Shown piece after piece: positions 1-64,000 of a stretch of DNA of 64,000 nucleotides. The position numbers and the translations under genes are program-made. The stretch covers positions 19,599,332 through 19,663,331 of the forward strand of contig OZ020516.1 of the NCBI GenBank assembly GCA_963971425.1, written 5' to 3'. Positions within the stretch are counted from its first letter, which is position 1. The number at the start of each line of letters is the position of its first letter. Origin of the DNA: Bryoerythrophyllum caledonicum. Lineage: Eukaryota; Streptophyta; Bryopsida; Pottiales; Pottiaceae. The notes under the pieces are model-generated. The model searched no databases and had not been told where the DNA came from. It saw nothing but the letters and a program-made list of their open reading frames with translations.

Positions 1-817
1 GATGTTCGTAGTATTGTGCATTACTCAAAAATTCATCGTTGCTCTTCACTCTCAGAGATTACCAATGCATGTTCTACTCAAGTGTGTAGACGTACTATTC
101 AAAGGGTCTTACATAATAATGGCATTTTTAGTTGAATTGCAGTCAAAAAACCTTTTTTGACACCTCGTCACATGTCTCAACGATTAGCTTTTGCTCAGAA
201 GTATCGTGGATGGAGTGCAAAAGAGTGGGAGCGTGTTGTTTGGACAGATGAATCTACTTTTGAAATTGGAAAAAATTCTCGACAAATTCATGTTTGGAGA
301 AGTGCATACGAGCGTTATTCATCAAGTTGTTTAGCTCCTACTTTTAAAAGTGGAAGGACTTCTTTAATGATTTGGGGCGCATTTGTCGGAGGACAAAAGT
401 CAGAACTTGTCTTTATGCCTAAAGGTCAACGTTCTGCTAAGGATTTTATAGAAGTGGTTTACGATGCCAAATTGGTTCGTTTCATGGGTCAAATTCCACA
501 AGGAGTGCTTATGGAAGATGGGGCACCCGTCCATAGGAGCAAAATATGTGAAGAATGGAGACAAAGCCACCTTCTCGAAAAGCTTAACTGGCCTACAAAC
601 TCTCCCGATCTCAATCCAATCGAGAACGTTTGGAGGATGTTAGAAAGATGTTGTGCAACATGGCAAACAATGCCCTAGAAGCTTAGATATGTTGAAGGTA
701 GTTCTTGAAAGACAGTGGAAGTTAGTCAATGGTACAAAGCTCCTTCAACTATGTCATTCTATGCCCTCTAGGTTACTAGCAGTGATTGATGCTAATGGAG
801 GACATACACGTTGGTAG
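1..817 (+). pseudogene. Tc1/mariner-like (DD34E) transposase, broken
   Basis: Cut-and-paste transposase; the N-terminus lies before the window. Frame 1 from base 1 reads a helix-turn-helix region (VCRRTIQRVLHNNGIFS), then a stop near base 134. The catalytic domain follows in the same frame: WTDES (first D), LMEDGAPVHRS (second D) and SPDLNPIENVW (E). There are 34 residues between the second D and the E, which is the Tc1-type DD34E spacing. Near 644 one extra base shifts the frame. The true C-terminus continues in another frame and ends AVIDANGGHTRW with TAG at 815-817. One nonsense change and one frameshift make this copy inactive. The ~185-bp tandem units just downstream recur in the MITE-like element at 56.8-58.1 kb, so the two probably belong to one family. 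Family call is firm; activity is unlikely. Confidence 0.85.
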
Positions 818-1400
818 ATATGGAATAACTTTTTTGTGTACATCTTTTGGCTTTGAAATTTATCTCACATGTTACAAGCATAGAGATGATCTTGTGCCAA
901 AAATTTCACTATGTATCAACAAAAATTCAATCCTAAGGAGGGCGTCAAAGTTGGAAGTAGTAAAATGGTTTTCCCCTTTGTTTCTCAAAACTGCACATGT
1001 TGGTAGATTTGGAATATTATTTTTTGTATGGGTCTTTTGGACTTGAAATTTTCCACACATGCAAACAACATAAAAATATTTTTGCTCCAAAAATTTCATG
1101 GGCAAAAAAAATTTCCTCAATTCTTGGGAGGGTGTCAAAGTTGGCAGTTGTGACACTTTTCTCACAGCTATCCCATGTTGGTAGATCTTGCATAAGTTTT
1201 TTTGTATAAGTCTCCTGGACTTGAAATTTGGTATGCATGTTTTCAACATAAAGATGATGTTGTCCCCAGATTTTCATGGTAAAATAACAATTTCTCAGCT
1301 TTGGGGAGGGTGTCAAAGTTGGCAGCAGTGTAGGACACTATCCCTGGAACTTCTAAACGGCCAATTTGAATGTCACCCTATTGTACAATCTACTCGAAGT
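798..1400 (+). repeat. ~185-bp tandem repeat array, 3 units, of the Tc1-like element
   Basis: Three degenerate units begin near 808, 998 and 1176, each starting with GTTGGTAGAT and ending with AGGGNGTCAAAGTTGG. The stretch after the last unit (about 1320-1400) faintly resembles the terminal inverted repeat of the element at 56832-58147, so it may be the right end of the transposon. No protein is supported here. 1401-1626 holds nothing I recognise. Confidence 0.7.
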
Positions 1401-1626
1401 TTTGATCCATCAACTCTTGAATTAAAGGTTGAATTCCCTTCAATATTGCTAAGACTCTAGAACCTCTTTACTTGTTGCAAAACTAATTATTGAAAAATTT
1501 GCCATCTTATTGTGTTTTTTGACACCACCCATTTGAAAGTGGACCATAGACAATGGTCTTACATTTGCTCTTCTATACACCTGGAAAAACATCTCAAAAA
1601 TTCAATCAAAACACAAGGAAAATTAT

Positions 1627-1954
1627 ATGTCACCGGATGTGGCGTCAAAGACGGCACCACATTGCATAGTGTTAGCGTAGATTAGATAGTTTATTTTACG
1701 TTTGTTAGTGATGTACGTGTGCCAAACCGCATCTGTCCAACGGATGTATTTCATTTGTTATAGTTATGCGTGTGTGTGTGTAGTGGCAAGTCAAGCTTTG
1801 TGAGTATCTTTAGAAAGTGATAAGTGAGTTACCTTTGCTTGTAAGTGACGTGTTATCATTAGTAAAGGCTCCGCATTGTTTAGTTCCACTTGCACTTGTT
1901 GATTCTCCCCTTGCGGAGTGCGAGACGCTTGACTACTCTTGTGATTTGCAACAT
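1627..1954 (+). repeat. Terminal repeat (A1-type) of a third, older relative of elements Y and O, interrupted at 1954
   Basis: Begins TGTCACC and aligns along its length with the reverse complement of the right terminal repeat of element O (42493-42850). Shared blocks include GCGTAGATTAG, GTAAAGGCTCCGCATT, CACTTGTTGA and GACTACTCTTGTGATTT. The repeat stops where element Y was inserted (target duplication ACAT at 1951-1954 and 13727-13730) and resumes to about 13737, running into TTGACAAAGA, as in O. So Y inserted into the 5' terminal repeat of a plus-strand relative. Confidence 0.65.
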
Positions 1955-2186
1955 TGTCGTGCACAACCGCATCGTGCCAAGATGACATCGTGCTAATCAG
2001 GTGAGAATGCACAGTCAGAGACAACTCGAGAGTAACGGTGACATAACCACCACCGTTACCTCTATAAAATAATAATACAATGCACACTTACACACTTTCA
2101 GCAATCCAGACTTGAGGAAAAGAAATAAATGACCCATGACCTCGTACACCAAGAAGTAGTAAGCGGTCTCCAAGTACCCCTTTACT
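1955..2186 (-). repeat. B2 terminal repeat of element Y (outer 3' end)
   Basis: 232 bp, matching 2557-2788 (offset 602) with only two differences seen. It forms the outer left end of the insertion, next to the ACAT duplication. The right end of the element has no copy of it. Confidence 0.9.
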
Positions 2187-2554
2187 AATAAACAAGTAGA
2201 AAATACTCATAAACTACACATAGTCAAGCCAATGCCATTCTTAAAGAATGGTCGCATAGTAACAATGGGGTTAAAGAAGTGCACGCACGCACGCACTCTC
2301 TCACTCCATCACGTGGGAGACTCAACTTGAGAAAGATGAGTCTTCCCACACTACACGTGGAGGTCATTTGGACTCCAAGTCCCAAATAAGGTGTCAAAAG
2401 ACCACCACGGCCCTAGAAGTCAAATAACACTAATACTAACTCTAATTAACAACTAAAGCTAGCATCTAGGGTTTCCTTGGGCCATTTAACCTCCTAGTTG
2501 GTTTACAACGCGTAAACCAACCTCCACAAACCCTCCAACGCGTCGAACCTGACA
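2187..2554 (-). repeat. A2 repeat of element Y
   Basis: About 368 bp, ~98% identical to A1 at 13357-13726. It lies between B2 (1955-2186) and B1 (2557-2788). It ends CTGACA at 2554; bases gc (2555-2556) separate it from TGTCGTG of B1, making the near-palindrome TGACAGCTGTCG. Confidence 0.9.
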
Positions 2555-2556
2555 GC

Positions 2557-2788
2557 TGTCGTGCACAACCGCATCGTGCCAAGATGACATCGTGCTAATC
2601 ATGTGAGAATGCACAGTCAGAGACAACTCGAGAGTAACGGTGACATAACCACCACCGTTACCTCTATAAAACAATAATACAATGCACACTTACACACTTT
2701 CAGCAATCCAGACTTGAGGAAAAGAAATAAATGACCCATGACCTCGTACACCAAGAAGTAGTAAGCGGTCTCCAAGTACCCCTTTACT
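2557..2788 (-). repeat. B1 repeat of element Y (inner)
   Basis: 232-bp copy of B2. On its internal side, 2789-2803 is pyrimidine-rich on the plus strand, so the element strand carries a polypurine-like tract (CGGGCGAAGGGGGCG) directly upstream of B1, where plus-strand priming would be expected. 2804-3019 is the element 3' untranslated region with no ORF. Confidence 0.85.
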
Positions 2789-3019
2789 CGCCCCCTTCGC
2801 CCGTGCTGAAGCCCCTTTCACACCGGCGAACCACACAGTTTACCTGTAAACTGAATGATAACCGTGAATGAAAACCTCTCAAAACCATAGAATCACTGGA
2901 ATCCACATGAAAAGACGCTAAAAGACTTAAGAAACAAAGGGTAGGCCGGGTGCAAGTAGAGCCCCATCGTTAATCGCCTCTAACATATTTTTATTGCTAG
3001 ACTTTGTCCACTCAGACCC

Positions 3020-6000
3020 TCAACGTGCTAAACACTCAGGACAAGACCATTGATCCACTGGTACTTCTAACAGAGGTGGAATTAAGCATTCTAAATGCCA
3101 CCCCGTAGAACATAAGTCACAAATAACCATAGTGGCAGCCCTTTTGGCACTACCACACAACCGACAACGTAATCCAGCAGAGATGTGAGAGAGACCAGGG
3201 TGTACTGTTCCATCAATGTGTGGCAAGTGGCAAGGTGCACAATTACGTGTGTGATCCTTCCACTTCTTGCCATCACGACCCTCCAACACTAACACTCCTG
3301 AATCCTTCACCTCACGAACTCTTAAGATTATCCTTCCTGCTGTCACATCCAAGGTGGTGGGCGCTGCTTGCTGCAAATACACATAGTCTCCAGGTGTGAA
3401 ACGCCGCACCTGCGGTCGATTACCACCTCCCCGTATCGTAGCATAGCGCAACGTATCTCGATGTTGAGCAATGGAGAGGTTCTTCAATGCCATAGGCATC
3501 ACCCTTTTGAACAACTCTGCACGTTGCTCACACACTTGAGCCCACGTATCTGGATTGTCCATGTTAGCCAACACGGTGTCAGCATCTGCTTGAATGGCCT
3601 TCAGTAAAACCGGGTGCTTTCCAAACAATAGATAGTAAGGTGAAAAAGACGCCAAGGATGCCTGTTTACTGAACCGATAGCCCATTGCTATCCATGGTAG
3701 CTGTAAATCCCAATCCTGGTGGTGTCCTTTCTTCAAGCTGTACTTCCGGAGCCCCCTCTTGACGGTTTGCACCATGCGCTCCGCCAATCCATCTGCTTCG
3801 AGGTGATCCCTCGAAGTAGTGCGATGATCAATCATTGCTTGTTCACACAACGTCTGAAACTCACCCAAGAATTCTCTGCCTTGGTCTGTAAGTACCTCTG
3901 CTGGAGCTCCAAAGCGACTCAGAATACGGTCAAGAAATGAATAAGCAGCTCCCTCACTGAACTTATCAGGTAATGCCACTAACTCTATCCATTTCGAGAA
4001 ATACTCTATGATTACCAACACATACTTGTTGTGTCGAGGTGTCACTGGCAATGGATCTTCAAAATCCAAGCTCCATCTATATCCTAAGCCCATAATTGGC
4101 AAAGGTTGTAACTGAGGCATTGGAGCGTTAAAAGACGCTCGTACCCGGTCACACACCATACACCGAGCCACTAAAGCTTGCACTTGGGATTGCATTCCAC
4201 GCCACCAGTAGTGAATCTGAAGTAGACTATAAGTCCTCCGCACTCCAAAGTATCCCAGGTCCTCATGTGTGTCTTTAATCAGTTTCACTCTTTCTATTGG
4301 AGTTGGTACTACCTTCTTAGTACCATCTGGCCACACTCTCACAAGGTGAGTCCTCTCCCACACAAACCTCTTAGCTCGTTGTAGAACCCTATCTCTCTCC
4401 TTATGAGACGATGAAGCCACCGTTTCTCCATCTTGCAAAAACTGCATCACATTCGTGTCTTCGTGAATATCTCTAGCGCCCCCAGACTCCTCACCTCCAT
4501 CCTCATCTACTGTGGCCACAGTAGCTTTCCCGGTGGTGTCTCCATTCAATGTCAATATTCCCAGAAAACCCGAACAATGCCAACCTGGCAACGGATCGGT
4601 TTCACCTTCAGTATGCCACTTGGCACCTATATCATCCTCTTGATTTGGAATTGGATTGCGGCTAAGGCCATCTGCATCCATATTAACCAAACCTGCCCTA
4701 TGAACCACCTTGAAGTCATACTCCATCAACATCAAGGCCCACCGTGCCAATTTTCCTATCAATTTATCAGACTCCATCAACCATTTCAACGGTTGATGAT
4801 CTGTAACTAACAGAAATTCGTTACCATAAAGATACCACCGAAAATGAGCAATTGCCCATATCGCAGCCAAGCATTCCCCCTCATACGAGCTATACTGAGC
4901 CTCAGCATTGTTGTTGGACCGGTTGGTATACGCAATCACAAATTCCTTACCATCATCATCCATTTGCGTCAATACTGCACCAATCCCCAACGAGCTCCAA
5001 TCTGTGTGTAGCTGGTATGTCCTTCCTGCTATAGGCCTCCGAAGTATTGGTGCTGATGCCAAACGGTCTTTCAATTGTTGAAAGGCCGCCTCTTGCTCAT
5101 CTCCCCACATCCAAGGTTGATCATTCCTTGTGAACATGGTTAATGGCTTGGCAATAGCACTGAAAGTTTTGACAAACTTTCTATAATAGTTACACAACCC
5201 CTGAAATGCTCTCAACCTACTAACATCTCGTGGTCTAGGAATAGACATCACTACTTCCACTTTGCTAGCTACCACACCTAATCCACTTGGATAAATCATG
5301 TGGCCTAAATACTCAATGCGATCAAAGTAGAATTTGCACTTACCAGGGTGCAACTTTAATCCATTAAGCCTCAATCTAGCAAAAACCTCCATCAAGTGTA
5401 GTCTATGTTGTTTTCGATTCCTGTTAAAGACAATGATGTTATCAATATAGCATCTCACGAAATCCAACCCCGAGAATACTCTGTCCATGACCCTTTGAAA
5501 TTCTGCTGGAGCATTCTTCAATCCAAACGGTAGAAACTTCCATTGAAACAACCGGTCCTTCCCATCCCTGTCAATGCCCCAGAACGCGGTTTTCTCCTTG
5601 TCTTCCTCTCTCAATCCAATCTGGTGGTATCCAGAGCGTAAATCCAACGTACTAAACACCTTGGCATGGCCAATGGCCTCAAAATTCTCCTCAGGAGTTG
5701 GCATTGCATAACGGTCTAACTTAGTGAATTTATTAATTCTCCTATAGTCACCACACATCCTTTTCTCAGTCCAATTACCATAAATGTCCTTCTTGGATGG
5801 CATAACCGTTGCTGATGCATACTCACAATCTGGAGGAGCCAACTCCACCAACCCTGCAGCCATCAATTCTTCAGTGCGAGCACGAACCATCTTCCGCTCC
5901 ATGTCGCTGTACTTGAATGGCTTTCGATAAATTGGTGCTTCGTCGGTTAAGTTAATACGCACTTCTTGCCCCTTCAACACTCCCAAATCATGTAAATTGA

Positions 6001-6136
6001 AAGCAAAACAATCTAAATATTCCTTCAGGAACTCATGTTCCTCCACCTCCACTACTCCATCTGCCAAGCCTACTCTTGGTTTCCAAGTGTCCTTAATCAC
6101 CACCTCCTTCGGTTCCTTTGGAGCAGGGTTTTCCAC
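3020..6136 (-). CDS. pol of element Y: reverse transcriptase, RNase H, integrase, C-terminal PHD finger
   Basis: 1,038 codons without a stop. RT: CGDYRRINKFT, LDLRSGYHQI, FLPFGLKNAPAEFQRVMD and catalytic box CYIDNIIVFN, where the second aspartate of YxDD is asparagine. RNase H: HTDWSS, YEGECLA, VTDHQPLKWL, NMDADGLSR. Integrase: HHCC zinc motif with the second His changed to Tyr (GYFGV, then CMVCDRV) and a DDE core with D in WSLDF, D in LTDQGREF, E in GLAERMVQT. After a GPY-like region the last ~50 residues form a C4HC3 PHD finger: CRLC, CDLC, HLEC, then W two residues before CPEC. PHD fingers usually bind histone H3 tails, so this may guide integration as chromodomains do in chromoviruses (inference). 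YIDN and the Tyr suggest this copy is inactive. It is in frame with the methyltransferase ORF, separated by TAG at 6146-6148. Confidence 0.92.
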   Translation of the reverse strand: MENPAPKEPKEVVIKDTWKPRVGLADGVVEVEEHEFLKEYLDCFAFNLHDLGVLKGQEVRINLTDEAPIYRKPFKYSDMERKMVRARTEELMAAGLVELAPPDCEYASATVMPSKKDIYGNWTEKRMCGDYRRINKFTKLDRYAMPTPEENFEAIGHAKVFSTLDLRSGYHQIGLREEDKEKTAFWGIDRDGKDRLFQWKFLPFGLKNAPAEFQRVMDRVFSGLDFVRCYIDNIIVFNRNRKQHRLHLMEVFARLRLNGLKLHPGKCKFYFDRIEYLGHMIYPSGLGVVASKVEVVMSIPRPRDVSRLRAFQGLCNYYRKFVKTFSAIAKPLTMFTRNDQPWMWGDEQEAAFQQLKDRLASAPILRRPIAGRTYQLHTDWSSLGIGAVLTQMDDDGKEFVIAYTNRSNNNAEAQYSSYEGECLAAIWAIAHFRWYLYGNEFLLVTDHQPLKWLMESDKLIGKLARWALMLMEYDFKVVHRAGLVNMDADGLSRNPIPNQEDDIGAKWHTEGETDPLPGWHCSGFLGILTLNGDTTGKATVATVDEDGGEESGGARDIHEDTNVMQFLQDGETVASSSHKERDRVLQRAKRFVWERTHLVRVWPDGTKKVVPTPIERVKLIKDTHEDLGYFGVRRTYSLLQIHYWWRGMQSQVQALVARCMVCDRVRASFNAPMPQLQPLPIMGLGYRWSLDFEDPLPVTPRHNKYVLVIIEYFSKWIELVALPDKFSEGAAYSFLDRILSRFGAPAEVLTDQGREFLGEFQTLCEQAMIDHRTTSRDHLEADGLAERMVQTVKRGLRKYSLKKGHHQDWDLQLPWIAMGYRFSKQASLASFSPYYLLFGKHPVLLKAIQADADTVLANMDNPDTWAQVCEQRAELFKRVMPMALKNLSIAQHRDTLRYATIRGGGNRPQVRRFTPGDYVYLQQAAPTTLDVTAGRIILRVREVKDSGVLVLEGRDGKKWKDHTRNCAPCHLPHIDGTVHPGLSHISAGLRCRLCGSAKRAATMVICDLCSTGWHLECLIPPLLEVPVDQWSCPECLAR

Positions 6137-6148
6137 CCTTGGTTGCTA

Positions 6149-7594
6149 TTGAATCCACTGTGGAGGAGACTCCCCTCCTTCCTCCTCAATAACACTCCCA
6201 AGTCCTTCCAATTGACCCAGTTTGTTAATTTCTTCCATGTGAAGAGCTGTGTGTTCTTCCAAGAAGATCTTCTCCACAACATCCTCCAAATCCATCCTCT
6301 GATGAGCCAATCTGCTCCCTTCACTCCAAATCTCCCCTCTATAGTGAAGATCTGTAGCCCGGGTGGTCGCAAAAATATTTGCGTTATTCCACATGTTCCA
6401 TGGATGAGGTGCAAAGGTTCTCTCGCCCCCAACCACCTTGCTTGTCACTCTGACAGAGGCAAGTGGTTCTCCTGCCGCCCGCAACTCATAATAACCCATG
6501 TAACTAGTTAAACTAGAAGCTAACCGCTTCTGTTCTGCAACCACTAATGAAACAATCCAAGTCAAGCAATTCAAATCCATGGCCTGACCAAGTAAAAATC
6601 GTCTCTGAGGTTCTGAAATCCTAGGCACATCGGTGGTGCCAGTGGGAAACCCCATGGCTCTCTCTCTCTCATCTGCATTGGGTTCTACTATCTCCTGAGA
6701 CACTGAATCCCAAACAAGTCCAGGTCCATTATCCTTGAAAGCATAAGACCTTGCAAAACTAACCAACGTGGGCAATGCCCTAAGTGGTTCCCCCTTGCGG
6801 TTAACCACCGCTAATGGGGCCTGGTCATCGTGATACACGCGCCGTGGTGTTCTGTGAGGATCCAAAATGTCACTCACATATACATCTGGGCGTTTAATAC
6901 GACTCACCGCGGACTGTAGCAACTCTGCTGGTGCCAGGTTTGTCCACCACAAGCGTGGTCTATGTGACCTGGACCCTACTGCAGCCGCATCAATTAACAC
7001 TGGCAATCCCAGAGTCTGATGGATCCTATGCATACTCTCGAGTGTCCTGGACCTCGAACTGCTCACCACGGGCACGTTCTCCACAATATAACCAGGCGGT
7101 TGCCTCTGAGAAGTCTGAAGCAATCGAAGCACTCAAATCATGTCAAAGAACCTGGAAGAACGGGAATCCTTTAACCCATTCTGATTGCCTGCCATAGACA
7201 TGCCTTCGCAAGGCCATCATGCAATGACAAGGTCCACATGACCCACTCGGTGAATGTCATCGTTTGACAACAAAGAAATATCACCCACAACTGTAGAGAA
7301 GGAGGTTTTGATGGCACTAGTGGCCAACAATTCTGAGAATTGAGTCCTCAGCCTCCGTGTGTGACGTTTGGCCACATGCCTTGCTGTTTCATCCACATCC
7401 ACGTAAATGTAGCGCTTAACCTTGATCCCACCTTGTAAAACAGCTGCCAAGCCTGTGCCAATTCCTCCGAAGAGCTCCAATAATACGATACCATCCATTG
7501 GTGCCTTCCAATGGATAGTAGCAGTGTCTAACGGAGGCCCCATGTCTTGGTCAACTCCAGTCTCCTGTTGCATCTGTGGTAGCATAGATTGTTG
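6149..7594 (-). pseudogene. C5 cytosine DNA methyltransferase domain of element Y (DNMT3/DRM-like)
   Basis: Would transfer methyl from S-adenosylmethionine to cytosine C5. Two ORFs in the same frame, 7585-7217 and 7132-6146, carry the conserved motifs in order. Motif I: LLELFGGIGTGLA. Then VGDISLL and DLVIA before the catalytic loop WPCEG (7216-7202). Motif VI: IVENVP. Motif VIII: DAAAVGSRSHRPRLWW. Motifs IX/X: ERERAMGFP and LLGQAMDLN. The IDA-x5-HRPR-x-WW arrangement and LGQAMDL spacing resemble DNMT3/DRM enzymes more than DNMT1 or CMT (from memory). Stops: TGA at 7217-7219 immediately before WPC, and TGA at 7133-7135, where CGA is a plausible ancestor. About 200 residues of unknown function follow motif X before TAG at 6146. 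It sits between protease and RT in the polyprotein. Confidence 0.9.
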
Positions 7595-8344
7595 CTATGC
7601 CTCTTCCACTACTAACTCCGCGGCCTCCCTCAACTGGGTGGTGTTACTCCACGCCGCCTCAATCCCAGGTTTGTATCCTTCTTCCTCTCCACCACTCGTG
7701 TTGCCTATATAGACATCCACCTTCGCTGAAATGTGGTCAACCATAGACGGATCCACAAAACCTATCTGAAACCATGAAGGTTTCATATTCATACATCCAG
7801 AGAAGGCAAACAGGTCAGCTAAGTTACCAGTAAGAACTCGAACAAATCGAGCTGGCAGCTGAGCCTTCCGCCCATCTCCTGCTTGCCATCCTGGTCTATA
7901 GCTTGCTGACCCTTCCCAGAAATCCAAGGTGAATCCCATAGGGTATAGCACCGCCGAGCCTACCAAGACGTCATACGACTTGGCTTCAGTAACGATCGCC
8001 TTCACCTTCATAGAACTGGCATCTGCCACATCACTTTGGTTGAGTTGTAAAACTAACTCAGCCCTTGTGATCCCTGTGGCGTGCTCTGTACCCCCCATGG
8101 ATGTGCTAATGGTCCAGGGACACTTCTCCAAAGTATCCCCAGTTAATCCCAACCCTTCCATAGCAGACGCTCCCAGCATCAAAGGTTGAGCTCCCGAATC
8201 CAGAAGCACACGTCGAGGTACAAATATCCTCCCTTTAGGCCCAACGAGTTGGAAAATACCTTGGGAATTATCAACCACTACCACACCAGGGGTAATGGAT
8301 GATCTCTCAATCGCAGGTCTAGCGGCCATTGTCTTCACACGCAT
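7595..8344 (-). CDS. Retroviral-type aspartic protease of element Y
   Basis: About 250 codons in the same frame as gag and the methyltransferase. A single LLDSGAQ active-site motif with upstream hydrophobic strands, a later ASAMEGLGL strand and YDVLVGSAVLYPMGF match a pepsin-like retroviral half-protease that works as a dimer. It should cleave the Gag-Pol polyprotein. It is bounded upstream by TAG at 8378-8380 (the 11 codons between are open) and downstream by TAG at 7595-7597, which is followed by CAA. The region after the protease core (roughly residues 150-250) has no recognised domain. Confidence 0.75.
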   Translation of the reverse strand: MRVKTMAARPAIERSSITPGVVVVDNSQGIFQLVGPKGRIFVPRRVLLDSGAQPLMLGASAMEGLGLTGDTLEKCPWTISTSMGGTEHATGITRAELVLQLNQSDVADASSMKVKAIVTEAKSYDVLVGSAVLYPMGFTLDFWEGSASYRPGWQAGDGRKAQLPARFVRVLTGNLADLFAFSGCMNMKPSWFQIGFVDPSMVDHISAKVDVYIGNTSGGEEEGYKPGIEAAWSNTTQLREAAELVVEEA

Positions 8345-8377
8345 GGCTGCTGAAAGCAGCCCCTCGACGTTCTCACT

Positions 8378-10258
8378 CTAGCTCTCCTCTGCTTGGATGA
8401 TCTCTGTCTTCAACACATTCACCCCCGTGGAGTTATCCAACTCACACCTTGAGGCTACACTTTTGAAAACCTCTGCCACACTGAAGCCATCCTGTGACAA
8501 CATCTTAGCAGAAAATAACGAGGCTTCCCACACGGAAGTAGTTGCCTCCATAAGTGCTTCGGAACCTCCTATGAGTCCTCCAGCTCGTGGTAAGGCTTGT
8601 GTGGGTGTCGCCACTGGTCGTGGTGGAGGAACCATGGACGACGTGGGTACCATCTCTTCTAACGTGAAGGATTGTGGCAACCTGGCTTGTTGGTTATCTT
8701 TTCCATGGTGTGGATCGAAAGTCGGAGTAGCTCCTCGTGGAATATCCTTAGAAACTGGAGTATGGCTCCGTGTGAGAGCATAGGCCTCCTGTGTGCCATC
8801 CTTAATGGCAAGTGCCATGCCACTTAACATAAAGTCTCCAAATTCATCATCTACGGAGCTAAAACCGCCCCCAGCATGAAAACTGGGAGTAACCTGAGGC
8901 TTGCTACCCACCACATTGGTACTGGCACTCATAGCTTCCATCTTGGCCTCCAACTCGGCGAATTTGGCCTTCCAGCTCTTCTTCTCCCCTCCAGTGGTCT
9001 TGGACTTTTTGTCCTTGCCTCCTTTAGCTCCCTTACTCCCCGTGGGCTTCAACTCTGGATGGAGCTTCCAGCAGCTGGCCTCTGCATGCCCCTTGGCACC
9101 ACAACCCGAGCAAAAACCTCCAGTCTGAGGTGTGGAAGTTTTACCTTCCTTGCAATCCTTCCTCTGGTGTCCTGGCTTCCCACATTTGAAGCACAAGGCA
9201 CCAGACTCGGCAGTATACGAAGGAATGGCCACCTTGGCCACCTTAACCTTCCCTGGGACCTTCTCTTCACGTTTGAAAAAGCCCATGGCTGCCTTCTCTT
9301 CCAGTAAGTTTATCTCAATCCGCTCTGAAGTCTCAAAAACAAACCGTAGTGTCGTGGGTACTCCCAATCGCAACGCCTCATTGCGAACCAAGGTCTTCAA
9401 CTCCTTATCCATGATACTGTACCAATGTTGCACTGCCTGTTGTTCTGTAACTCCGTGAGTAGCTGAGATTAGTCTCCTTAATCTCGCATGAGCCTCTCTC
9501 AGAGACTCGTCACCTCCATGTGTGAAGGAACGTAGGGCCTTCATCTTATCCGCCTTCTGTCCTTGGTAGTCTCTGTGGAGTTGCACGGAAAATCCCACGG
9601 TGGGATTGAATGGAGGTGGATGATTTACCAGTGCCTCTGGCTGCTCCACATCCTCCGTTGAGCTCGTGCCTTCCTCCATCTTCCCCTTGGACAAGAGTGG
9701 GGGTGTCACCCTCGGTGCTCCACCGAACACGTCCACGTAGTTCGGTGCGTAGAAGTCCTTCCAGGCCATGATTTCGGTGAAATGAGCTGCCTCGAACTCT
9801 CCGTAGTCCGCCAGTGGCGCTCCCTCCAGACACCCAAACAAGGCTCTCCACACCATATACGGATTGAAGTTGGGGTTACGTGACTTCTGGAGTTCACACC
9901 ACATGGTGAACTCCCTCTTGAAGTCATCGACTTCGATGGTGCCCGTGGCACCTGAAAATCTTCGTACCCCTCTTTTTCCACCTCCATATGGTGAAGTCAT
10001 TTCCTCCCAATCAAAATATGACTGGTAAGGCTTTGTGGGTAACACTGGGACCTGAACACCCACTTGCGGGCTTTCTAAAAATTCCTCCTCTTCCACCAGT
10101 GGCAAAGCACTCTCCTCTACCTCTTCCGATTGACCACGAATTTCAGACAACACTCTCTCACTAGCATCTACTGAGAAGGGGGTGTTTCTACGTGTAAACC
10201 CGGGACCCTTCCAGTTCTCCAGATTGCTAGTTTCGTGATCTACTCGAACAACTGCCAA
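8378..10258 (-). CDS. gag of element Y, two CCHC zinc knuckles
   Basis: About 626 codons. The middle part looks like a Ty3/gypsy capsid (DDFKREFTMWCELQ, then a long helical segment ending TLVRNEALRLG). The C-terminal third has two nucleic-acid-binding knuckles of form CX2CX4HX4C: CFKCGKPGHQRKDC and CSGCGAKGHAEASC, followed by a lysine-rich stretch. Its role is to package element RNA and form the particle. The reported left end uses a TTG codon; the real start is probably in the overlapping upstream ORF (10240-10881) joined by a shift of frame. The ORF ends in TAG (8378-8380) with the protease in frame 33 nt later. Confidence 0.85.
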   Translation of the reverse strand: MAVVRVDHETSNLENWKGPGFTRRNTPFSVDASERVLSEIRGQSEEVEESALPLVEEEEFLESPQVGVQVPVLPTKPYQSYFDWEEMTSPYGGGKRGVRRFSGATGTIEVDDFKREFTMWCELQKSRNPNFNPYMVWRALFGCLEGAPLADYGEFEAAHFTEIMAWKDFYAPNYVDVFGGAPRVTPPLLSKGKMEEGTSSTEDVEQPEALVNHPPPFNPTVGFSVQLHRDYQGQKADKMKALRSFTHGGDESLREAHARLRRLISATHGVTEQQAVQHWYSIMDKELKTLVRNEALRLGVPTTLRFVFETSERIEINLLEEKAAMGFFKREEKVPGKVKVAKVAIPSYTAESGALCFKCGKPGHQRKDCKEGKTSTPQTGGFCSGCGAKGHAEASCWKLHPELKPTGSKGAKGGKDKKSKTTGGEKKSWKAKFAELEAKMEAMSASTNVVGSKPQVTPSFHAGGGFSSVDDEFGDFMLSGMALAIKDGTQEAYALTRSHTPVSKDIPRGATPTFDPHHGKDNQQARLPQSFTLEEMVPTSSMVPPPRPVATPTQALPRAGGLIGGSEALMEATTSVWEASLFSAKMLSQDGFSVAEVFKSVASRCELDNSTGVNVLKTEIIQAEES

Positions 10259-10881
10259 GCTTCATGGGTCCCTCTCATCTGTGGAGCATAGATCGTAGGT
10301 GTGACTTCCCAGTCCAATAACTCTAACGTAAGAGTATCCCACACACTCGAGGCACGCTCTTGCCACGAATTAATCTCCCACTGCCAGGTAGTGTGGAATA
10401 AAAATCCTTCGCTCTCGAACTCGGTGAAAATGAGGGAGAAGGTGGGTAACTGGATTCCTGAAGAGAAGTCCTCGACCTCTACACTATATCTGGATCCAGA
10501 ATTCCGTAGAACCACGGCCTTACCTCCAATCACTAAGTCTTCGACCCCCACTTGCCCACGAGCACGGCACAGCGGTGCTGGAATTCCCTCCTTTGTCCGA
10601 AGTGAACGAATCTTCTGGACCCCACCTAGTGAAGTCCAATACTTCACTGATTCTGCACTCAACACCTTCGTGCCTGGTTTGTGCAAACTCTGAGGCCCCG
10701 AGCGAGATTTTGCTATGGGAGTAAGTTCAAAGTCCCCGTGGCTACCACTTGCTGTGGCTGGAGAACCTTTCACTCGTAAGCTCTGCAAACAATCGATCAA
10801 GGTGTCCAACACCTCGCCATCAATTTCCACCTTCGGCCCACTAGTCCTCTCGGGTTTCTTGGACTTACCTCTTCCCTCCAT
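10240..10881 (-). CDS. N-terminal gag-leader ORF of element Y, unknown domain
   Basis: 213 codons starting ATG and ending TAG inside the start of the main gag ORF, which is in the -1 frame. It begins with a basic patch (GRGKSKKPERTSGPK) and contains a beta-rich segment (GKAVVLRNSGSRYSVEVEDF). I do not recognise the domain. Either it is the natural N-terminus of Gag separated by an indel, or a separate short ORF1. No clear slippery heptamer is visible at the overlap. Confidence 0.55.
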   Translation of the reverse strand: MEGRGKSKKPERTSGPKVEIDGEVLDTLIDCLQSLRVKGSPATASGSHGDFELTPIAKSRSGPQSLHKPGTKVLSAESVKYWTSLGGVQKIRSLRTKEGIPAPLCRARGQVGVEDLVIGGKAVVLRNSGSRYSVEVEDFSSGIQLPTFSLIFTEFESEGFLFHTTWQWEINSWQERASSVWDTLTLELLDWEVTPTIYAPQMRGTHEAWQLFE

Positions 10882-11059
10882 GGTCCATAATTAGAGTGCC
10901 AAATATCCTTGAAATTCTTAAACCATATTAATAGAGTCCCTGCGAGCTTCCAAACGTCCACTTTGCACCTACCAAGCACTGTGTATGCAATCACCCCTCA
11001 TAATAAACTTTGATCTTTACCTGCAAGCCTTTCATGACCTCATACGAGTATGGCAACCA

Positions 11060-12090
11060 CGCATGCGGTCCCAGTGCGGGTATCGTGCTCAAATCTGAGC
11101 ATATACCATGAACCCGTGTATCTACAACCAGGCGGGTGATTCTTACAACCAATTATCAGTCCCAAGCTCGGTTACCAACCCCCGCAGCCGGTCATCAACC
11201 CGACTGCCGGTTATTAAGCAACTGTAGGTCATCAACCCCACAGCCGATCAACAACCAAGGGGGCCGGGTTTCAACCAAGCGACCCGGGCACCAATCATGT
11301 CCAGGGTATCAATCCCTGGACCGGTTATCAACACTGACCAGGTTATCAACCTCTGCCCTGGCTATCACTCTTGTAGGGTACCGGCTCACACAAGGTATAA
11401 TCAATCTCAATCCGGATACCAGCACAAGAACAAGGTATCAATACTGGTGGAGGGTATCCATCGAAGAAACGGGTATCAGCCGATGTAAGGGTATCATCCG
11501 CGGAAACGGGTATCAGTACAGGACCAGGGTATCAACTCACAGGTGTTGATAAGCTCTCAAAACCGGGTGTAAACATCGAAACCCACATAAAATGTGCAAT
11601 CCAGGTATCGAGGAGCCAGCTGGATATCATACCTAGGCGGGTATCCGACCCATGCGGGTATCCATAATCCTACCAGACGGGTATCGGCTCTCAAACAGGG
11701 TATCACTCCAGCCAGGGTATCACTCCTAAACCGGGTAGCAATAGTACAAGAGGGTATAATTGGCAAACTCGGGTATCAGTACCCCCACGGATATCAGCCC
11801 AACCGGGTATTATCCTCACCGGGTACCCACTCACCGGGTACCACCTCACGCCCGGGTATCATACGTATGCGGGTATCATATCTCTAACCCGGGTATCTAA
11901 CCTGCTGCCGGGTATCAACTACTGCTAACTACATTCCAGGGTATCAAATGAACCAGCCGGGTACTAGTAAGTGGCAGGGTATCCGTACACACCGGGTGTC
12001 AGACCAAACAATGGGTATCAACCCCACAACGGGCAGCAGTATAATACCGGGTATTCGGAAGGAGCAGGGTATAAGTAATAAGTGCCGGGT
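11060..12090 (-). repeat. Degenerate GGGTATC / GATACCC array in the element Y leader
   Basis: Roughly forty copies of a GGGTATC-like core (often CCGGGTATCA), spaced about 15-30 bp with little conservation between cores. Read on the element strand the core is TGATACCC. No ORF explains it; short frames here are by-products of the repeat. It lies between A1 and gag, a regulatory or packaging position. Confidence 0.8.
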
Positions 12091-13356
12091 AGATTTATAG
12101 TTGACGTGAACCCTGTCTGCGCGCGCAGACACCAACGGCGCCGTACCAGAGCACGCGTCTTCTTCACGAAACGCCGCACGAGCTCCAACCCACCTCACAA
12201 CGCAACAAACAGGAGTATGCCCGCGAGTAATCTCTGCAAGTCCAGACGCCGCAAATCTACCTGTGGCCCGAAACCAAAACACCTGAACCTGCACATACGA
12301 CCATCATACACAGAATTCGTAACCCCAGCTTGCACTCCTGCCTTCTTGCACACGGTGCTGCTGCTACTGTGATGCTCTGCTGGACCTCTCACTCCGTCTC
12401 AAACGTGCGTCGGCCGCGGCACCCTGTTGGTCGGACTCCAAAGTAGGTCCCTACCGACACCCTCCATCGCCACAGTGCACCTACTGTCTCCCGACGTCTT
12501 GTGCACGTGAACACTTCCTCCGACGTCCTCCACACCCTGGAGTGCTTCCCCAACCACCGGAAGCTCGACTACCTTTGCGCTTCAGTACTCCTGGTCACTC
12601 CAGCTCCCGGAGCCCGAACTTCCACGGCCACCACCACCAGCAGGCGTCTCGACCGGAGCCGCACACTCACTGCTCGCGCTAGCAAGACGTCACTCCTGTA
12701 CCGACGACGCTCCGCCTTGCCTAGCACCGACCTCTTGCGACGCGCCGGCCCAGCAACTATGGCACCCAGCGCCGTGGCTCAGATCCATCGCCGGGCTCAC
12801 CTACTCCGCCACTGCAACTCAACCGTCCAGCGCGCGCTCCGTGCACCAGCAGTACTCCTGCGGAGTCTCGCCCTTCCACGCGAGCACCACCACTGTAGCA
12901 GCAACGCCGCACGTCACTGCAGCAACTCGTCCGTGGAGTCTTCGACACAAACCGAGCACAATGTCGCCCAGATTCACGATCACTACTCCCGCACTCAACC
13001 TCGCTCGTTCGCGCTTCAGAGTCAACGTTCAGAGCCCTCGCACGCAGCCTCCAGCAAGCTCCAACGTCAACAGTCCGTCCAAAGCGGATCTTGCTTCATC
13101 CACCAACTACGGATGAATCTCCAAGTCAACGGGATTTCATCTATGTTGGTTGGCACATGGCCACTCTCTACCACTCCTTTCCAACCTTATCTCTAACATT
13201 CATCCCTTCTCCTCTAAGCATGCTTGAGGTTTTGCAACAAAAATTTCAGCACTAATACATTGCTCAAAAACACCCTAAACACAACATTTTGAGGGTTTTA
13301 AGTGTCACTAAATCACTAGGAATACACTCATATCTTAGTGATGATCTTTCTCAAGT
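12091..13356 (-). other. 5' leader of element Y, no supported gene
   Basis: GC-rich and CpG-rich from 12100 to about 13100, with arginine/serine-rich short frames on both strands that look like composition effects. It becomes AT-richer to 13356. The bases next to A1 on the element strand read CTTGAGAAAGA; element O has CTTGACAAAGA at the same place. No standard tRNA primer-binding site starting TGG is visible there. Confidence 0.5.
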
Positions 13357-13726
13357 AATAAACAAGTAGAAAATACTCATAAACTACACATAGTCAAGCC
13401 AATGCCATTCTTAAAGAATGGTCGCATAATAACAATGGGGTTAAAGAAGTGCACGCACGCACGCACTCTCTCACTCCATCACGTGGGAGACTCAACTTGA
13501 GAAAGATGAGTCTCCCCACACTACACGTGGAGGTCATTTGGACTCCAAGTCCCAAATGAGGTGTCAAAAGACACCACCACGGCCCTAGAAGTCAAATAAC
13601 ACTAATACCAACTCTAATTAACAACTAAAGCTAGCATCTAGGGTTTCCTTGGGCCATTTAACCTCCTAGATGGTTTACAACGCGTAAACCAACCTCCACA
13701 AACCCTCCAACGCGTCGAACCTGACA
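13357..13726 (-). repeat. A1 terminal repeat of element Y (outer 5' end)
   Basis: 370 bp matching A2 (2187-2554). Outer end CTGACA at 13726 is followed by the target duplication ACAT. It passes straight into the leader without any B sequence. Confidence 0.9.
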
Positions 13727-13737
13727 ACATTTCCAGT

Positions 13738-14376
13738 TGACAAAGATTTGAGGTCCAAAGCAGCTAGCCCCGGATTTAGGTCTAGGTGCTTAGGACCTCA
13801 AGTCTTGCCCATTTACAATTGTCACATTGGCTGGAGGCAAGGAGAAGGCCATGGGGTACAACTGATATCCGTTGCAGTTGATGTTCGACGTGGAATTGGG
13901 CCTTTATTCTCCCACATATCCCTTCAGTGCACTATGATTGGTGCCACCAACTACGACATTCTAGTGGATCAACACGCACCATATCTACTTGGATTTGGAG
14001 TGGATAATTAGACGGATGACGCCTAAATTAGACTTGGATAGTCTATTGGTCATGGTAGGAAGAAGCTCATTCCGGTTGTCTTTGCAGCTAGTGCGATGAC
14101 TTCAAACTTGGACGCTATGTTTGGATGCAATGCGTTGGCATTAGATTTGCCATGTGGTTCTACGCTTTTGGAGGAGACACATGCACTTATATATGGGGTA
14201 GCGAGATCCCGTGAGCACTCTACAATGGAGGACCCTGCATGTCATTGCAAGCATCTATTTCCGCCATGGGGGATCCAATTAGAGTTCACTTGTTGCAATC
14301 TAGAGATCGTAGATGCTCTTCATGATCCACCGTTCTTTGAAAACCCTTCCGCTTTGTTGTTGACTCACACTATTGA
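13738..14376 (+). pseudogene. Protease-region remnant of the third (plus-strand) relative
   Basis: One open segment (13748-14011) contains NYDILVDQHAPYLLGFGVDN, matching YDVLVGSAVLYPMGFTLDF in the element Y protease ORF. Further on, GHGRKKLIPVVFAASAM parallels GDGRKAQLPARF. Similarity ends near 14376, just before the point where element Y enters its methyltransferase. Its 5' terminal repeat is 1627-1954. Frame breaks and missing gag make this a remnant. Confidence 0.55.
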
Positions 14377-17300
14377 GTGGCAATCGTTGGACATTATCAG
14401 TACCTAAACCTAGGACATCTGCAGTGTACGAATGCTGATTGCGACTATCTTAAACGGGTCCATCATATGTCAATCGCAAATGAAATTGAATGGAACGGTT
14501 TTTGTCCAAGTCCGTTTCATGTAGGCAATTCTCCCGCTCCATTGTCCACTCTAATTTGTAGCATCTGCCAACGTGCATGTTTAGGCACGTGCTTGGAAAA
14601 AATTTACTATGCCTTTGGCCATGATCAAATGACTCGTGCGTGTGTCTATTTGGGAACTCACAATCACTCGGTAAAACAAGGGATATGTAGAGAGTCATCC
14701 CTTAACCCCTAAGAGCCTAAGTGTATGTGGAGCGTACGTTTTGGATTTTGGGCATGTACCTTTGAGTAGAAAAAACACTCCGATTCTTATGAAAATTTTG
14801 CACTTCATTGTTCTTAATGAAATCTATATGGGGAATTTTTCAAATATGATTTTGGACTTTTGGTTCAAAAGTTATTATCCTTCAAAGGTCAAAATGGGGA
14901 GTCTGGACTATAGGGGCAGCCATGTCAACCAATGCAAATTGAAGAGAAAAATGGGGCAGAATTTTGGGACAGAAAGGACGAAGAAAGGAGTCCAAACTTC
15001 TATGCACAAAGTCCAAGTAGAAAAATCTTTGAAAATTATTAAAGAGTTATTAAATAATTTTTTAAATTAACAAACAACCAACTGTCAGTTGTCCTGCCAG
15101 CGTCACGCGCCGGAAGCGGGCTCGTTAAGATTTTTTTTTTTTTTTTTAAAATTATATAATTTTTTTTTTAAATAATTTTTTTTAAAATAATTTTTTATAA
15201 TAATTTTTTTTCCATCCAGCTGCAAGGGCTGTCAACAGCGGGACGAATTGGCCACCCAAATTCAAGCACTGCCCTTTCCCATAATGTTTTATTTATTCCA
15301 TATATTCATGAAATTATGGATTTCACTAATTTTAGTCGTTTCTTTTTCTAAAATTAGTGAAAAATCAATTGAAAGTTTCCACCATTGGGATTCTCAAATG
15401 CAACAACTTGTATGAAACAAACAATTTCATATCACTTATGTAGTAATTGTCATCATTTTGTACCCCCTTTCACTAAAGTATATATTTCTACATCTATTAC
15501 CCCTCTAATTGACCTCAAATTTTGCACACATATGGATAACAACATATAAGTCATATTGGTAAAAGATTAGATCACATTTCAATGTAAAAACTAGAAGATA
15601 TGCCTAGTCAAATTAGGCTGACCTTGCCGGGCAAGGGGGGGAAAATACTTTTCTTTGCACTTCAAACGCTATAATCTTCACATCCGTGCGGTAGATTGCA
15701 ACCAAATTTGTACTGTAAGTTTATATACATGTCTATTTTAAGATTGTATGGCTAAAAGTCTAAAATTGGACTTCAATGTTATATTTTGTTGCCACTTGTT
15801 GATGATGGCAGTTTTGGAGTGTTTCATGAGGGAAATGCCTTGGGCTTTTAGGGGTTCAACTTCGGAGCCTCATTGGAGAGCAAGTAGAACAAACTCCTAT
15901 TGTAACAAATTCTTCCATCGTAGTTGAGGCGAGCAAGGAGTTCTTAGGGGAATTACTGCTCTATTTGGAAGGCGTTCATCAAAAGACTCTTCCATTCAAA
16001 GAATTTATACATGTGCTAGATAAGTTCAAGCAGATGACGTCCGCAAATATCCGCAATGAGGTCACTACGTTCAAATATTTGAGACATTTTGGTGTAATGG
16101 ACAGCATTACCAAATTGAGGGGGGCCTCCAATTGGGCCTTTGTTCAGGAAAACTAATTTCTCGGTCAGGGAACAAACTCCGATAAAATATTCCTATTCAA
16201 GATGGCCGAAATAGGACCAGGAAGTGGTGTGGATCTAGTGCGGCGCATACAACCAGGGGCAACCTTGGGGACGCTTGGATAATGTTCGATCACGTGAAAC
16301 GAGTGAAGGACTGGACAACCAGGGCCTGCCATGTATATGACTCAACATATTGTCGTGTGATGACAATTGCAGTTTGTGACATGCAATCTGAAGATGTAGG
16401 AGTGCAACCAATCTTTTGGCAGAATTTGAATGCCATGGCAGCTAGGCATGGTATCCATGAAGTCACGCTTAAGGGCTTTATGGCTGATAGTGCTCAAACA
16501 AACTGGAATGTTGTTTGCATTACGTATGGAGGTGAGGACGCGAAGAAGCACATGGAAAATCGAGAGCGCACAAGTCTTTTCTACTGGACATAGTCACTCG
16601 AGAAACACACAAAGGCGGACATACGAGCAGACCTCCAAGAACAAGAGCGACAACTTTGCAAACAATACAAAAATGCCAAGACGCTCGAGGAAGCAGACAC
16701 TAAGTATATAGCTGTTAAATCATGGTGGCTATCATCAGGAGTGACAACGGATGATAGAGTTGTTCGTCTAAACCTCTGGCTAGCGTTTTGGCATTTCCAA
16801 TATAGACAGTGGAGAGGTTTTATGGAGCTTGTAATTTCATTTTTGTCATTACTACATTTGAATTTGCATGTCTAGGCAAGCCCTCCCTTTAAAGGGTGCG
16901 GCTAGTTATCTAAAGGTTCACGAGACCTATTGTTTTAAAAGTCAAGGTACTTATATTTCTTTCAACTTCCCCAGACTCTTTTTGAAGCGGAATTGGCTGA
17001 GATGCCATCGTGCAATCTTGCAAAATCCGTACACAATAGGTGGTTACAACAATCAGGGAAAAGACGCACTGATCTCTACGTTGCAAGTGTTGATGATATG
17101 GTTCGTGCTTTCATGCAAGTTGTTGCATATTATCAGTTCTTGAAGGGTTAGAAGCCAAGCACTGGACCGGAGAAAGAAGAACTCCGACTGCGAACTGCTC
17201 AGCATAACGCTCATTGCTCTGGCAACTCAAAGGTACTACACAAGGCCCTCGCGAAATGCTTGGAGCTAACGAGTTCTGCACGCGCGATCCTTATTTAGAA

Positions 17301-18320
17301 GGGGAAGAGATTTTTCTCTCATTGAAATAGAAGGGAGATCTTCCTCCGGGATCTAAGTTTGACTCACATAGACTGGACAAGATCAACATCTCCGCGGGCA
17401 ATGAAGGATGTCCTTCCATCTTCTAAAACTCTAGGACCAATTGTAGGGGTGCAACACGTGAAGGTTGTTTAGGAGACCGAATGTGATGACAGAGTATGGC
17501 ATATTGCTCGCCTTCCAAAGACATCTGCAAAGGCTTGTTTTGCTCAACACGCCATCACGAGGAAAAAGTGTGTGGCTAAGATTGGCAAGTAATGTAAGAG
17601 TACTGCGGCTCCTACTTACACTGGAATGATGGATAATTATAAGAACCGGATTGATAAGATGCAGTTCTTTTTTTATACTGATGACATTGAGCGGTGTGTG
17701 AAGGGCACGAGAAGAAAGTGGGTTGTCTCCAAACCAGATGTTCCTAATGTATGGCCATTAAAGATCGGCACAAATCTAAGCCATAAAGAGATATTTGCAT
17801 TAGAAGATGTCGTGTTCTGATTGGCCGAGCGCGTCCAGCTGTCTCCTCGGGAACTCTTTGGAGACCAACGAGGTCCATTGGACTTCTCATTATTTTCGAC
17901 CCCGGAAGAGCCTACCGTGCATCCCTTGAAGCGGTTTAGAAAGGTCATTTGAAGAAACCCCAAAGCTCCTACCGTAGCACATCAGAATAGTTGCGCATCT
18001 GCTTTGTCCGTGGTTGGCAAGGTATACAAAGTTCATATGATTTTTCCTCCAGGATTTGGCTGTAGTATGTCATTCGAGTCCATAAGCATCTCGAAGGTTT
18101 CAAAGTACGTGCTAAGTATTGGCCAATTCCCTAGTTGTGACAGTCCGTCTTTCACGGACATGAACAATAAGTCACTGGGCAAACATGGACAATGGATATA
18201 TTGTAAGCATCTCTACTATGTCTTCACCGTAGTCTACGGTTTAGATCCTGATATGGATGTCTTCATGCATGCCCCCAGTTTCAGCTTCAACTAGATTAAG
18301 CGAGTTCTACAAATCCTTTG
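14377..18320 (+). pseudogene. MULE-type transposase with N-terminal zinc finger and SWIM finger, decayed
   Basis: Pieces in order on the plus strand. 14377-14712: Cys/His region (CTNADCDYL, CSICQRACLGTC, TRACVYLGTHNHSV) like the FLYWCH/WRKY-related finger of Mutator-like transposases. 15830-16270: helical part. 16282-16725: DDE-like core with MFDHVKRVKDWTTRACHVYD, AVCDMQSEDV and KGFMADSAQTNWN. About 16835-16975 looks like an intron (GT...CCCCAG). 16976-17160: more core. 18004-18294: SWIM-like finger (GKHGQWIYCKHLYYVF). Several stops and shifts break it. 14713-15830 is an AT-rich interruption without coding signal. I recognise the family by recall of similar plant transposase proteins; exact clade is uncertain. 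Confidence 0.7.
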
Positions 18321-19540
18321 TGCAAAGCACACCTTTTTGTTTAGCATTAGAGTACATTGGTTCTACATTGTATGAACACCTATCAATTGTAATCAAAAAG
18401 TGGTGAGACTAAAAGGGCCACCGCTCGAGTTTGTTACATTTGGGCACAATACTTACTTGCTTTAAAATGGTGTTTTAATATTCTATTTGATGACTTCTTT
18501 TCCACCCATGCAAATTCATTGCACTCCAATCAACATTACATTATGTTGAATTGTTTCCATAAATTGCAGTTCTACTTATTGTCCTATGGTCATAGGTCTT
18601 ACTCATGCCCTATATGAATCCTAATCCATGGTCATAGGTTCAAATCTCCCCCTAATTTTAGTAAATATTGTTCTCAAAATATGTTAATTTGTTTTTTTTT
18701 AGAAAATTGCTTAAAAATATTAGAACATTTTCGTTTTGTGGTCTATTGCTCACCGCTCACCGCTCATGGCTAACGGCTCACACACTAGCTTCGTCTGTGT
18801 CTGGCACTGATTCATATGCTTCAAATGGAACAACTCTTGGGCGCATTGATGCAAGCATTTGCAAGCTACAATGATTTTCATGGAGTGGGGTGAACAATAA
18901 AATGTACCCTATGTGTAGATGTTGTCCATTATCAATCACACTAGTGGTTTTTCTCAAGCCTTGTGAAGCTCAGCAACGTTAAATAGTTGATAAAGTGTTT
19001 CATAAAAAATATAATTTTCTTTTAATTTGTCATTGAAACTTTGAATACTCTATACTAAAATAAGAATTTGCCTTCACTATATGAAAAATGTTCCAAAACA
19101 ACTATTGTATGGTGATTTAAACTTACTAGAAATTTTTAAGATCATTGCTTCTTTGTGAAAAGATTTCTTTATCTACACAAATATATTTATAAAGAATTAT
19201 TTTTGTAAATGATTATAGTTAGGAAGAATAACACTTTGAAACCTAAAGATGGATAAATTCAAAATCGGGTCGAGACATGGTATCGTATAAAATAAGGTGC
19301 TGTGTGGGGATCGAGTCTTTGTAGATTGGATCGTTGGGAACAAAAGGGATTCTTTGCCATTTCCTTATTTTGACACTCTTGCCACATGTTTGCTTGCTCA
19401 AACACTCTACCTCCTGGCTCAGGGCCTGTTTACACTAAGGTGAAGAAGTGCACTGGTCGGTCAAGAAGGCATGCCCAAGACATGGTTATTTGAGGCAAGG
19501 GACGATGTGCCGGAGAAGAGGAAAAGACAATAAAAAAATG
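18321..19540. other. AT-rich intergenic DNA, no gene seen
   Basis: No ORF with family motifs, no RNA gene, and no clear terminal repeats on either strand. Confidence 0.5.
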
Positions 19541-19672
19541 TGTCAAGAGGTCTTAACCGGCCGTAGTGTAACCACCTAAAGGAGAAGTGTACCGGACAAG
19601 TTCATGAAGAGGTCTTGACCGGCCGTAGTGTAATCATCTAAAGGAGAAGTGTATCGGATATCTTCATCAGAC
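19541..19672 (+). repeat. Two tandem ~63-bp units
   Basis: Two neighbouring copies of GAGGTCTT(A/G)ACCGGCCGTAGTGTAA followed by AAAGGAGAAGTGTA(C/T)CGGA, differing at a few bases. No coding role is visible. Confidence 0.6.
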
Positions 19673-19829
19673 TACTTCACAAAATGGTCATAGCCGACTA
19701 TAGTAGAAACCTTACCGGATAATAAACGACCATTGTATTGAAATTTTAAAAAAATTGTATTGATTAAAAAATAAAATATATTTGGCAATGTTTTGGAACT
19801 TCTTTCATAACATGAATTTTTTGAGTTAA

Positions 19830-20305
19830 GCACTAAAAGATTGAATTGTAAATTATGAGTTGTAAACTTGGAGTGAAAAAGTTGTGAAGTTGGAGTTGTG
19901 ATCTTGGAGGTTGGCATACAAAGTTGGACTTGCAAAATTGCATATTTGAGTTGTGGAGATTGAAATTACGAGTTTTGAGGTGAGATTACAAGTTTTGAGA
20001 TTGTAATTGCAAATTGAGTTTGTGGGTGTGTGAATTTGAGATTGTAATTGCAAATTGAGTTTGTGGGTATGTGAAATTGAGATTATAATTGCAAGTTGAA
20101 TTTGTGGGTATGTGAAATTGAGATTATAATTGCAAGTTGAATTTGTGGGTATGTGAAATTGAGATTGTAATTGCAAGTTGAATTTGTGGGTATGTGAAAT
20201 TGAGATTGTAATTGCAAGTTGAATTTGTGGGTGTGTGAAATTGAGATTGTAATTGCAAGTTGAGTTTGTGGGTATGTGAAATTTGCATTTGTGTGTTGCA
20301 ATTTG
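19830..20305 (+). repeat. 41-bp minisatellite
   Basis: Units starting TTTGTGGGTATGTGAAATTG begin at 20019, 20060, 20101, 20142, 20183, 20224 and 20265, an exact 41-bp period. Degenerate fragments of the same words extend left to about 19830. Because 41 is not a multiple of 3, the open minus-strand frames with repeated SISHTHK are shadows of the repeat. Confidence 0.9.
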
Positions 20306-22490
20306 TGCTTATCCAAAATAGATTTGAAACTCTTGATTACAAATTTGACGTTCATAACATTTTTGAAATTCCATGTTAAAATGAAAAAAATCTAAAACCT
20401 AATTAAATTTTAGGGGACCGTGCAATACTATGCGGTGGAGCATGTTAAAATGCCTAAAAAGAAGCCCTAAACCTTCAAAAATGACCTTGGAATGTCTAGG
20501 ACAGCACATGCGTAGGTAGTGTAGGATGAGAATAGAAGCATTGCATGAATATTTTATTCAAGTTGGAGTTCTCCGGAGGCCATGTTTCTTGTCCGAGGCT
20601 TTTTGCTCGCCCAAGAAACTTAACCTCCGGAGAACCTCCCCTCCAAAAAGTGTTGCCACATTGGCAGCCATGTCATTTTTTCATCCATGCACAAAGTTCT
20701 CCACCGGAGGACTCTTGGCCGTGGTGCAAACCCCCATCAGAGAAGAGCGTCACTCTTGGCCAATCAAATTTCAGAATTCCCCTAGGATTCATGACCAGTG
20801 GACTTCTCCACCATAATGTAAATTGGCCCTCAATCCGACTCTCTGCTTGCCGTCTTGGTTAGTCACCCTGTTTCATACCTTATTCCGGTTTGAATTTTTC
20901 ATCTGACAGATTCCGGCACGGAGCTATCCGATATGCACAAATAGTATCCTTTAATACATAGCGATATATATTACTACAATGGTCCACCCACCTATGGTAA
21001 AAGGTCTTTAGACCTTATTGTATGAGTATCTTTGAATTGTACTAAGGAAAATAACATATTTGTTTTTCATGAGGTACTTAGTAGCAAGCTAAGTTGATTG
21101 TCTAGCCTAGAGAGGGGGAAGGAATTCCATACCACTAAACTAAGTCTTCAAGACATAGGCTCAAATGACAAAACAATCAGTCACTAGTAACACATTGACT
21201 AATTCCAATCTAAACATAAGATTGTCATTTTTGACCTTTGTAGATTAAATAAACAAAAACTTCATACTTGTATCAAAATGATCCCATCAATCCCTAAAGG
21301 ATCAAGGCATTTTAGAGGAAACTCCACTTCTCAATTAAAAACTGCCAAGATGAACTTTTCGAGACCTGTAGGATCTTTTTATGAACATATATGAAATGAT
21401 GTCGTAAAGTTTTTGTAAACTTTGACCATACAGACTAAATGAAAATCGTAGTCAAAGTGAAAAAATTGTCCCCCACACGGACACTTGGTCGTTGAGGGGT
21501 CAAGTTGTGACAAAAGCTTTCCTATTACCAATTCAATTTCTTCCAGGAAGTTTCAAATTATTCATTTGGAGGTTCATGCAGACTTTCCCCCCCTCAAAGC
21601 TGACTTCTGACATCATTCCCAATAACCAAATTCCATCAACACCCACCGTCCATTCAACCCAAGCACACGATGACAAATTGGGCAAAACCCTGCGCACACA
21701 ACACACGACCACCACCAGCCCCTGAAAGTTGAACAAGTACGCCACCAACACATCACCAACACACCACAAATGACCAGACTGGCAGCCATCGTTGCAAAAT
21801 GAATGATAAAAAAACTAGAAAAATAAGGTACTAGTAGTCCAGACGTCCAACAGATTACCTTCCCACAAGCTTCCACCCCTGCACAGTCCACGTCGGCAGC
21901 CCCAACCTGCCACATCATCACCTCCTTGGCAATGCCGAAGATAAAGGTAATCGTTCCATCGCCAAGGCCCCCAATCCCGTGCAGCCAAGCCCATCTCAGG
22001 CCGCCCAGCCCCCAATCCCCAACACCAAACCCAAACCCCTCACGATCATTACATACCCCACCATTTTCACGGTGCACCTTCTCAAATCTACGGGTTTCGT
22101 ACTCACGTGACGGATTTAGGTGTCCTCCGCTGGGCCGATCCCAGTACCGACATATAACCAAAGCCATCTACAATTCTCAAACCCATCACTAAACCCAAAT
22201 CCGCGAATAGAACATTAAACCATCACAAGTGTATCACTCTCCCTGCATACATTTACGAATCTGTTCTCTACAAAATCTGTAACGGTTTTTGGTCTCGTCA
22301 TCTCCCAAGGCGGAATTCGTGAGAAAATGCGAGGATTGCGACCTGTTTCTACGTCAATCCGCCGCCTTTGGGTTGAACTTGGGCCGGTTGGGTTGACGAC
22401 GGGTAAGCAAAGCGACGTCATGCATTTTCTCGCTATGGGTGTTGTGTCTTGGCGCACAATTGAGACGACGAATATGCTCACTGTTTGATT
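20306..22490. other. Intergenic region upstream of ISPD, no supported gene
   Basis: Includes a proline-rich plus frame near 21926-22190 and a Gly/Trp-rich minus frame of 184 codons at 21613-22167. Neither shows a family motif and they oppose each other over a GC-rich patch. 22300-22717 becomes GC-richer and is likely the promoter and 5' UTR of ISPD. A short inverted CTCCGGAGG motif occurs at 20570-20640. Confidence 0.4.
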
Positions 22491-22717
22491 CTTTTATAGT
22501 TATGTAGCATTGAGAGCTTTGGAGACGCGCAAAACATTTTGTGGGTACAGGTAATGCTCATATTTCGTGTCAGCTTTTCAGTTTTCTGGGGGTTGGAGGC
22601 TTGTTCATTGACTGCGAGGTCAATTTGTCGGTTGGAGGACTTATAAATTTCAGGAATGTAGGTCTTTGTTTTGCGGTGTCTGAATTGGTTTGCTGTTGCT
22701 GAGGGGTTTAAGCAGAC

Positions 22718-25128
22718 ATGGCGGAGGCTTCGACTCTGTTTGCTGCGTTGCCTGTCGTGCCTGGTGCACTCCGGTCTTCGAAATATTATGGCAGAGTAGC
22801 CGTATCCTCCAGGAAATTTTCTAAGCAGGTCGTGGAGAGTCGCCTCCAAGCTGTGTCAGGTACTGCCTAATTCGTTGACAGGTTGTGGAAGGATATTCAT
22901 TGATTTCAAGCTACGGATTGAGTGAGAGATGGTGCTGTTGTTTGATGCTCAGGTGGCTGTTTGAGAACGCGTCATCGTGCTCGCTCTTTTGAGGTCCATG
23001 CAGTTTTAGCAAGCGATGCCCCGGTGGCACGAGACGATGCGGAAGTGGTATGATGCCAATATGTTAGGGTTGATTAGGCTTTTTCTCTGCAAACAATCGA
23101 GTTATTTGTTGATACCGGTCCTTTCATTTATTATTCTACTATTTTTTTACTCTTTTGGTGGTTTAAAAAAACAAGTTACAAGAAGTTTTAGCCGCCATCG
23201 AAGCGAAGCCCGTTTTGTACCATGAATCTTAGCCGCCCTTTTTCTCTTTGAGCTGAGTACAGAAATTTAGAGCTGATTTCAATGATGTAATATGATGAAA
23301 GAAGTCAGAACTTATGGTATGTTTGCTTCACGTTACAAAGAAGTTCAATGTGTTCAGTAGTTGACTTGGCTCACGGCTTTTCGGATTGCAGGATGGTACC
23401 AGTCAGAGTGTGTCTGTGATATTGCTGGCTGGTGGCAAGGGCACACGCATGGGAGTGAGGCCCTTTCACATCTCCTGCGTTTTCTTTACTGTGTGTATGT
23501 AGGAGTGAGGGGTTTACTACAGGTTAGCTCTTTTAATTGATTCATGGACATTTGCAGGCCAATATGCCGAAGCAATATCTGCCTCTTCTCGGTCAACCAA
23601 TCGCCCTGCACAGGTATTACTCTATGTATTCTCCATTCACGGCGATTTGATTCCTTTGTCCTCCTCTAGAAATGAGCCTTCGTGTCTGTTTTGTTAAGCT
23701 TCTTCAATCTTGGATCTCAGCGTTGCACGTGACTGCACAAGACTTTGAAGGTTTACTTGTGAAGTTTCTTGGACATTGACATAGAATCGGGTCTTCATTC
23801 TTGCAGCTTTCAAACATTTGCTCATATGATGGAGGTTCTGGAAATAGTGGTGGTTTGCGATCCTTCGTACAGGGATATTTTTGAAGGTCTGTTGCTACGG
23901 TTGCCTGGATGTGGATGCCAAATTTGTATGTCTGAATTTCTGCTTATTAGGATTGTTTTCTAGACTGGTGTGATTGCGCTCACCTCCTTGCCAATTTTAT
24001 CGCCCTTGTAGAAGCTGCAAAGGACGTCGCTGTACCGGTGAAGTTTGCCATTCCAGGGAAGGAAAGACAAGATTCTGTTCGAAGTGGCTTAAATGTATGA
24101 ACTCAACCTAGTTCGCAATCTTATGAATGCTTGTATAACGAGACCGTTTTTTTCTTTAGGTCATGGAAGCAGACCAGTAATATAACCTTTTGTGTCTTGA
24201 TGGATTCTGTGCAGGAAGTAGCGAGTGCTGCAAAGCTTGTTTGTGTTCACGACTCAGCTCGGCCCCTCGTACTGGCGAAGGACGTTCGTAAGGTCATTGA
24301 AATTTTTTCGCCATGTCTTTGAAGCCGATGTTTTGTTGAGATTCTTGTGAGTGTTCACAGGCCCATTTTCTGTTCAAATATGTCTCAGGTTCTGAAAGAT
24401 GCTGCAGTTCATGGCGCTGCAGTTTTGGGAGTCCCTGTGAAGGCCACCATTAAAGAGGTCAGTTCATTTCTTCGACTCATCGATTTCTCTCTTTCGGTTT
24501 TCGAGTGTGTTGGATGGTGAATCTGACCACACCAGTGCTGAACAGGCAGCAGGTGACGGCTTTGTAACAAAAACTCTCGACAGAAAATTATTGTGGGAGA
24601 TGCAAACTCCGCAGGTACCTATCTACTTGTGCTCCTGTATGTAGTTTTTATTACTGCTTATATGGTTTCTTGAGCAAGAAAATAACTTGTTGTGCGCTTT
24701 TTTAATGCCAGGTAATCGAACCTGAGCTACTGAGAAGAGGCTTTGAGCTTGTTGAGAGGGAACACCTCGACGTCACAGATGACGTATCCATAGTGGAGCA
24801 TTTGAAGCACCTCGTGTTCATCACTGAAGGCTCCTACACAAATCTCAAGGTGCGTCCTCATCTTCATTTACATTGAATGTAGCTCCTGCACTTGTGGTTC
24901 TACAGTAGGAATGCTCACCTTACGCACGGGTCACATTCGGTCAAAGACAATAATCAAAATCGGGTAGGCTCAAAACTCTTGAACAGAAACAGTGTAGTCC
25001 TTGCACTTGTGGTTTTACGTTTAAAATGCTTGTGTTTGGGTTTGGGACAGGTGACTACTCCGGACGACCTTCTAGTTGCTGAGAGGATACTGCATCAAGG
25101 CCCTGCGCAGGGTGTGGTAGCAGTGTGA
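22718..25128 (+). CDS. ISPD: 2-C-methyl-D-erythritol 4-phosphate cytidylyltransferase (plastid MEP pathway), 11 exons
   Basis: Couples CTP and 2-C-methyl-D-erythritol 4-phosphate to CDP-methylerythritol, third step of plastid isoprenoid synthesis. Exons by GT-AG borders and phase: 22718-22859, 22953-23047, 23392-23454, 23558-23613, 23807-23886, 24012-24094, 24215-24292, 24389-24457, 24546-24614, 24712-24849, 25051-25128. They total 951 nt, 316 residues plus TGA, close to plant enzymes (~300). Residues 1-~75 are Ser/Arg/Ala-rich, like a chloroplast transit peptide. Nucleotide-binding motif AGGKGTRMG at 92-100, then [20 protein letters not shown] mid-protein; signature HDSARP at 185-190; TPQ at 243-245; TDDVSIVE; C-terminal TPDDLLVAE. 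All expected catalytic motifs are present and every splice phase agrees, so the gene looks intact. It is the only complete host gene in the window. Confidence 0.95.
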
Positions 25129-25600
25129 TTTAAAGGAGGAGGAGCAGTATTTGTGAAGGTTGTAGATGGTGGTTCAGGTACTAGTCAGTCCTGTTCAGGG
25201 TCTCAAGCATTGTGAGCTTGTGTACATGGTCATCTCCCAAGTTGTAGAGTAATGATCAACTCCCAAGTCGTAGAGTAGATCACCTCTGTAATGTAGGACG
25301 CTTGCTTGACAAATGGGCTGGCAGGCATCACGAATAATTTACTTGATGGTTATGAAGCAGTACTAGAGAAAATGATGAGTCTGTAAGGTCGGTTGCTCCT
25401 GAGTATAACCATTTTTGTTCCGTGTTCAGATGCTGTTATCAACCAGTCGCATCTATTATAGAGATGAGGATGTGTTTGCACTTCTACACCTCATCTGAAA
25501 TAGTTTTTATTAAACCAACTTCTTTTTACTTTTTGTTATACTGTAGTAGCAATAACACCTTTTTCTACTATCTTCAAGCAGTCAAGGATATTTGGTTATT
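25129..25600 (+). other. 3' flank of ISPD
   Basis: Probable 3' UTR and intergenic DNA; a duplicated phrase (CTCCCAAGT(T/C)GTAGAGTA) occurs near 25225-25275. No gene seen. Confidence 0.4.
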
Positions 25601-26300
25601 TCAGCTACTTTGATACGTTTGGAAGGTGTTGGATTCCACCATCTGTTGAATAAGGTCTTTTGCATCTTCTGAAATATTTGGCCATGGATCACTTTCAAAC
25701 TTTGGAAGTAAGTTGGTTTTTGTTCTAGAAGCTTCAATTGTCCATTCTTGTTCTTCTGAATTTAAACCATTTCCGGTCAGTAGCACGCACTTTATGGCAC
25801 CTAAATTCCATACACCTGCTTCTGGTCAATATTGACGATTTAAAACCTCGGGTGCAATATAATTATGTCGGTCAATACTTCATCTGGTTGGAAAAAGCAA
25901 GACATTTGAAAATGATTTAAGCCTGACATCTCAATCTGCACCGTTTGTCTCGAGTAAGATGTTTTCTGGACGCAAATCTCGATGAACAACGCCTAATGAA
26001 TGACACGCTTCTATTGCAGAAGCAATTGCTTTTATAAATGGTTTCGCTTTTTCTTCTGGGCAACCATGCTCACCAATGATTTCATAGAGCGTTCCTTCTT
26101 CACAATATTCCATCACAATATAACTACTGTAGCTTTATTATCTTCATCATCATATATAATAATAATAATAACATTTGGTTGTCCTACAGGGTGCCTCATA
26201 ATCATAATCTCATTGTGGGCATCCCCATAGCAATAGCCATCCTTCTTGTAGATGCACTTCCAAGCATAATTTATATTTGTTGCACATTCATAACATGTGT
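25601..26300 (-). pseudogene. Ser/Thr protein kinase fragment (CDPK/CaMK-like), intronless
   Basis: Reading the minus strand from about 26300: MRHPVGQPNV (as the EIxIMxHLxGQPN region of CDPKs), DDEDNKAT, a frame break, then MEYCEEGTLYEIIGEHGCPEE, ACHSLGVVHRDLRPENILLE (catalytic loop, usual K replaced by R), and later FESDPWPNISEDAKDLIQQM typical of kinase subdomains X-XI. The activation segment between 25930 and 25790 is frame-broken. The N-lobe glycine loop and any EF-hands are absent. A run of ATA/ATT triplets has expanded near 26150. Lack of introns over ~230 codons suggests a retrocopy or a transposon-captured gene fragment. Confidence 0.7.
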
Positions 26301-27340
26301 AAACAATACTATCTGCTGCATCATTTTTGGAAACCGGGTTTATAAAGCGCGTTGAATTGGTCCCTTCGTTCCCCTAAGAATTCCTTCTCCTACAAGAACT
26401 CAATTTAATATTCAAACTTTTGACCTTCAAACAATAACAATTTCGAAAATAAATGTATAACACATATTAGACTCTTCTTGAATAGTACATTATATGATAC
26501 TACTATGTTGTATATATATATAACAAAATAAAATAATTGAAGTAAAAGTATAAGAACATCCAAAAGTGAAAGGACAAAGCTTGACCACATATATGCATAG
26601 AAATCAATACTAATTATAGCCCTCCCAAATTTCAAAGAGGAAATATAGCCTATCTTTTCATGAGTTATGCATTTAACAACAAGTTTATAAGTGATGTGAC
26701 AACATGCTACATTTCATCCTTGAATATAGCCTCTAGGATGGATATAGAAACAAGCGGTGTTGGGTCATTGGTTGGTTTTACTTTGTCCTACCTTATATAG
26801 ACAAAATTACAAAACTTATAAGCAAATATTCAGCTTTGGTGATGATCTCAAAACGATCATGCTCATATGTGACATGAATTATACGGTAAATGGGAGGTAC
26901 ATACAAAGTGGAAAGGAATATGAGAAAAAAATGAGATATCCACTTTTGAATTGGGTCCATTGGAAGAGGGGGAGGATTGCTCCTGCGAAGGAAGTAGTGC
27001 AAGGCCAAAGCAATGCTCACAAAACGAGACTAAAAGTTGTCGGATAGTCTTGCAGCCAAGAAAAATTGGATTAATATCATGAGGTGTCTCGTGTATTAGA
27101 TAATAAACTCATAATAATAGATACTACATTAGATCTTAGGCCAAAGGCCAAAAAAAGAATACTTCACCAGCCTCACCCTGCCCTTTTATACCTAGATTTG
27201 AACACAACTACAACAAACCTTATGGAACAAACCCCACATTAACTCTAGAGACAAAATACACACTATGAAAACATTGAATAAAAATAAAAATAAAAGTGAA
27301 AGGATTATTTTATAAACACACCAATGTATAGACTTGTCGT
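26301..27340. other. AT-rich spacer between kinase and Helitron fragments
   Basis: No gene motifs recognised. If the Helitron 3' end lies on this side, its CTRR terminus could be here, but I could not fix it. Confidence 0.3.
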
Positions 27341-27363
27341 CCCAAACGGGGCAAGGGTTTTCC

Positions 27364-28205
27364 CTATTGACATTGAACTTGACAAAAAATTGGAGAGTCA
27401 GTGGAGAATGAAATTGAAAAAAATGCAATTACCAAAACACCTCGTTGTAAAAAATATTGCTCATTATTTTTTTTATCTCGATGTGATTTTCCTTCTAAAA
27501 GCAGTAAAAGGTTTTCAAGAGCCGTTGCACGCAATAATGCAACATACAATTGTTTGCACAAGAAAATGCCATTGGTCATGTAAATACCGTATATCATAAG
27601 CGTTTGTCCTTGTGACTTGTTGATGGTCATGGCATATGCGACGTAGATCGAAAACCGCTTGCGGCGTATTGAAAAGGAAGTTCGATACATTCAGTAACCA
27701 TCAAGATCCGTGGTATGAATGCAGTATACATTGCACGATTGCATGTAAGGACTTTGCCTCAATCATTTGGCTCAAGCAACGACGGACGATGGGTACGATG
27801 CCATTGCATGGGCCATTTGATGGATCTAAGTTATGCAGAAGCATCATCAGTGGACAATGGACATAATCTTTTTCAATAATGTCCAACTTCCCTTCTCCAA
27901 GCGCTAGAAGCCAATCCACAAACATCTAATCTATCAAGTTAGCAAGCATTGTAGAGGTTGTTGTGGCATGCATATTTTAACGTAAGACTCATACTTCAAT
28001 ATGGCTCTACATGTAAATGTGCTTGATTGATGCTGCAACAATGTTTGACTACAAGCCCTTCGTAACAACAAACAAAACCTGTATGAAACGGCTGCACATG
28101 ATGAAAGAGATTCCTCAAAAGGGCACATTTTCATTGGTTATATTGCACAGCATATTGTCAACAACTTCAAAAGCAAGCTTGTTGATCATTAGCACCTCAT
28201 CCTAG
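27364..28205 (-). pseudogene. Helitron-type PIF1 helicase fragment
   Basis: On the minus strand from right to left: DEVLMINKLAFEVVDNMLC (Walker B / DEAxM region of PIF1-like helicases), then RFCLLLRRACSQTLL, then LDPSNGPCNGIVPIVRRC (compare the LxNGLCNGTRLIVRRL block), WLLALGEGKLD, and finally the C-terminal block YAMTINKSQGQTL with QLYVALLRATALENL. This last pair is diagnostic for Helitron/PIF1 helicase motifs V-VI. Several frameshifts and reordered frames show decay. The ATPase P-loop and Rep nuclease are not seen. Confidence 0.8.
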
Positions 28206-29100
28206 AAAATAAGCTTTGAAAGCTATATTATTTCCACCAATTTACTTTGTCTGCGGATATTGCACACAGAAATCAGATCTAACGCAATTGGAATTTTAAA
28301 TCTTGAATGAGTGGTCTTTTGTTTGTGTAGTAACAATATTGCGATTCCAAACAAAGCAATTGCTAATGCAATCTGATTTTGCGCACGCATAGACACATGA
28401 TGAAATTCTCCAAATATGTCTTTCCGGTCAAGGTTGTCATTGTGGGCGGACGTTCGGTTTGCCCGTCTCTCCGATTTGCCCATCCGATAGAAGTCTTGCC
28501 CATCTGATACAGCCAATATAGAGTTGGCTTACTAGCAAGGTAAAAAACAAGCGACCAGGCGGCCATGTTGGCACCACATTGCTACCACACAGGACAGATT
28601 TAAGGAAAGAAACAAGCCATGCGGGGACGTCGCCGCCCGTGCTTGGTATGGGCACAAACGTCCCCACCTCGCCCAATTTTCTTATCACCAATATTTGGAT
28701 GGCCATAACTTACTCATAAATAATCCAAATCTACCATAAAAGATATTTTTGGCATCTACAAAAAAATTTGATGTCAAAAACACCTCATATGCTTGATTTG
28801 GACTATTTTTGAGCGAGTTATGGCCATTTGAAAGTTCTGAATGAGGGAAAGACTTGGATGTCCGCGCCCTAACGTCCCCACCTTGAAGGTAGTCCCTTGC
28901 TTAACGCTTGCAAATCTTGGCTTGCGCCTTGCCAAAGCCATTCCTCTCTCCCAAAGATTGGGGGAGCTGTTAATGGGAGTTGGCTATTAATTTTAGGTCC
29001 GACAAGATCTTGACATTCCCCATTAATGACAATGATTTTGTCTTTGCAAATATGTGGGAAGGAACTCTTTTTTATGAGGATGACTTTGGAGGTCGTACTC
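28206..29100. other. Region between Helitron helicase and LINE, no supported gene
   Basis: Short open frames on the minus strand (28223-28706) show no family motif. It may include upstream Helitron DNA. Confidence 0.3.
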
Positions 29101-29104
29101 CCTT

Positions 29105-29445
29105 CTCCTCCCCATCAGATTTAATTATTTGGTTGTCTTCCACTACCACTTCTCTCTTTCCTCTACCTCCATACCTTGATCATTTAATTAAATGTTTCTC
29201 ATTCCCATCCCTTATTCCCAACCCCCCATTAGATTCTATTAATTAGTTGTCTTTCACTACGACTTCCTCCTTCCTTCTTCCTCCACACCATGCTTATTTA
29301 AATAAATGTCTTTCATTCCCATCTCTTACTCCCTCCCCCCTACTGATTTGATTATTTTGTTGTCTTTCACTGCCACTTCCACCTTCCTTTTATCCATACT
29401 ATGATTATTTGATGAAATGTCTTTCATTCCCATTCCTTTATGTAT
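29105..29445 (+). repeat. Three ~113-bp tandem units at the LINE 5' end
   Basis: Units near 29118, 29231 and 29343 each contain TTTGATTATTTxGTTGTCTTxCACT, CTTCCTCC-rich pyrimidines and AAATGTCTTTCATTCCCAT. They sit directly upstream of the endonuclease ORF, the position of the tandem promoter monomers known in some mammalian L1 elements. Confidence 0.65.
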
Positions 29446-31334
29446 CCTAACATGGAATGCCTCATCCCTCAACACTGCCCTCCTATGCATCCAAAACCTC
29501 ACCACATACAACAACACTCCTCCTGCCATAATTGCCATCCAAGACACCAAAGTCATAGCTACAAAGTCTACTAAATTCATGCAACAATTTTTTTCTAAAT
29601 ACAAATTTATTTTTGATAACACCCATGCACTCACACGTTTTATCCAACAACGCCATCCGTACAGTCTAGGTCGTGGTGGCCTTCTCACTCTAATACACAA
29701 ATCATATGCATTTCCAGGTAACATTGTCAAAATTACCACACCAATGCACATATTTCCATATATACAAATCCTAAAAATAAACAATCATCCCCCTTAACTA
29801 TGAATAATACTCCACATTTACATGCCATCTCACCCGGAAGATGTTAGATTCATCACAAACATCAAAAACACCATTATCACCAAATCAACAATCATTTAGA
29901 GTTCAAACCATACATATTTACTATGTGGCGACTATAACAGAGACGTCGCACTAATTGGTAGACAATACGGAAATAAATATTTTACACTAGAAACCATTGA
30001 CCATCATTGGCGTAACTTTACAGATAACCTAAATTTTACATTTATTCCTATGGACACACAATACTCTAGTCAAAGAGGCTATGACTATAAAGACCTAACT
30101 TCTAAGCTTGATAGACGGTTTTTTCATGCAAAACCTCAATCGCGCACAACACACATGCACAACCAAAGCAAGAAATTATTCTCAACTTAGACCACTCACC
30201 AGTCCAATTAAATATTCTACAAAACACATTCATTAGCAGAATATCGACAACACCATACTGCAAAAGCATTCAAATACTAAACTCCATCCAAAAACCAATG
30301 GGCAAGCCTTCATCACAATGTTTTTTGAAGAACACTTTCTACAAACCGACCCCCTTATTAACTATCTAAAAATCAATGACCAACTCTCTCAAAACCAATG
30401 GCTTGAAGCTTGTAACACCCTATGCACAATAAAAATTATAATTCCTCCAACACCCTAAAGAAAACATGTAAAGCCCCATCCATACCTCAACTAACACGCA
30501 GAACATCCAAACAAGGAGGTTGTTTACCACAAAAACTCTCAAAAAAATAGAAACAACACTTCACAACCTACCACATCATTTGGAAAACAATTAGAAATGT
30601 TAAAAATAACCCACAATTGTTTACTCACCCTATTTGCCAAGAAATACAAACCTTACAACATCCCCTGATCTCACCCCCACTATCTCCCTACACATCTTTA
30701 GAAGAATGGTTACATGATATTGCATTAATTGCAAAAGAGGCCAACAAACAAGCCTAAAAAATACCTACCAAACATTCCAAAGAAAATATTAAAAAGCCAT
30801 GATGTCTAAATATAGACAATCATATGAAACGAGCCCAAAGAAAATCAATCAAAGAGTCTTCAAAACAATGAATCTCCACCACTAGACTACATTACTAACC
30901 AATACAACAATATCCTAACTAGCCCCAAAGACATTGCAAATGAGATATACAACCAACAAAAAAAAAATAGGCCTACGCTATCCACATGTAACTATTTACC
31001 TGACCATCCGTCCACACGTACATGTGCGGTAAGACAATATCCATGGCATGAGTTGACAAAATCACGATAGATAAATGTGGTGAACCACAAACCCCATACC
31101 GCATTACATACCTACATTAACCGAGCCACATACGATACATGCGTCAAGAATCTAGGAAATAACAAAGCTCCAGGATTTGACTGCACCCGAGATTCCACAA
31201 ACATCTTTCCTTATTCTTCTCTCTCCGCTCCAAACAAAACAAATCCCTGCTTTATGAAAAACTAGTTTCACAATACTACAATATAAACAGGTGATCCCTC
31301 AATACTTTCCAATCATAGATCAATTGCCCTAGCT
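29417..31334 (+). pseudogene. LINE (non-LTR retrotransposon) 5' half: APE endonuclease and start of RT
   Basis: Start of an APE-type endonuclease: ILTWNASSLN, then AIIAIQDTK and GRGGLLTLIHKSYAFPGN. Much of 29800-31000 is frame-broken. Near 31150 the RT begins with NLGNNKAPGFDCT, and it stops at the SIALA block (31318-31334) where element O is inserted. It continues at 42855. Confidence 0.8.
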
Positions 31335-31338
31335 AAAA

Positions 31339-31443
31339 TGTCGTGTAAAGAAAGATCGATAACCTCAACAAATCGAGAGTCCTAACCAACATCAAATAAA
31401 CAAAAAATATACACTAAAACAAGCATACGTAGTACACCCTCAA
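31339..31443 (-). repeat. B2 repeat of element O
   Basis: 105 bp beginning TGTCGTGTAAAG; the matching copy is 31803-31907 (offset 464). It is homologous to but shorter than the B repeat of Y (shared CGAGAGT and TATACACT-like blocks). Confidence 0.8.
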
Positions 31444-31800
31444 AGAATAACTAATAAATCATAAGAGTAGTCAAGCGTCTCGCACTCCACAAAGGGAAAA
31501 TCAACAAGTCCAAGTAATATACGAGAATGCAGAGCCTTTACTAATGATAAACAATCAATTCTAAGCAAAGGTAATCAATAAACACTCTCTAGCTGACTTA
31601 CAAAGCGTGACTTGACAAAGTCCTCAAGTCAAGGACGTGTGCGGCGGTATACGCACACACACAACCCTAACTGGATAAAAATCATCCACAGATGAATGGG
31701 GTGCGCCGCCATACGTCCCTAAATGCATAGATTAGTAACAAACTAATCTATGTTAAAATACCACGATGCGGAGAGACCTTGGACGCCACGTCTTCTAACA
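31444..31800 (-). repeat. A2 repeat of element O
   Basis: ~357 bp matching 42493-42850. It ends TTCTAACA at 31800; gc at 31801-31802 joins it to TGTCGTG of B1, the same junction as in Y. Confidence 0.8.
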
Positions 31801-31802
31801 GC

Positions 31803-31907
31803 TGTCGTGTAAAGAATGATCAATAACCACAACAGATCGAGAGTCCCAACCAATATCAAATAAACAAAAAACATACACTAGAACAAGTATACGTAGTACA
31901 CCCTCAA
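31803..31907 (-). repeat. B1 repeat of element O
   Basis: 105-bp copy of B2. On the element strand the sequence just before it is purine-rich (AGGGGAGGCAC, 31908-31918), as in Y. Confidence 0.8.
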
Positions 31908-32220
31908 GTGCCTCCCCTAGCGGATAAAGAGACCATCTATCCAGCTAGGACCAAACGACAGTAACAAGACTAAACGCCACGGTGATGTCGTTGCAACAAC
32001 TCAAAGCATCCAGCCAAAGATGTCCCCGTCGCCAAATCAATAAGCATCTGGAGAAGTAACAAAGAGAGCGTAGGCCGAGTGCAATGTGAGCCCGATCTTT
32101 CGCCTTAGACAACTTTGTTGCCAATTCCTTAGTCAATCTTCACGTTGCCTATCCTTGCATAGAAACCAAGAACTCCAACTAGATGACAACGCACCATACA
32201 ATGACAAGTCCACGAGGAAT

Positions 32221-32593
32221 TCAAGTTGTTTCATCGGGTGAAACGTGGCTTGAAGACCTTGGACAACAAGAGCAAGTCCAATCCCCGGACGGTAGAATAG
32301 AAAGAGGCGGCATCAAGCAAGCCATATGCCAACCACGCTGGCAATGGTGACAAAGCAACATGGTAACCGCGCCCTTCTTCTCACCACACACAAAAACACT
32401 CAAGGCCGTCTGACACAATAGCCAACTCCGGATGAACAAAGCCATTTACAGGAAAATAACATGAAATACAATTCTTAGATTGCTCCCAACACTCTTGACC
32501 ATCGTTGCCTTCCGGGAATAAGATGCCACTTGAGAACACATCCTTCATGTGAAGAATAGTGGGCCCAGCCTCGACGTCCAACATCGTGGGCGC
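32221..32593 (-). pseudogene. 3' end of pol of element O with PHD finger
   Basis: Minus-strand segments parallel the last ~110 residues of element Y pol: APTMLDVEAGPTILHMKDVF against APTTLDVTAGRIILRVREVK, VHPELAIVSDGLECF against VHPGLSHISAGLRCR, and a C4HC3 finger ending GAVTMLLCHHCQRGWHMACL, then DWTCSCC. One frameshift lies inside the finger between the first and second Cys pairs. The upstream coding sequence resumes at 39372-39394 (YLQRKAPT) beyond the inserted gypsy element. The PHD finger is therefore shared by two clearly diverged elements. Confidence 0.8.
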
Positions 32594-33102
32594 TGATAGA
32601 CGCAAATTATTAATCATGCATATTACTCTTTCACTCATGATCATCGTCTGATTTCGAGATGGTGGATTGATTCTGAGTTCCTACAGATTGTGAATGCTTT
32701 CGTGACCGGTATGCATGCAACTAGGACCACACGGTAATGAAATCTGACTTTATTGTTTAGAGTCTGTGAATCAAAAAGGTCCTAACCGAGCCGATTATAC
32801 CAAGTTATCTCGTGAACTGTGTTGACTCCGAGCCCTGCAGACTGAATGGTTCGGTTTCTCGATGTTGCTGATAAGCTGGGTTCGATGATGAATCCGATGC
32901 TAACTGGTTCTCCCCACTAATCGATCGTCTACTCTAACTGATTATCTACTCTAACTGATCATCTACCTAATTGATTGTCTATCGAGACGATATCGCCAAG
33001 AAACCACAACCTCCAGACTATGCAAGGGACGTATTGATATTCGCCACGTCATTGCATGAGGTCCGAAACAATTGATGACGTGAAATTATTCGTGGTCGTT
33101 CA
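32594..33102 (-). repeat. 3' LTR of the recent gypsy element
   Basis: Starts TGATAGACGC and ends GTGGTCGTTCA on the plus strand; nearly identical to 38863-39371. Confidence 0.92.
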
Positions 33103-35469
33103 TCTCCTCCCCAGTCTCTAGAGCTTCGCAAGCGATTTGAGACTGTTCAGCGCGATTTCGATATAACTTGAGCTTGGAGCCGTTATAAATTTTATGCATG
33201 ATATCGCCCAAAGGTGTTGTCGGCAAGTAAGATCCGTTGTCGAAGCATTTATGTATAACATATGGCCCGTTCCAACGTGGTTTGAACTTCTGGCCGTGCT
33301 GTTTGGCCAACCAACGGTCGAGCATAAGTACGAGGTCACCGCGCCCAAATTTTAAAACAGGCTTTGCAGTGTCATGTCGAGCCTTTCTCCTTAATTGTAT
33401 CTTTTCGTAAGTCTGTAAGACTCGATGACGTGTCTCATCAAGTCTTTCTAACGATAGAATTCTTTTGATCAGCGAATTGGTATCTCCAAGTTGATGCCGG
33501 ACTGCTCTACGAAGAGATGGTAACTCTAGCTCGATTGGCATAATGGCCTCAAAACCGAATGCAAGTTGGAAAGGAATATGACCAGTGGTTGTTTTATGCG
33601 CAGTGCGGTATGCCCACAAGGCCTCCCCGACGTGCAAGTCCCACTCTTTACGTTTGTCAAGCACCACCTTGCTAATTATTCCAATGAGGATTCCATTAGT
33701 TCTTTCAACCAATCCGTTCGCTTGCGGGTAATATGGGCTTGCACGGCGATGTTTCACGGACATCTTGGCAAGCAGTTCAAAGACTAACTCGTTCACGAAA
33801 TGTGTACCTTGATCCGTCACAATTTCCAGTGGGCAACCATAACGACAAATCACTTGATTGAAAATAAAATCCGTAGCTGTCTTTTTATTACATTTCTTGA
33901 CGGGCGCTGCCTCAGACCATTTTGAGAGATAATCCGTAGCTAACAATCAGGTATTCGTTTCGCCTAGCAGTAAGTGGAAGTGGTCCAACAAAGTTGACCC
34001 CCCATTTTTCAAATACACCGGTGGGATATATTGGGCACAACTCTACGTACTGCACGGTCCTCTTTCCATATAATTGGCATTGCGGGTAGCTTCTACAATA
34101 ATTGTTTCTATCGAAGAACATCGTCGGCCAGAAATATCCAGCTTGCAAGACCTTCCTCATTGTGATATCAGTCGCAAAGTGGCCTCCACACACTCCTTCA
34201 TGACATTCTCGCAATATTTCTCCTGTTTCGGAAGGTAACACCGCCTTGCGAAGGATTCCATCTTTCCCGGCTCTGTATAACTCTCCTCCAATTAGTGTAT
34301 ACGGGATGCTTTTGCGTCGTATCTCTCTTCTCTGTCTTGCATTCGCTTCCTCCGGTAAGGTCAAGTCTTCTAGATATGCTTTGATGTGGCGTATCCGAAG
34401 TCAATTTGTTCATTTATGTTGGTCAATACATAACATTCGGCCTCGTCGGACAAAATTCCAATTTCATCTTCTGTATGTTGGCCTAGTTCGAGCACTAAAC
34501 CGGCGTGTGTTGCGCGCGTACCTTTTTCTGTTTTGATTTCGAGGTCGAATGCTTGGAGTACTGCCATCAGTCTTGCTGCTCTTCCTTCCGGGTTGGTTTG
34601 TTGATTAGTTGCTTGAGGCCCTCCGTCTCGCACTGTACCAAGATTGATTGGGAGCTCGACAAAATGTAATGCTTAAATTTCGTGCAAGCGAATAATAAGG
34701 AAATCCCCAGTTTCTCCAAAGGGGTATACCTGCGTTCGTGGAGGTTAAGAAGTCGGCTCGTATAATACACGGGGTGTGCCCTGCCGGAATCGTCGTTCTG
34801 GAGTAAAACCGCAGCAACTGCAACCTCTGAAGCTGAAGGATTTATTATAAATCTTCGATTCCAATCCGGGTTCTTGACTACTGGGTCACTTGCTAGACGA
34901 GCCTTAATGTAGTTAAAGGCGTGCTCTTGTTCTTTGTCCCAAGAAAATTTGTTTGTCTTGCTTATCAGGGAGCTAATTGGCCGCTCGATTCCTACAAGAT
35001 TTGGTATAAATCGATTGTGATATATAGTCGTTCCCCATAGTTTGCCGACTTGTTCTCTGTTGATGGGCGGTGACATCTCCAGAATCTTTTGGACTTTTCC
35101 TGGATCTACTCGCATACCGCCGTTGAAAGCAATGTGTCCTAACATATGACCCTCCTCAAAACCCAATCGGCATTTTTCAGGACTAAGAGAGCAACCATGT
35201 TCGCGCAATCTTTGAAAAGCAGCACGAACCTGTGTAGCATGTTCTATTCTTTTCCCATATACCGCAAAGTCATCCAAATAGACCTTGATGAATTTACCAA
35301 TAAAAGGTCCAAAAATCTTGAGTTGTACGCGCTGAAATGTTCCTCCCGCGTTACAAAGGCCAAACGGCATCCGAAGATAGGCAAAGGTGCCCCATGGGGT
35401 TGTGAAGGTAGTGTATAAAACGTTGTCTGGTGTACACGAATTTGGTGGTAACCAGCATACCCATCGCAA
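33086..35469 (-). pseudogene. pol (RT second half, RNase H, integrase) of the recent gypsy element
   Basis: Read from 35469 leftwards. RT: FAYLRMPFGLCNAGGTFQRV and the intact catalytic YLDD (KVYLDDFAVYG). Connection and RNase H: SEVAVAAVLLQNDDSGR, LEKLGISLLFAC, then a frameshift near 34600 into GRAARLMAVLQAFDLEIKTE. Integrase zinc motif: HEGVCGGHFATDITMRK with CRSYPQCQLYG, where a Tyr-Pro replaces part of the usual CxxC spacing. A second shift occurs near 33930. DDE: ATDYLSKWSEA, IVTDQGTHF and PQANGLVERTNG. C-terminus GRGDLVLMLDRW and KPRWNGPYVI (GPY/F-type). The stop at 33086 is just inside the 3' LTR. The catalytic residues survive, but at least three frame breaks disrupt translation. Confidence 0.88.
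33103..33112 (-). other. Polypurine tract of the recent gypsy element
   Basis: On the element strand GGGGAGGAGA lies directly before the 3' LTR, the plus-strand primer position. Confidence 0.75.
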
Positions 35470-37940
35470 AACGAAAACATCTCGTGACCGGCCACTTCGT
35501 CCAGAAGTTCATCAATATGAGATAAAGGTTGTCTGTCCTTCTTTGTAAACTTATTCAGAGCTTTATAGTTCACGCACAAGCGCCATTTCCCGCCCTTCTT
35601 TGGCACAATTACCACTGGCGAGACCCACTCCGTGTTCTTTACTTCTTTCACGAAGACTCCTTCCAGGAGCCTGTCTAGTTCTGCTCTCAAGACTGTCATC
35701 CGATCTGGGGCCATTCGCTTTTGTCGCGCCCGGACGGGTTTAGCATCGTTGGTCAACTCTATCCAGTGTTTGTCTAATGTAATCAATGGGAGATCGCAGT
35801 GGCGTGAAACAAACAGATCTGCATAATCACATACTATAGCTTCCATCTCAGCTCGTTCTTGAGTTGATAGGATGGGACCTATCTTTATAATTTGAAGGAG
35901 CCCTTGTTGTCTGGTCTGGCTCACATTGGTGTCTTCTAGGTGCTCCATTGAACTAGTGATTACTTGCGGCAAGACTTCTACGGCGTATAGTTCGGCTTCA
36001 GATTCTTCTGACTCTTCGCTTGAGTCGGTTGATGCGTCAGAACTCCAAGCGGATTCATCGGTCTCTCCTGAAGCCCCTTCTTCCGACGACTTCCCAGATG
36101 AGCTGGTATCTGGCTCGGGTATTACTTGTATGTTGACGCGATTAAAGGAGGATCCAATCTTCATGCGACCTCTCCCCCAATCATTTACAGCTCTTACTTG
36201 TCGAAGCGAGGGCCTTCCCAATATCATAGGATAACCTCCCTTTCCGGTAGAGATATCCAAGACGTGGAAATCTAATTTTACTGTTACACCATTAACAGTG
36301 ATGGGTAGTTGACTGAGCAGACCTGTGGATCGAACGCACCTTTGATCTGCCACTTTTAAGCGTATCGTTGATGATTTGTCAGGAGTTAGACCTGCGTCGC
36401 TCATAAACCATGTAGACATTACGTTTACAGCAGCTCCTCCGTCGATGAGGCACCCACCTACTTCTCTACCGTTGACTGTTGCTTCAACCTGTGGTGACTT
36501 CAAGTCGTTTTTGGCTCTATTCGTTAAATTCACTTCTGCCACAGGTTTTGGTCGTCGAGTGTTGACGCCTTGACGAAGTTCTCTTCGTAATGAAGAGCAT
36601 CTGGCAATCAACTGTCCCACAGTGATGTTCGCATTTTGGCGCCCCAAATCTTGCAAAATTGAGTATTCTTGTTGTCGGCGACTGAGCAACAAGTCGTTGA
36701 TACCTATGTGCCTTCGAGTTCTACAAGTCATGTCTTTCTTCTCTAACTTAGAACGCTTTGATTTATGCTTTTCTGATGAGTCATGATCCTTCGGGGGTCG
36801 GCCTCTCTTGGCTGCCATAATCTCTAGCTCCTCTTCCAATACGCGCGAGCTTTTCGCTACCTGTAGCAAATTGACTTCTGCCAACTTCGCCGATGGTTGA
36901 ATTGAGATTTTCTCTAAGTCAGGGCAATCGCTCTTGTAGTGTCCCTTTCTACCGCATCCATGGCAAGTGATGAATTGTACCGAACGATTGAGATTCTGTC
37001 GATTCTCCGTGATAGGACTTTCAGCGCGTGAGTTGTTTTGCCCTTGTAGAAGAAATAATTTCAGATCTCGCATATCGGAGATAAGTTGGCTTATCTCTGG
37101 ATCTTTTGCACTGGTGTCGGTTTTAACTTCAGAGATGGATGGCACAGTCTGCATTAGGCGGGTGACTACGGGAGTCATTGCTGCGGCTATCACCTGCGGC
37201 TGCGCTATACTTTGTAAGTTTAACTCTTTATTTTGCGCGAGTGAGAGAGCGGCTTCGAAAGAGCCAGGCTCTTTCCAGGCTACGATTTCTTGGATCGCTA
37301 GTTTAAGTCCACCCACAAAACTTCTCAATGCAAGCGCGTTTATGGTGCTTAAGCTGGCTGCGTTGTCTTCTTCGCCAATGTTTACGACTCCACGCAAGCT
37401 TCTCTGGATGCATGCTTGTATTTCTCTCACACGTTCGCTAAATTGTCGAACACTTTCTTCTGTGCCTTGTTTTATTAGGCTCAGTGACCCCAGGAGCGTT
37501 TGATAAGATTCTCTTTCTTGAAACTCTGTGATTAATGTTGTAGTCTAATTCAGCCATGACGTTTTGGTAGAAGGTGGTTGTCTATCGTACCAGTAAGATG
37601 CGGTGTCGTCCAGGTGTATCGGCAAAAGCTCCAACCAGCTCTCCTCCGTTCGGTCACCGTTCGCCATGCATGCCCGCTTATACTGTTTGATGAAACGTTC
37701 AGGGTCGTCTCCTTCCCTCCCAGTAAATACCGGAATTGACACCATGTTTACCGTGAATGGTCTTCTTTTTAGTATTAATCCTTCAGGTTTATCGTCGAAA
37801 TTGTTACAGGCTTGTATTAGTTTTCTTTCTTGTTGATCTAACAAACATGTCCACAAGGTTTCTTCAAAGTACGTGGTCAAAGATTCTTCCCTTTCTGAAT
37901 TGAAACTATTGTGCATATGTACTGATTCTGTGAAGATCAA
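35430..37940 (-). pseudogene. gag, protease and RT first half of the recent gypsy element
   Basis: gag starts near 37940 (FTGREGDDPERFIKQYKRAC is a typical capsid start). A single in-frame TAG at 37543-37545 interrupts it; the same frame then stays open from 37430 to past 35460. Zinc knuckle CHGCGRKGHYKSDC. Protease CLIDGGAAVNVMS, where the usual DSG/DTG triad is DGG. An acidic Ser/Asp/Glu-rich spacer follows. RT begins VIVPKKGGKWRLCVNYKALN and CDGYAGYHQIRV; then a 1-2 nt shift near 35440 moves it into the frame of the next segment. Confidence 0.85.
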
Positions 37941-38038
37941 TATGATGTGTGGAAAAGTTTGTTAACTGTATAGAAAAGCACGCCAAGTGTGTAGAAAAGT
38001 CTGCTAAGTATGGCATGTCATAACGTCTATTTGGAGCT

Positions 38039-38709
38039 TTACTTCTTGGCCGCAGTGTCAACAGCTTGATTCAACTCACGTGGGATATGAAACACTTTTA
38101 TGGTTTCAAATTGTTCTTTTAGTTGTATGGCTGCTTCGTAATATGGTATTAAATTGGTTGATCTTACCTCCCAATCTCCAGAAATCTGTCTGTAGACAAG
38201 TTTTGAGTCGCCAAGTACCAACAAATTTGAATTTTCTTGCGCTTCGCTATTTCCAGCCTGGTGATTAGAGTTGCGTATTCTACTTGGTTGCAGGTTAAAC
38301 CTTGACCAAGGTCTTGGTGAAAGGTTTCCCTCTTGCCTTCCGGACTTTCCAAAATTACTCCGGCGCCTGATCCTGAACTTCGGGAACACAAGCCATCAAA
38401 GTTAAGTTTCCAGGTCTCCATCTTCGCCAATCTGGGAGACTTTGAATTTTTCCATAAACTCGGACTCGATTTCCACGTAGCACTCTCCCGATCGTATGCT
38501 ACCTCTCTGCAAATCTGATTAAATGAAAGTTCTTGAACTGTTGACCATTCTTGCGATAATTCATTTCGTCGCAGATTTTCTAACTGGTGATGAATTGGGT
38601 TTATATTTTGTTGTCGACAGCGAAAACGGGCGTCGGATTCTTCCACATACTTGATAAAATAAATCAATTCTGAAATATTATGAGGAGATACCGAGTACTT
38701 ATGTACCAT
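38039..38709 (-). pseudogene. Extra RNase H-like ORF upstream of gag in the recent gypsy element
   Basis: Two overlapping frames joined by one shift near 38250 give a plant/archaeal-type RNase H fold. WKLNFDGLCSRSSGSGAGVI supplies the first D (usual motif NFDGA). QVEYATLITRLEIAKR supplies the E (usual NxAEYxAL, here VEY). LLVLGDSKLVYRQISGDWEV supplies the second D. IPRELNQAVDTAAKK supplies the last D (usual RxxNxxADxLA). An additional RNase H of this type marks Tat-lineage gypsy elements, where it follows the RT-RNase H. Here it lies between the 5' LTR and gag. Confidence 0.75.
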
Positions 38710-38840
38710 CTTAATACAAATCGCTGGTTCCCGCCCATGTTCTGAAGGATTCTATACCTCTGACAGGTGGTTTCTATCCTCGCTATTCTGCTAAAGTATC
38801 AATATTTAATCGGCTCTCACCATTTCGACAAGTCTCAGAA

Positions 38841-38859
38841 GGTCTCGGCAACGGAACCA
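38841..38859 (-). other. tRNA primer-binding site of the recent gypsy element
   Basis: Three bases inside the 5' LTR the element strand reads TGGTTCCGTTGCCGAGACC, complementary to a tRNA 3' end finishing in AACGGAACCA. It resembles, imperfectly, the plant tRNA-Asp site (TGGCGCCGTTGCCGGGG, recalled). Confidence 0.7.
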
Positions 38860-38862
38860 AGA

Positions 38863-39371
38863 TGATAGACGCAAATTATTAATCATGCATATTACTGTTT
38901 CACTCATGATCATCGTCTGATTTCGAGATGGTGGATTGATTCTGAGTTCCTACAGACTGTGAATGCTTTCGTGACCGGTATGCATGCAACTGGGACCACA
39001 CGGTAATGAAATCTGACTTTATTGTTTAGAGTCTGTGAATCAAAAAGGTCCTAACCGAGCCGATTATACCAAGTTATCTCGTGAACTGTGTTGACTCCGA
39101 GCCCTGCAGACTGAATGGTTCGGTTTCTCGATGTTGCTGATAAGCTGGGTTCGATGATGAATCCGATGCTAACTGGTTCTCCCCACTAATCGATCGTCTA
39201 CTCTAACTGATTATCTACTCTAACTGATCATCTACCTAATTGATTGTCTATCGAGACGATATCGCCAAGAAACCACAACCTCCAGACTATGCAAGGGACG
39301 TATTGATATTCGCCACGTCATTGCATGAGGTCCGAAACAATTGATGACGTGAAATTATTCGTGGTCGTTCA
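38863..39371 (-). repeat. 5' LTR of the recent gypsy element
   Basis: 509 bp; see the 3' LTR. Followed by the target duplication GCGC and 20 bp of element O pol. Confidence 0.92.
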
Positions 39372-39394
39372 GCGCCTTGCGCTGTAGATAAATG

Positions 39395-40101
39395 TAATCC
39401 TTTGTCGAGAAACATTGCAGCTGAGGTCGGTAGGCACCGCTACGAATACACCATCTTCAAGATGAGCGGTATTTCACACCAGGAGGAGCCGATCACTTTA
39501 TTTGAAGACAATGCAGCTTGTATTGAACAGGTTTCTTCTGGATTTATTAAGGCCGACCGTGTCAAGCATATCAGCCCTCATCTATTCAGTTACACACAAG
39601 ATCTAATCGAAACACGGCAAATTCAAGCAAAGAAGATTGCTTCAGCAGAAAATATTGCGGACGTACTTACGAAGGCTCTACCCGCACATCAACACCGCAA
39701 GCTGATCAAAGCAGCTGGCATGCGGACCCTCACGGAGTTAGCAAGCGAATAAAGATTTTACTCTTTTTCTGCATTTTTACCGCAGTTTTTTAACGAGAAA
39801 ATCATTTATTCGAGGAGGAGTGTTGAGATAGCCTAAAATAGCCTAGCTACTCTTACTTAAACTCCCGGGTCCACTGTAGTTAGGCGGTATTTATGAGACT
39901 TACCTACCTAATTAGGGTAGGTAAGTAAACTTACCTACCTAATTATGGCAGTCTTGATTACATCGCCCACTACTGAATTAGGTGGCTGATTGGCTATTAA
40001 TGCCACCTAACCACCTCTTAAGTATATAAGAGCTGACCTCACCGGGTCAGAGCTCTCTTTCATGTGGACATGGTGGTGTTGTATATTGTCCTCTCCTAAC
40101 A
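39395..40101 (+). mobile_element. Truncated Ty1/copia element: RNase H C-terminus and 3' LTR
   Basis: Open frame 39402-39752 ends a copia polyprotein: ITLFEDNAACIEQVSSGFIK, DRVKHISPHLFSYTQDL and IADVLTKALPAHQHRKL are the classic RNase H tail motifs. A purine tract (GAGGAGGAG, 39812-39820) leads into an LTR of 281 bp, 39821-40101, with termini TGTTGAG...CCTAACA. Everything upstream of the RNase H is missing and the fragment abuts element O pol near 39395. A deletion joining copia to O is the simplest explanation. Confidence 0.88.
39821..40101 (+). repeat. 3' LTR of the copia fragment
   Basis: Begins TGTTGAGATAG after a purine tract and ends TCCTAACA, so TGTT/AACA form the inverted ends. Contains the inverted words TTACCTACCTAATTA(GGG/TGG). 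Confidence 0.8.
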
Positions 40102-40148
40102 GTTTTGAAGGGCAGAGGATGATTTTCTTGTGGATGGAAAGTTTGAAG

Positions 40149-41355
40149 TCAAAAAATATGACTACATACAAATAACTGCGGCACGACTACGGCATGACTC
40201 AAAGACAACTGCGCCTGTTTTACGACTGCAGCAATTGTATACAAGTTATGCCATGTCACATATGACTGTTTTGCAATTGTGAAGTGGCAGTCGTAAAAAC
40301 ACCAGATTCTACTAGTGTTGTGCATCCGCCAACAAGTTGTAGGAAGCTTCTTAGGCTTGGGAGCCTCCAAGAGTGACATGACCAAATCCGAGGCCTTGCT
40401 AACGTGGAGCGCCTTATCGAGCGCTTCCACCTAAGCGAACGTCTGCGCCAAAGTCGCGTTCCTATAATACCGGAAAAGAAGATGCGGACCAATCAACTCC
40501 ACCATCCACTTATCTAGCTTGAAGATGAAGATCTTCACTAACTACTGTTCCGTGAACACATCACCAACCTCCGCTGACAATCGTGTCAACCTTTTAAACA
40601 TAGTGCGTGGGATATCCTCCTTCTTCCGACGGAAATTTTGGATGCGCTACATGTCATCGCGCCTGAACCCCCGTACTTTACCTCCAGATGTATCATGAAT
40701 TGTGCTAGTTGATCAAAGGTTGGCGGATTGCCAAACGCGACCATTGCCGCACATGTGGCTACGGCCAAATAGGACATGGCCCCTATGCTAGCTTGTTTGC
40801 CCACAATGGCAACACCCTTGCCCCTAAAGTCCTCACCGAGAAAACTCTCTTCCACCTAGGGCTCCTTAGTGGAAGTCGAGAGTTGGGCAACCACACTCTC
40901 TTTGAACGTTGTCAGTGACTCTACACACTGGCACGAGTACTCCTCAACGGGGCGCAACTCTGCATTGTGCTGCGTGGTCCACCTCTCGCATGTTTGAAAG
41001 TCCTCCAGTTCCAAATGTTGGGACAACAACTCGAACGGGTACCAATCATTAAATGATGGCGTCTGTTGGCGCTTCTCTTTCATCCAAGTCTGGAATCGAA
41101 GCCGCCAATTGGACAGGGAGATGCCCTGAGCTTGTCCTGAGAACATGTCTCGCACAAGATGATGGAGATTGTCCTCCATGCCGTTAAATGTGCCCATATT
41201 CCACACTCAAAGCCTACAGTGGTATCCAACGCCAAAACATACTCAAAAGCCTCTTTGATATCCGACCCTGATCCAAAGTTTGCAGTGGAAGCACTCTTCG
41301 GGTCGTCTGATGAGGAAGAGCAATAATACCGACTTTGGTTACTCACCATATACAA
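40149..41355 (-). pseudogene. gag remnant of element O
   Basis: Minus-strand pieces in three frames align in order with element Y gag. LRFQTWMKEKRQQTPSFNDW parallels the DDFKREFTMWCELQ region; SEVGDVFTEQ-like and FKLDKWMVELIGPHLLF segments parallel EQQAVQHWYSIMDKELKTL. The tail is EALDKALHVSKASDLVMSLL. Zinc knuckles and protease are lost. The similarity is at family level only and rests on order and spacing. Confidence 0.55.
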
Positions 41356-42492
41356 AAACCATCTCCGAATCTATCTACAAGTACTATCTAAAGAATAAGG
41401 GTATAAATGGGCAACCTGCACCTGCAAAATCACCAAACTTTGTAGTTCACTGGCCATCACCTTATGCTAACACATGTCCAACCACAAACCCCCACATAGA
41501 AAGGTCTTGCCGGCCATCAACCCAACTTCACCCCTACGATACAGTATCACAGATTGACACAACAAGAAATGAGGCCACCTAAAAATACCGACATCAAATC
41601 CGCAACACGGGGGAGGTATCGCACAAGAATCCAAAAATCAAAACCAGATCTTCTTCCCAAGAACATAAAAGCGGTAAATGAATATGACCAGAGCCACCGG
41701 CACACGCCTGTAGTGAATTGTCACTAGCTCCAAATCTTGCAACAGTACAAGGGAAACAACTAAAGGTATCCTTTCCAAAGTCTAAAACTAAGGAGGTAGC
41801 GAGCTAATGCAGTTGCAGTGTTTACAAATACAAGTCTGTTCAATAAAAATCACACAATAGATGACAAACGCGCTCAAAACCAATCCAATTACAAAATTGA
41901 ATTACTGGTGAAATGCCTTAAATATATGCGCATATTTCATTCAAAGCCGAGTTAAATTGCCCTAGTTACATACCTCCATTGCTTAAACTCTAATTTTTTT
42001 TAACAACCCACAAAAATGTGGTTTTGGATAAACTTTTTCAACTAAATTTTTTTCTTCTTGCCAGATTGAAACCCCCATGGAGAGCTCAAATCCGAAGTTG
42101 GAATTAAAAAAAAAACATTTTGGGAGATATTAACTTGCAGTCAAGGGAATTCTGCCCAAATTATAGTTTCATCCATAGTGGATGAAAATTTCCTGCAATG
42201 GATGAATTTGCAAAGAAAGGATAAAAGCTAACTGCGGATGAAATTTTGATGCGGATGATAATTGCAGAGTGGATGAAAAATCGCAAATAAGGTCGAGCAA
42301 CTGTAATTCTTCTTCCAATTCTTGCGTTGCTCGCATCTTGTTCAAAAATTGTTCGATTTGGGCGCCATTTGTTGCATTGGCTCCATCTTGATGCGCTGTA
42401 CAACATCAATCTAAGCACCTAAATTTTTTTAAACTCACACAAGCTCAAATTCAAGATCTAAAGAGAGGAATGTGGGAGGGTCTTTGTCAAGT
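41356..42492 (-). other. 5' leader of element O
   Basis: No ORF with recognised motifs. It ends at A1 with the element-strand word CTTGACAAAGA, equivalent to the start of the element Y leader. The GGGTATC array of Y is not present here. Confidence 0.45.
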
Positions 42493-42850
42493 GAATAACT
42501 AGTAAATCACAAGAGTAGTCAAGTATCTCGCACTCCACAAAGGAAGATTCAACAAGTGCAAGTAGTGTAAGAGAATGCGGAGCCTTTACCAATTATAAAC
42601 AATCACTTACAAACAAAGGTGATCACTAAATACTTTTGAACTCACTCACAAATCTTGAAATGACAAAGACGTCAAGCCAAGGACGTGTGTAGCGCTATAC
42701 GCACACACAGACAATCCTAAGTGGATGGAAATCATCCAGAGATGAATATAATGCACCGCCGTACGTCCTTAAACCCGTAGATTAGTAACAGACTAATCTA
42801 CGCTAAAACACTACGATGCAGAGAGACCCTCAACGCCACGTCACGTAACC
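42493..42850 (-). repeat. A1 terminal repeat of element O
   Basis: Matches A2 (31444-31800) and the third relative's repeat at 1627-1954. Its outer end has drifted (GTAACC instead of a ...ACA end). No B sequence adjoins it. Confidence 0.75.
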
Positions 42851-42854
42851 AACA

Positions 42855-45800
42855 CCATCTATAAACTCTTTGCAAACAAATTGACATCCATTCTATCTGC
42901 ATATGGAGAAAAATACCAAATCCTACACGACATTTGAAAAGGCTTTTTGCGAAAAGAAGTATCGCTAGGCAACTCTAAACCATAATTGCCACACTCGAAG
43001 ATGCACAAATTACAAACCAAGACATATAAATTTTATATATTGATTTCAAAAATTCATTTGATTCTATTGACCACGCAAGATTATTAGTAATTATGTCTGA
43101 CCTTGATACACTGATACAGTTGCACTAGTTGGAAATATCTACTTTCACTTGTCCACCTCATACATTGGAGAAAATTTTGCAACAACACGCCTAATTTCCA
43201 TGAAACGCGAAATCATACAAGGTGATACCTTAAGCCCATACCTATTCATTATTTTCTTAGAACCAATACTAAGATGGATGCAAAGGGGAAACAATGGCTA
43301 CACCTTTCGAACATCAGAAGTCACCATAAACTTGGCCACCTATGCCAATGACCTTGCGGCTATAGCCGATAAACTTCGATCACTTCAAATTTAACTTAAT
43401 AAAATTAACAAATTTTGTGATTTGTCCAGTATGAATGTTGGTGCCAAAAAATGTGCCGCCATAGGATGCCCAAACAAATCCAAAATGAACCCCACTACAT
43501 TCAAAGCACTTATGCAAGTCACCAATATAAAATACCATGATCAATCCATCCCTATACTTCATCAAAACAAACCATACGTATATCTAGCCACAAATCTTAT
43601 CCCCTCACTAAAATGGAAGATACAAATCCTCATCACTATACAAAACTTACTAAACAATTGCAAAGAACTAATAGCATGCCCGGCCACTATGAAACAAAAA
43701 ATTGAAATGGAAGGCACAATACTAAGATCCAAAGTAACATACAACTTTTACATAGTTCCATACTCTATGCTTGCTATCAAAAAACTTGACAAAAAAAGCA
43801 TACCTATACCAAAATCCATTTGTGGCCTTCCCAAATGTATGTCGAATGTTGTAATTCAACTCCCACAAATTTGGATTAGGAGCTCATTCCATAAAAAATG
43901 CTTACCTCCAATGTATACAAAAACAACTTCAAAATGCACTCAACAACAAAGGTAGACTTGGCAAGATTTACAAAAGACTCACTCATTCTATCCTTGCCGA
44001 ATATGGTGGTGCTAAAAACATTCCTAGAATAAACAATGCGGATTGCATTTGATCACCAATTGTTTGAACATTTTTTCTACTAAAAAATAATTTAAGAAAA
44101 AGTTTACTTATAAAAGACACTCACAAATTTCCTTTTAGAACCTCCACCCTTAGAGCAAATGTGGCTATAAGTAACCCAAAATGACACAAGAATTAATCAA
44201 CATCCCTTCCAAAAACTTTTACTAAAACTTTTCTTAGCAAGTATTATTGATCTAAAACAAATTACGTTACCAAATGGAACACACATTATGAACCACAATG
44301 ACTTCAAAATATTTCATGATACACCATCTAAATTAATTTTTAAAAGCTATTAATATTCCCCAACAACTATTTTGCTATCCCCATGCCCCAATACATGCGC
44401 TTCACCATGCCCTATATATCCAAACCCCTGCACATTCAGAGACGCATACGTCACCTACAACAATATCATCCATTCCAAAAACAACCTCCAATCCATCGCA
44501 TCCATACCACCCCACCCCCCTCAACACACATACTGAAAAATCCATCCGCATATCTCATAAATCTCATTCTTCACCATAAACACAGAAAACATATAGACTC
44601 AAGTAAAATTACAAAAATGATACTAAGTATGTATGCAAGTGGCAACATGATAACAATACATACAACAAATGGCTACCTCAAAGAAACTTCTTTTCATGGC
44701 ATAACCAAAACACCTATACCCATAACTCCACACAATTAAGACAATCATTATCAATACCCCAAAATAAATTCTACTTAAAAATTATTCAAGCGCACCACCC
44801 TCAAGAGCAACTTTGTGACTCAAGAACCGTTACCCCACCCATAATCATTCCCCTTCTCAACATCCATACAACCAAATGCAACCCCAAAAAAGACATTCTC
44901 ACATCAAACAATACAATTAGAATAAATGAAGACCACACATATATATATATATGAAGACAATGGGAGACATCTAATCACTATTCTTGTCACTAGACTCATA
45001 TAGCTATGGAACTAATACTATAACAACTTACAAACCCCGACAATCATGGAGCCAATAACTCAACCATTCAAAACCAAAATAGTTTGGTTATACCAAAGAT
45101 ATAAATACCGCATCCCAAAGATGACCTCCTCAACCTCGCACAATACGCATTACCTACGCCCATTCTAAACTCACTAATCTCATCCTTCAACATCTAATAC
45201 TCGTACTTTTCATCCCCCGTTACATGCTCCACTCAACTCACAAAATTTCATTCACCTTTTGTAAGGGACCAAATGTTTGGCTCAATAGGAAATGCCTTGA
45301 CCATAAATGGAATGGAAATGGCATTGCACACTCTCACAATATTGAAGATACATAGTAGGCAATTTATTGGGCAAGACTAGCAGCCAAAAAAGATCCAAAA
45401 AATACCTCCACCCTCATTATCATACCAAACAAAGATTGGTATCAAAGCTTTAACCCACACTTAGGACCATTCCTAGATTCTCACATCATTGCTTTTTTGA
45501 AGCAAACTTTGTACCATATGAATCACCCACCTTACCACCTGAATTATTAAAAAAACCAAGGCTCAAGCCATCTACTATACAAATACTATGCATACACCAT
45601 CAAAATAACAACGTTGGTACTACAAAACAACTTGCCACACTTACCTCCATAACAAGCAACCTCAACATACGCCAACTATGTACAAAATATCCCCACCTAC
45701 ACCTTTCCAAATCGAGGTGAACCACAACAAAAAAAATGGTCCCAACTGAAATATGCAAACAGAACACAAATCCACCTTGCACACCACCCTCTCCTACAAA

Positions 45801-46372
45801 CCGTGACCATATCTCCTTAAAATTTGAACCCGCATGCAGTTTCTACATAGTTGGTTTCTTCAAGGAACCAAGACAAGCAAGCCCTGGAAATTGGCACAGA
45901 AAAAAAGCTAACTTTGGCATATATATGTCCACCAAAGAAATAAAAATATCCAAAAGACTACATGGAATTTAAAAGATCCTCAGAGGAGAAATGATGGCCC
46001 TGTTTTAAATTATTACTATACAATATGCTAATGAACTTGCACACATTTTCACATATTGAATAAACGTCTTGTACCTATTACATACTCAAATAACGCAACC
46101 TACCCTCGACAATAGTCAATCCGACCTAGCCATACTAATATCTATGGTATAATGCTACAAAATTGCACACAAATCACAACCCTTCTTAAAGTTAAAGCAC
46201 ATGTCAATATCAAAGGAAAGAATTAAGCGGAAAATTAGCTAAAGAAGGGCTAGGTAAATTCCATAGAAATTCCAAACATCCGCATGAACATGCCTATGTG
46301 TGGGAGTTTGAAACTCCCACTTGGTTGCCCCTACCAAAAAAATTAGTTAAAGTAGGATTTTTAGTCTTAATT
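42855..46372 (+). pseudogene. LINE 3' half: RT, connector and RNase H domain
   Basis: Continues the RT from NTIYKLFANKLTSILSAYG. IIQGDTLSPYLFIIFLEPIL is RT block 4; the catalytic box reads YANDLA, so the first Asp of YADD is Asn. A frame break follows, then GAKKCAAIGCPNKSKMNP and PYVYLATNLIPSLKWK. Towards the end CKQNTNPPCTPPSPT (TDGS-like), KISKRLHG, QYANELAHIFT and AHVNIKGKELSGKLAKEGL (the usual AHxGxxGNExADxLA block) identify an RNase H domain. It ends WEFETPTWLPLPKK before TAG near 46372. Many stops; dead copy. Confidence 0.78.
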
Positions 46373-46740
46373 AACTAGAAAAGTAGTAAGTATTGTGTAG
46401 AATTAGATTAAATAGCGGATAGTGAAAATAGGAAAATGCTTAAGTAGTTAATTAGGTTCATAGTGGTGATAAAACCGGGTCTTAAAATCACTAGTTTAGT
46501 CCCGGAAACAATTTCAAAGAGTCCCAGAAGAGATCCTAGGATGTAATTCTAAAATCACCACTTAACCTAGATTAATTAGTTAAGTTTAGAAGGTAGTTAG
46601 ATTAATTAGGAAGTAGTTTAGTTCCTTCCTTTTGTTGTTATAGACACAAATTCTTGTTCGAAAGAATAAGAATTTAGTTATATGAGACAAAAAAAAAATA
46701 TATATAAAGACAAGAAAAAAAATTAAAAATTAAAAAATTA
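46373..46740. other. AT-rich spacer after the LINE
   Basis: No gene. Rich in TTAATTAGTTAAGT-like words and A-runs near 46690-46745. Confidence 0.35.
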
Positions 46741-47050
46741 AAAAATACCATACTTGGGTATCCACTCGGGTATGAGCCAACCCGGGTATCAACCCGGATA
46801 TGGCAGATACCCGTGCTAACCGGGTATCACCCGGGCAGCGGCCTGGATATCAAACCCCAAAGCCGGGTCGAGCATAAGCTTGACCCACTGGCCATGACAT
46901 GGATATCAACCCCAGGCATGAGCCGAAGGAAGCTCGGGAATCCGGGCAACCCCGGGCATGGAAAGATAGCCGACCCCGCAGGGTACAAGGGTAGCCGACC
47001 CCGACCACGCAAGGCCGCAAACCCTGCTGATTCCGCAACCGCTCTTGCGC
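46741..47050 (+). repeat. GGGTATC-motif cluster
   Basis: A dozen or so CGGGTATC / CGGATATC / GGGTAGCC cores within ~250 bp, the same core as the element Y leader array (11060-12090) but on the opposite strand relative to that element. Could be the leader of another, unrecognised relative. Confidence 0.6.
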
Positions 47051-48420
47051 CCGCAGCCTCCCCCCCCAGTTCTAGCCCCCCTCTCTCGATTTTCTCCCTC
47101 CTCCCTTACTTTATAATTCCTTTCTCTCTCTCTCTAATAGGGTTAGAAGCTGGAAAACTTAAGGTGTACGGTTGGAAGAGAGTGGTGGTACAACTAGAAT
47201 TTGGAGGAGAAAGAAATTTTGGAGAAGAAGTTTTGAAGAAGACTTTTGAAGATTTCAAGGTGGTTTGGAAGACTTTCTAGAGGCTTTTCAAGTGTCTTGA
47301 AGGTGGTGGAAGACGTGCGCTTAACCTAAGGTTTGGTGGTGCAATAAGGTTTGTGGTTGCGGCAACAAGATCAAGGAGACAAAAGTTTACGCAGGTGCGG
47401 ATGCAACACAGAGTTGGAAAACAAAGGTGATTCTTGCCCATATTGGATTTCTCCTGTTTGTGCAAACTTTCATGTTCAAAAGTTTATTTTCCTCTTTCTA
47501 TCGGGGTGAACTCCGGTTACATCTTCTCCGGTCTAGAGAAAAGTCCTCCGGTGGACTCTATCTAGACCATATTGTGACTTCTTATACGTGTGAGTCTACG
47601 TTGGTGTCATATTATTTGTTTTCTATTGTCTTAGCCTTGTGGCAAGTCTTTTCTTTAGGTTTTCTCCATCCTCCTATTCTCTTTAGGTCTTGCCCAAATA
47701 TTCTATCACTTTCATGGTCTTCCCGATCAACCAGGAAAATCTCTTTCTAAGTCTTTGTCTCCCAAGTCATCTCCTTGTGATGATTTTATGTGACCTTGTG
47801 TTGTTAGTGTGTTGCTAGATATGTGAGACGCCTACATCCACATATTCTAGCAAAGTGTTCCGGAGTAGTCCACCGGTTGACCGGTAGACTTGTATTTCCG
47901 GGCCGGACCGGAGTTTGTGATAAGTTAATAGGGAGGTTAGTAGAAGTACTTGCATTTTGCAGATTTTTGTCCACTCCGGACAACATGGCTCTACCGGTGT
48001 CGATAATTCTTTCAAAGATTGATCCAAACAAGTCGAAGGGGATTACGAAAGGTGCACAGTTGGAGGACGACCTCATCCGGATGGGGTGCAGAGGACTCTA
48101 CGAGAACCCGTGGGTATTCCAGAGGTGCGGTGGCGGAGTTGCAGCCTTCCGGGACGCCCCGGGGAGTCTACCAAGCTAATCCTGGTCTTGGACCAGGGAT
48201 GTATGGCATGAAGTGTATTCTCTTCGTCAAGAGAGGGAGTGGATATCCGGAATCAACCGGGAACTTCTAGAATAACATGTACCAAGCCCTTACAATGCGT
48301 CGGAATGCTACTGGAGCGACCACTTCACGGATCACCGGTTGAAAAGGCCGATTGAGTTTCTAAACCCAATCCTCCATCCCAACCGTTGTGAAAGCACTAC
48401 GGGTAATCGAGGCATCAATG
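47051..48420. other. Unrecognised sequence, CCGG-rich in part
   Basis: Purine-rich 47140-47300 followed by pyrimidine-rich stretches; 47850-48300 is rich in ACCGG/CCGGT words like 54300-55450. Two short open plus frames (46813-47280, 47823-48179) show no motif. It may be one repeat family interrupted by the AT-rich block to the right. Confidence 0.3.
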
Positions 48421-51400
48421 ACTAGCGATTTTAGTCATTGTTGAGTCATAGATGACATGTATTACTAGGGACTGACTAAAAAAATTTTAGTTCGGGCACA
48501 ACAATAGTTTCGAATAATAGATTTCTGTAGTCATTCTTTTTGCCATGTGGATTTCTCATCCATCTGCCTACGTAGCCCATCATCCTCAAACATTGATGAG
48601 TTGGCTACTGACGTGGATTTGAGTGTGACATGGAATTTATGGTGGATGATGATGTGGATTTTTGTGTGACTTGGAATTAAACGTGGCAGTTGACGTGGAC
48701 AATGATGTAGACAATGATAGTTTTTTTGTAAACTGCCTAGTTATTGTTTAGTCATTGTACAGTGTTAGTTTAGTAATTCCTTAATTATTTTGGTAGTGTA
48801 AATTTATCCATAATAGATATGCATGTACTAATTTTAGTTTTGGTCTAGTTATTCTTTGGTTACTGTGTGGTTTGAATGTAGTCATTCTACAGTCATTTGA
48901 TAGTTTTTTGTACACTGTCTAATTATTGTTTAGTCATTATGTTGTTAATTTTCAGTCATTATGCAATTTATGTTGTCATTATGCAGTGTTAGTTCAGTAA
49001 TTTCTTAGTTGACGTGGTAGTAATAAATTCCCTATAATAAGATTGCAAACACTAATTTTACTTCTACTCTAGTCATTATTCGATTGTTGTGAGGTTTAAG
49101 TGTAGTTATTATGTAGCTATTTATGTGTACTACCTAGTCATTGTTTAGTCATTGCGTAGTGTTATTTAGTAATTTCTCAGTTATTGTGGTGGTTATTAAG
49201 TTGTTATGTTTGGTCATTATTTTAGAGATGTATTAGTTATTTCATAGAGAGTATATGGTTACCACAATTAGGCAAATAATCCCTGTATAATTACATAATA
49301 CTTTTATAATACCATAAATAATACCAAAAATGTCTCGGTCATGAAATACTTTGAAATAAACGAAATGGTGACTAGGGCAATGACTACAAAAGCCCCTCAA
49401 ATACAATGCCCAATAAAAACCATCTGCTAGCACCCAGTGTGATGCTTGCTCAATAAAAACCAAACATAAAACAAAGTCCTCACTCAATTCTCTTGTTTGA
49501 GCTTAGGATGATTCCTCCATGCCATTTGTCCCCTGCAATACCACTCACTCTTCTCCAAGCCCCTTTCTGTCGCTTATTTTTGGGGTTTAGCAAATCCACC
49601 AATATCCCCTTTTGGAATTGCAAGCCCACATCCATACAGATTTATTAAACAAGAAGATTTATGTACAATGACTAAACAAGTGATCAACAATTACTAAACA
49701 ATGATTTTAGTACAACCACAGAATTACCAAAGAAAGCATAAATAGTACATGAAATGACTGCAAATCATTGACTACACAATCACTAATCACAATTAAATAA
49801 TTACCTGAAAAGAACGACTGATATTACTTCTAACGAGTGCAATATTACTATATTATGACTTTAAATAAGATCGTAACAAGTATAGAATTTACACATACCA
49901 ATTTCTAGAAATCACTATTGTTTAGTGTTTACTGTGAGCAATCCACCCTACAAGATGAATGTCATAGAAATGGGCCGATGGAGAGTGTATGTGACCTAAG
50001 TGCTTCCAAGCAATGGATTTCTAACCAAGAATTTGACTTCCACATTCACATGTACGTCACGTACATAATCTATGCATTTCTTATCCATAACAACATACAC
50101 ATGCACGTACATGTATCATTCACTTACATTCACCATACAAGCTAAGATCATACATGTAGATAATAGCATGGACATTGAAAACAATGCTTGCAAGTGGAAA
50201 ATCAACACCAAAAAGGAGGCAGCACATCCCCTGGCACTAAAACATACGCCATTTCCTACCGAAGACTCCAAATTCAACAAAATAAACTTTTAATGAAGGC
50301 TGGCTGAAATACCCTCTAGCTCGTAGAAAAATCACTGGAAAAAACCTTACCAATAAAATGTCACAAACCTCCAAAGTAAGGGCTTCCCAAATCTTGCGGC
50401 AGTCAATCCTCTTGCAATTGGTTGGCCGTAACTTTGTTGTTATCGCTCCAAATCCTTTGATTCTAGTCTTGTTGGAAAGTTAACTTAACAAGCTTTAAAC
50501 TTTGCAAATCTTAAGTCTTGAACCGTCCTCACCTCAAAGATATTGTCTTCCAAAGTCAGTGCTCAAGGTCTGTGTTGACGGAGGATCCCTTCTCGCTTTG
50601 GCGGCCATATCTCCCTTGAAAATGCTCCAAATCCTTTGAGCCTAGACTTTTTGGAAAGTCAACTTAATAAGCTTGATCTTCTCCAAATCTCACTACCACC
50701 TCTTATTTACTCCAACCGTAGTTGTAGATCTAGCCACGGCCTTCTCCTATCTCACTCTATTCCTAACTTACTAACCCTCTTTCACATACTCGACACACAC
50801 ACCTTGGAAGAGAGAGAGAGAGAGTGAGAGAGGGAGGAGGGCAGCTCTTGCAAGCCACTCCCTCAAACCCTAGCCGCCACCTTTTGTCACCCTAAGTCTA
50901 ACATTCATTCAGTTGGACATTTCCCATCCCGGTCTTCTTCTTTCTACCTAGTTGCACAATCCTATTCCTTTTTTATCTACTTTTCTACCTATTTCATATT
51001 TCACTTGTATTTCTCCATAGTCTAACTCTTACTTAATCCTTTAATTCTCCCTATTTCTATTTTTCTACTTGAAATCTTTCAATAATCAGATCATAGTGTG
51101 GATATTTTCTTCTTGCCATTCTTTGGCATACATTTTTCGTTGATTGCTTCTACAAAGTTTACTAATTCAATTTTGTGGGCAAACATTCAAATATTTAATT
51201 GAAATTTGACACTAACCTATTTGACACATCATCAATGTCAAACACAAATAAACATCCATCTACGTCAACAACTAGAAAAAATATACACGAGTAATTTTTT
51301 AGTTATAAATATATTACTAGACCTAGTTCTTTTTTAGTGACACAATAATTCTTCTATACGTATCACTAATGAATGACTAAGACATAATCTAAGTCAACAG

Positions 51401-52960
51401 TATCTGAAAAAACCTTGCATCCATCCACATCAACAAAATGTCTAAAGTGTCAACATTTTAATTGGAAGTTATAAAATATATTAATGTGTTGAGTAATTAT
51501 CTAGTGACGCAGTATTATGTCTCAAATGTATCACTGAAGAATTACTAGCATACAATCCAAATCACCCCTAATTGCTACATCAGAAATGTCAATTGGAATA
51601 GGCATTCGTCCACGTGAGCAGTTTATAAAAAATTATCCACCAGTAATTTTTCAGTTATAAAATATATTACTGTGCCGAGTTATTTCCCGATGATGCAGTG
51701 ATTTGTGCGAAATGTATTACCAAGGAATTATTGGAATACAATCCAAGTCACCGAAATATATTACTTGCCACATCACTAGTGTCAAATGGAAGTAGACATC
51801 CATACACATCTACAATTTTTTTTAAATATCCATGAGTTATTTTACAGTACCCATGAGTTATTTTTGAGTAATACAATATATAATTGTGCCAAGTTATATT
51901 CCAGCGACATAGTAATTTGTGTCAAATGTATTACTAAAGAATTACTGGAATACAATCCAAGTCATTGCCTATTTGCCACATCAGCAATGTCGGACATAAG
52001 TAGACATCCATCTACGTCAACAATTTTCTAAAAATAACCATTAATTATTTTTGAGTTCTAACATATATTACTTTACCTAGTTATTTTCTAATAAGACAGT
52101 AATTCTTTTCAAATGTATGACTAATGAATGACATAGACATAATCCAAGTCAACAGTATTTGACAAAACCCTACATCCATCCACGTCAGCAAATTATCCAA
52201 TGTGCCAACGATCTGATTGGAAGTTATAAAAAATTATCCACTAGTCATTTTTCAGTTATAGAATATATTACTCTGTCGAGTTATTTCCCGGTGATGCAGT
52301 AATTTGTCTGAAGGGTATCACTAAAGATTTACTGAAACACAATCCAAGTCACCACCTACTTGCCACATCAGCAATGTCAAACAGAAGTAGACATCCATCT
52401 ACGTCAGCAACTTTATAAAAAGTATCCCCGAATTATTTTTTAGTTATAAAATATATTACTGCACCAAGTAATATTTTAGTGACGTAGTGATTTGTGCCAA
52501 ATGTATTACTAAGGAATTACTGGAATACAATCCAAGTCATCACCTATTTGCCACATCAGCAATGTCCAACAAAAGTAGACATCCATCTACTTCAGAAACT
52601 TTCTAAAAATATCCATGAGTTATTTTTGAGTTCTAACATATATTACTTTAGCTAGTTATTTTCTAGTGAGAGAGTAATTCTTTTCAAACATATCACTAAT
52701 GAATCACTAAGGCACAACCCTAGTCAGTCACCTTCTTGCCACGTCAACACTATCGGATGAAGCATGGATGAAAACACCAGGATGACGATAAGAACGATGT
52801 TGGCCGTCACATGGTTTTCATCACCTCTCTGTCCGCAAAAACTTAAATTACTGTAAATTGACTAGGGCAGCTAACTAGCTAGATCCGGGCAGCGTCTGCA
52901 GATCATGAGTAATTATGTAGTAATTGTTTACTGGCTAGTCATTTATGTTGTAGTCATTTA
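48421..52960. repeat. AT-rich block with two internal tandem arrays, possible non-coding insertion
   Basis: Its edges carry related inverted words (CAATGACTAGC near 48417, GCTAGTCATTTATG near 52935). 48720-49240: about three ~180-225-bp units with CTAGTTATTGTTTAGTCATTG. 49260-51180: no repeat or gene seen. 51200-52750: about eight ~190-bp units (listed separately). No transposase is seen. Confidence 0.5.
51200..52750 (+). repeat. ~190-bp tandem array, about 8 units
   Basis: The phrase ACAATCCAAGTCA or a variant recurs near 51385, 51555, 51742, 51952, 52142, 52332, 52528 and 52717. Between them AGTAGACATCCATCTACGTC and TTATAAAATATATTACTG recur. Period about 170-210 bp, mean near 190, with moderate divergence. 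Confidence 0.8.
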
Positions 52961-52996
52961 TAGGCCGATTTCCCGTAGCCAAGGGTCACAACCCGG

Positions 52997-53880
52997 TTGG
53001 CCCCTGCCTACATCGACGCGTTTTTCGAAGAATCCTTCCCAGATTGGGGATCTTTGTTGGTTGAGGCAATTTTGCCTCAACTCCGGGCAGTTCAACAAGG
53101 TGGAGGCCCCAAGACATTCTTGATCCCCGATCTCATGCATATGTATGAGCACCACCATTGTCTAGAACCGGAAGAGAAAAATATGTAGAGACAAGGGATA
53201 TCTTCTCCAGATCACCCTCCCCGGGATTCTCCACAACAACCAGAATCTCGGTTGGCATTACCAGCAACTCCTCGGGATCCTCCTCAACAACCGGAGTTCT
53301 GGTTGGCGTTATCGGCAACTCCATGGGAAGCCTCTTCATCTCAAGCGATCTCGAGTGAGGAAACGACCTCTCGGTTTCACCGAGAGAAACCACCACAACT
53401 GCCTACGGTATCCAAGAAACTCACTCTCGTGGAGAACATATCCTACTTCTCTTGGGAGGTGACCAAGGAGATCCAAGAGATGGAGATGGAGCTAATAGAG
53501 GCAAGGAGTCTCCAAAGGGTCGTCTAGAAGATTTTTGAAGTGGAGTACAACCGCGACATCTTACCCGCGGCTTGGGAGAAACTGGAGCTAGTGGCCAAAG
53601 TGAAGAAGGATCTCCGGGCCACCTACAAGGAGCTCCATGACTCGAAGACTACGTCTCAAGAGACTATCATGACATTGACCAAGATGCTTGCCGATCGATC
53701 GAGTACCACCACACCGTTGCAAGACCGGAGTCTACCCCGGGAATAGAGAAAATTTGTCTATAACAAATCTCCTTCTTTGGAGGAGGATGATCCACCCACT
53801 CAAACACTGGTGAGTTGGGTGGATTCCCCATCCTCCAAGGAGTGGGGTGTGAAAGACTATGAGAGAAAATGAAGCCTTCC
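52997..53880 (+). pseudogene. Degenerate coding-like region, unrecognised
   Basis: Joined plus-strand frames read YIDAFFEESFPDWGSLLVEA, LRAVQQGGGPKTFLIPDLMH, a proline-rich stretch with PPQQPE repeated, then a charged helical segment (WEVTKEIQEMEMELIEARSL, WEKLELVAKVKKDLRATYKE) that looks like a coiled coil. Two or three stops interrupt it. Acid/base-rich helices after a proline-rich linker would suit a transposon structural protein, but there is no motif to prove it. Confidence 0.35.
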
Positions 53881-55570
53881 GGTAAACTCTACTGGGAAGG
53901 AACCGGTTGACCTCCCTTTCTCACCTCGGAGTCCTTGGTGGAGTCCTCTATGGCTATACTAATTGATCTCAAAAAGACTCCTCGAGTATCTATAGGTACA
54001 TCCAACGTTCCGGTGGATATTCCCACTCCGCCGGTAGACCTCCCGGTGGATATTCCCAATCCACGGGTAGACCTCTCAGTTGAGACATCCAACCTTCCGG
54101 TGGATTCTCTTGACCATGTGGGTACTTCCAACCTTCTTGACAATCACTATATGGATCAACCGAGAGAGTCTTCCGATTGAGCTTTTGTATATGTTATGTG
54201 TTATTGTTGATTTATCCCACTGATTGATGAGATGTTCTTAAAGTTGCTAGATATAAACACTAAGGTGAGAGTAGTGATATCCATGGGGCCCCATTGTGCA
54301 CCTTGTCTCTACCACTTGAGTGGTTTCTCCGGCTACTTACCTTGGTTAGGGAAAGGTTCACCGGTCTCGGGACCGGGAGTCTTCCGGTTTACCGGTCTAC
54401 GGGTAATCCGCCGATGATTAAGCTACCCTTGATTTTAGGATCTAGATGCCATTTTGTACTTTTGTGGATCTACTTTTGGAGGATAGCTATCGACTTTAGT
54501 CCACTCTCTAGATGTCATTTCCACCTTTTGGGGATCTAGTTTTGGAGGGTAGCTATTAGCCTTTGTGTACTTAAGGAGCCTTGGGCTCTTGTGTTAAGTA
54601 CTCTTCTCTTTGTTGACTTGCTCGTGTCTTGCCTTTATTGCTTGTATCTAGAGTCTTTGTTGAGCTTGTGTAAGTAGACCGGGAGAGAGTTAAGCCCTCC
54701 TAGTGTGTTTTTGCTAGGTGTGGAAGGTTGTGACTTCTTCTGTGCTATGTGATTGAGTGTGAATAGAGACTTCCCGAGGGTGTACGATATCCAGGTTAGA
54801 TAGGTGGAGTGAGATCCGGGATCTATACTCCAGACCCTTCACCGGTGGGAACGAGAAGAGTTGTTTTATCGGATGGGATCCGGGAAGCCCACGGCTATTC
54901 ATGATAGCCTCCCTTAAGTGGAAAGTATTTGGATTGGTGGGGAGGAGGGGTGATATCATCCCTCTTGGTACACCGAGAGAGATCCGGGCTAAGCCTGAGT
55001 TCGGAGAATTCCGGAGTTTCTACTCTTGCAGTGAACAAGTTTTGACGATCCCTGTGGAAGATTGTCTTGCTCATATGATTTGCTTAGCACTAACTTGTTG
55101 TGAGCCTTGTATATTCTTTGTTTGATTCATTGGGTGTGGTTGTAGTTGGAACCCGGGCTTGCGTGAACGATTTACCGGGACAAGTTTCCGGTAAATTGTA
55201 AAGACCGGTAAACCGGCTGCAACTTTTTTAACTCTTTCAAGGTGTAGGGTTAGATTGTGGATATTGTCGCCTCTAGACTACGAGAACGGAGGGCAGTGAC
55301 TTTCCGGGCATTGTAAAAACTTTCCGGAAAACTACAGTAACGCTCAATAAAGTTTAATTGAAACACTTGTGGTTACTTATTTCCGGTTACTAAGGTACCG
55401 GGGAAGCCATCTTCCGGGATGTGCTGAGGTATTAAGTGTGAAGTGTTGTTAAGATTTAAAGAGTTTGATGCACGATAAAAATCCCTGGAAATGATCTAGT
55501 TAGGTGGGCTTGCTTAAGATTAATTTTGGTTAATTTTGAGAATTACGAACTACTAGACTACAACACCATG
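53881..55570. other. CCGGT-rich region, no gene seen
   Basis: Contains many CCGGT/ACCGG words and a tandem TCCAAC(C/G)TTCCGGTGGAT-like phrase near 54000-54120. No protein family recognised. Confidence 0.35.
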
Positions 55571-55579
55571 CTACCCCGT

Positions 55580-56550
55580 ACTACGAGAGAAAAACATGGT
55601 CCTGCATGGAAGACACCCTGGACAAAGGCCCCATGAGATTTCTAGATAGATATCTTAAAAAGCAAGACTTGCCAACAACCTTGATTTAATCTCAAAAAGC
55701 TTCCTCAACATAGACAAATGGACCGGTAACAACAATATTGATAACAAACTCTCCAAAAACTTTTGAAAAAATCCCACAATTACAAATTCACAAAAAACAT
55801 GCCCTATCAACTTCCGTACCAAACAATACATGGGAAATGCCCGCAAACAACTCTTCTTTGGAATAGAACGATTCCCATCCATGACATGCCCAATTTGCAC
55901 CTCTGCAAACCCAAACACATGGCTTCTCGTACTCCTCAAATGCCAAAACCATCACATACACTCCCTAATTGTCAAAAGGCACAATAAAGCGGTATGGAAA
56001 ATCCAAAAACTAATTGTATCATCAAACAAATCTCGATGCTTTCTACTTATGAATGCCGGAACCTTCAACAACAATCTACAAGAAAACACGGTCCCCCTAT
56101 GGCTACTTCCATGCACATAAGGAACCCAAAGATGTCATTGTAATGCTAGATTTATACCATATATACTATGCGCCAAAAGACTATGTTATAAAGACCCCCA
56201 ATCGGACCACATAAACACAAGCCTCACTATCCAATTTATTGAATTTAAATATTGTAATGATAGATTTTCCCCAGAAGCAATTGAAAACAAAAATTAATAA
56301 ATACCAACCACTTATTAATGACATTGCAGCTCTTGGATGGAAAGTTGACCCCCTTATTGTCATCACTGTCGTAGCTAGAGCTCAAGTTACCTTTATTCCA
56401 TATATGAAAAGTCTCAAAAAAACATACAATATCCCCATTATCCTAATTAAAAAGACATTCACAAAAATTAGCACCATCGCTATCCAACTTGCGATGTCCA
56501 TACTCCTACACAAACCAATAATTGAAAATAACCAATCTCTCCCATAATTA
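55580..56550 (+). pseudogene. Second LINE copy, 3' fragment
   Basis: Plus-strand frames contain a C-terminal zinc-finger segment (FPSMTCPICTSANPNTWLLV with LKCQNHHIHSLI, a CxxC...HxxxxC/H arrangement typical of LINE ORF2 ends), then KSRCFLLMNAGTFNNN and KINKYQPLINDIAALGW. 56023-56330 matches 61050-61290 closely, proving a repeated family. 5'-truncated as usual for LINEs; several stops. Confidence 0.65.
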
Positions 56551-56831
56551 AATGATACCTCCTAAAAACCTCTCAAAAGCACACATTTAACCTTTACATA
56601 TCATCTCTTGGAATTGAGCCATGTGGTTCTGATTGGTCCTTGGTTACCAGTTACATAGTGTCTACCCTCGAGGGGGGGGGAGTAGTTCCATACCGCTAAA
56701 CCTATGTTTGGTGGACATTGGTTTAGTGCTGGAACAAAGAGACACTTTATTCACTCCGGCCCTACATGGAGGACCAAAGTTCTTCTTCTTCAAAGTTTAT
56801 GAAATTGTTTGGATGTCTTCTTGTACTATAC

Positions 56832-58147
56832 AGTCAAGTACAACAATAATTTGAATTTTTTGCTTATGTATGTTTCCACACTACACCACTGCCAACCTTT
56901 GGCGCCCTCCTGAGGGCTAAAAAGTTGTCAATTTACCATGTTATTTTTGGCACAAGATCATTTCGACGTTAACAACATGTGTGCCAAATTTCAAGTCGAG
57001 AAGATAAATATAAAAAAAGATATACAAAATCTTCCAAGATGTGTAGTTGTGAGCCATTCATAGCTGCCAACTTTGACATCCTCCCTAGGATTGATTATTT
57101 TTTAATTTACCGTGAAATTTTTGGCACAAGATCATCTCTATGTTTATAATAAGTGTGCTATATTCCAAGGCCATATGAAGAATACAGAAAGGATATTCAA
57201 AATTCTTTTTATTGCTACATATTTTGGTAGATTTTGAAGATGGTGTTTTGTATTCATCTTGTGGACTTGAATTTTGGCACACATGTTATCAACATGAAAG
57301 GGATCTTGTGCCAATGATTTCATGTTCAATCAACAATTTTTCCGACCTAGGAAGGGTGCCAAAGTTGGCAATAGTGAAATGGATTCCCTCATTGTTTCTC
57401 ACAACTACACATGTTGGTAGACTTAGATTTTTTTCTTTTCATTTGTGGATCTTTTGGACTTGAAATTAAACACACGTATAATCAACATAGAGATGGTCTA
57501 ATGTCCAAAATATCATGGGGAAAAATAAAAAATTGAATACTTGGGAGGGTGTCAAAGTTGGGAGCAGTGAAATGTTTCTTACAACTATATATGTTGGTAG
57601 ATTTCAAAAAATCTTTTGATATGTAGATATTTTGGCCTTCAAATTTGGCACGCATGTGATTAACTTAGAGATAATCTCATGTCAAATATTTCATGGGAAA
57701 AAAAAATCAATCCTTGGGAGTGTGTCAAAATTGGCCACAAGTGAAATGTTTCTCACACCTACACATGTTGCTAGATTTTGAGTTAGTTTTATTTTTGTGG
57801 ATCTTTTGGACTTGAAATTTTTATAATATGTAATCTACATAGAGGTGGTATCATGCTAAAAATTCCATGGGCAAAAAAAAAATTCAATCCTTGGGAGGGT
57901 GTCAAAGTTGACAACTGTGAAACTTTTCTTACAACTACCCCATGTTGGTAAATCTTGGATATCTTTTATTGTATTAATCTCCTTGCCTTAAAATTTGGCA
58001 CACATGTTTTCAACATAACAATGATCTTGATTCAAAAAGTTCATGGTAAATTGACAAATTTTCAGCCCTCAGGAGGGCGTCAAAGTTGGTAGTAGTGTAG
58101 TGGAAACGTACATAAGCAAAAAATTCGAATTATTGTTGTACCTGACT
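56832..58147. mobile_element. MITE-like element with ~60-bp inverted ends, related to the Tc1 element
   Basis: The left end AGTCAAGTACAACAATAATT and the reverse complement of the right end AGTCAGGTACAACAATAATT stay similar for about 60 bases, continuing into GCCCTCCTGAGGGCT and TTGTCAATTTACCAT. Inside, ~180-190-bp units matching those at 798-1400 occur inverted on the left (56880-57215) and direct on the right (starting near 57225, 57413, 57592, 57770, 57945). No coding capacity. Ends start TACAGTC on the left, as in Tc1 elements; a TA duplication on the right is not clear. Confidence 0.75.
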
Positions 58148-59214
58148 CAAGTAGTTAGCTTGAAGATCATACAGTTGAAAGTAGTAAACCCATGTTTTAA
58201 TTAGTCTCATAATATTTCATGTCAAAGTGGTAGTTTTTGGGTGGTTTTGGTAAAGCATAAGGCTCGGTCTTTTAGGAATTAAGAGAAGATAAGAGATGAA
58301 AGGGATTTCACTTTTGGTGCATCCATGTGCAACTTCTAAAATTACTTATTGTTCACTAATGAACTTCAGTAAAGATTTCCTAAATGTTCTTCATAAAGGA
58401 AAAAAAATGGAAAAGACATGGTGAGATTTAATTATACAAAAAAAGCATGAATTTTTCATGCTTCCTTTTTATCCACCGATGAAATGCATGGCAATAAATG
58501 CTCTTGAGCCCTACCCAATGCACACTAAAGCTCCCCTAACTTCTCAAAAAGTTGATCAATAGTTCCCCACACCTTTTCCAAATCAAGTCACTCTTTCCAT
58601 GTGGTACCAATTACTTGGGTTGAGCACATGGGATCTAAAAAGGTTGTCGAATGGCGGTTAGAGGTGAACCTAACGTGTTGGTCAATTTAGCACGTAGGTT
58701 CAACCAAACTTGCGCTTTTAAGACGTGTGTTGAGGACCAATTTAGCATCATGTGCACGGCCCTACTACCATGAGACCATGAAATATGTCGTGACATGCAA
58801 GGTGACTAAGTTTTTACTTTTACAAAAAACTCTAGCTTAGAAGAGTTTTCATGAAAGCAAAGGATCTTTCACCACAAATCTTAGGGTCTTATGTTAGTAA
58901 CTGGGACCACACATACATGGTGACCTGGCTTGGGAAAGGTGTGGGGGAACCACCAGCCAATCTTCCGGGAACTTGGGTACTACGGGGGAGCTTTAGCTTG
59001 CATGGGGTAGGACCTAGGAGCATTGATTGTTGTGCATCTCATTAGTCCAGAAAAATGGAGTATGAAATTTTTGGACGTCTATTCTAGTGCATAAATTTTT
59101 TTTGTCCTGTCTGACACCATATTCCTACTGGCATTCCTCTTCAGGGTGCATTTTCAGGAAAACTCAAGTATTTCACCGCTTTCAACTCTATTTCGGATTG
59201 AAAACTCCAAAACC
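58148..59214. other. Intergenic, no gene seen
   Basis: AT-rich; short frames without motifs. Confidence 0.35.
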
Positions 59215-59800
59215 CAACAGGTCGCTTAGGGCAAACTGACTCCCTTGTTCCCTCCTCGTGGGATGGAGGGGGCAATTGCCTTGGCCCATCTTCATACCTC
59301 CTAGCTTGGCTGGCCAACACCCACAAATCCCAACCGACACACAAACCCTCCTCCTGCCCGGCATATGCCCTAGCCCGTGCGCTCCTCTCGCCCATTGTGA
59401 CACATTTCTATACGATATTGTTGTGATACATTTATCTACGAAATACCCGTAATGGATATTGCCTCATGTGAAACTTGTGTGTGTAGGAGCACGTGTAGGT
59501 TTGTTTTTGTACCTCCCCAAGTGTTTTCAAGTGTTATCATTTTTGCCTATTGGACACTAATATTGAATGTATTATTTTCTTTCATGGTTTCCATTCCGCA
59601 TAGATTGATCCTTCAAGCTCATCTTTTGTGCTTAGGTATATTGTCATTGAGAACTAGGGTTTGAGTTTTATATTGTCAAGTTTCTTGAGTGATACATTAG
59701 TTTCTTCAATAAGTGATTGATTGTAGTTTAGGGTATGAGACATATTTCAATCATTCCATTTAGTGTGACTTAGGGTTTTTATGGCACAACTTTATGCTTT
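59215..59800 (+). repeat. Left inverted repeat
   Basis: See the element entry; the partner is 62228-62810. The minus-strand open frames here (AGQEEGLCVGWDLWVLASQA) mirror plus-strand frames in the partner, which is an effect of the inversion rather than of genes. Confidence 0.7.
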
Positions 59801-60111
59801 TTTGGGGGGTCCTAACAAGTATTACTTCAATTTTTCCATTACATAATGTTGTATTTAGTGTGTCTTAAAATCATGGCAGGTATTGGTATTTTAAGATACT
59901 CTCTTTCATTCTTCTTAGTATTGTGCTTTGGTCTTGTACTGCTTAGAGAGGTTTGAAAATGTAAGATCCTTATCTCATTCTTGCATAAGTGTAGTTTTTT
60001 CTATTCCACGGGATGCAGTTATCCGACTGACCACTTGCCGTTCTCGATCGGGACTACAAGGAAGTCCCTTGTGCGGAGAAGCCATGACATTGCGAGGTTG
60101 AGAATTATGGC

Positions 60112-60648
60112 TTGGGTCCGTGGAAGAATTGGCGACACTTGGATAATCATCTTTGTCATCGCCATTGCATGGAGCTTACGGCGCAAACACTTGGTCATCC
60201 GCGGAAGGTAGAACGACTTTGCAACATCAACTCCCTCCGTATGAATGCAATTATTTTATCGAAGCCATTTAAGAGACAACGAAAGGAGGTTTGGAAAAAA
60301 TTCCAAGCGTGGACGAAGGTGGCGGAGGTGTTATGGGCACGGGTGGAGATGGCGGCCACCTTTGACCGTAATGTGTGGGAAAAAACTTTTATTGTCATAG
60401 CAATGGCGAAGAAGTATGTCACTCATCTCGGGGCAAAGAAGGAAGGAGTTAGAGAATTGGATGCGGCATGCCTTGACGCACAAGCGCGCCATCCCAATTT
60501 TTCCAACGCGATTACGGAGTTGAAGTTGGGCGGTGGCGCGGACGAGTTGGAGATTGCGCAATTGAAGGATCTTCACCACATTTTCAACCAAAAAAAGGAA
60601 TGTATGAATGCACAATTGCACTTGCATTGCCCCATCCTTGTCTACTAG
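60112..60648 (+). CDS. Unrecognised ORF inside the inverted-repeat element
   Basis: 178 codons, predicted mostly helical and basic (PFKRQRKEVWKKFQAWTKVA; EKTFIVIAMAKKYVTHLGAK). It contains a NWRHLDNHLCHRHC segment with paired Cys/His that may or may not bind metal. It has higher GC than its surroundings. I do not recognise it; a relic of a transposase or a captured gene are both possible. Confidence 0.35.
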   Translation: MGPWKNWRHLDNHLCHRHCMELTAQTLGHPRKVERLCNINSLRMNAIILSKPFKRQRKEVWKKFQAWTKVAEVLWARVEMAATFDRNVWEKTFIVIAMAKKYVTHLGAKKEGVRELDAACLDAQARHPNFSNAITELKLGGGADELEIAQLKDLHHIFNQKKECMNAQLHLHCPILVY

Positions 60649-61029
60649 CATGCTCCTGTGTAATGTCATAGAATGAAATAGGTCCAGGCGGAGGATTCTG
60701 GATGTTGATAGTCAACCGTGATTTTGGCATGTTGACTATATAAAGTTAGAATGTAAGAAAGGCAATTTGAGTAATGGAAAGTGAAGTGGCGGATAGGTCA
60801 ATTTGAGTACATAAATATTCATTATTTTTAATACTGTTGATATGAAAAGAATGTTATTTGAATTATGAGAAATTTATATAATTCTAATGTTAGGAAAGAC
60901 AAAATTTACAAAGCAATACACTTCACGGAGATGACAACTAAAAAACATTCCTTTAGTTACTTTGTTTTTCAAGTGAAATACCCGTCACACTACAAGAATA
61001 TGAAACAAAACGTCATTGGTTTCTTATCA

Positions 61030-61292
61030 CAATATCCGTCACAAAGGACCTCAAACAAATCAAGATGTTTTATACTTATGAACGCCGGAACCTTCAAGAA
61101 CAATCGTCAAGAAAACATGGCCCCCCCATGGCTACTTCCATGCGCATGTGGAATCCAAAGGACTTCCATAGAAAGATCCCCCACCGGACCACATTAAAAC
61201 AAACCTTACTATCCAATTTATTGAATTCAAATACTGTAATGACAGATTTTTCCCACAAGCAATCGAAAACAAAATTAATAAACACCAACCAC
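61030..61292 (+). pseudogene. Third LINE scrap, truncated by a microsatellite
   Basis: Close match to 56023-56300 (GAACGCCGGAACCTTCAA, CATGGCTACTTCCATGC, ATCCAATTTATTGAATT). It breaks off at ACCAACCACT, exactly where TTC repeats begin; the other copy continues ACCAACCACTTATTAATGAC. Confidence 0.75.
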
Positions 61293-62049
61293 TCTTCTTC
61301 TTCTTCTTCTTCTTCTTCTTCTTCTTCTTCTTCTTCTTCTTCTTCTTCTTCTTCTTCTTCTTCTTCTTCTTCTTCTTCTTCTTCTTCTTCTTCTTCTTCT
61401 TCTTCTTCTTCTTCTTCTTCTTCTTCTTCTTCTTCTTCTTCTTCTTCTTCTTCTTCTTCTTCTTCTTCTTCTTCTTCTTCTTCTTCTTCTTCTTCTTCTT
61501 CTTCTTCTTCTTCTTCTTCTTCTTCTTCTTCTTCTTCTTCTTCTTCTTCTTCTTCTTCTTCTTCTTCTTCTTCTTCTTCTTCTTCTTCTTCTTCTTCTTC
61601 TTCTTCTTCTTCTTCTTCTTCTTCTTCTTCTTCTTCTTCTTCTTCTTCTTCTTCTTCTTCTTCTTCTTCTTCTTCTTCTTCTTCTTCTTCTTCTTCTTCT
61701 TCTTCTTCTTCTTCTTCTTCTTCTTCTTCTTCTTCTTCTTCTTCTTCTTCTTCTTCTTCTTCTTCTTCTTCTTCTTCTTCTTCTTCTTCTTCTTCTTCTT
61801 CTTCTTCTTCTTCTTCTTCTTCTTCTTCTTCTTCTTCTTCTTCTTCTTCTTCTTCTTCTTCTTCTTCTTCTTCTTCTTCTTCTTCTTCTTCTTCTTCTTC
61901 TTCTTCTTCTTCTTCTTCTTCTTCTTCTTCTTCTTCTTCTTCTTCTTCTTCTTCTTCTTCTTCTTCTTCTTCTTCTTCTTCTTCTTCTTCTTCTTCTTCT
62001 TCTTCTTCTTCTTCTTCTTCTTTCTTCTTCTTCTTTCTTCTTCTTCTTC
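61293..62049 (+). repeat. (TTC)~250 microsatellite, GAA on the minus strand
   Basis: About 757 bp of uninterrupted TTC triplets until two extra T bases near 62021-62035. The all-Ser plus frame and all-Arg minus frame across it are artefacts. The purine strand is (GAA)n, a known triplex-forming sequence. Confidence 0.98.
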
Positions 62050-62227
62050 ACGAAGGAAAAATGTCTCAATAAATGTACTTGAGTGAGCATTTAAAAGGCA
62101 ATACCCGTCACGCGCAATAAAAGTTCCCTAAAACGACCTTTGGAGCCTTTGCATCCAAACGCAATACTTGTAACGTACAAAATCAAATTTAAGAAATACG
62201 CCTCTGTCCATATCTATGATGTATGTA

Positions 62228-62810
62228 GCATAAAGTTGTGCTATAAAAACCCTAAGTCACACTAAATGGAATGATTGAAATATGTCTCATACCCTAAACT
62301 ACAATCAATCACTTATTGAAGAAACTAATGTATCACTCTAGAAACTTGACAATATAAAACTCAAACCCTAGTTCTCAATGACAACATACCTAAGCACAAA
62401 AGATGAGCTTGAAGGATCAATCTATGTGGAATGGAAACCATGAAAGAAAATAATACATTCAATATTAGTGTCAAATGGGCACAAAGGATAGCACTTGAGA
62501 ACACTAGGGGATGTACAAAAACAAACCCTACACGTGCTCCTACACACACAAGTTTCACAAGAGGCAATACCCGTCACAATGTGTCACGAAAATACTCGTC
62601 ACGGGTATTTCGTACAGAAATGTGTCACGACGGGCAAGAGGAGAGCACGGGCCAGGGCACATGCTGGGCAGGGGGAGGGTTTGTGTGCCGCTTGGGGTTT
62701 GTGGGTGCTGGCCAGCCAAGCTGGGAGGGATGAAGATGGGCCAGGGCATCTGCCCCCTTCATCCCACGAGGAGGGAACGAGGGGTCAGCTCGCCCTGGGC
62801 CCAGCAGACC
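62228..62810 (-). repeat. Right inverted repeat
   Basis: Reverse-complement partner of 59215-59800. Confidence 0.7.
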
Positions 62811-63307
62811 CGGCGACGCCTCGGGAGCAACAAAAGTTCCAATATCTCACATAGTCTACAATATCGCTAGATTAAGAACCCGTGGAAACTATATAATCTA
62901 CGTCCGGCGCAGACCGCGACTTGTGGTCACATTTTACAGTACTGTAATCAATTCTTTACGTAGACCTGCTGCCCACCTGAAGAAAAGCTCTATGAGTGGT
63001 GTAGATTTCACCCACCAGAAAAGGCGCCATGACATGCCCTCCTCTTAAAACACAACTGGACACCCCTCAAATCTACACAGTTGAAGATTGGAGTATTTAG
63101 AGGGCGAACAGGAGACCATAGAATCTAGATTTATGCAAGATTTGGTGCGAGCACGCAGAGAGACGAGACGCGCGAAGGAGACGAGTTTGCGGGGAAGCCA
63201 AGAGAGGGAGCTTGCGTTGGAGTGGATTGCGAGCAGGGGATGGAGGCGGGCGGAGGTGGAGCGTAGACGACGACGAGAGTGGTTTGGAAGAAGAATTTTT
63301 TGCGGCC
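62811..63307 (+). promoter_or_regulatory. Promoter and 5' UTR region of the SPP-like gene
   Basis: A sharp rise in GC and purine-rich GAGACGAGACGCGCG-type sequence from about 63100 suggests a transcribed leader. A small upstream ORF (ATG 63240, stop 63264-63266, 8 codons) precedes the main start. No core promoter box is certain. Confidence 0.35.
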
Positions 63308-63457
63308 ATGGCGTTGCGGAGGTGCTGCTTCGGGAGCTTTGCGTGGATCCTGGTGGTGGCGATTCTGTCGGCGCATGTGTGCCGGGGCGACAGCGAGATC
63401 ACGCACGACGATGTGGACACACCGTCGCAACCCGGCTGCGACAACAGCTTCGTTCTG
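63308..63457 (+). CDS. First exon of a probable signal peptide peptidase-like (SPPL, PA-domain) protease
   Basis: Fifty codons from ATG 63308 to a GTGAGT donor at 63458. Residues 1-26 are a clear signal peptide (two Arg, hydrophobic core FAWILVVAILSAHVC, then GDS). The mature start contains HDDVDTPSQPGCDNSFVL, closely like the N-terminus of plant SPPL proteins just before their protease-associated domain (GC-N-F-LVKV). Those proteins are multi-pass intramembrane aspartyl proteases of endosomes or vacuole membranes, cutting type II membrane stubs. The rest of the gene, including the YD and GxGD active sites, lies beyond the window; 63458-64000 appears to be intron 1. The call depends on a short match from memory. 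Confidence 0.55.
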
Positions 63458-64000
63458 GTGAGTCTCGGATCCCGTTCCAACGCATTGAGAGCGGGGCTAG
63501 GGTTTCGTGTGAGAGTCCGGAGACGTGAAGAGCGCGGAAGTTTGATAGGAGTGAGCTTGGAGCGCCCGTTGGACCATGGAGATGTGATGATTTGCGATAT
63601 TTTGCAATTCTGGAAGGATTCTTTGTATTTTTTCTTTTTTTCTTTTAAATTGTGCGGTGATTACTTGTGCGTTTCGGTGTTTGGAAGTGGTGACTGGGAT
63701 CGGAAGTGTCGGAGAGGTGAATCGCGGTTGAGGACGTCATTGATTAATGCGTTGAATTAAGTAATTCAAGCGGTCTTGGGAGCTGCTTAATTTTTTTGTG
63801 TCTGAATTGAAAGACATTTTCGTTGGTGTGATTGGTGGAGAGGGAAGCATTTGCATGTCAAGTTCTGGAGTCCTGAGTGTTGGTGTGCAGTCGATTTATT
63901 TGTGTGATGTAATGATCCTTGCTCGTGAGATATGTGGTTTGTTGTGAAATGTTTCGAGTTCTTGGAAAGACAAGAACGTTAAATTTTATCGAAGTTCATA
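63458..64000 (+). other. Probable intron 1 of the SPP-like gene
   Basis: Starts GTGAGT and is T-rich in places; no second exon recognised before the window ends. Confidence 0.4.

What the first reader, a model, noticed from the sequence alone, without database searches (positions are those of the whole stretch)
3020..10881. Retrotransposon polyprotein that combines a DNA-methyltransferase writer with a PHD chromatin reader
In one reading frame element Y encodes gag, protease, a C5 cytosine methyltransferase with all main motifs, RT, RNase H, DDE integrase and a C4HC3 PHD finger. Methyltransferase capture by retroelements has been described in dinoflagellates and charophytes; a PHD finger at the integrase end of the same element is, to my knowledge, not a standard arrangement. 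A plausible role is that the PHD finger steers integration to a histone mark while the enzyme methylates new cDNA or the insertion site, hiding the element from the host.
Basis: partly seen in the sequence, partly recalled or inferred. Interest (0 to 1): 0.93.

Follow-up and report, generated by a model that had tools for sequence, protein, structure and literature searches.

The report
Jumping gene carrying methyltransferase and PHD
A decayed copy of a plant-and-alga retrotransposon carries its own DNA-methylating enzyme and a histone-reading finger, and the arrangement of its ends suggests it is inserted from a circular DNA form, which would be unusual for an element with this kind of integrase.

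Summary
Element Y lies on the minus strand and spans 1955-13726 (11.8 kb). It encodes gag, protease, a DNMT3-type methyltransferase, RT, RNase H, DDE integrase and a terminal PHD finger. It is not one open frame: five in-frame stops and an N-terminal frame break interrupt it. It is no one-off: of 108 proteins returned by two searches, 63 carry DNMT, integrase and PHD in one ORF, in two domain orders. DNMT3 in a Gypsy with DIRS-like repeats was published for Klebsormidium (de Mendoza 2018); that paper's main text does not mention a PHD.

Beyond the finding: (1) the ends are split direct repeats A1-body-B1.GC.A2-B2 with TGTC/GACA termini, a 4-bp target duplication and a readable empty site; a second, diverged family member (31.3-42.9 kb) has the same layout. 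(2) The palindrome GACAGCTGTC at B1/A2 recurs in three relatives. (3) A 13-nt self-priming pair covaries between Y and relative L005. (4) A TAG-CARYYA readthrough context separates gag-pro-DNMT from RT-INT-PHD in Y and L005. I infer a circular integration intermediate and DNMT co-made with Gag. Chromatin targeting and methylation remain untested.

The parts
1955..13726 (-). whole element Y
   Evidence: split direct repeats, TGTC/GACA termini, 4-bp target duplication, empty site readable
13727..13730 (.). target site duplication copy (ATGT on minus strand)
   Evidence: empty-site alignment
1951..1954 (.). target site duplication copy (ATGT on minus strand)
13356..13726 (-). repeat A1 (5' terminus; holds predicted RNA start)
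   Evidence: 98.1% identical to A2
13495..13507 (-). self-priming segment ATCTTTCTCAAGT, predicted RNA 5' end
   Evidence: 13-nt complement to primer site; held by 1 of 20000 Markov shuffles of A1
13344..13356 (-). primer binding site ACTTGAGAAAGAT, starting at last base of A1
   Evidence: compensatory change in L005
10891..13343 (-). leader between primer site and gag
   Evidence: no long frame there
10243..10890 (-). N-terminal gag piece by position, frame differs from rest
   Evidence: no Pfam hit
8381..10261 (-). gag with zinc knuckle
   Evidence: zf-CCHC 1.5e-5
7598..8377 (-). aspartyl protease piece
   Evidence: PF13650 2.5e-4, under cutoff
6539..7522 (-). DNMT3-like methyltransferase, broken by TGA at 7217-7219 and 7133-7135
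6140..6148 (-). TAG CAA CCA, readthrough-type stop between ORF1 and ORF2
   Evidence: same TAG-CARYYA context at the same place in L005
5294..5770 (-). reverse transcriptase
   Evidence: RVT_1 1e-29
4718..5107 (-). RNase H
   Evidence: RT_RNaseH 2.9e-32
3812..4294 (-). integrase (H2C2 and DDE core)
   Evidence: 2.1e-14 and 5.9e-12
3032..3166 (-). PHD finger
   Evidence: PF00628 4.7e-9; nearest PDB sequence KDM5B 1.7e-12
2789..2798 (-). purine-rich tract GAAGGGGGCG before B1 (putative polypurine tract)
2557..2788 (-). repeat B1
   Evidence: 99.1% identical to B2
2551..2560 (.). palindrome GACAGCTGTC at B1/A2 joint (putative internal integration site)
   Evidence: only copy in 64 kb; also in L001, L004, L005
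2186..2554 (-). repeat A2
1955..2186 (-). repeat B2 (3' terminus; base 2186 shared with A2)
31339..42850 (-). element Z, second family member (L005-like), internally deleted and interrupted by another Gypsy element; upper end approximate
31339..31907 (-). [not shown]
42493..42850 (-). [not shown]
1628..1950 (+). element X remnant: A repeat into which Y inserted
13731..14392 (+). element X remnant continued: primer site and protease-DNMT linker

Best explanation
Y is a decayed copy of a Ty3/Gypsy retrotransposon lineage of green plants and algae. Shown: domain content, repeat layout, target duplication, conservation in relatives. Inferred life cycle: RNA starts inside A1 and primes its own reverse transcription by folding its first 13 nt onto the primer site after A1. 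Ribosomes make Gag-Protease-DNMT and, by reading through a TAG-CARYYA stop, a minority product that adds RT-RNase H-integrase-PHD. DNMT is therefore made at Gag levels and can enter the particle. Reverse transcription yields a DNA whose RT-defined LTR is B.GC.A. Because the integrase site GACA.GC.TGTC lies inside that LTR, the DNA must be joined into a circle (or head-to-tail dimer) before the DDE integrase opens one palindrome and inserts A-body-B.GC.A-B with a 4-bp duplication. The PHD, of a class that includes readers of unmodified H3, tethers the integrase to chromatin, as chromodomains do in chromoviruses. The DNMT3 domain de novo methylates the cDNA or its insertion site, quieting the new copy.
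Confidence: 0.5

Rival explanations
2. The domains are real but the DNMT is a passenger: captured, kept in some lineages and lost in others, without a role in the cycle.
For: DNMT-less PHD-bearing members exist (L002/L003, P0049); 27 of 86 long DNMT domains match EC in place of PC at the catalytic motif and 13 match neither (crude pattern).
Against: DNMT is present in many distant members, and the DNMT tree shows the type II side as one clade as the RT+INT tree does; K. nitens copies show Ka/Ks below 0.2 (PMC5890265, section 9).
Confidence: 0.2
3. The layout at the 3' end is a nested or recombined LTR, not a feature of the family.
For: The window holds nested elements.
Against: Exact 4-bp duplication at A1 start and B2 end with a readable empty site; same layout in Z; palindrome joint in L001, L004, L005; DIRS-like repeats reported for K. 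nitens (PMC5890265, Fig. 4 legend).
Confidence: 0.04

Closest known systems
KnitGypsy-Dnmt3 of Klebsormidium nitens (de Mendoza et al. 2018, PMC5890265; abstract, sections 9 and 10 and passages seen)
   Same: Gypsy domains, DNMT3 inside the polyprotein before RT (K. nitens protein P0059), repeats described there as DIRS-like; its integrase end matches ours (51% identity over 54% of the query).
   Different: PHD not mentioned in the main text (0 occurrences; supplements not readable here); P0059 stops 8 aa after INT, so its PHD is undetermined; no target duplication, self-priming or readthrough in what I saw.
SymbioDIRS-Dnmt3 and SymbioLINE-Dnmt of dinoflagellates (same paper)
   Same: Retroelements that carry a cytosine methyltransferase; two domain orders also coexist in SymbioDIRS.
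   Different: DIRS (tyrosine recombinase) or LINE elements; the paper treats the Gypsy capture as independent; no DDE integrase or PHD in the passages seen.
Chromoviruses (Ty3/Gypsy with chromodomain; PMC6317226, passages)
   Same: Chromatin-reader domain at the integrase C-terminus of a Gypsy polyprotein.
   Different: Reader here is a PHD, not a chromodomain; chromoviruses have no DNMT (recalled). That survey's main text has no occurrence of PHD, methyltransferase or methylase.
DIRS/PAT elements (PMC4157794, passages)
   Same: A1-B1-A2-B2 split direct repeats.
   Different: PAT elements use a tyrosine recombinase; ours has a DDE integrase and a 4-bp target duplication.
Tf1/sushi self-priming Gypsy elements (PMC6317226, passages)
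   Same: Self-priming of reverse transcription; the pairing of the RNA 5' end with the site after the 5' repeat is recalled.
   Different: Ordinary LTRs (recalled); chromovirus clade.
Jockey-superfamily LINEs with PHD in ORF1 (PMC4120745, search listing only; detail recalled)
   Same: A retroelement carrying a PHD finger.
   Different: Non-LTR element; no integrase, no DNMT (recalled).

Membership tests
Ty3/Gypsy retrotransposon | protease, RT, RNase H, then DDE integrase | tested here: met
   (protease just under cutoff)
KnitGypsy-Dnmt3-like Gypsy | DNMT3-type methyltransferase in the polyprotein | tested here: met
KnitGypsy-Dnmt3-like Gypsy | common descent with the K. nitens element | tested here: inconclusive
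   P0059 groups with most type I DNMTs with SH-aLRT 81 to 84, but type I P0013 falls outside; P0059 was not in the RT+INT tree because its RT hit is split
KnitGypsy-Dnmt3-like Gypsy | DIRS-like repeat structure | tested here: met
   split direct repeats in Y and Z; K. nitens side only from a figure legend
Chromovirus | chromodomain after integrase | tested here: not met
   PHD there; no chromodomain among the hits of the pol piece
DIRS/PAT | A1-B1-A2-B2 split direct repeats | tested here: met
DIRS/PAT | tyrosine recombinase | tested here: not met
   DDE rve core; no recombinase hit in the six scanned pieces
DIRS/PAT | no target site duplication (recalled) | tested here: not met
   ATGT duplication and empty site
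Tf1/sushi self-priming group | 5' RNA end complementary to primer site | tested here: met
   the RNA start itself is predicted, not measured
Tf1/sushi self-priming group | membership by RT phylogeny | not tested
   no Tf1/sushi rows were in the tree
PHD reader of unmodified H3 | PHD sequence and fold with PDB neighbours of that class | tested here: met
   neighbours of other classes are listed too
PHD reader of unmodified H3 | binding to H3 peptide | not testable with these tools
   needs protein

The most novel reading that the evidence does not exclude
A whole lineage of DDE-integrase retrotransposons in green plants and algae integrates from a circular DNA through a conserved internal palindrome (GACA.GC.TGTC), so that the inserted copy is a circular permutation of an ordinary LTR element, while packing a DNMT3 writer with Gag by stop-codon readthrough and carrying an H3 reader on its integrase.
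Probability: 0.4. Interest if true: 0.92.

Novelty: new variant of a known kind. Interest (0 to 1): 0.78.

Why it matters
It joins a DNA-methylation writer, an H3-reader-type finger and an integrase in one mobile polyprotein, and shows the combination belongs to a widespread lineage rather than being a freak. If DNMT is made with Gag, it can be packed with the cDNA, which gives a concrete way for an element to set its own chromatin state. If the circle model holds, it is a natural DDE-integrase element using an internal circle-junction site, an idea once proposed and dropped for retroviruses (recalled). A Marchantia gene model on a 22-Mb contig (P0004) holds protease, DNMT, integrase and PHD stretches by the HMMs made here, though of these only its PHD passes Pfam. 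That speaks against the published statement that DNA-methylase transposons are absent from land plants such as tracheophytes (PMC6338049, passage).

Tried and rejected
Chance insertion of the methyltransferase: rejected, 63 of 108 returned proteins share it with INT and PHD. Alternative genetic code to explain the stops: not pursued; both TGA stops in the DNMT stand where P0118 has a sense codon (glycine before WPC, and arginine). Ordinary LTRs: rejected for Y and Z. tRNA primer: by eye no TGG at the border of A1; self-complementarity found instead. Secondary loss of DNMT in the DNMT-less members: favoured by tree placement, but holding the 41 DNMT-bearing type II rows together is not rejected (p-AU 0.143), so ancestral absence stays open. 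Relatives in viral contigs: none confirmed. Host: not identified; L005-like DNA in this window (pieces 75-89% identical in Z) and liverwort carriers suggest a bryophyte or near relative (inference). CpG depletion as a trace of self-methylation: uninformative. REM1 paper (PMC1291216): not held. Rows dropped: the RT+INT tree kept 63 rows with RT over 300 and INT over 200 residues, so P0059, P0103 and others are absent; the DNMT tree kept rows with more than 235 residues of DNMT, plus P0191. Both trees are quick searches with SH-aLRT only, and warns of long branches. Hits were chosen by an INT-PHD region, so their PHD rate is biased upward; one search is the fairer count. One search was limited to proteins of 0.55 to 1.75 times the query length, which favours ORFs that end after DNMT. 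Shuffles are first-order Markov samples, not exact shuffles.
Full report
What was checked. The finding calls a region of the minus strand a retrotransposon polyprotein with a methyltransferase and a PHD finger. Six stop-to-stop pieces were scanned with Pfam. The pol piece 3023-6145 gives RVT_1, RNase H, integrase zinc and core domains and a PHD finger well above its cutoff. The gag piece gives a zinc knuckle, and the next piece a protease just under its cutoff. The two methyltransferase pieces give no PF00145 hit at 0.1; the copy is broken there, with TGA stops at 7217-7219 and 7133-7135 on either side of the WPC motif. Relatives settle its identity: blastp of the pieces reaches 1e-46, and with stops read as X the protease-DNMT stretch is 71% identical to P0119 over 545 residues.

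Not a freak. A search with the integrase-PHD end returned 60 proteins, and one with the DNMT of relative P0043 returned 51; three are shared. Domain HMMs built here give, for the 108 proteins, 104 with INT, 98 with INT and PHD, 63 with DNMT, INT and PHD, and 46 with DNMT, RT, INT and PHD in one ORF. P0060 is a PHD and JmjC-domain protein by its Pfam list (domain names recalled), not a retroelement. Among the 48 INT-bearing proteins, 43 have a PHD; the five without end 2 to 90 residues after INT. Named sources include Klebsormidium nitens (P0059), Marchantia (P0004), Volvox (P0028) and Haematococcus (P0054, P0055), and Calypogeia (P0129) and Closterium (P0154). P0004, P0028 and P0054 show DNMT, INT and PHD; P0055 shows INT and PHD without DNMT; P0059 has no PHD in its ORF; P0129 is a DNMT-only ORF and P0154 DNMT plus a piece of RT.

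Two domain orders. In type I, DNMT precedes RT (window, L005, P0013, P0059, P0101, P0103, P0108); in type II it lies between RNase H and integrase (50 of 108). A tree of RT plus INT (63 rows, two of them outgroup) splits the 61 ingroup rows into a side of 15 that holds the type I rows (SH-aLRT 88) and a side of 46 that holds the type II rows (99); no row of one order falls on the other side, though 10 rows of the first side show no DNMT in their ORF. A tree of 109 DNMT domains also puts the type II DNMTs in one clade (98). So the enzyme has travelled with its element since the split, and its place in the polyprotein changed once or was taken twice; these trees do not say which. Elements with PHD but no DNMT between protease and integrase exist: L002 and L003, identical in the tree rows, and P0049. 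They fall inside the type II side, but ancestral absence is not rejected (p-AU 0.143).

Methyltransferase type. A profile of six DNMT domains finds DNMT3A in PDB at 2e-21, then DNMT3B and 3C, against 4e-11 for 4onj (titled DNA methyltransferase), 5e-10 for HaeIII, 5.6e-10 for DRM2 and 2e-9 for HhaI. A model of P0115 (pLDDT 77, 20 sequences) matches DNMT3A at 7e-18. In 86 long DNMT domains a crude pattern finds PC in 46 and EC in 27 at the catalytic motif; 13 match neither, the window (broken there) among them.

PHD type. The window PHD is nearest in sequence to KDM5B (1.7e-12), then PHF12, the MLL3 homolog and KDM5A. A model of the integrase end plus PHD (pLDDT 77, pTM 0.44, so domain orientation is not trusted) has PHF1 chains on top at TM about 0.2; PHD-only neighbours include UHRF1 with unmodified H3 tail, BAZ2A with unmodified H3K4 peptide, ATXR5 with H3, and also UHRF1 with an H3K4me3 peptide. 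That KDM5B PHD1 prefers unmodified H3K4 is recalled. DNMT3 enzymes read the same histone state through their ADD domain (recalled).

The ends. A1 (13356-13726) equals A2 (2186-2554) at 98.1%, and B1 (2557-2788) equals B2 (1955-2186) at 99.1%. The order is A1-body-B1-GC-A2-B2. The element begins TGTC and ends GACA, flanked by ATGT on both sides. Joining the two flanks, keeping one duplication copy, gives a continuous A repeat plus primer site of another family member that aligns without a gap across the joint to L005. Y therefore inserted into element X, and its ends are exact. A second member, Z (31339 to about 42850), matches L005 in DNA pieces of 75-89% identity. It has lost much of its body and is interrupted by another Gypsy element, yet keeps A1, B1, GC, A2 and B2 in the same order. 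Its A copies are 82% and B copies 91% identical, so it is older; its flanks match in 3 of 4 bases at best.

A conserved joint. The B1-GC-A2 joint is the palindrome GACAGCTGTC, found once in the window (Z has one changed base). The same palindrome, extended to 20 and 16 bases, lies downstream of the PHD in L001 and L004, and in L005. L002 and L003 end 420 and 511 bases after the PHD domain and cannot be tested. Markov shuffles of the 2.5-kb stretches hold it in 30, 26 and 7 of 5000. In L005 the sequence runs on from this joint to leader and gag-protease. In L004 it runs on to an open frame that I take for gag by position; it has no Pfam hit. L005 is a 9285-base contig whose ends overlap by 127 bases, as a collapsed repeat element may assemble (inference).

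Priming. The 13 bases at the A1/body border, counting the last base of A1, are ACTTGAGAAAGAT, and their complement ATCTTTCTCAAGT lies at 220-232 of A1. In L005 the pair is ACTTGACAAAGAT and ATCTTTGTCAAGT: both sides changed and pairing was kept. In Z the primer site is ACTTGACAAAGAC; its A1 segment is GTCTTTGTCATTT (10 nt pair, the first by changes on both sides against L005) and its A2 segment GACTTTGTCAAGT (12 of 13). One of 20000 Markov shuffles of A1 held the 13-mer, and 3 of 3000 reached 12 or more against the 31 bases at the border; for L005 2 of 3000 reached 12 and none 13. A purine tract precedes B1. Ordinary Gypsy reverse transcription would thus give the LTR B.GC.A, with the integrase site in its middle. 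What is inserted is that product closed on itself and reopened at one palindrome. This is inference; the rival is a DIRS-like templated circle.

Translation. In Y the frame after DNMT ends CAA TAG CAA CCA, in L005 AAG TAG CAA TCA; ORF2 follows in the same frame in both. TAG followed by CARYYA is a known readthrough context (PMC4132726, passages). In the window 3 of 1734 TAGs on both strands have it. Of the 84 proteins, 50 reach the end of the DNMT model and 19 of these end 97-131 residues later, three of them with the same ...IQ ending as Y (P0127, P0142, P0167); the other 31 have tails of 1-93 or 145 residues. That search favoured short ORFs, so this is support, not proof. P0002 and P0116 share a contig length of 6232, and P0006 and P0118 one of 7322, as if ORF1 and ORF2 of the same contigs (inference).

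Known and new. De Mendoza et al. 2018 (PMC5890265; abstract, sections 9 and 10 and passages seen) described KnitGypsy-Dnmt3, with DNMT3 in a Gypsy Pol and, in a figure legend, DIRS-like repeats. PHD has no occurrence in its main text. The plant LTR survey PMC6317226 has no occurrence of PHD, methyltransferase or methylase in its main text. Ten paper searches in an open-access library, several with capped lists, showed no other paper whose title or abstract start describes a Gypsy integrase-PHD, or a DDE-integrase element with split direct repeats and target duplication. Subscription papers and Repbase entries were not searchable, so priority is not claimed.

Verdict. The finding is right in substance, wrong on the single frame, and too narrow. 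I rate the integrase-DNMT-PHD lineage and its end structure as a new variant of a known kind; the circle-based integration is the part that could be more than that.

Noticed in passing
31339-42850 (-): Second, diverged member of the same family (L005-like) with split direct repeats; matches to L005 between its gag and integrase-end pieces are missing, and it is interrupted by another Gypsy element.
   Followed up: partly
1628-1950 and 13731-14392 (+): Element Y inserted within the A repeat of a third, deleted family member, a few bases from its primer site.
   Followed up: partly
33086-37544 (-): Another Gypsy element (protease, RT, RNase H, integrase pieces) nested inside element Z; CpG o/e 0.97 for 33000-38700 against about 0.6 in two other stretches.
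   Followed up: no
26972-27160 (-): U2 spliceosomal RNA match (68.5 bits, Rfam RF00004).
   Followed up: no
60957-62127: Open frames of 266-371 aa in all six reading frames over about the same kilobase, with no Pfam hit in the one frame scanned; probably a repeat.
   Followed up: no
806-1330 (+): Three tandem-like copies of a 157-nt repeat; two are 61% and 75% identical to the reference copy.
   Followed up: no
P0026, P0063, P0101 and others: Motif IV of many family DNMTs reads EC instead of PC (27 of 86 by pattern); effect on activity unknown.
   Followed up: no
P0104: One type II relative shows two PHD fingers after the integrase.
   Followed up: no
L001-L005: Contigs titled as archaeal or bacterial genomes that carry this eukaryote-type element family, so probably misbinned.
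   Followed up: no
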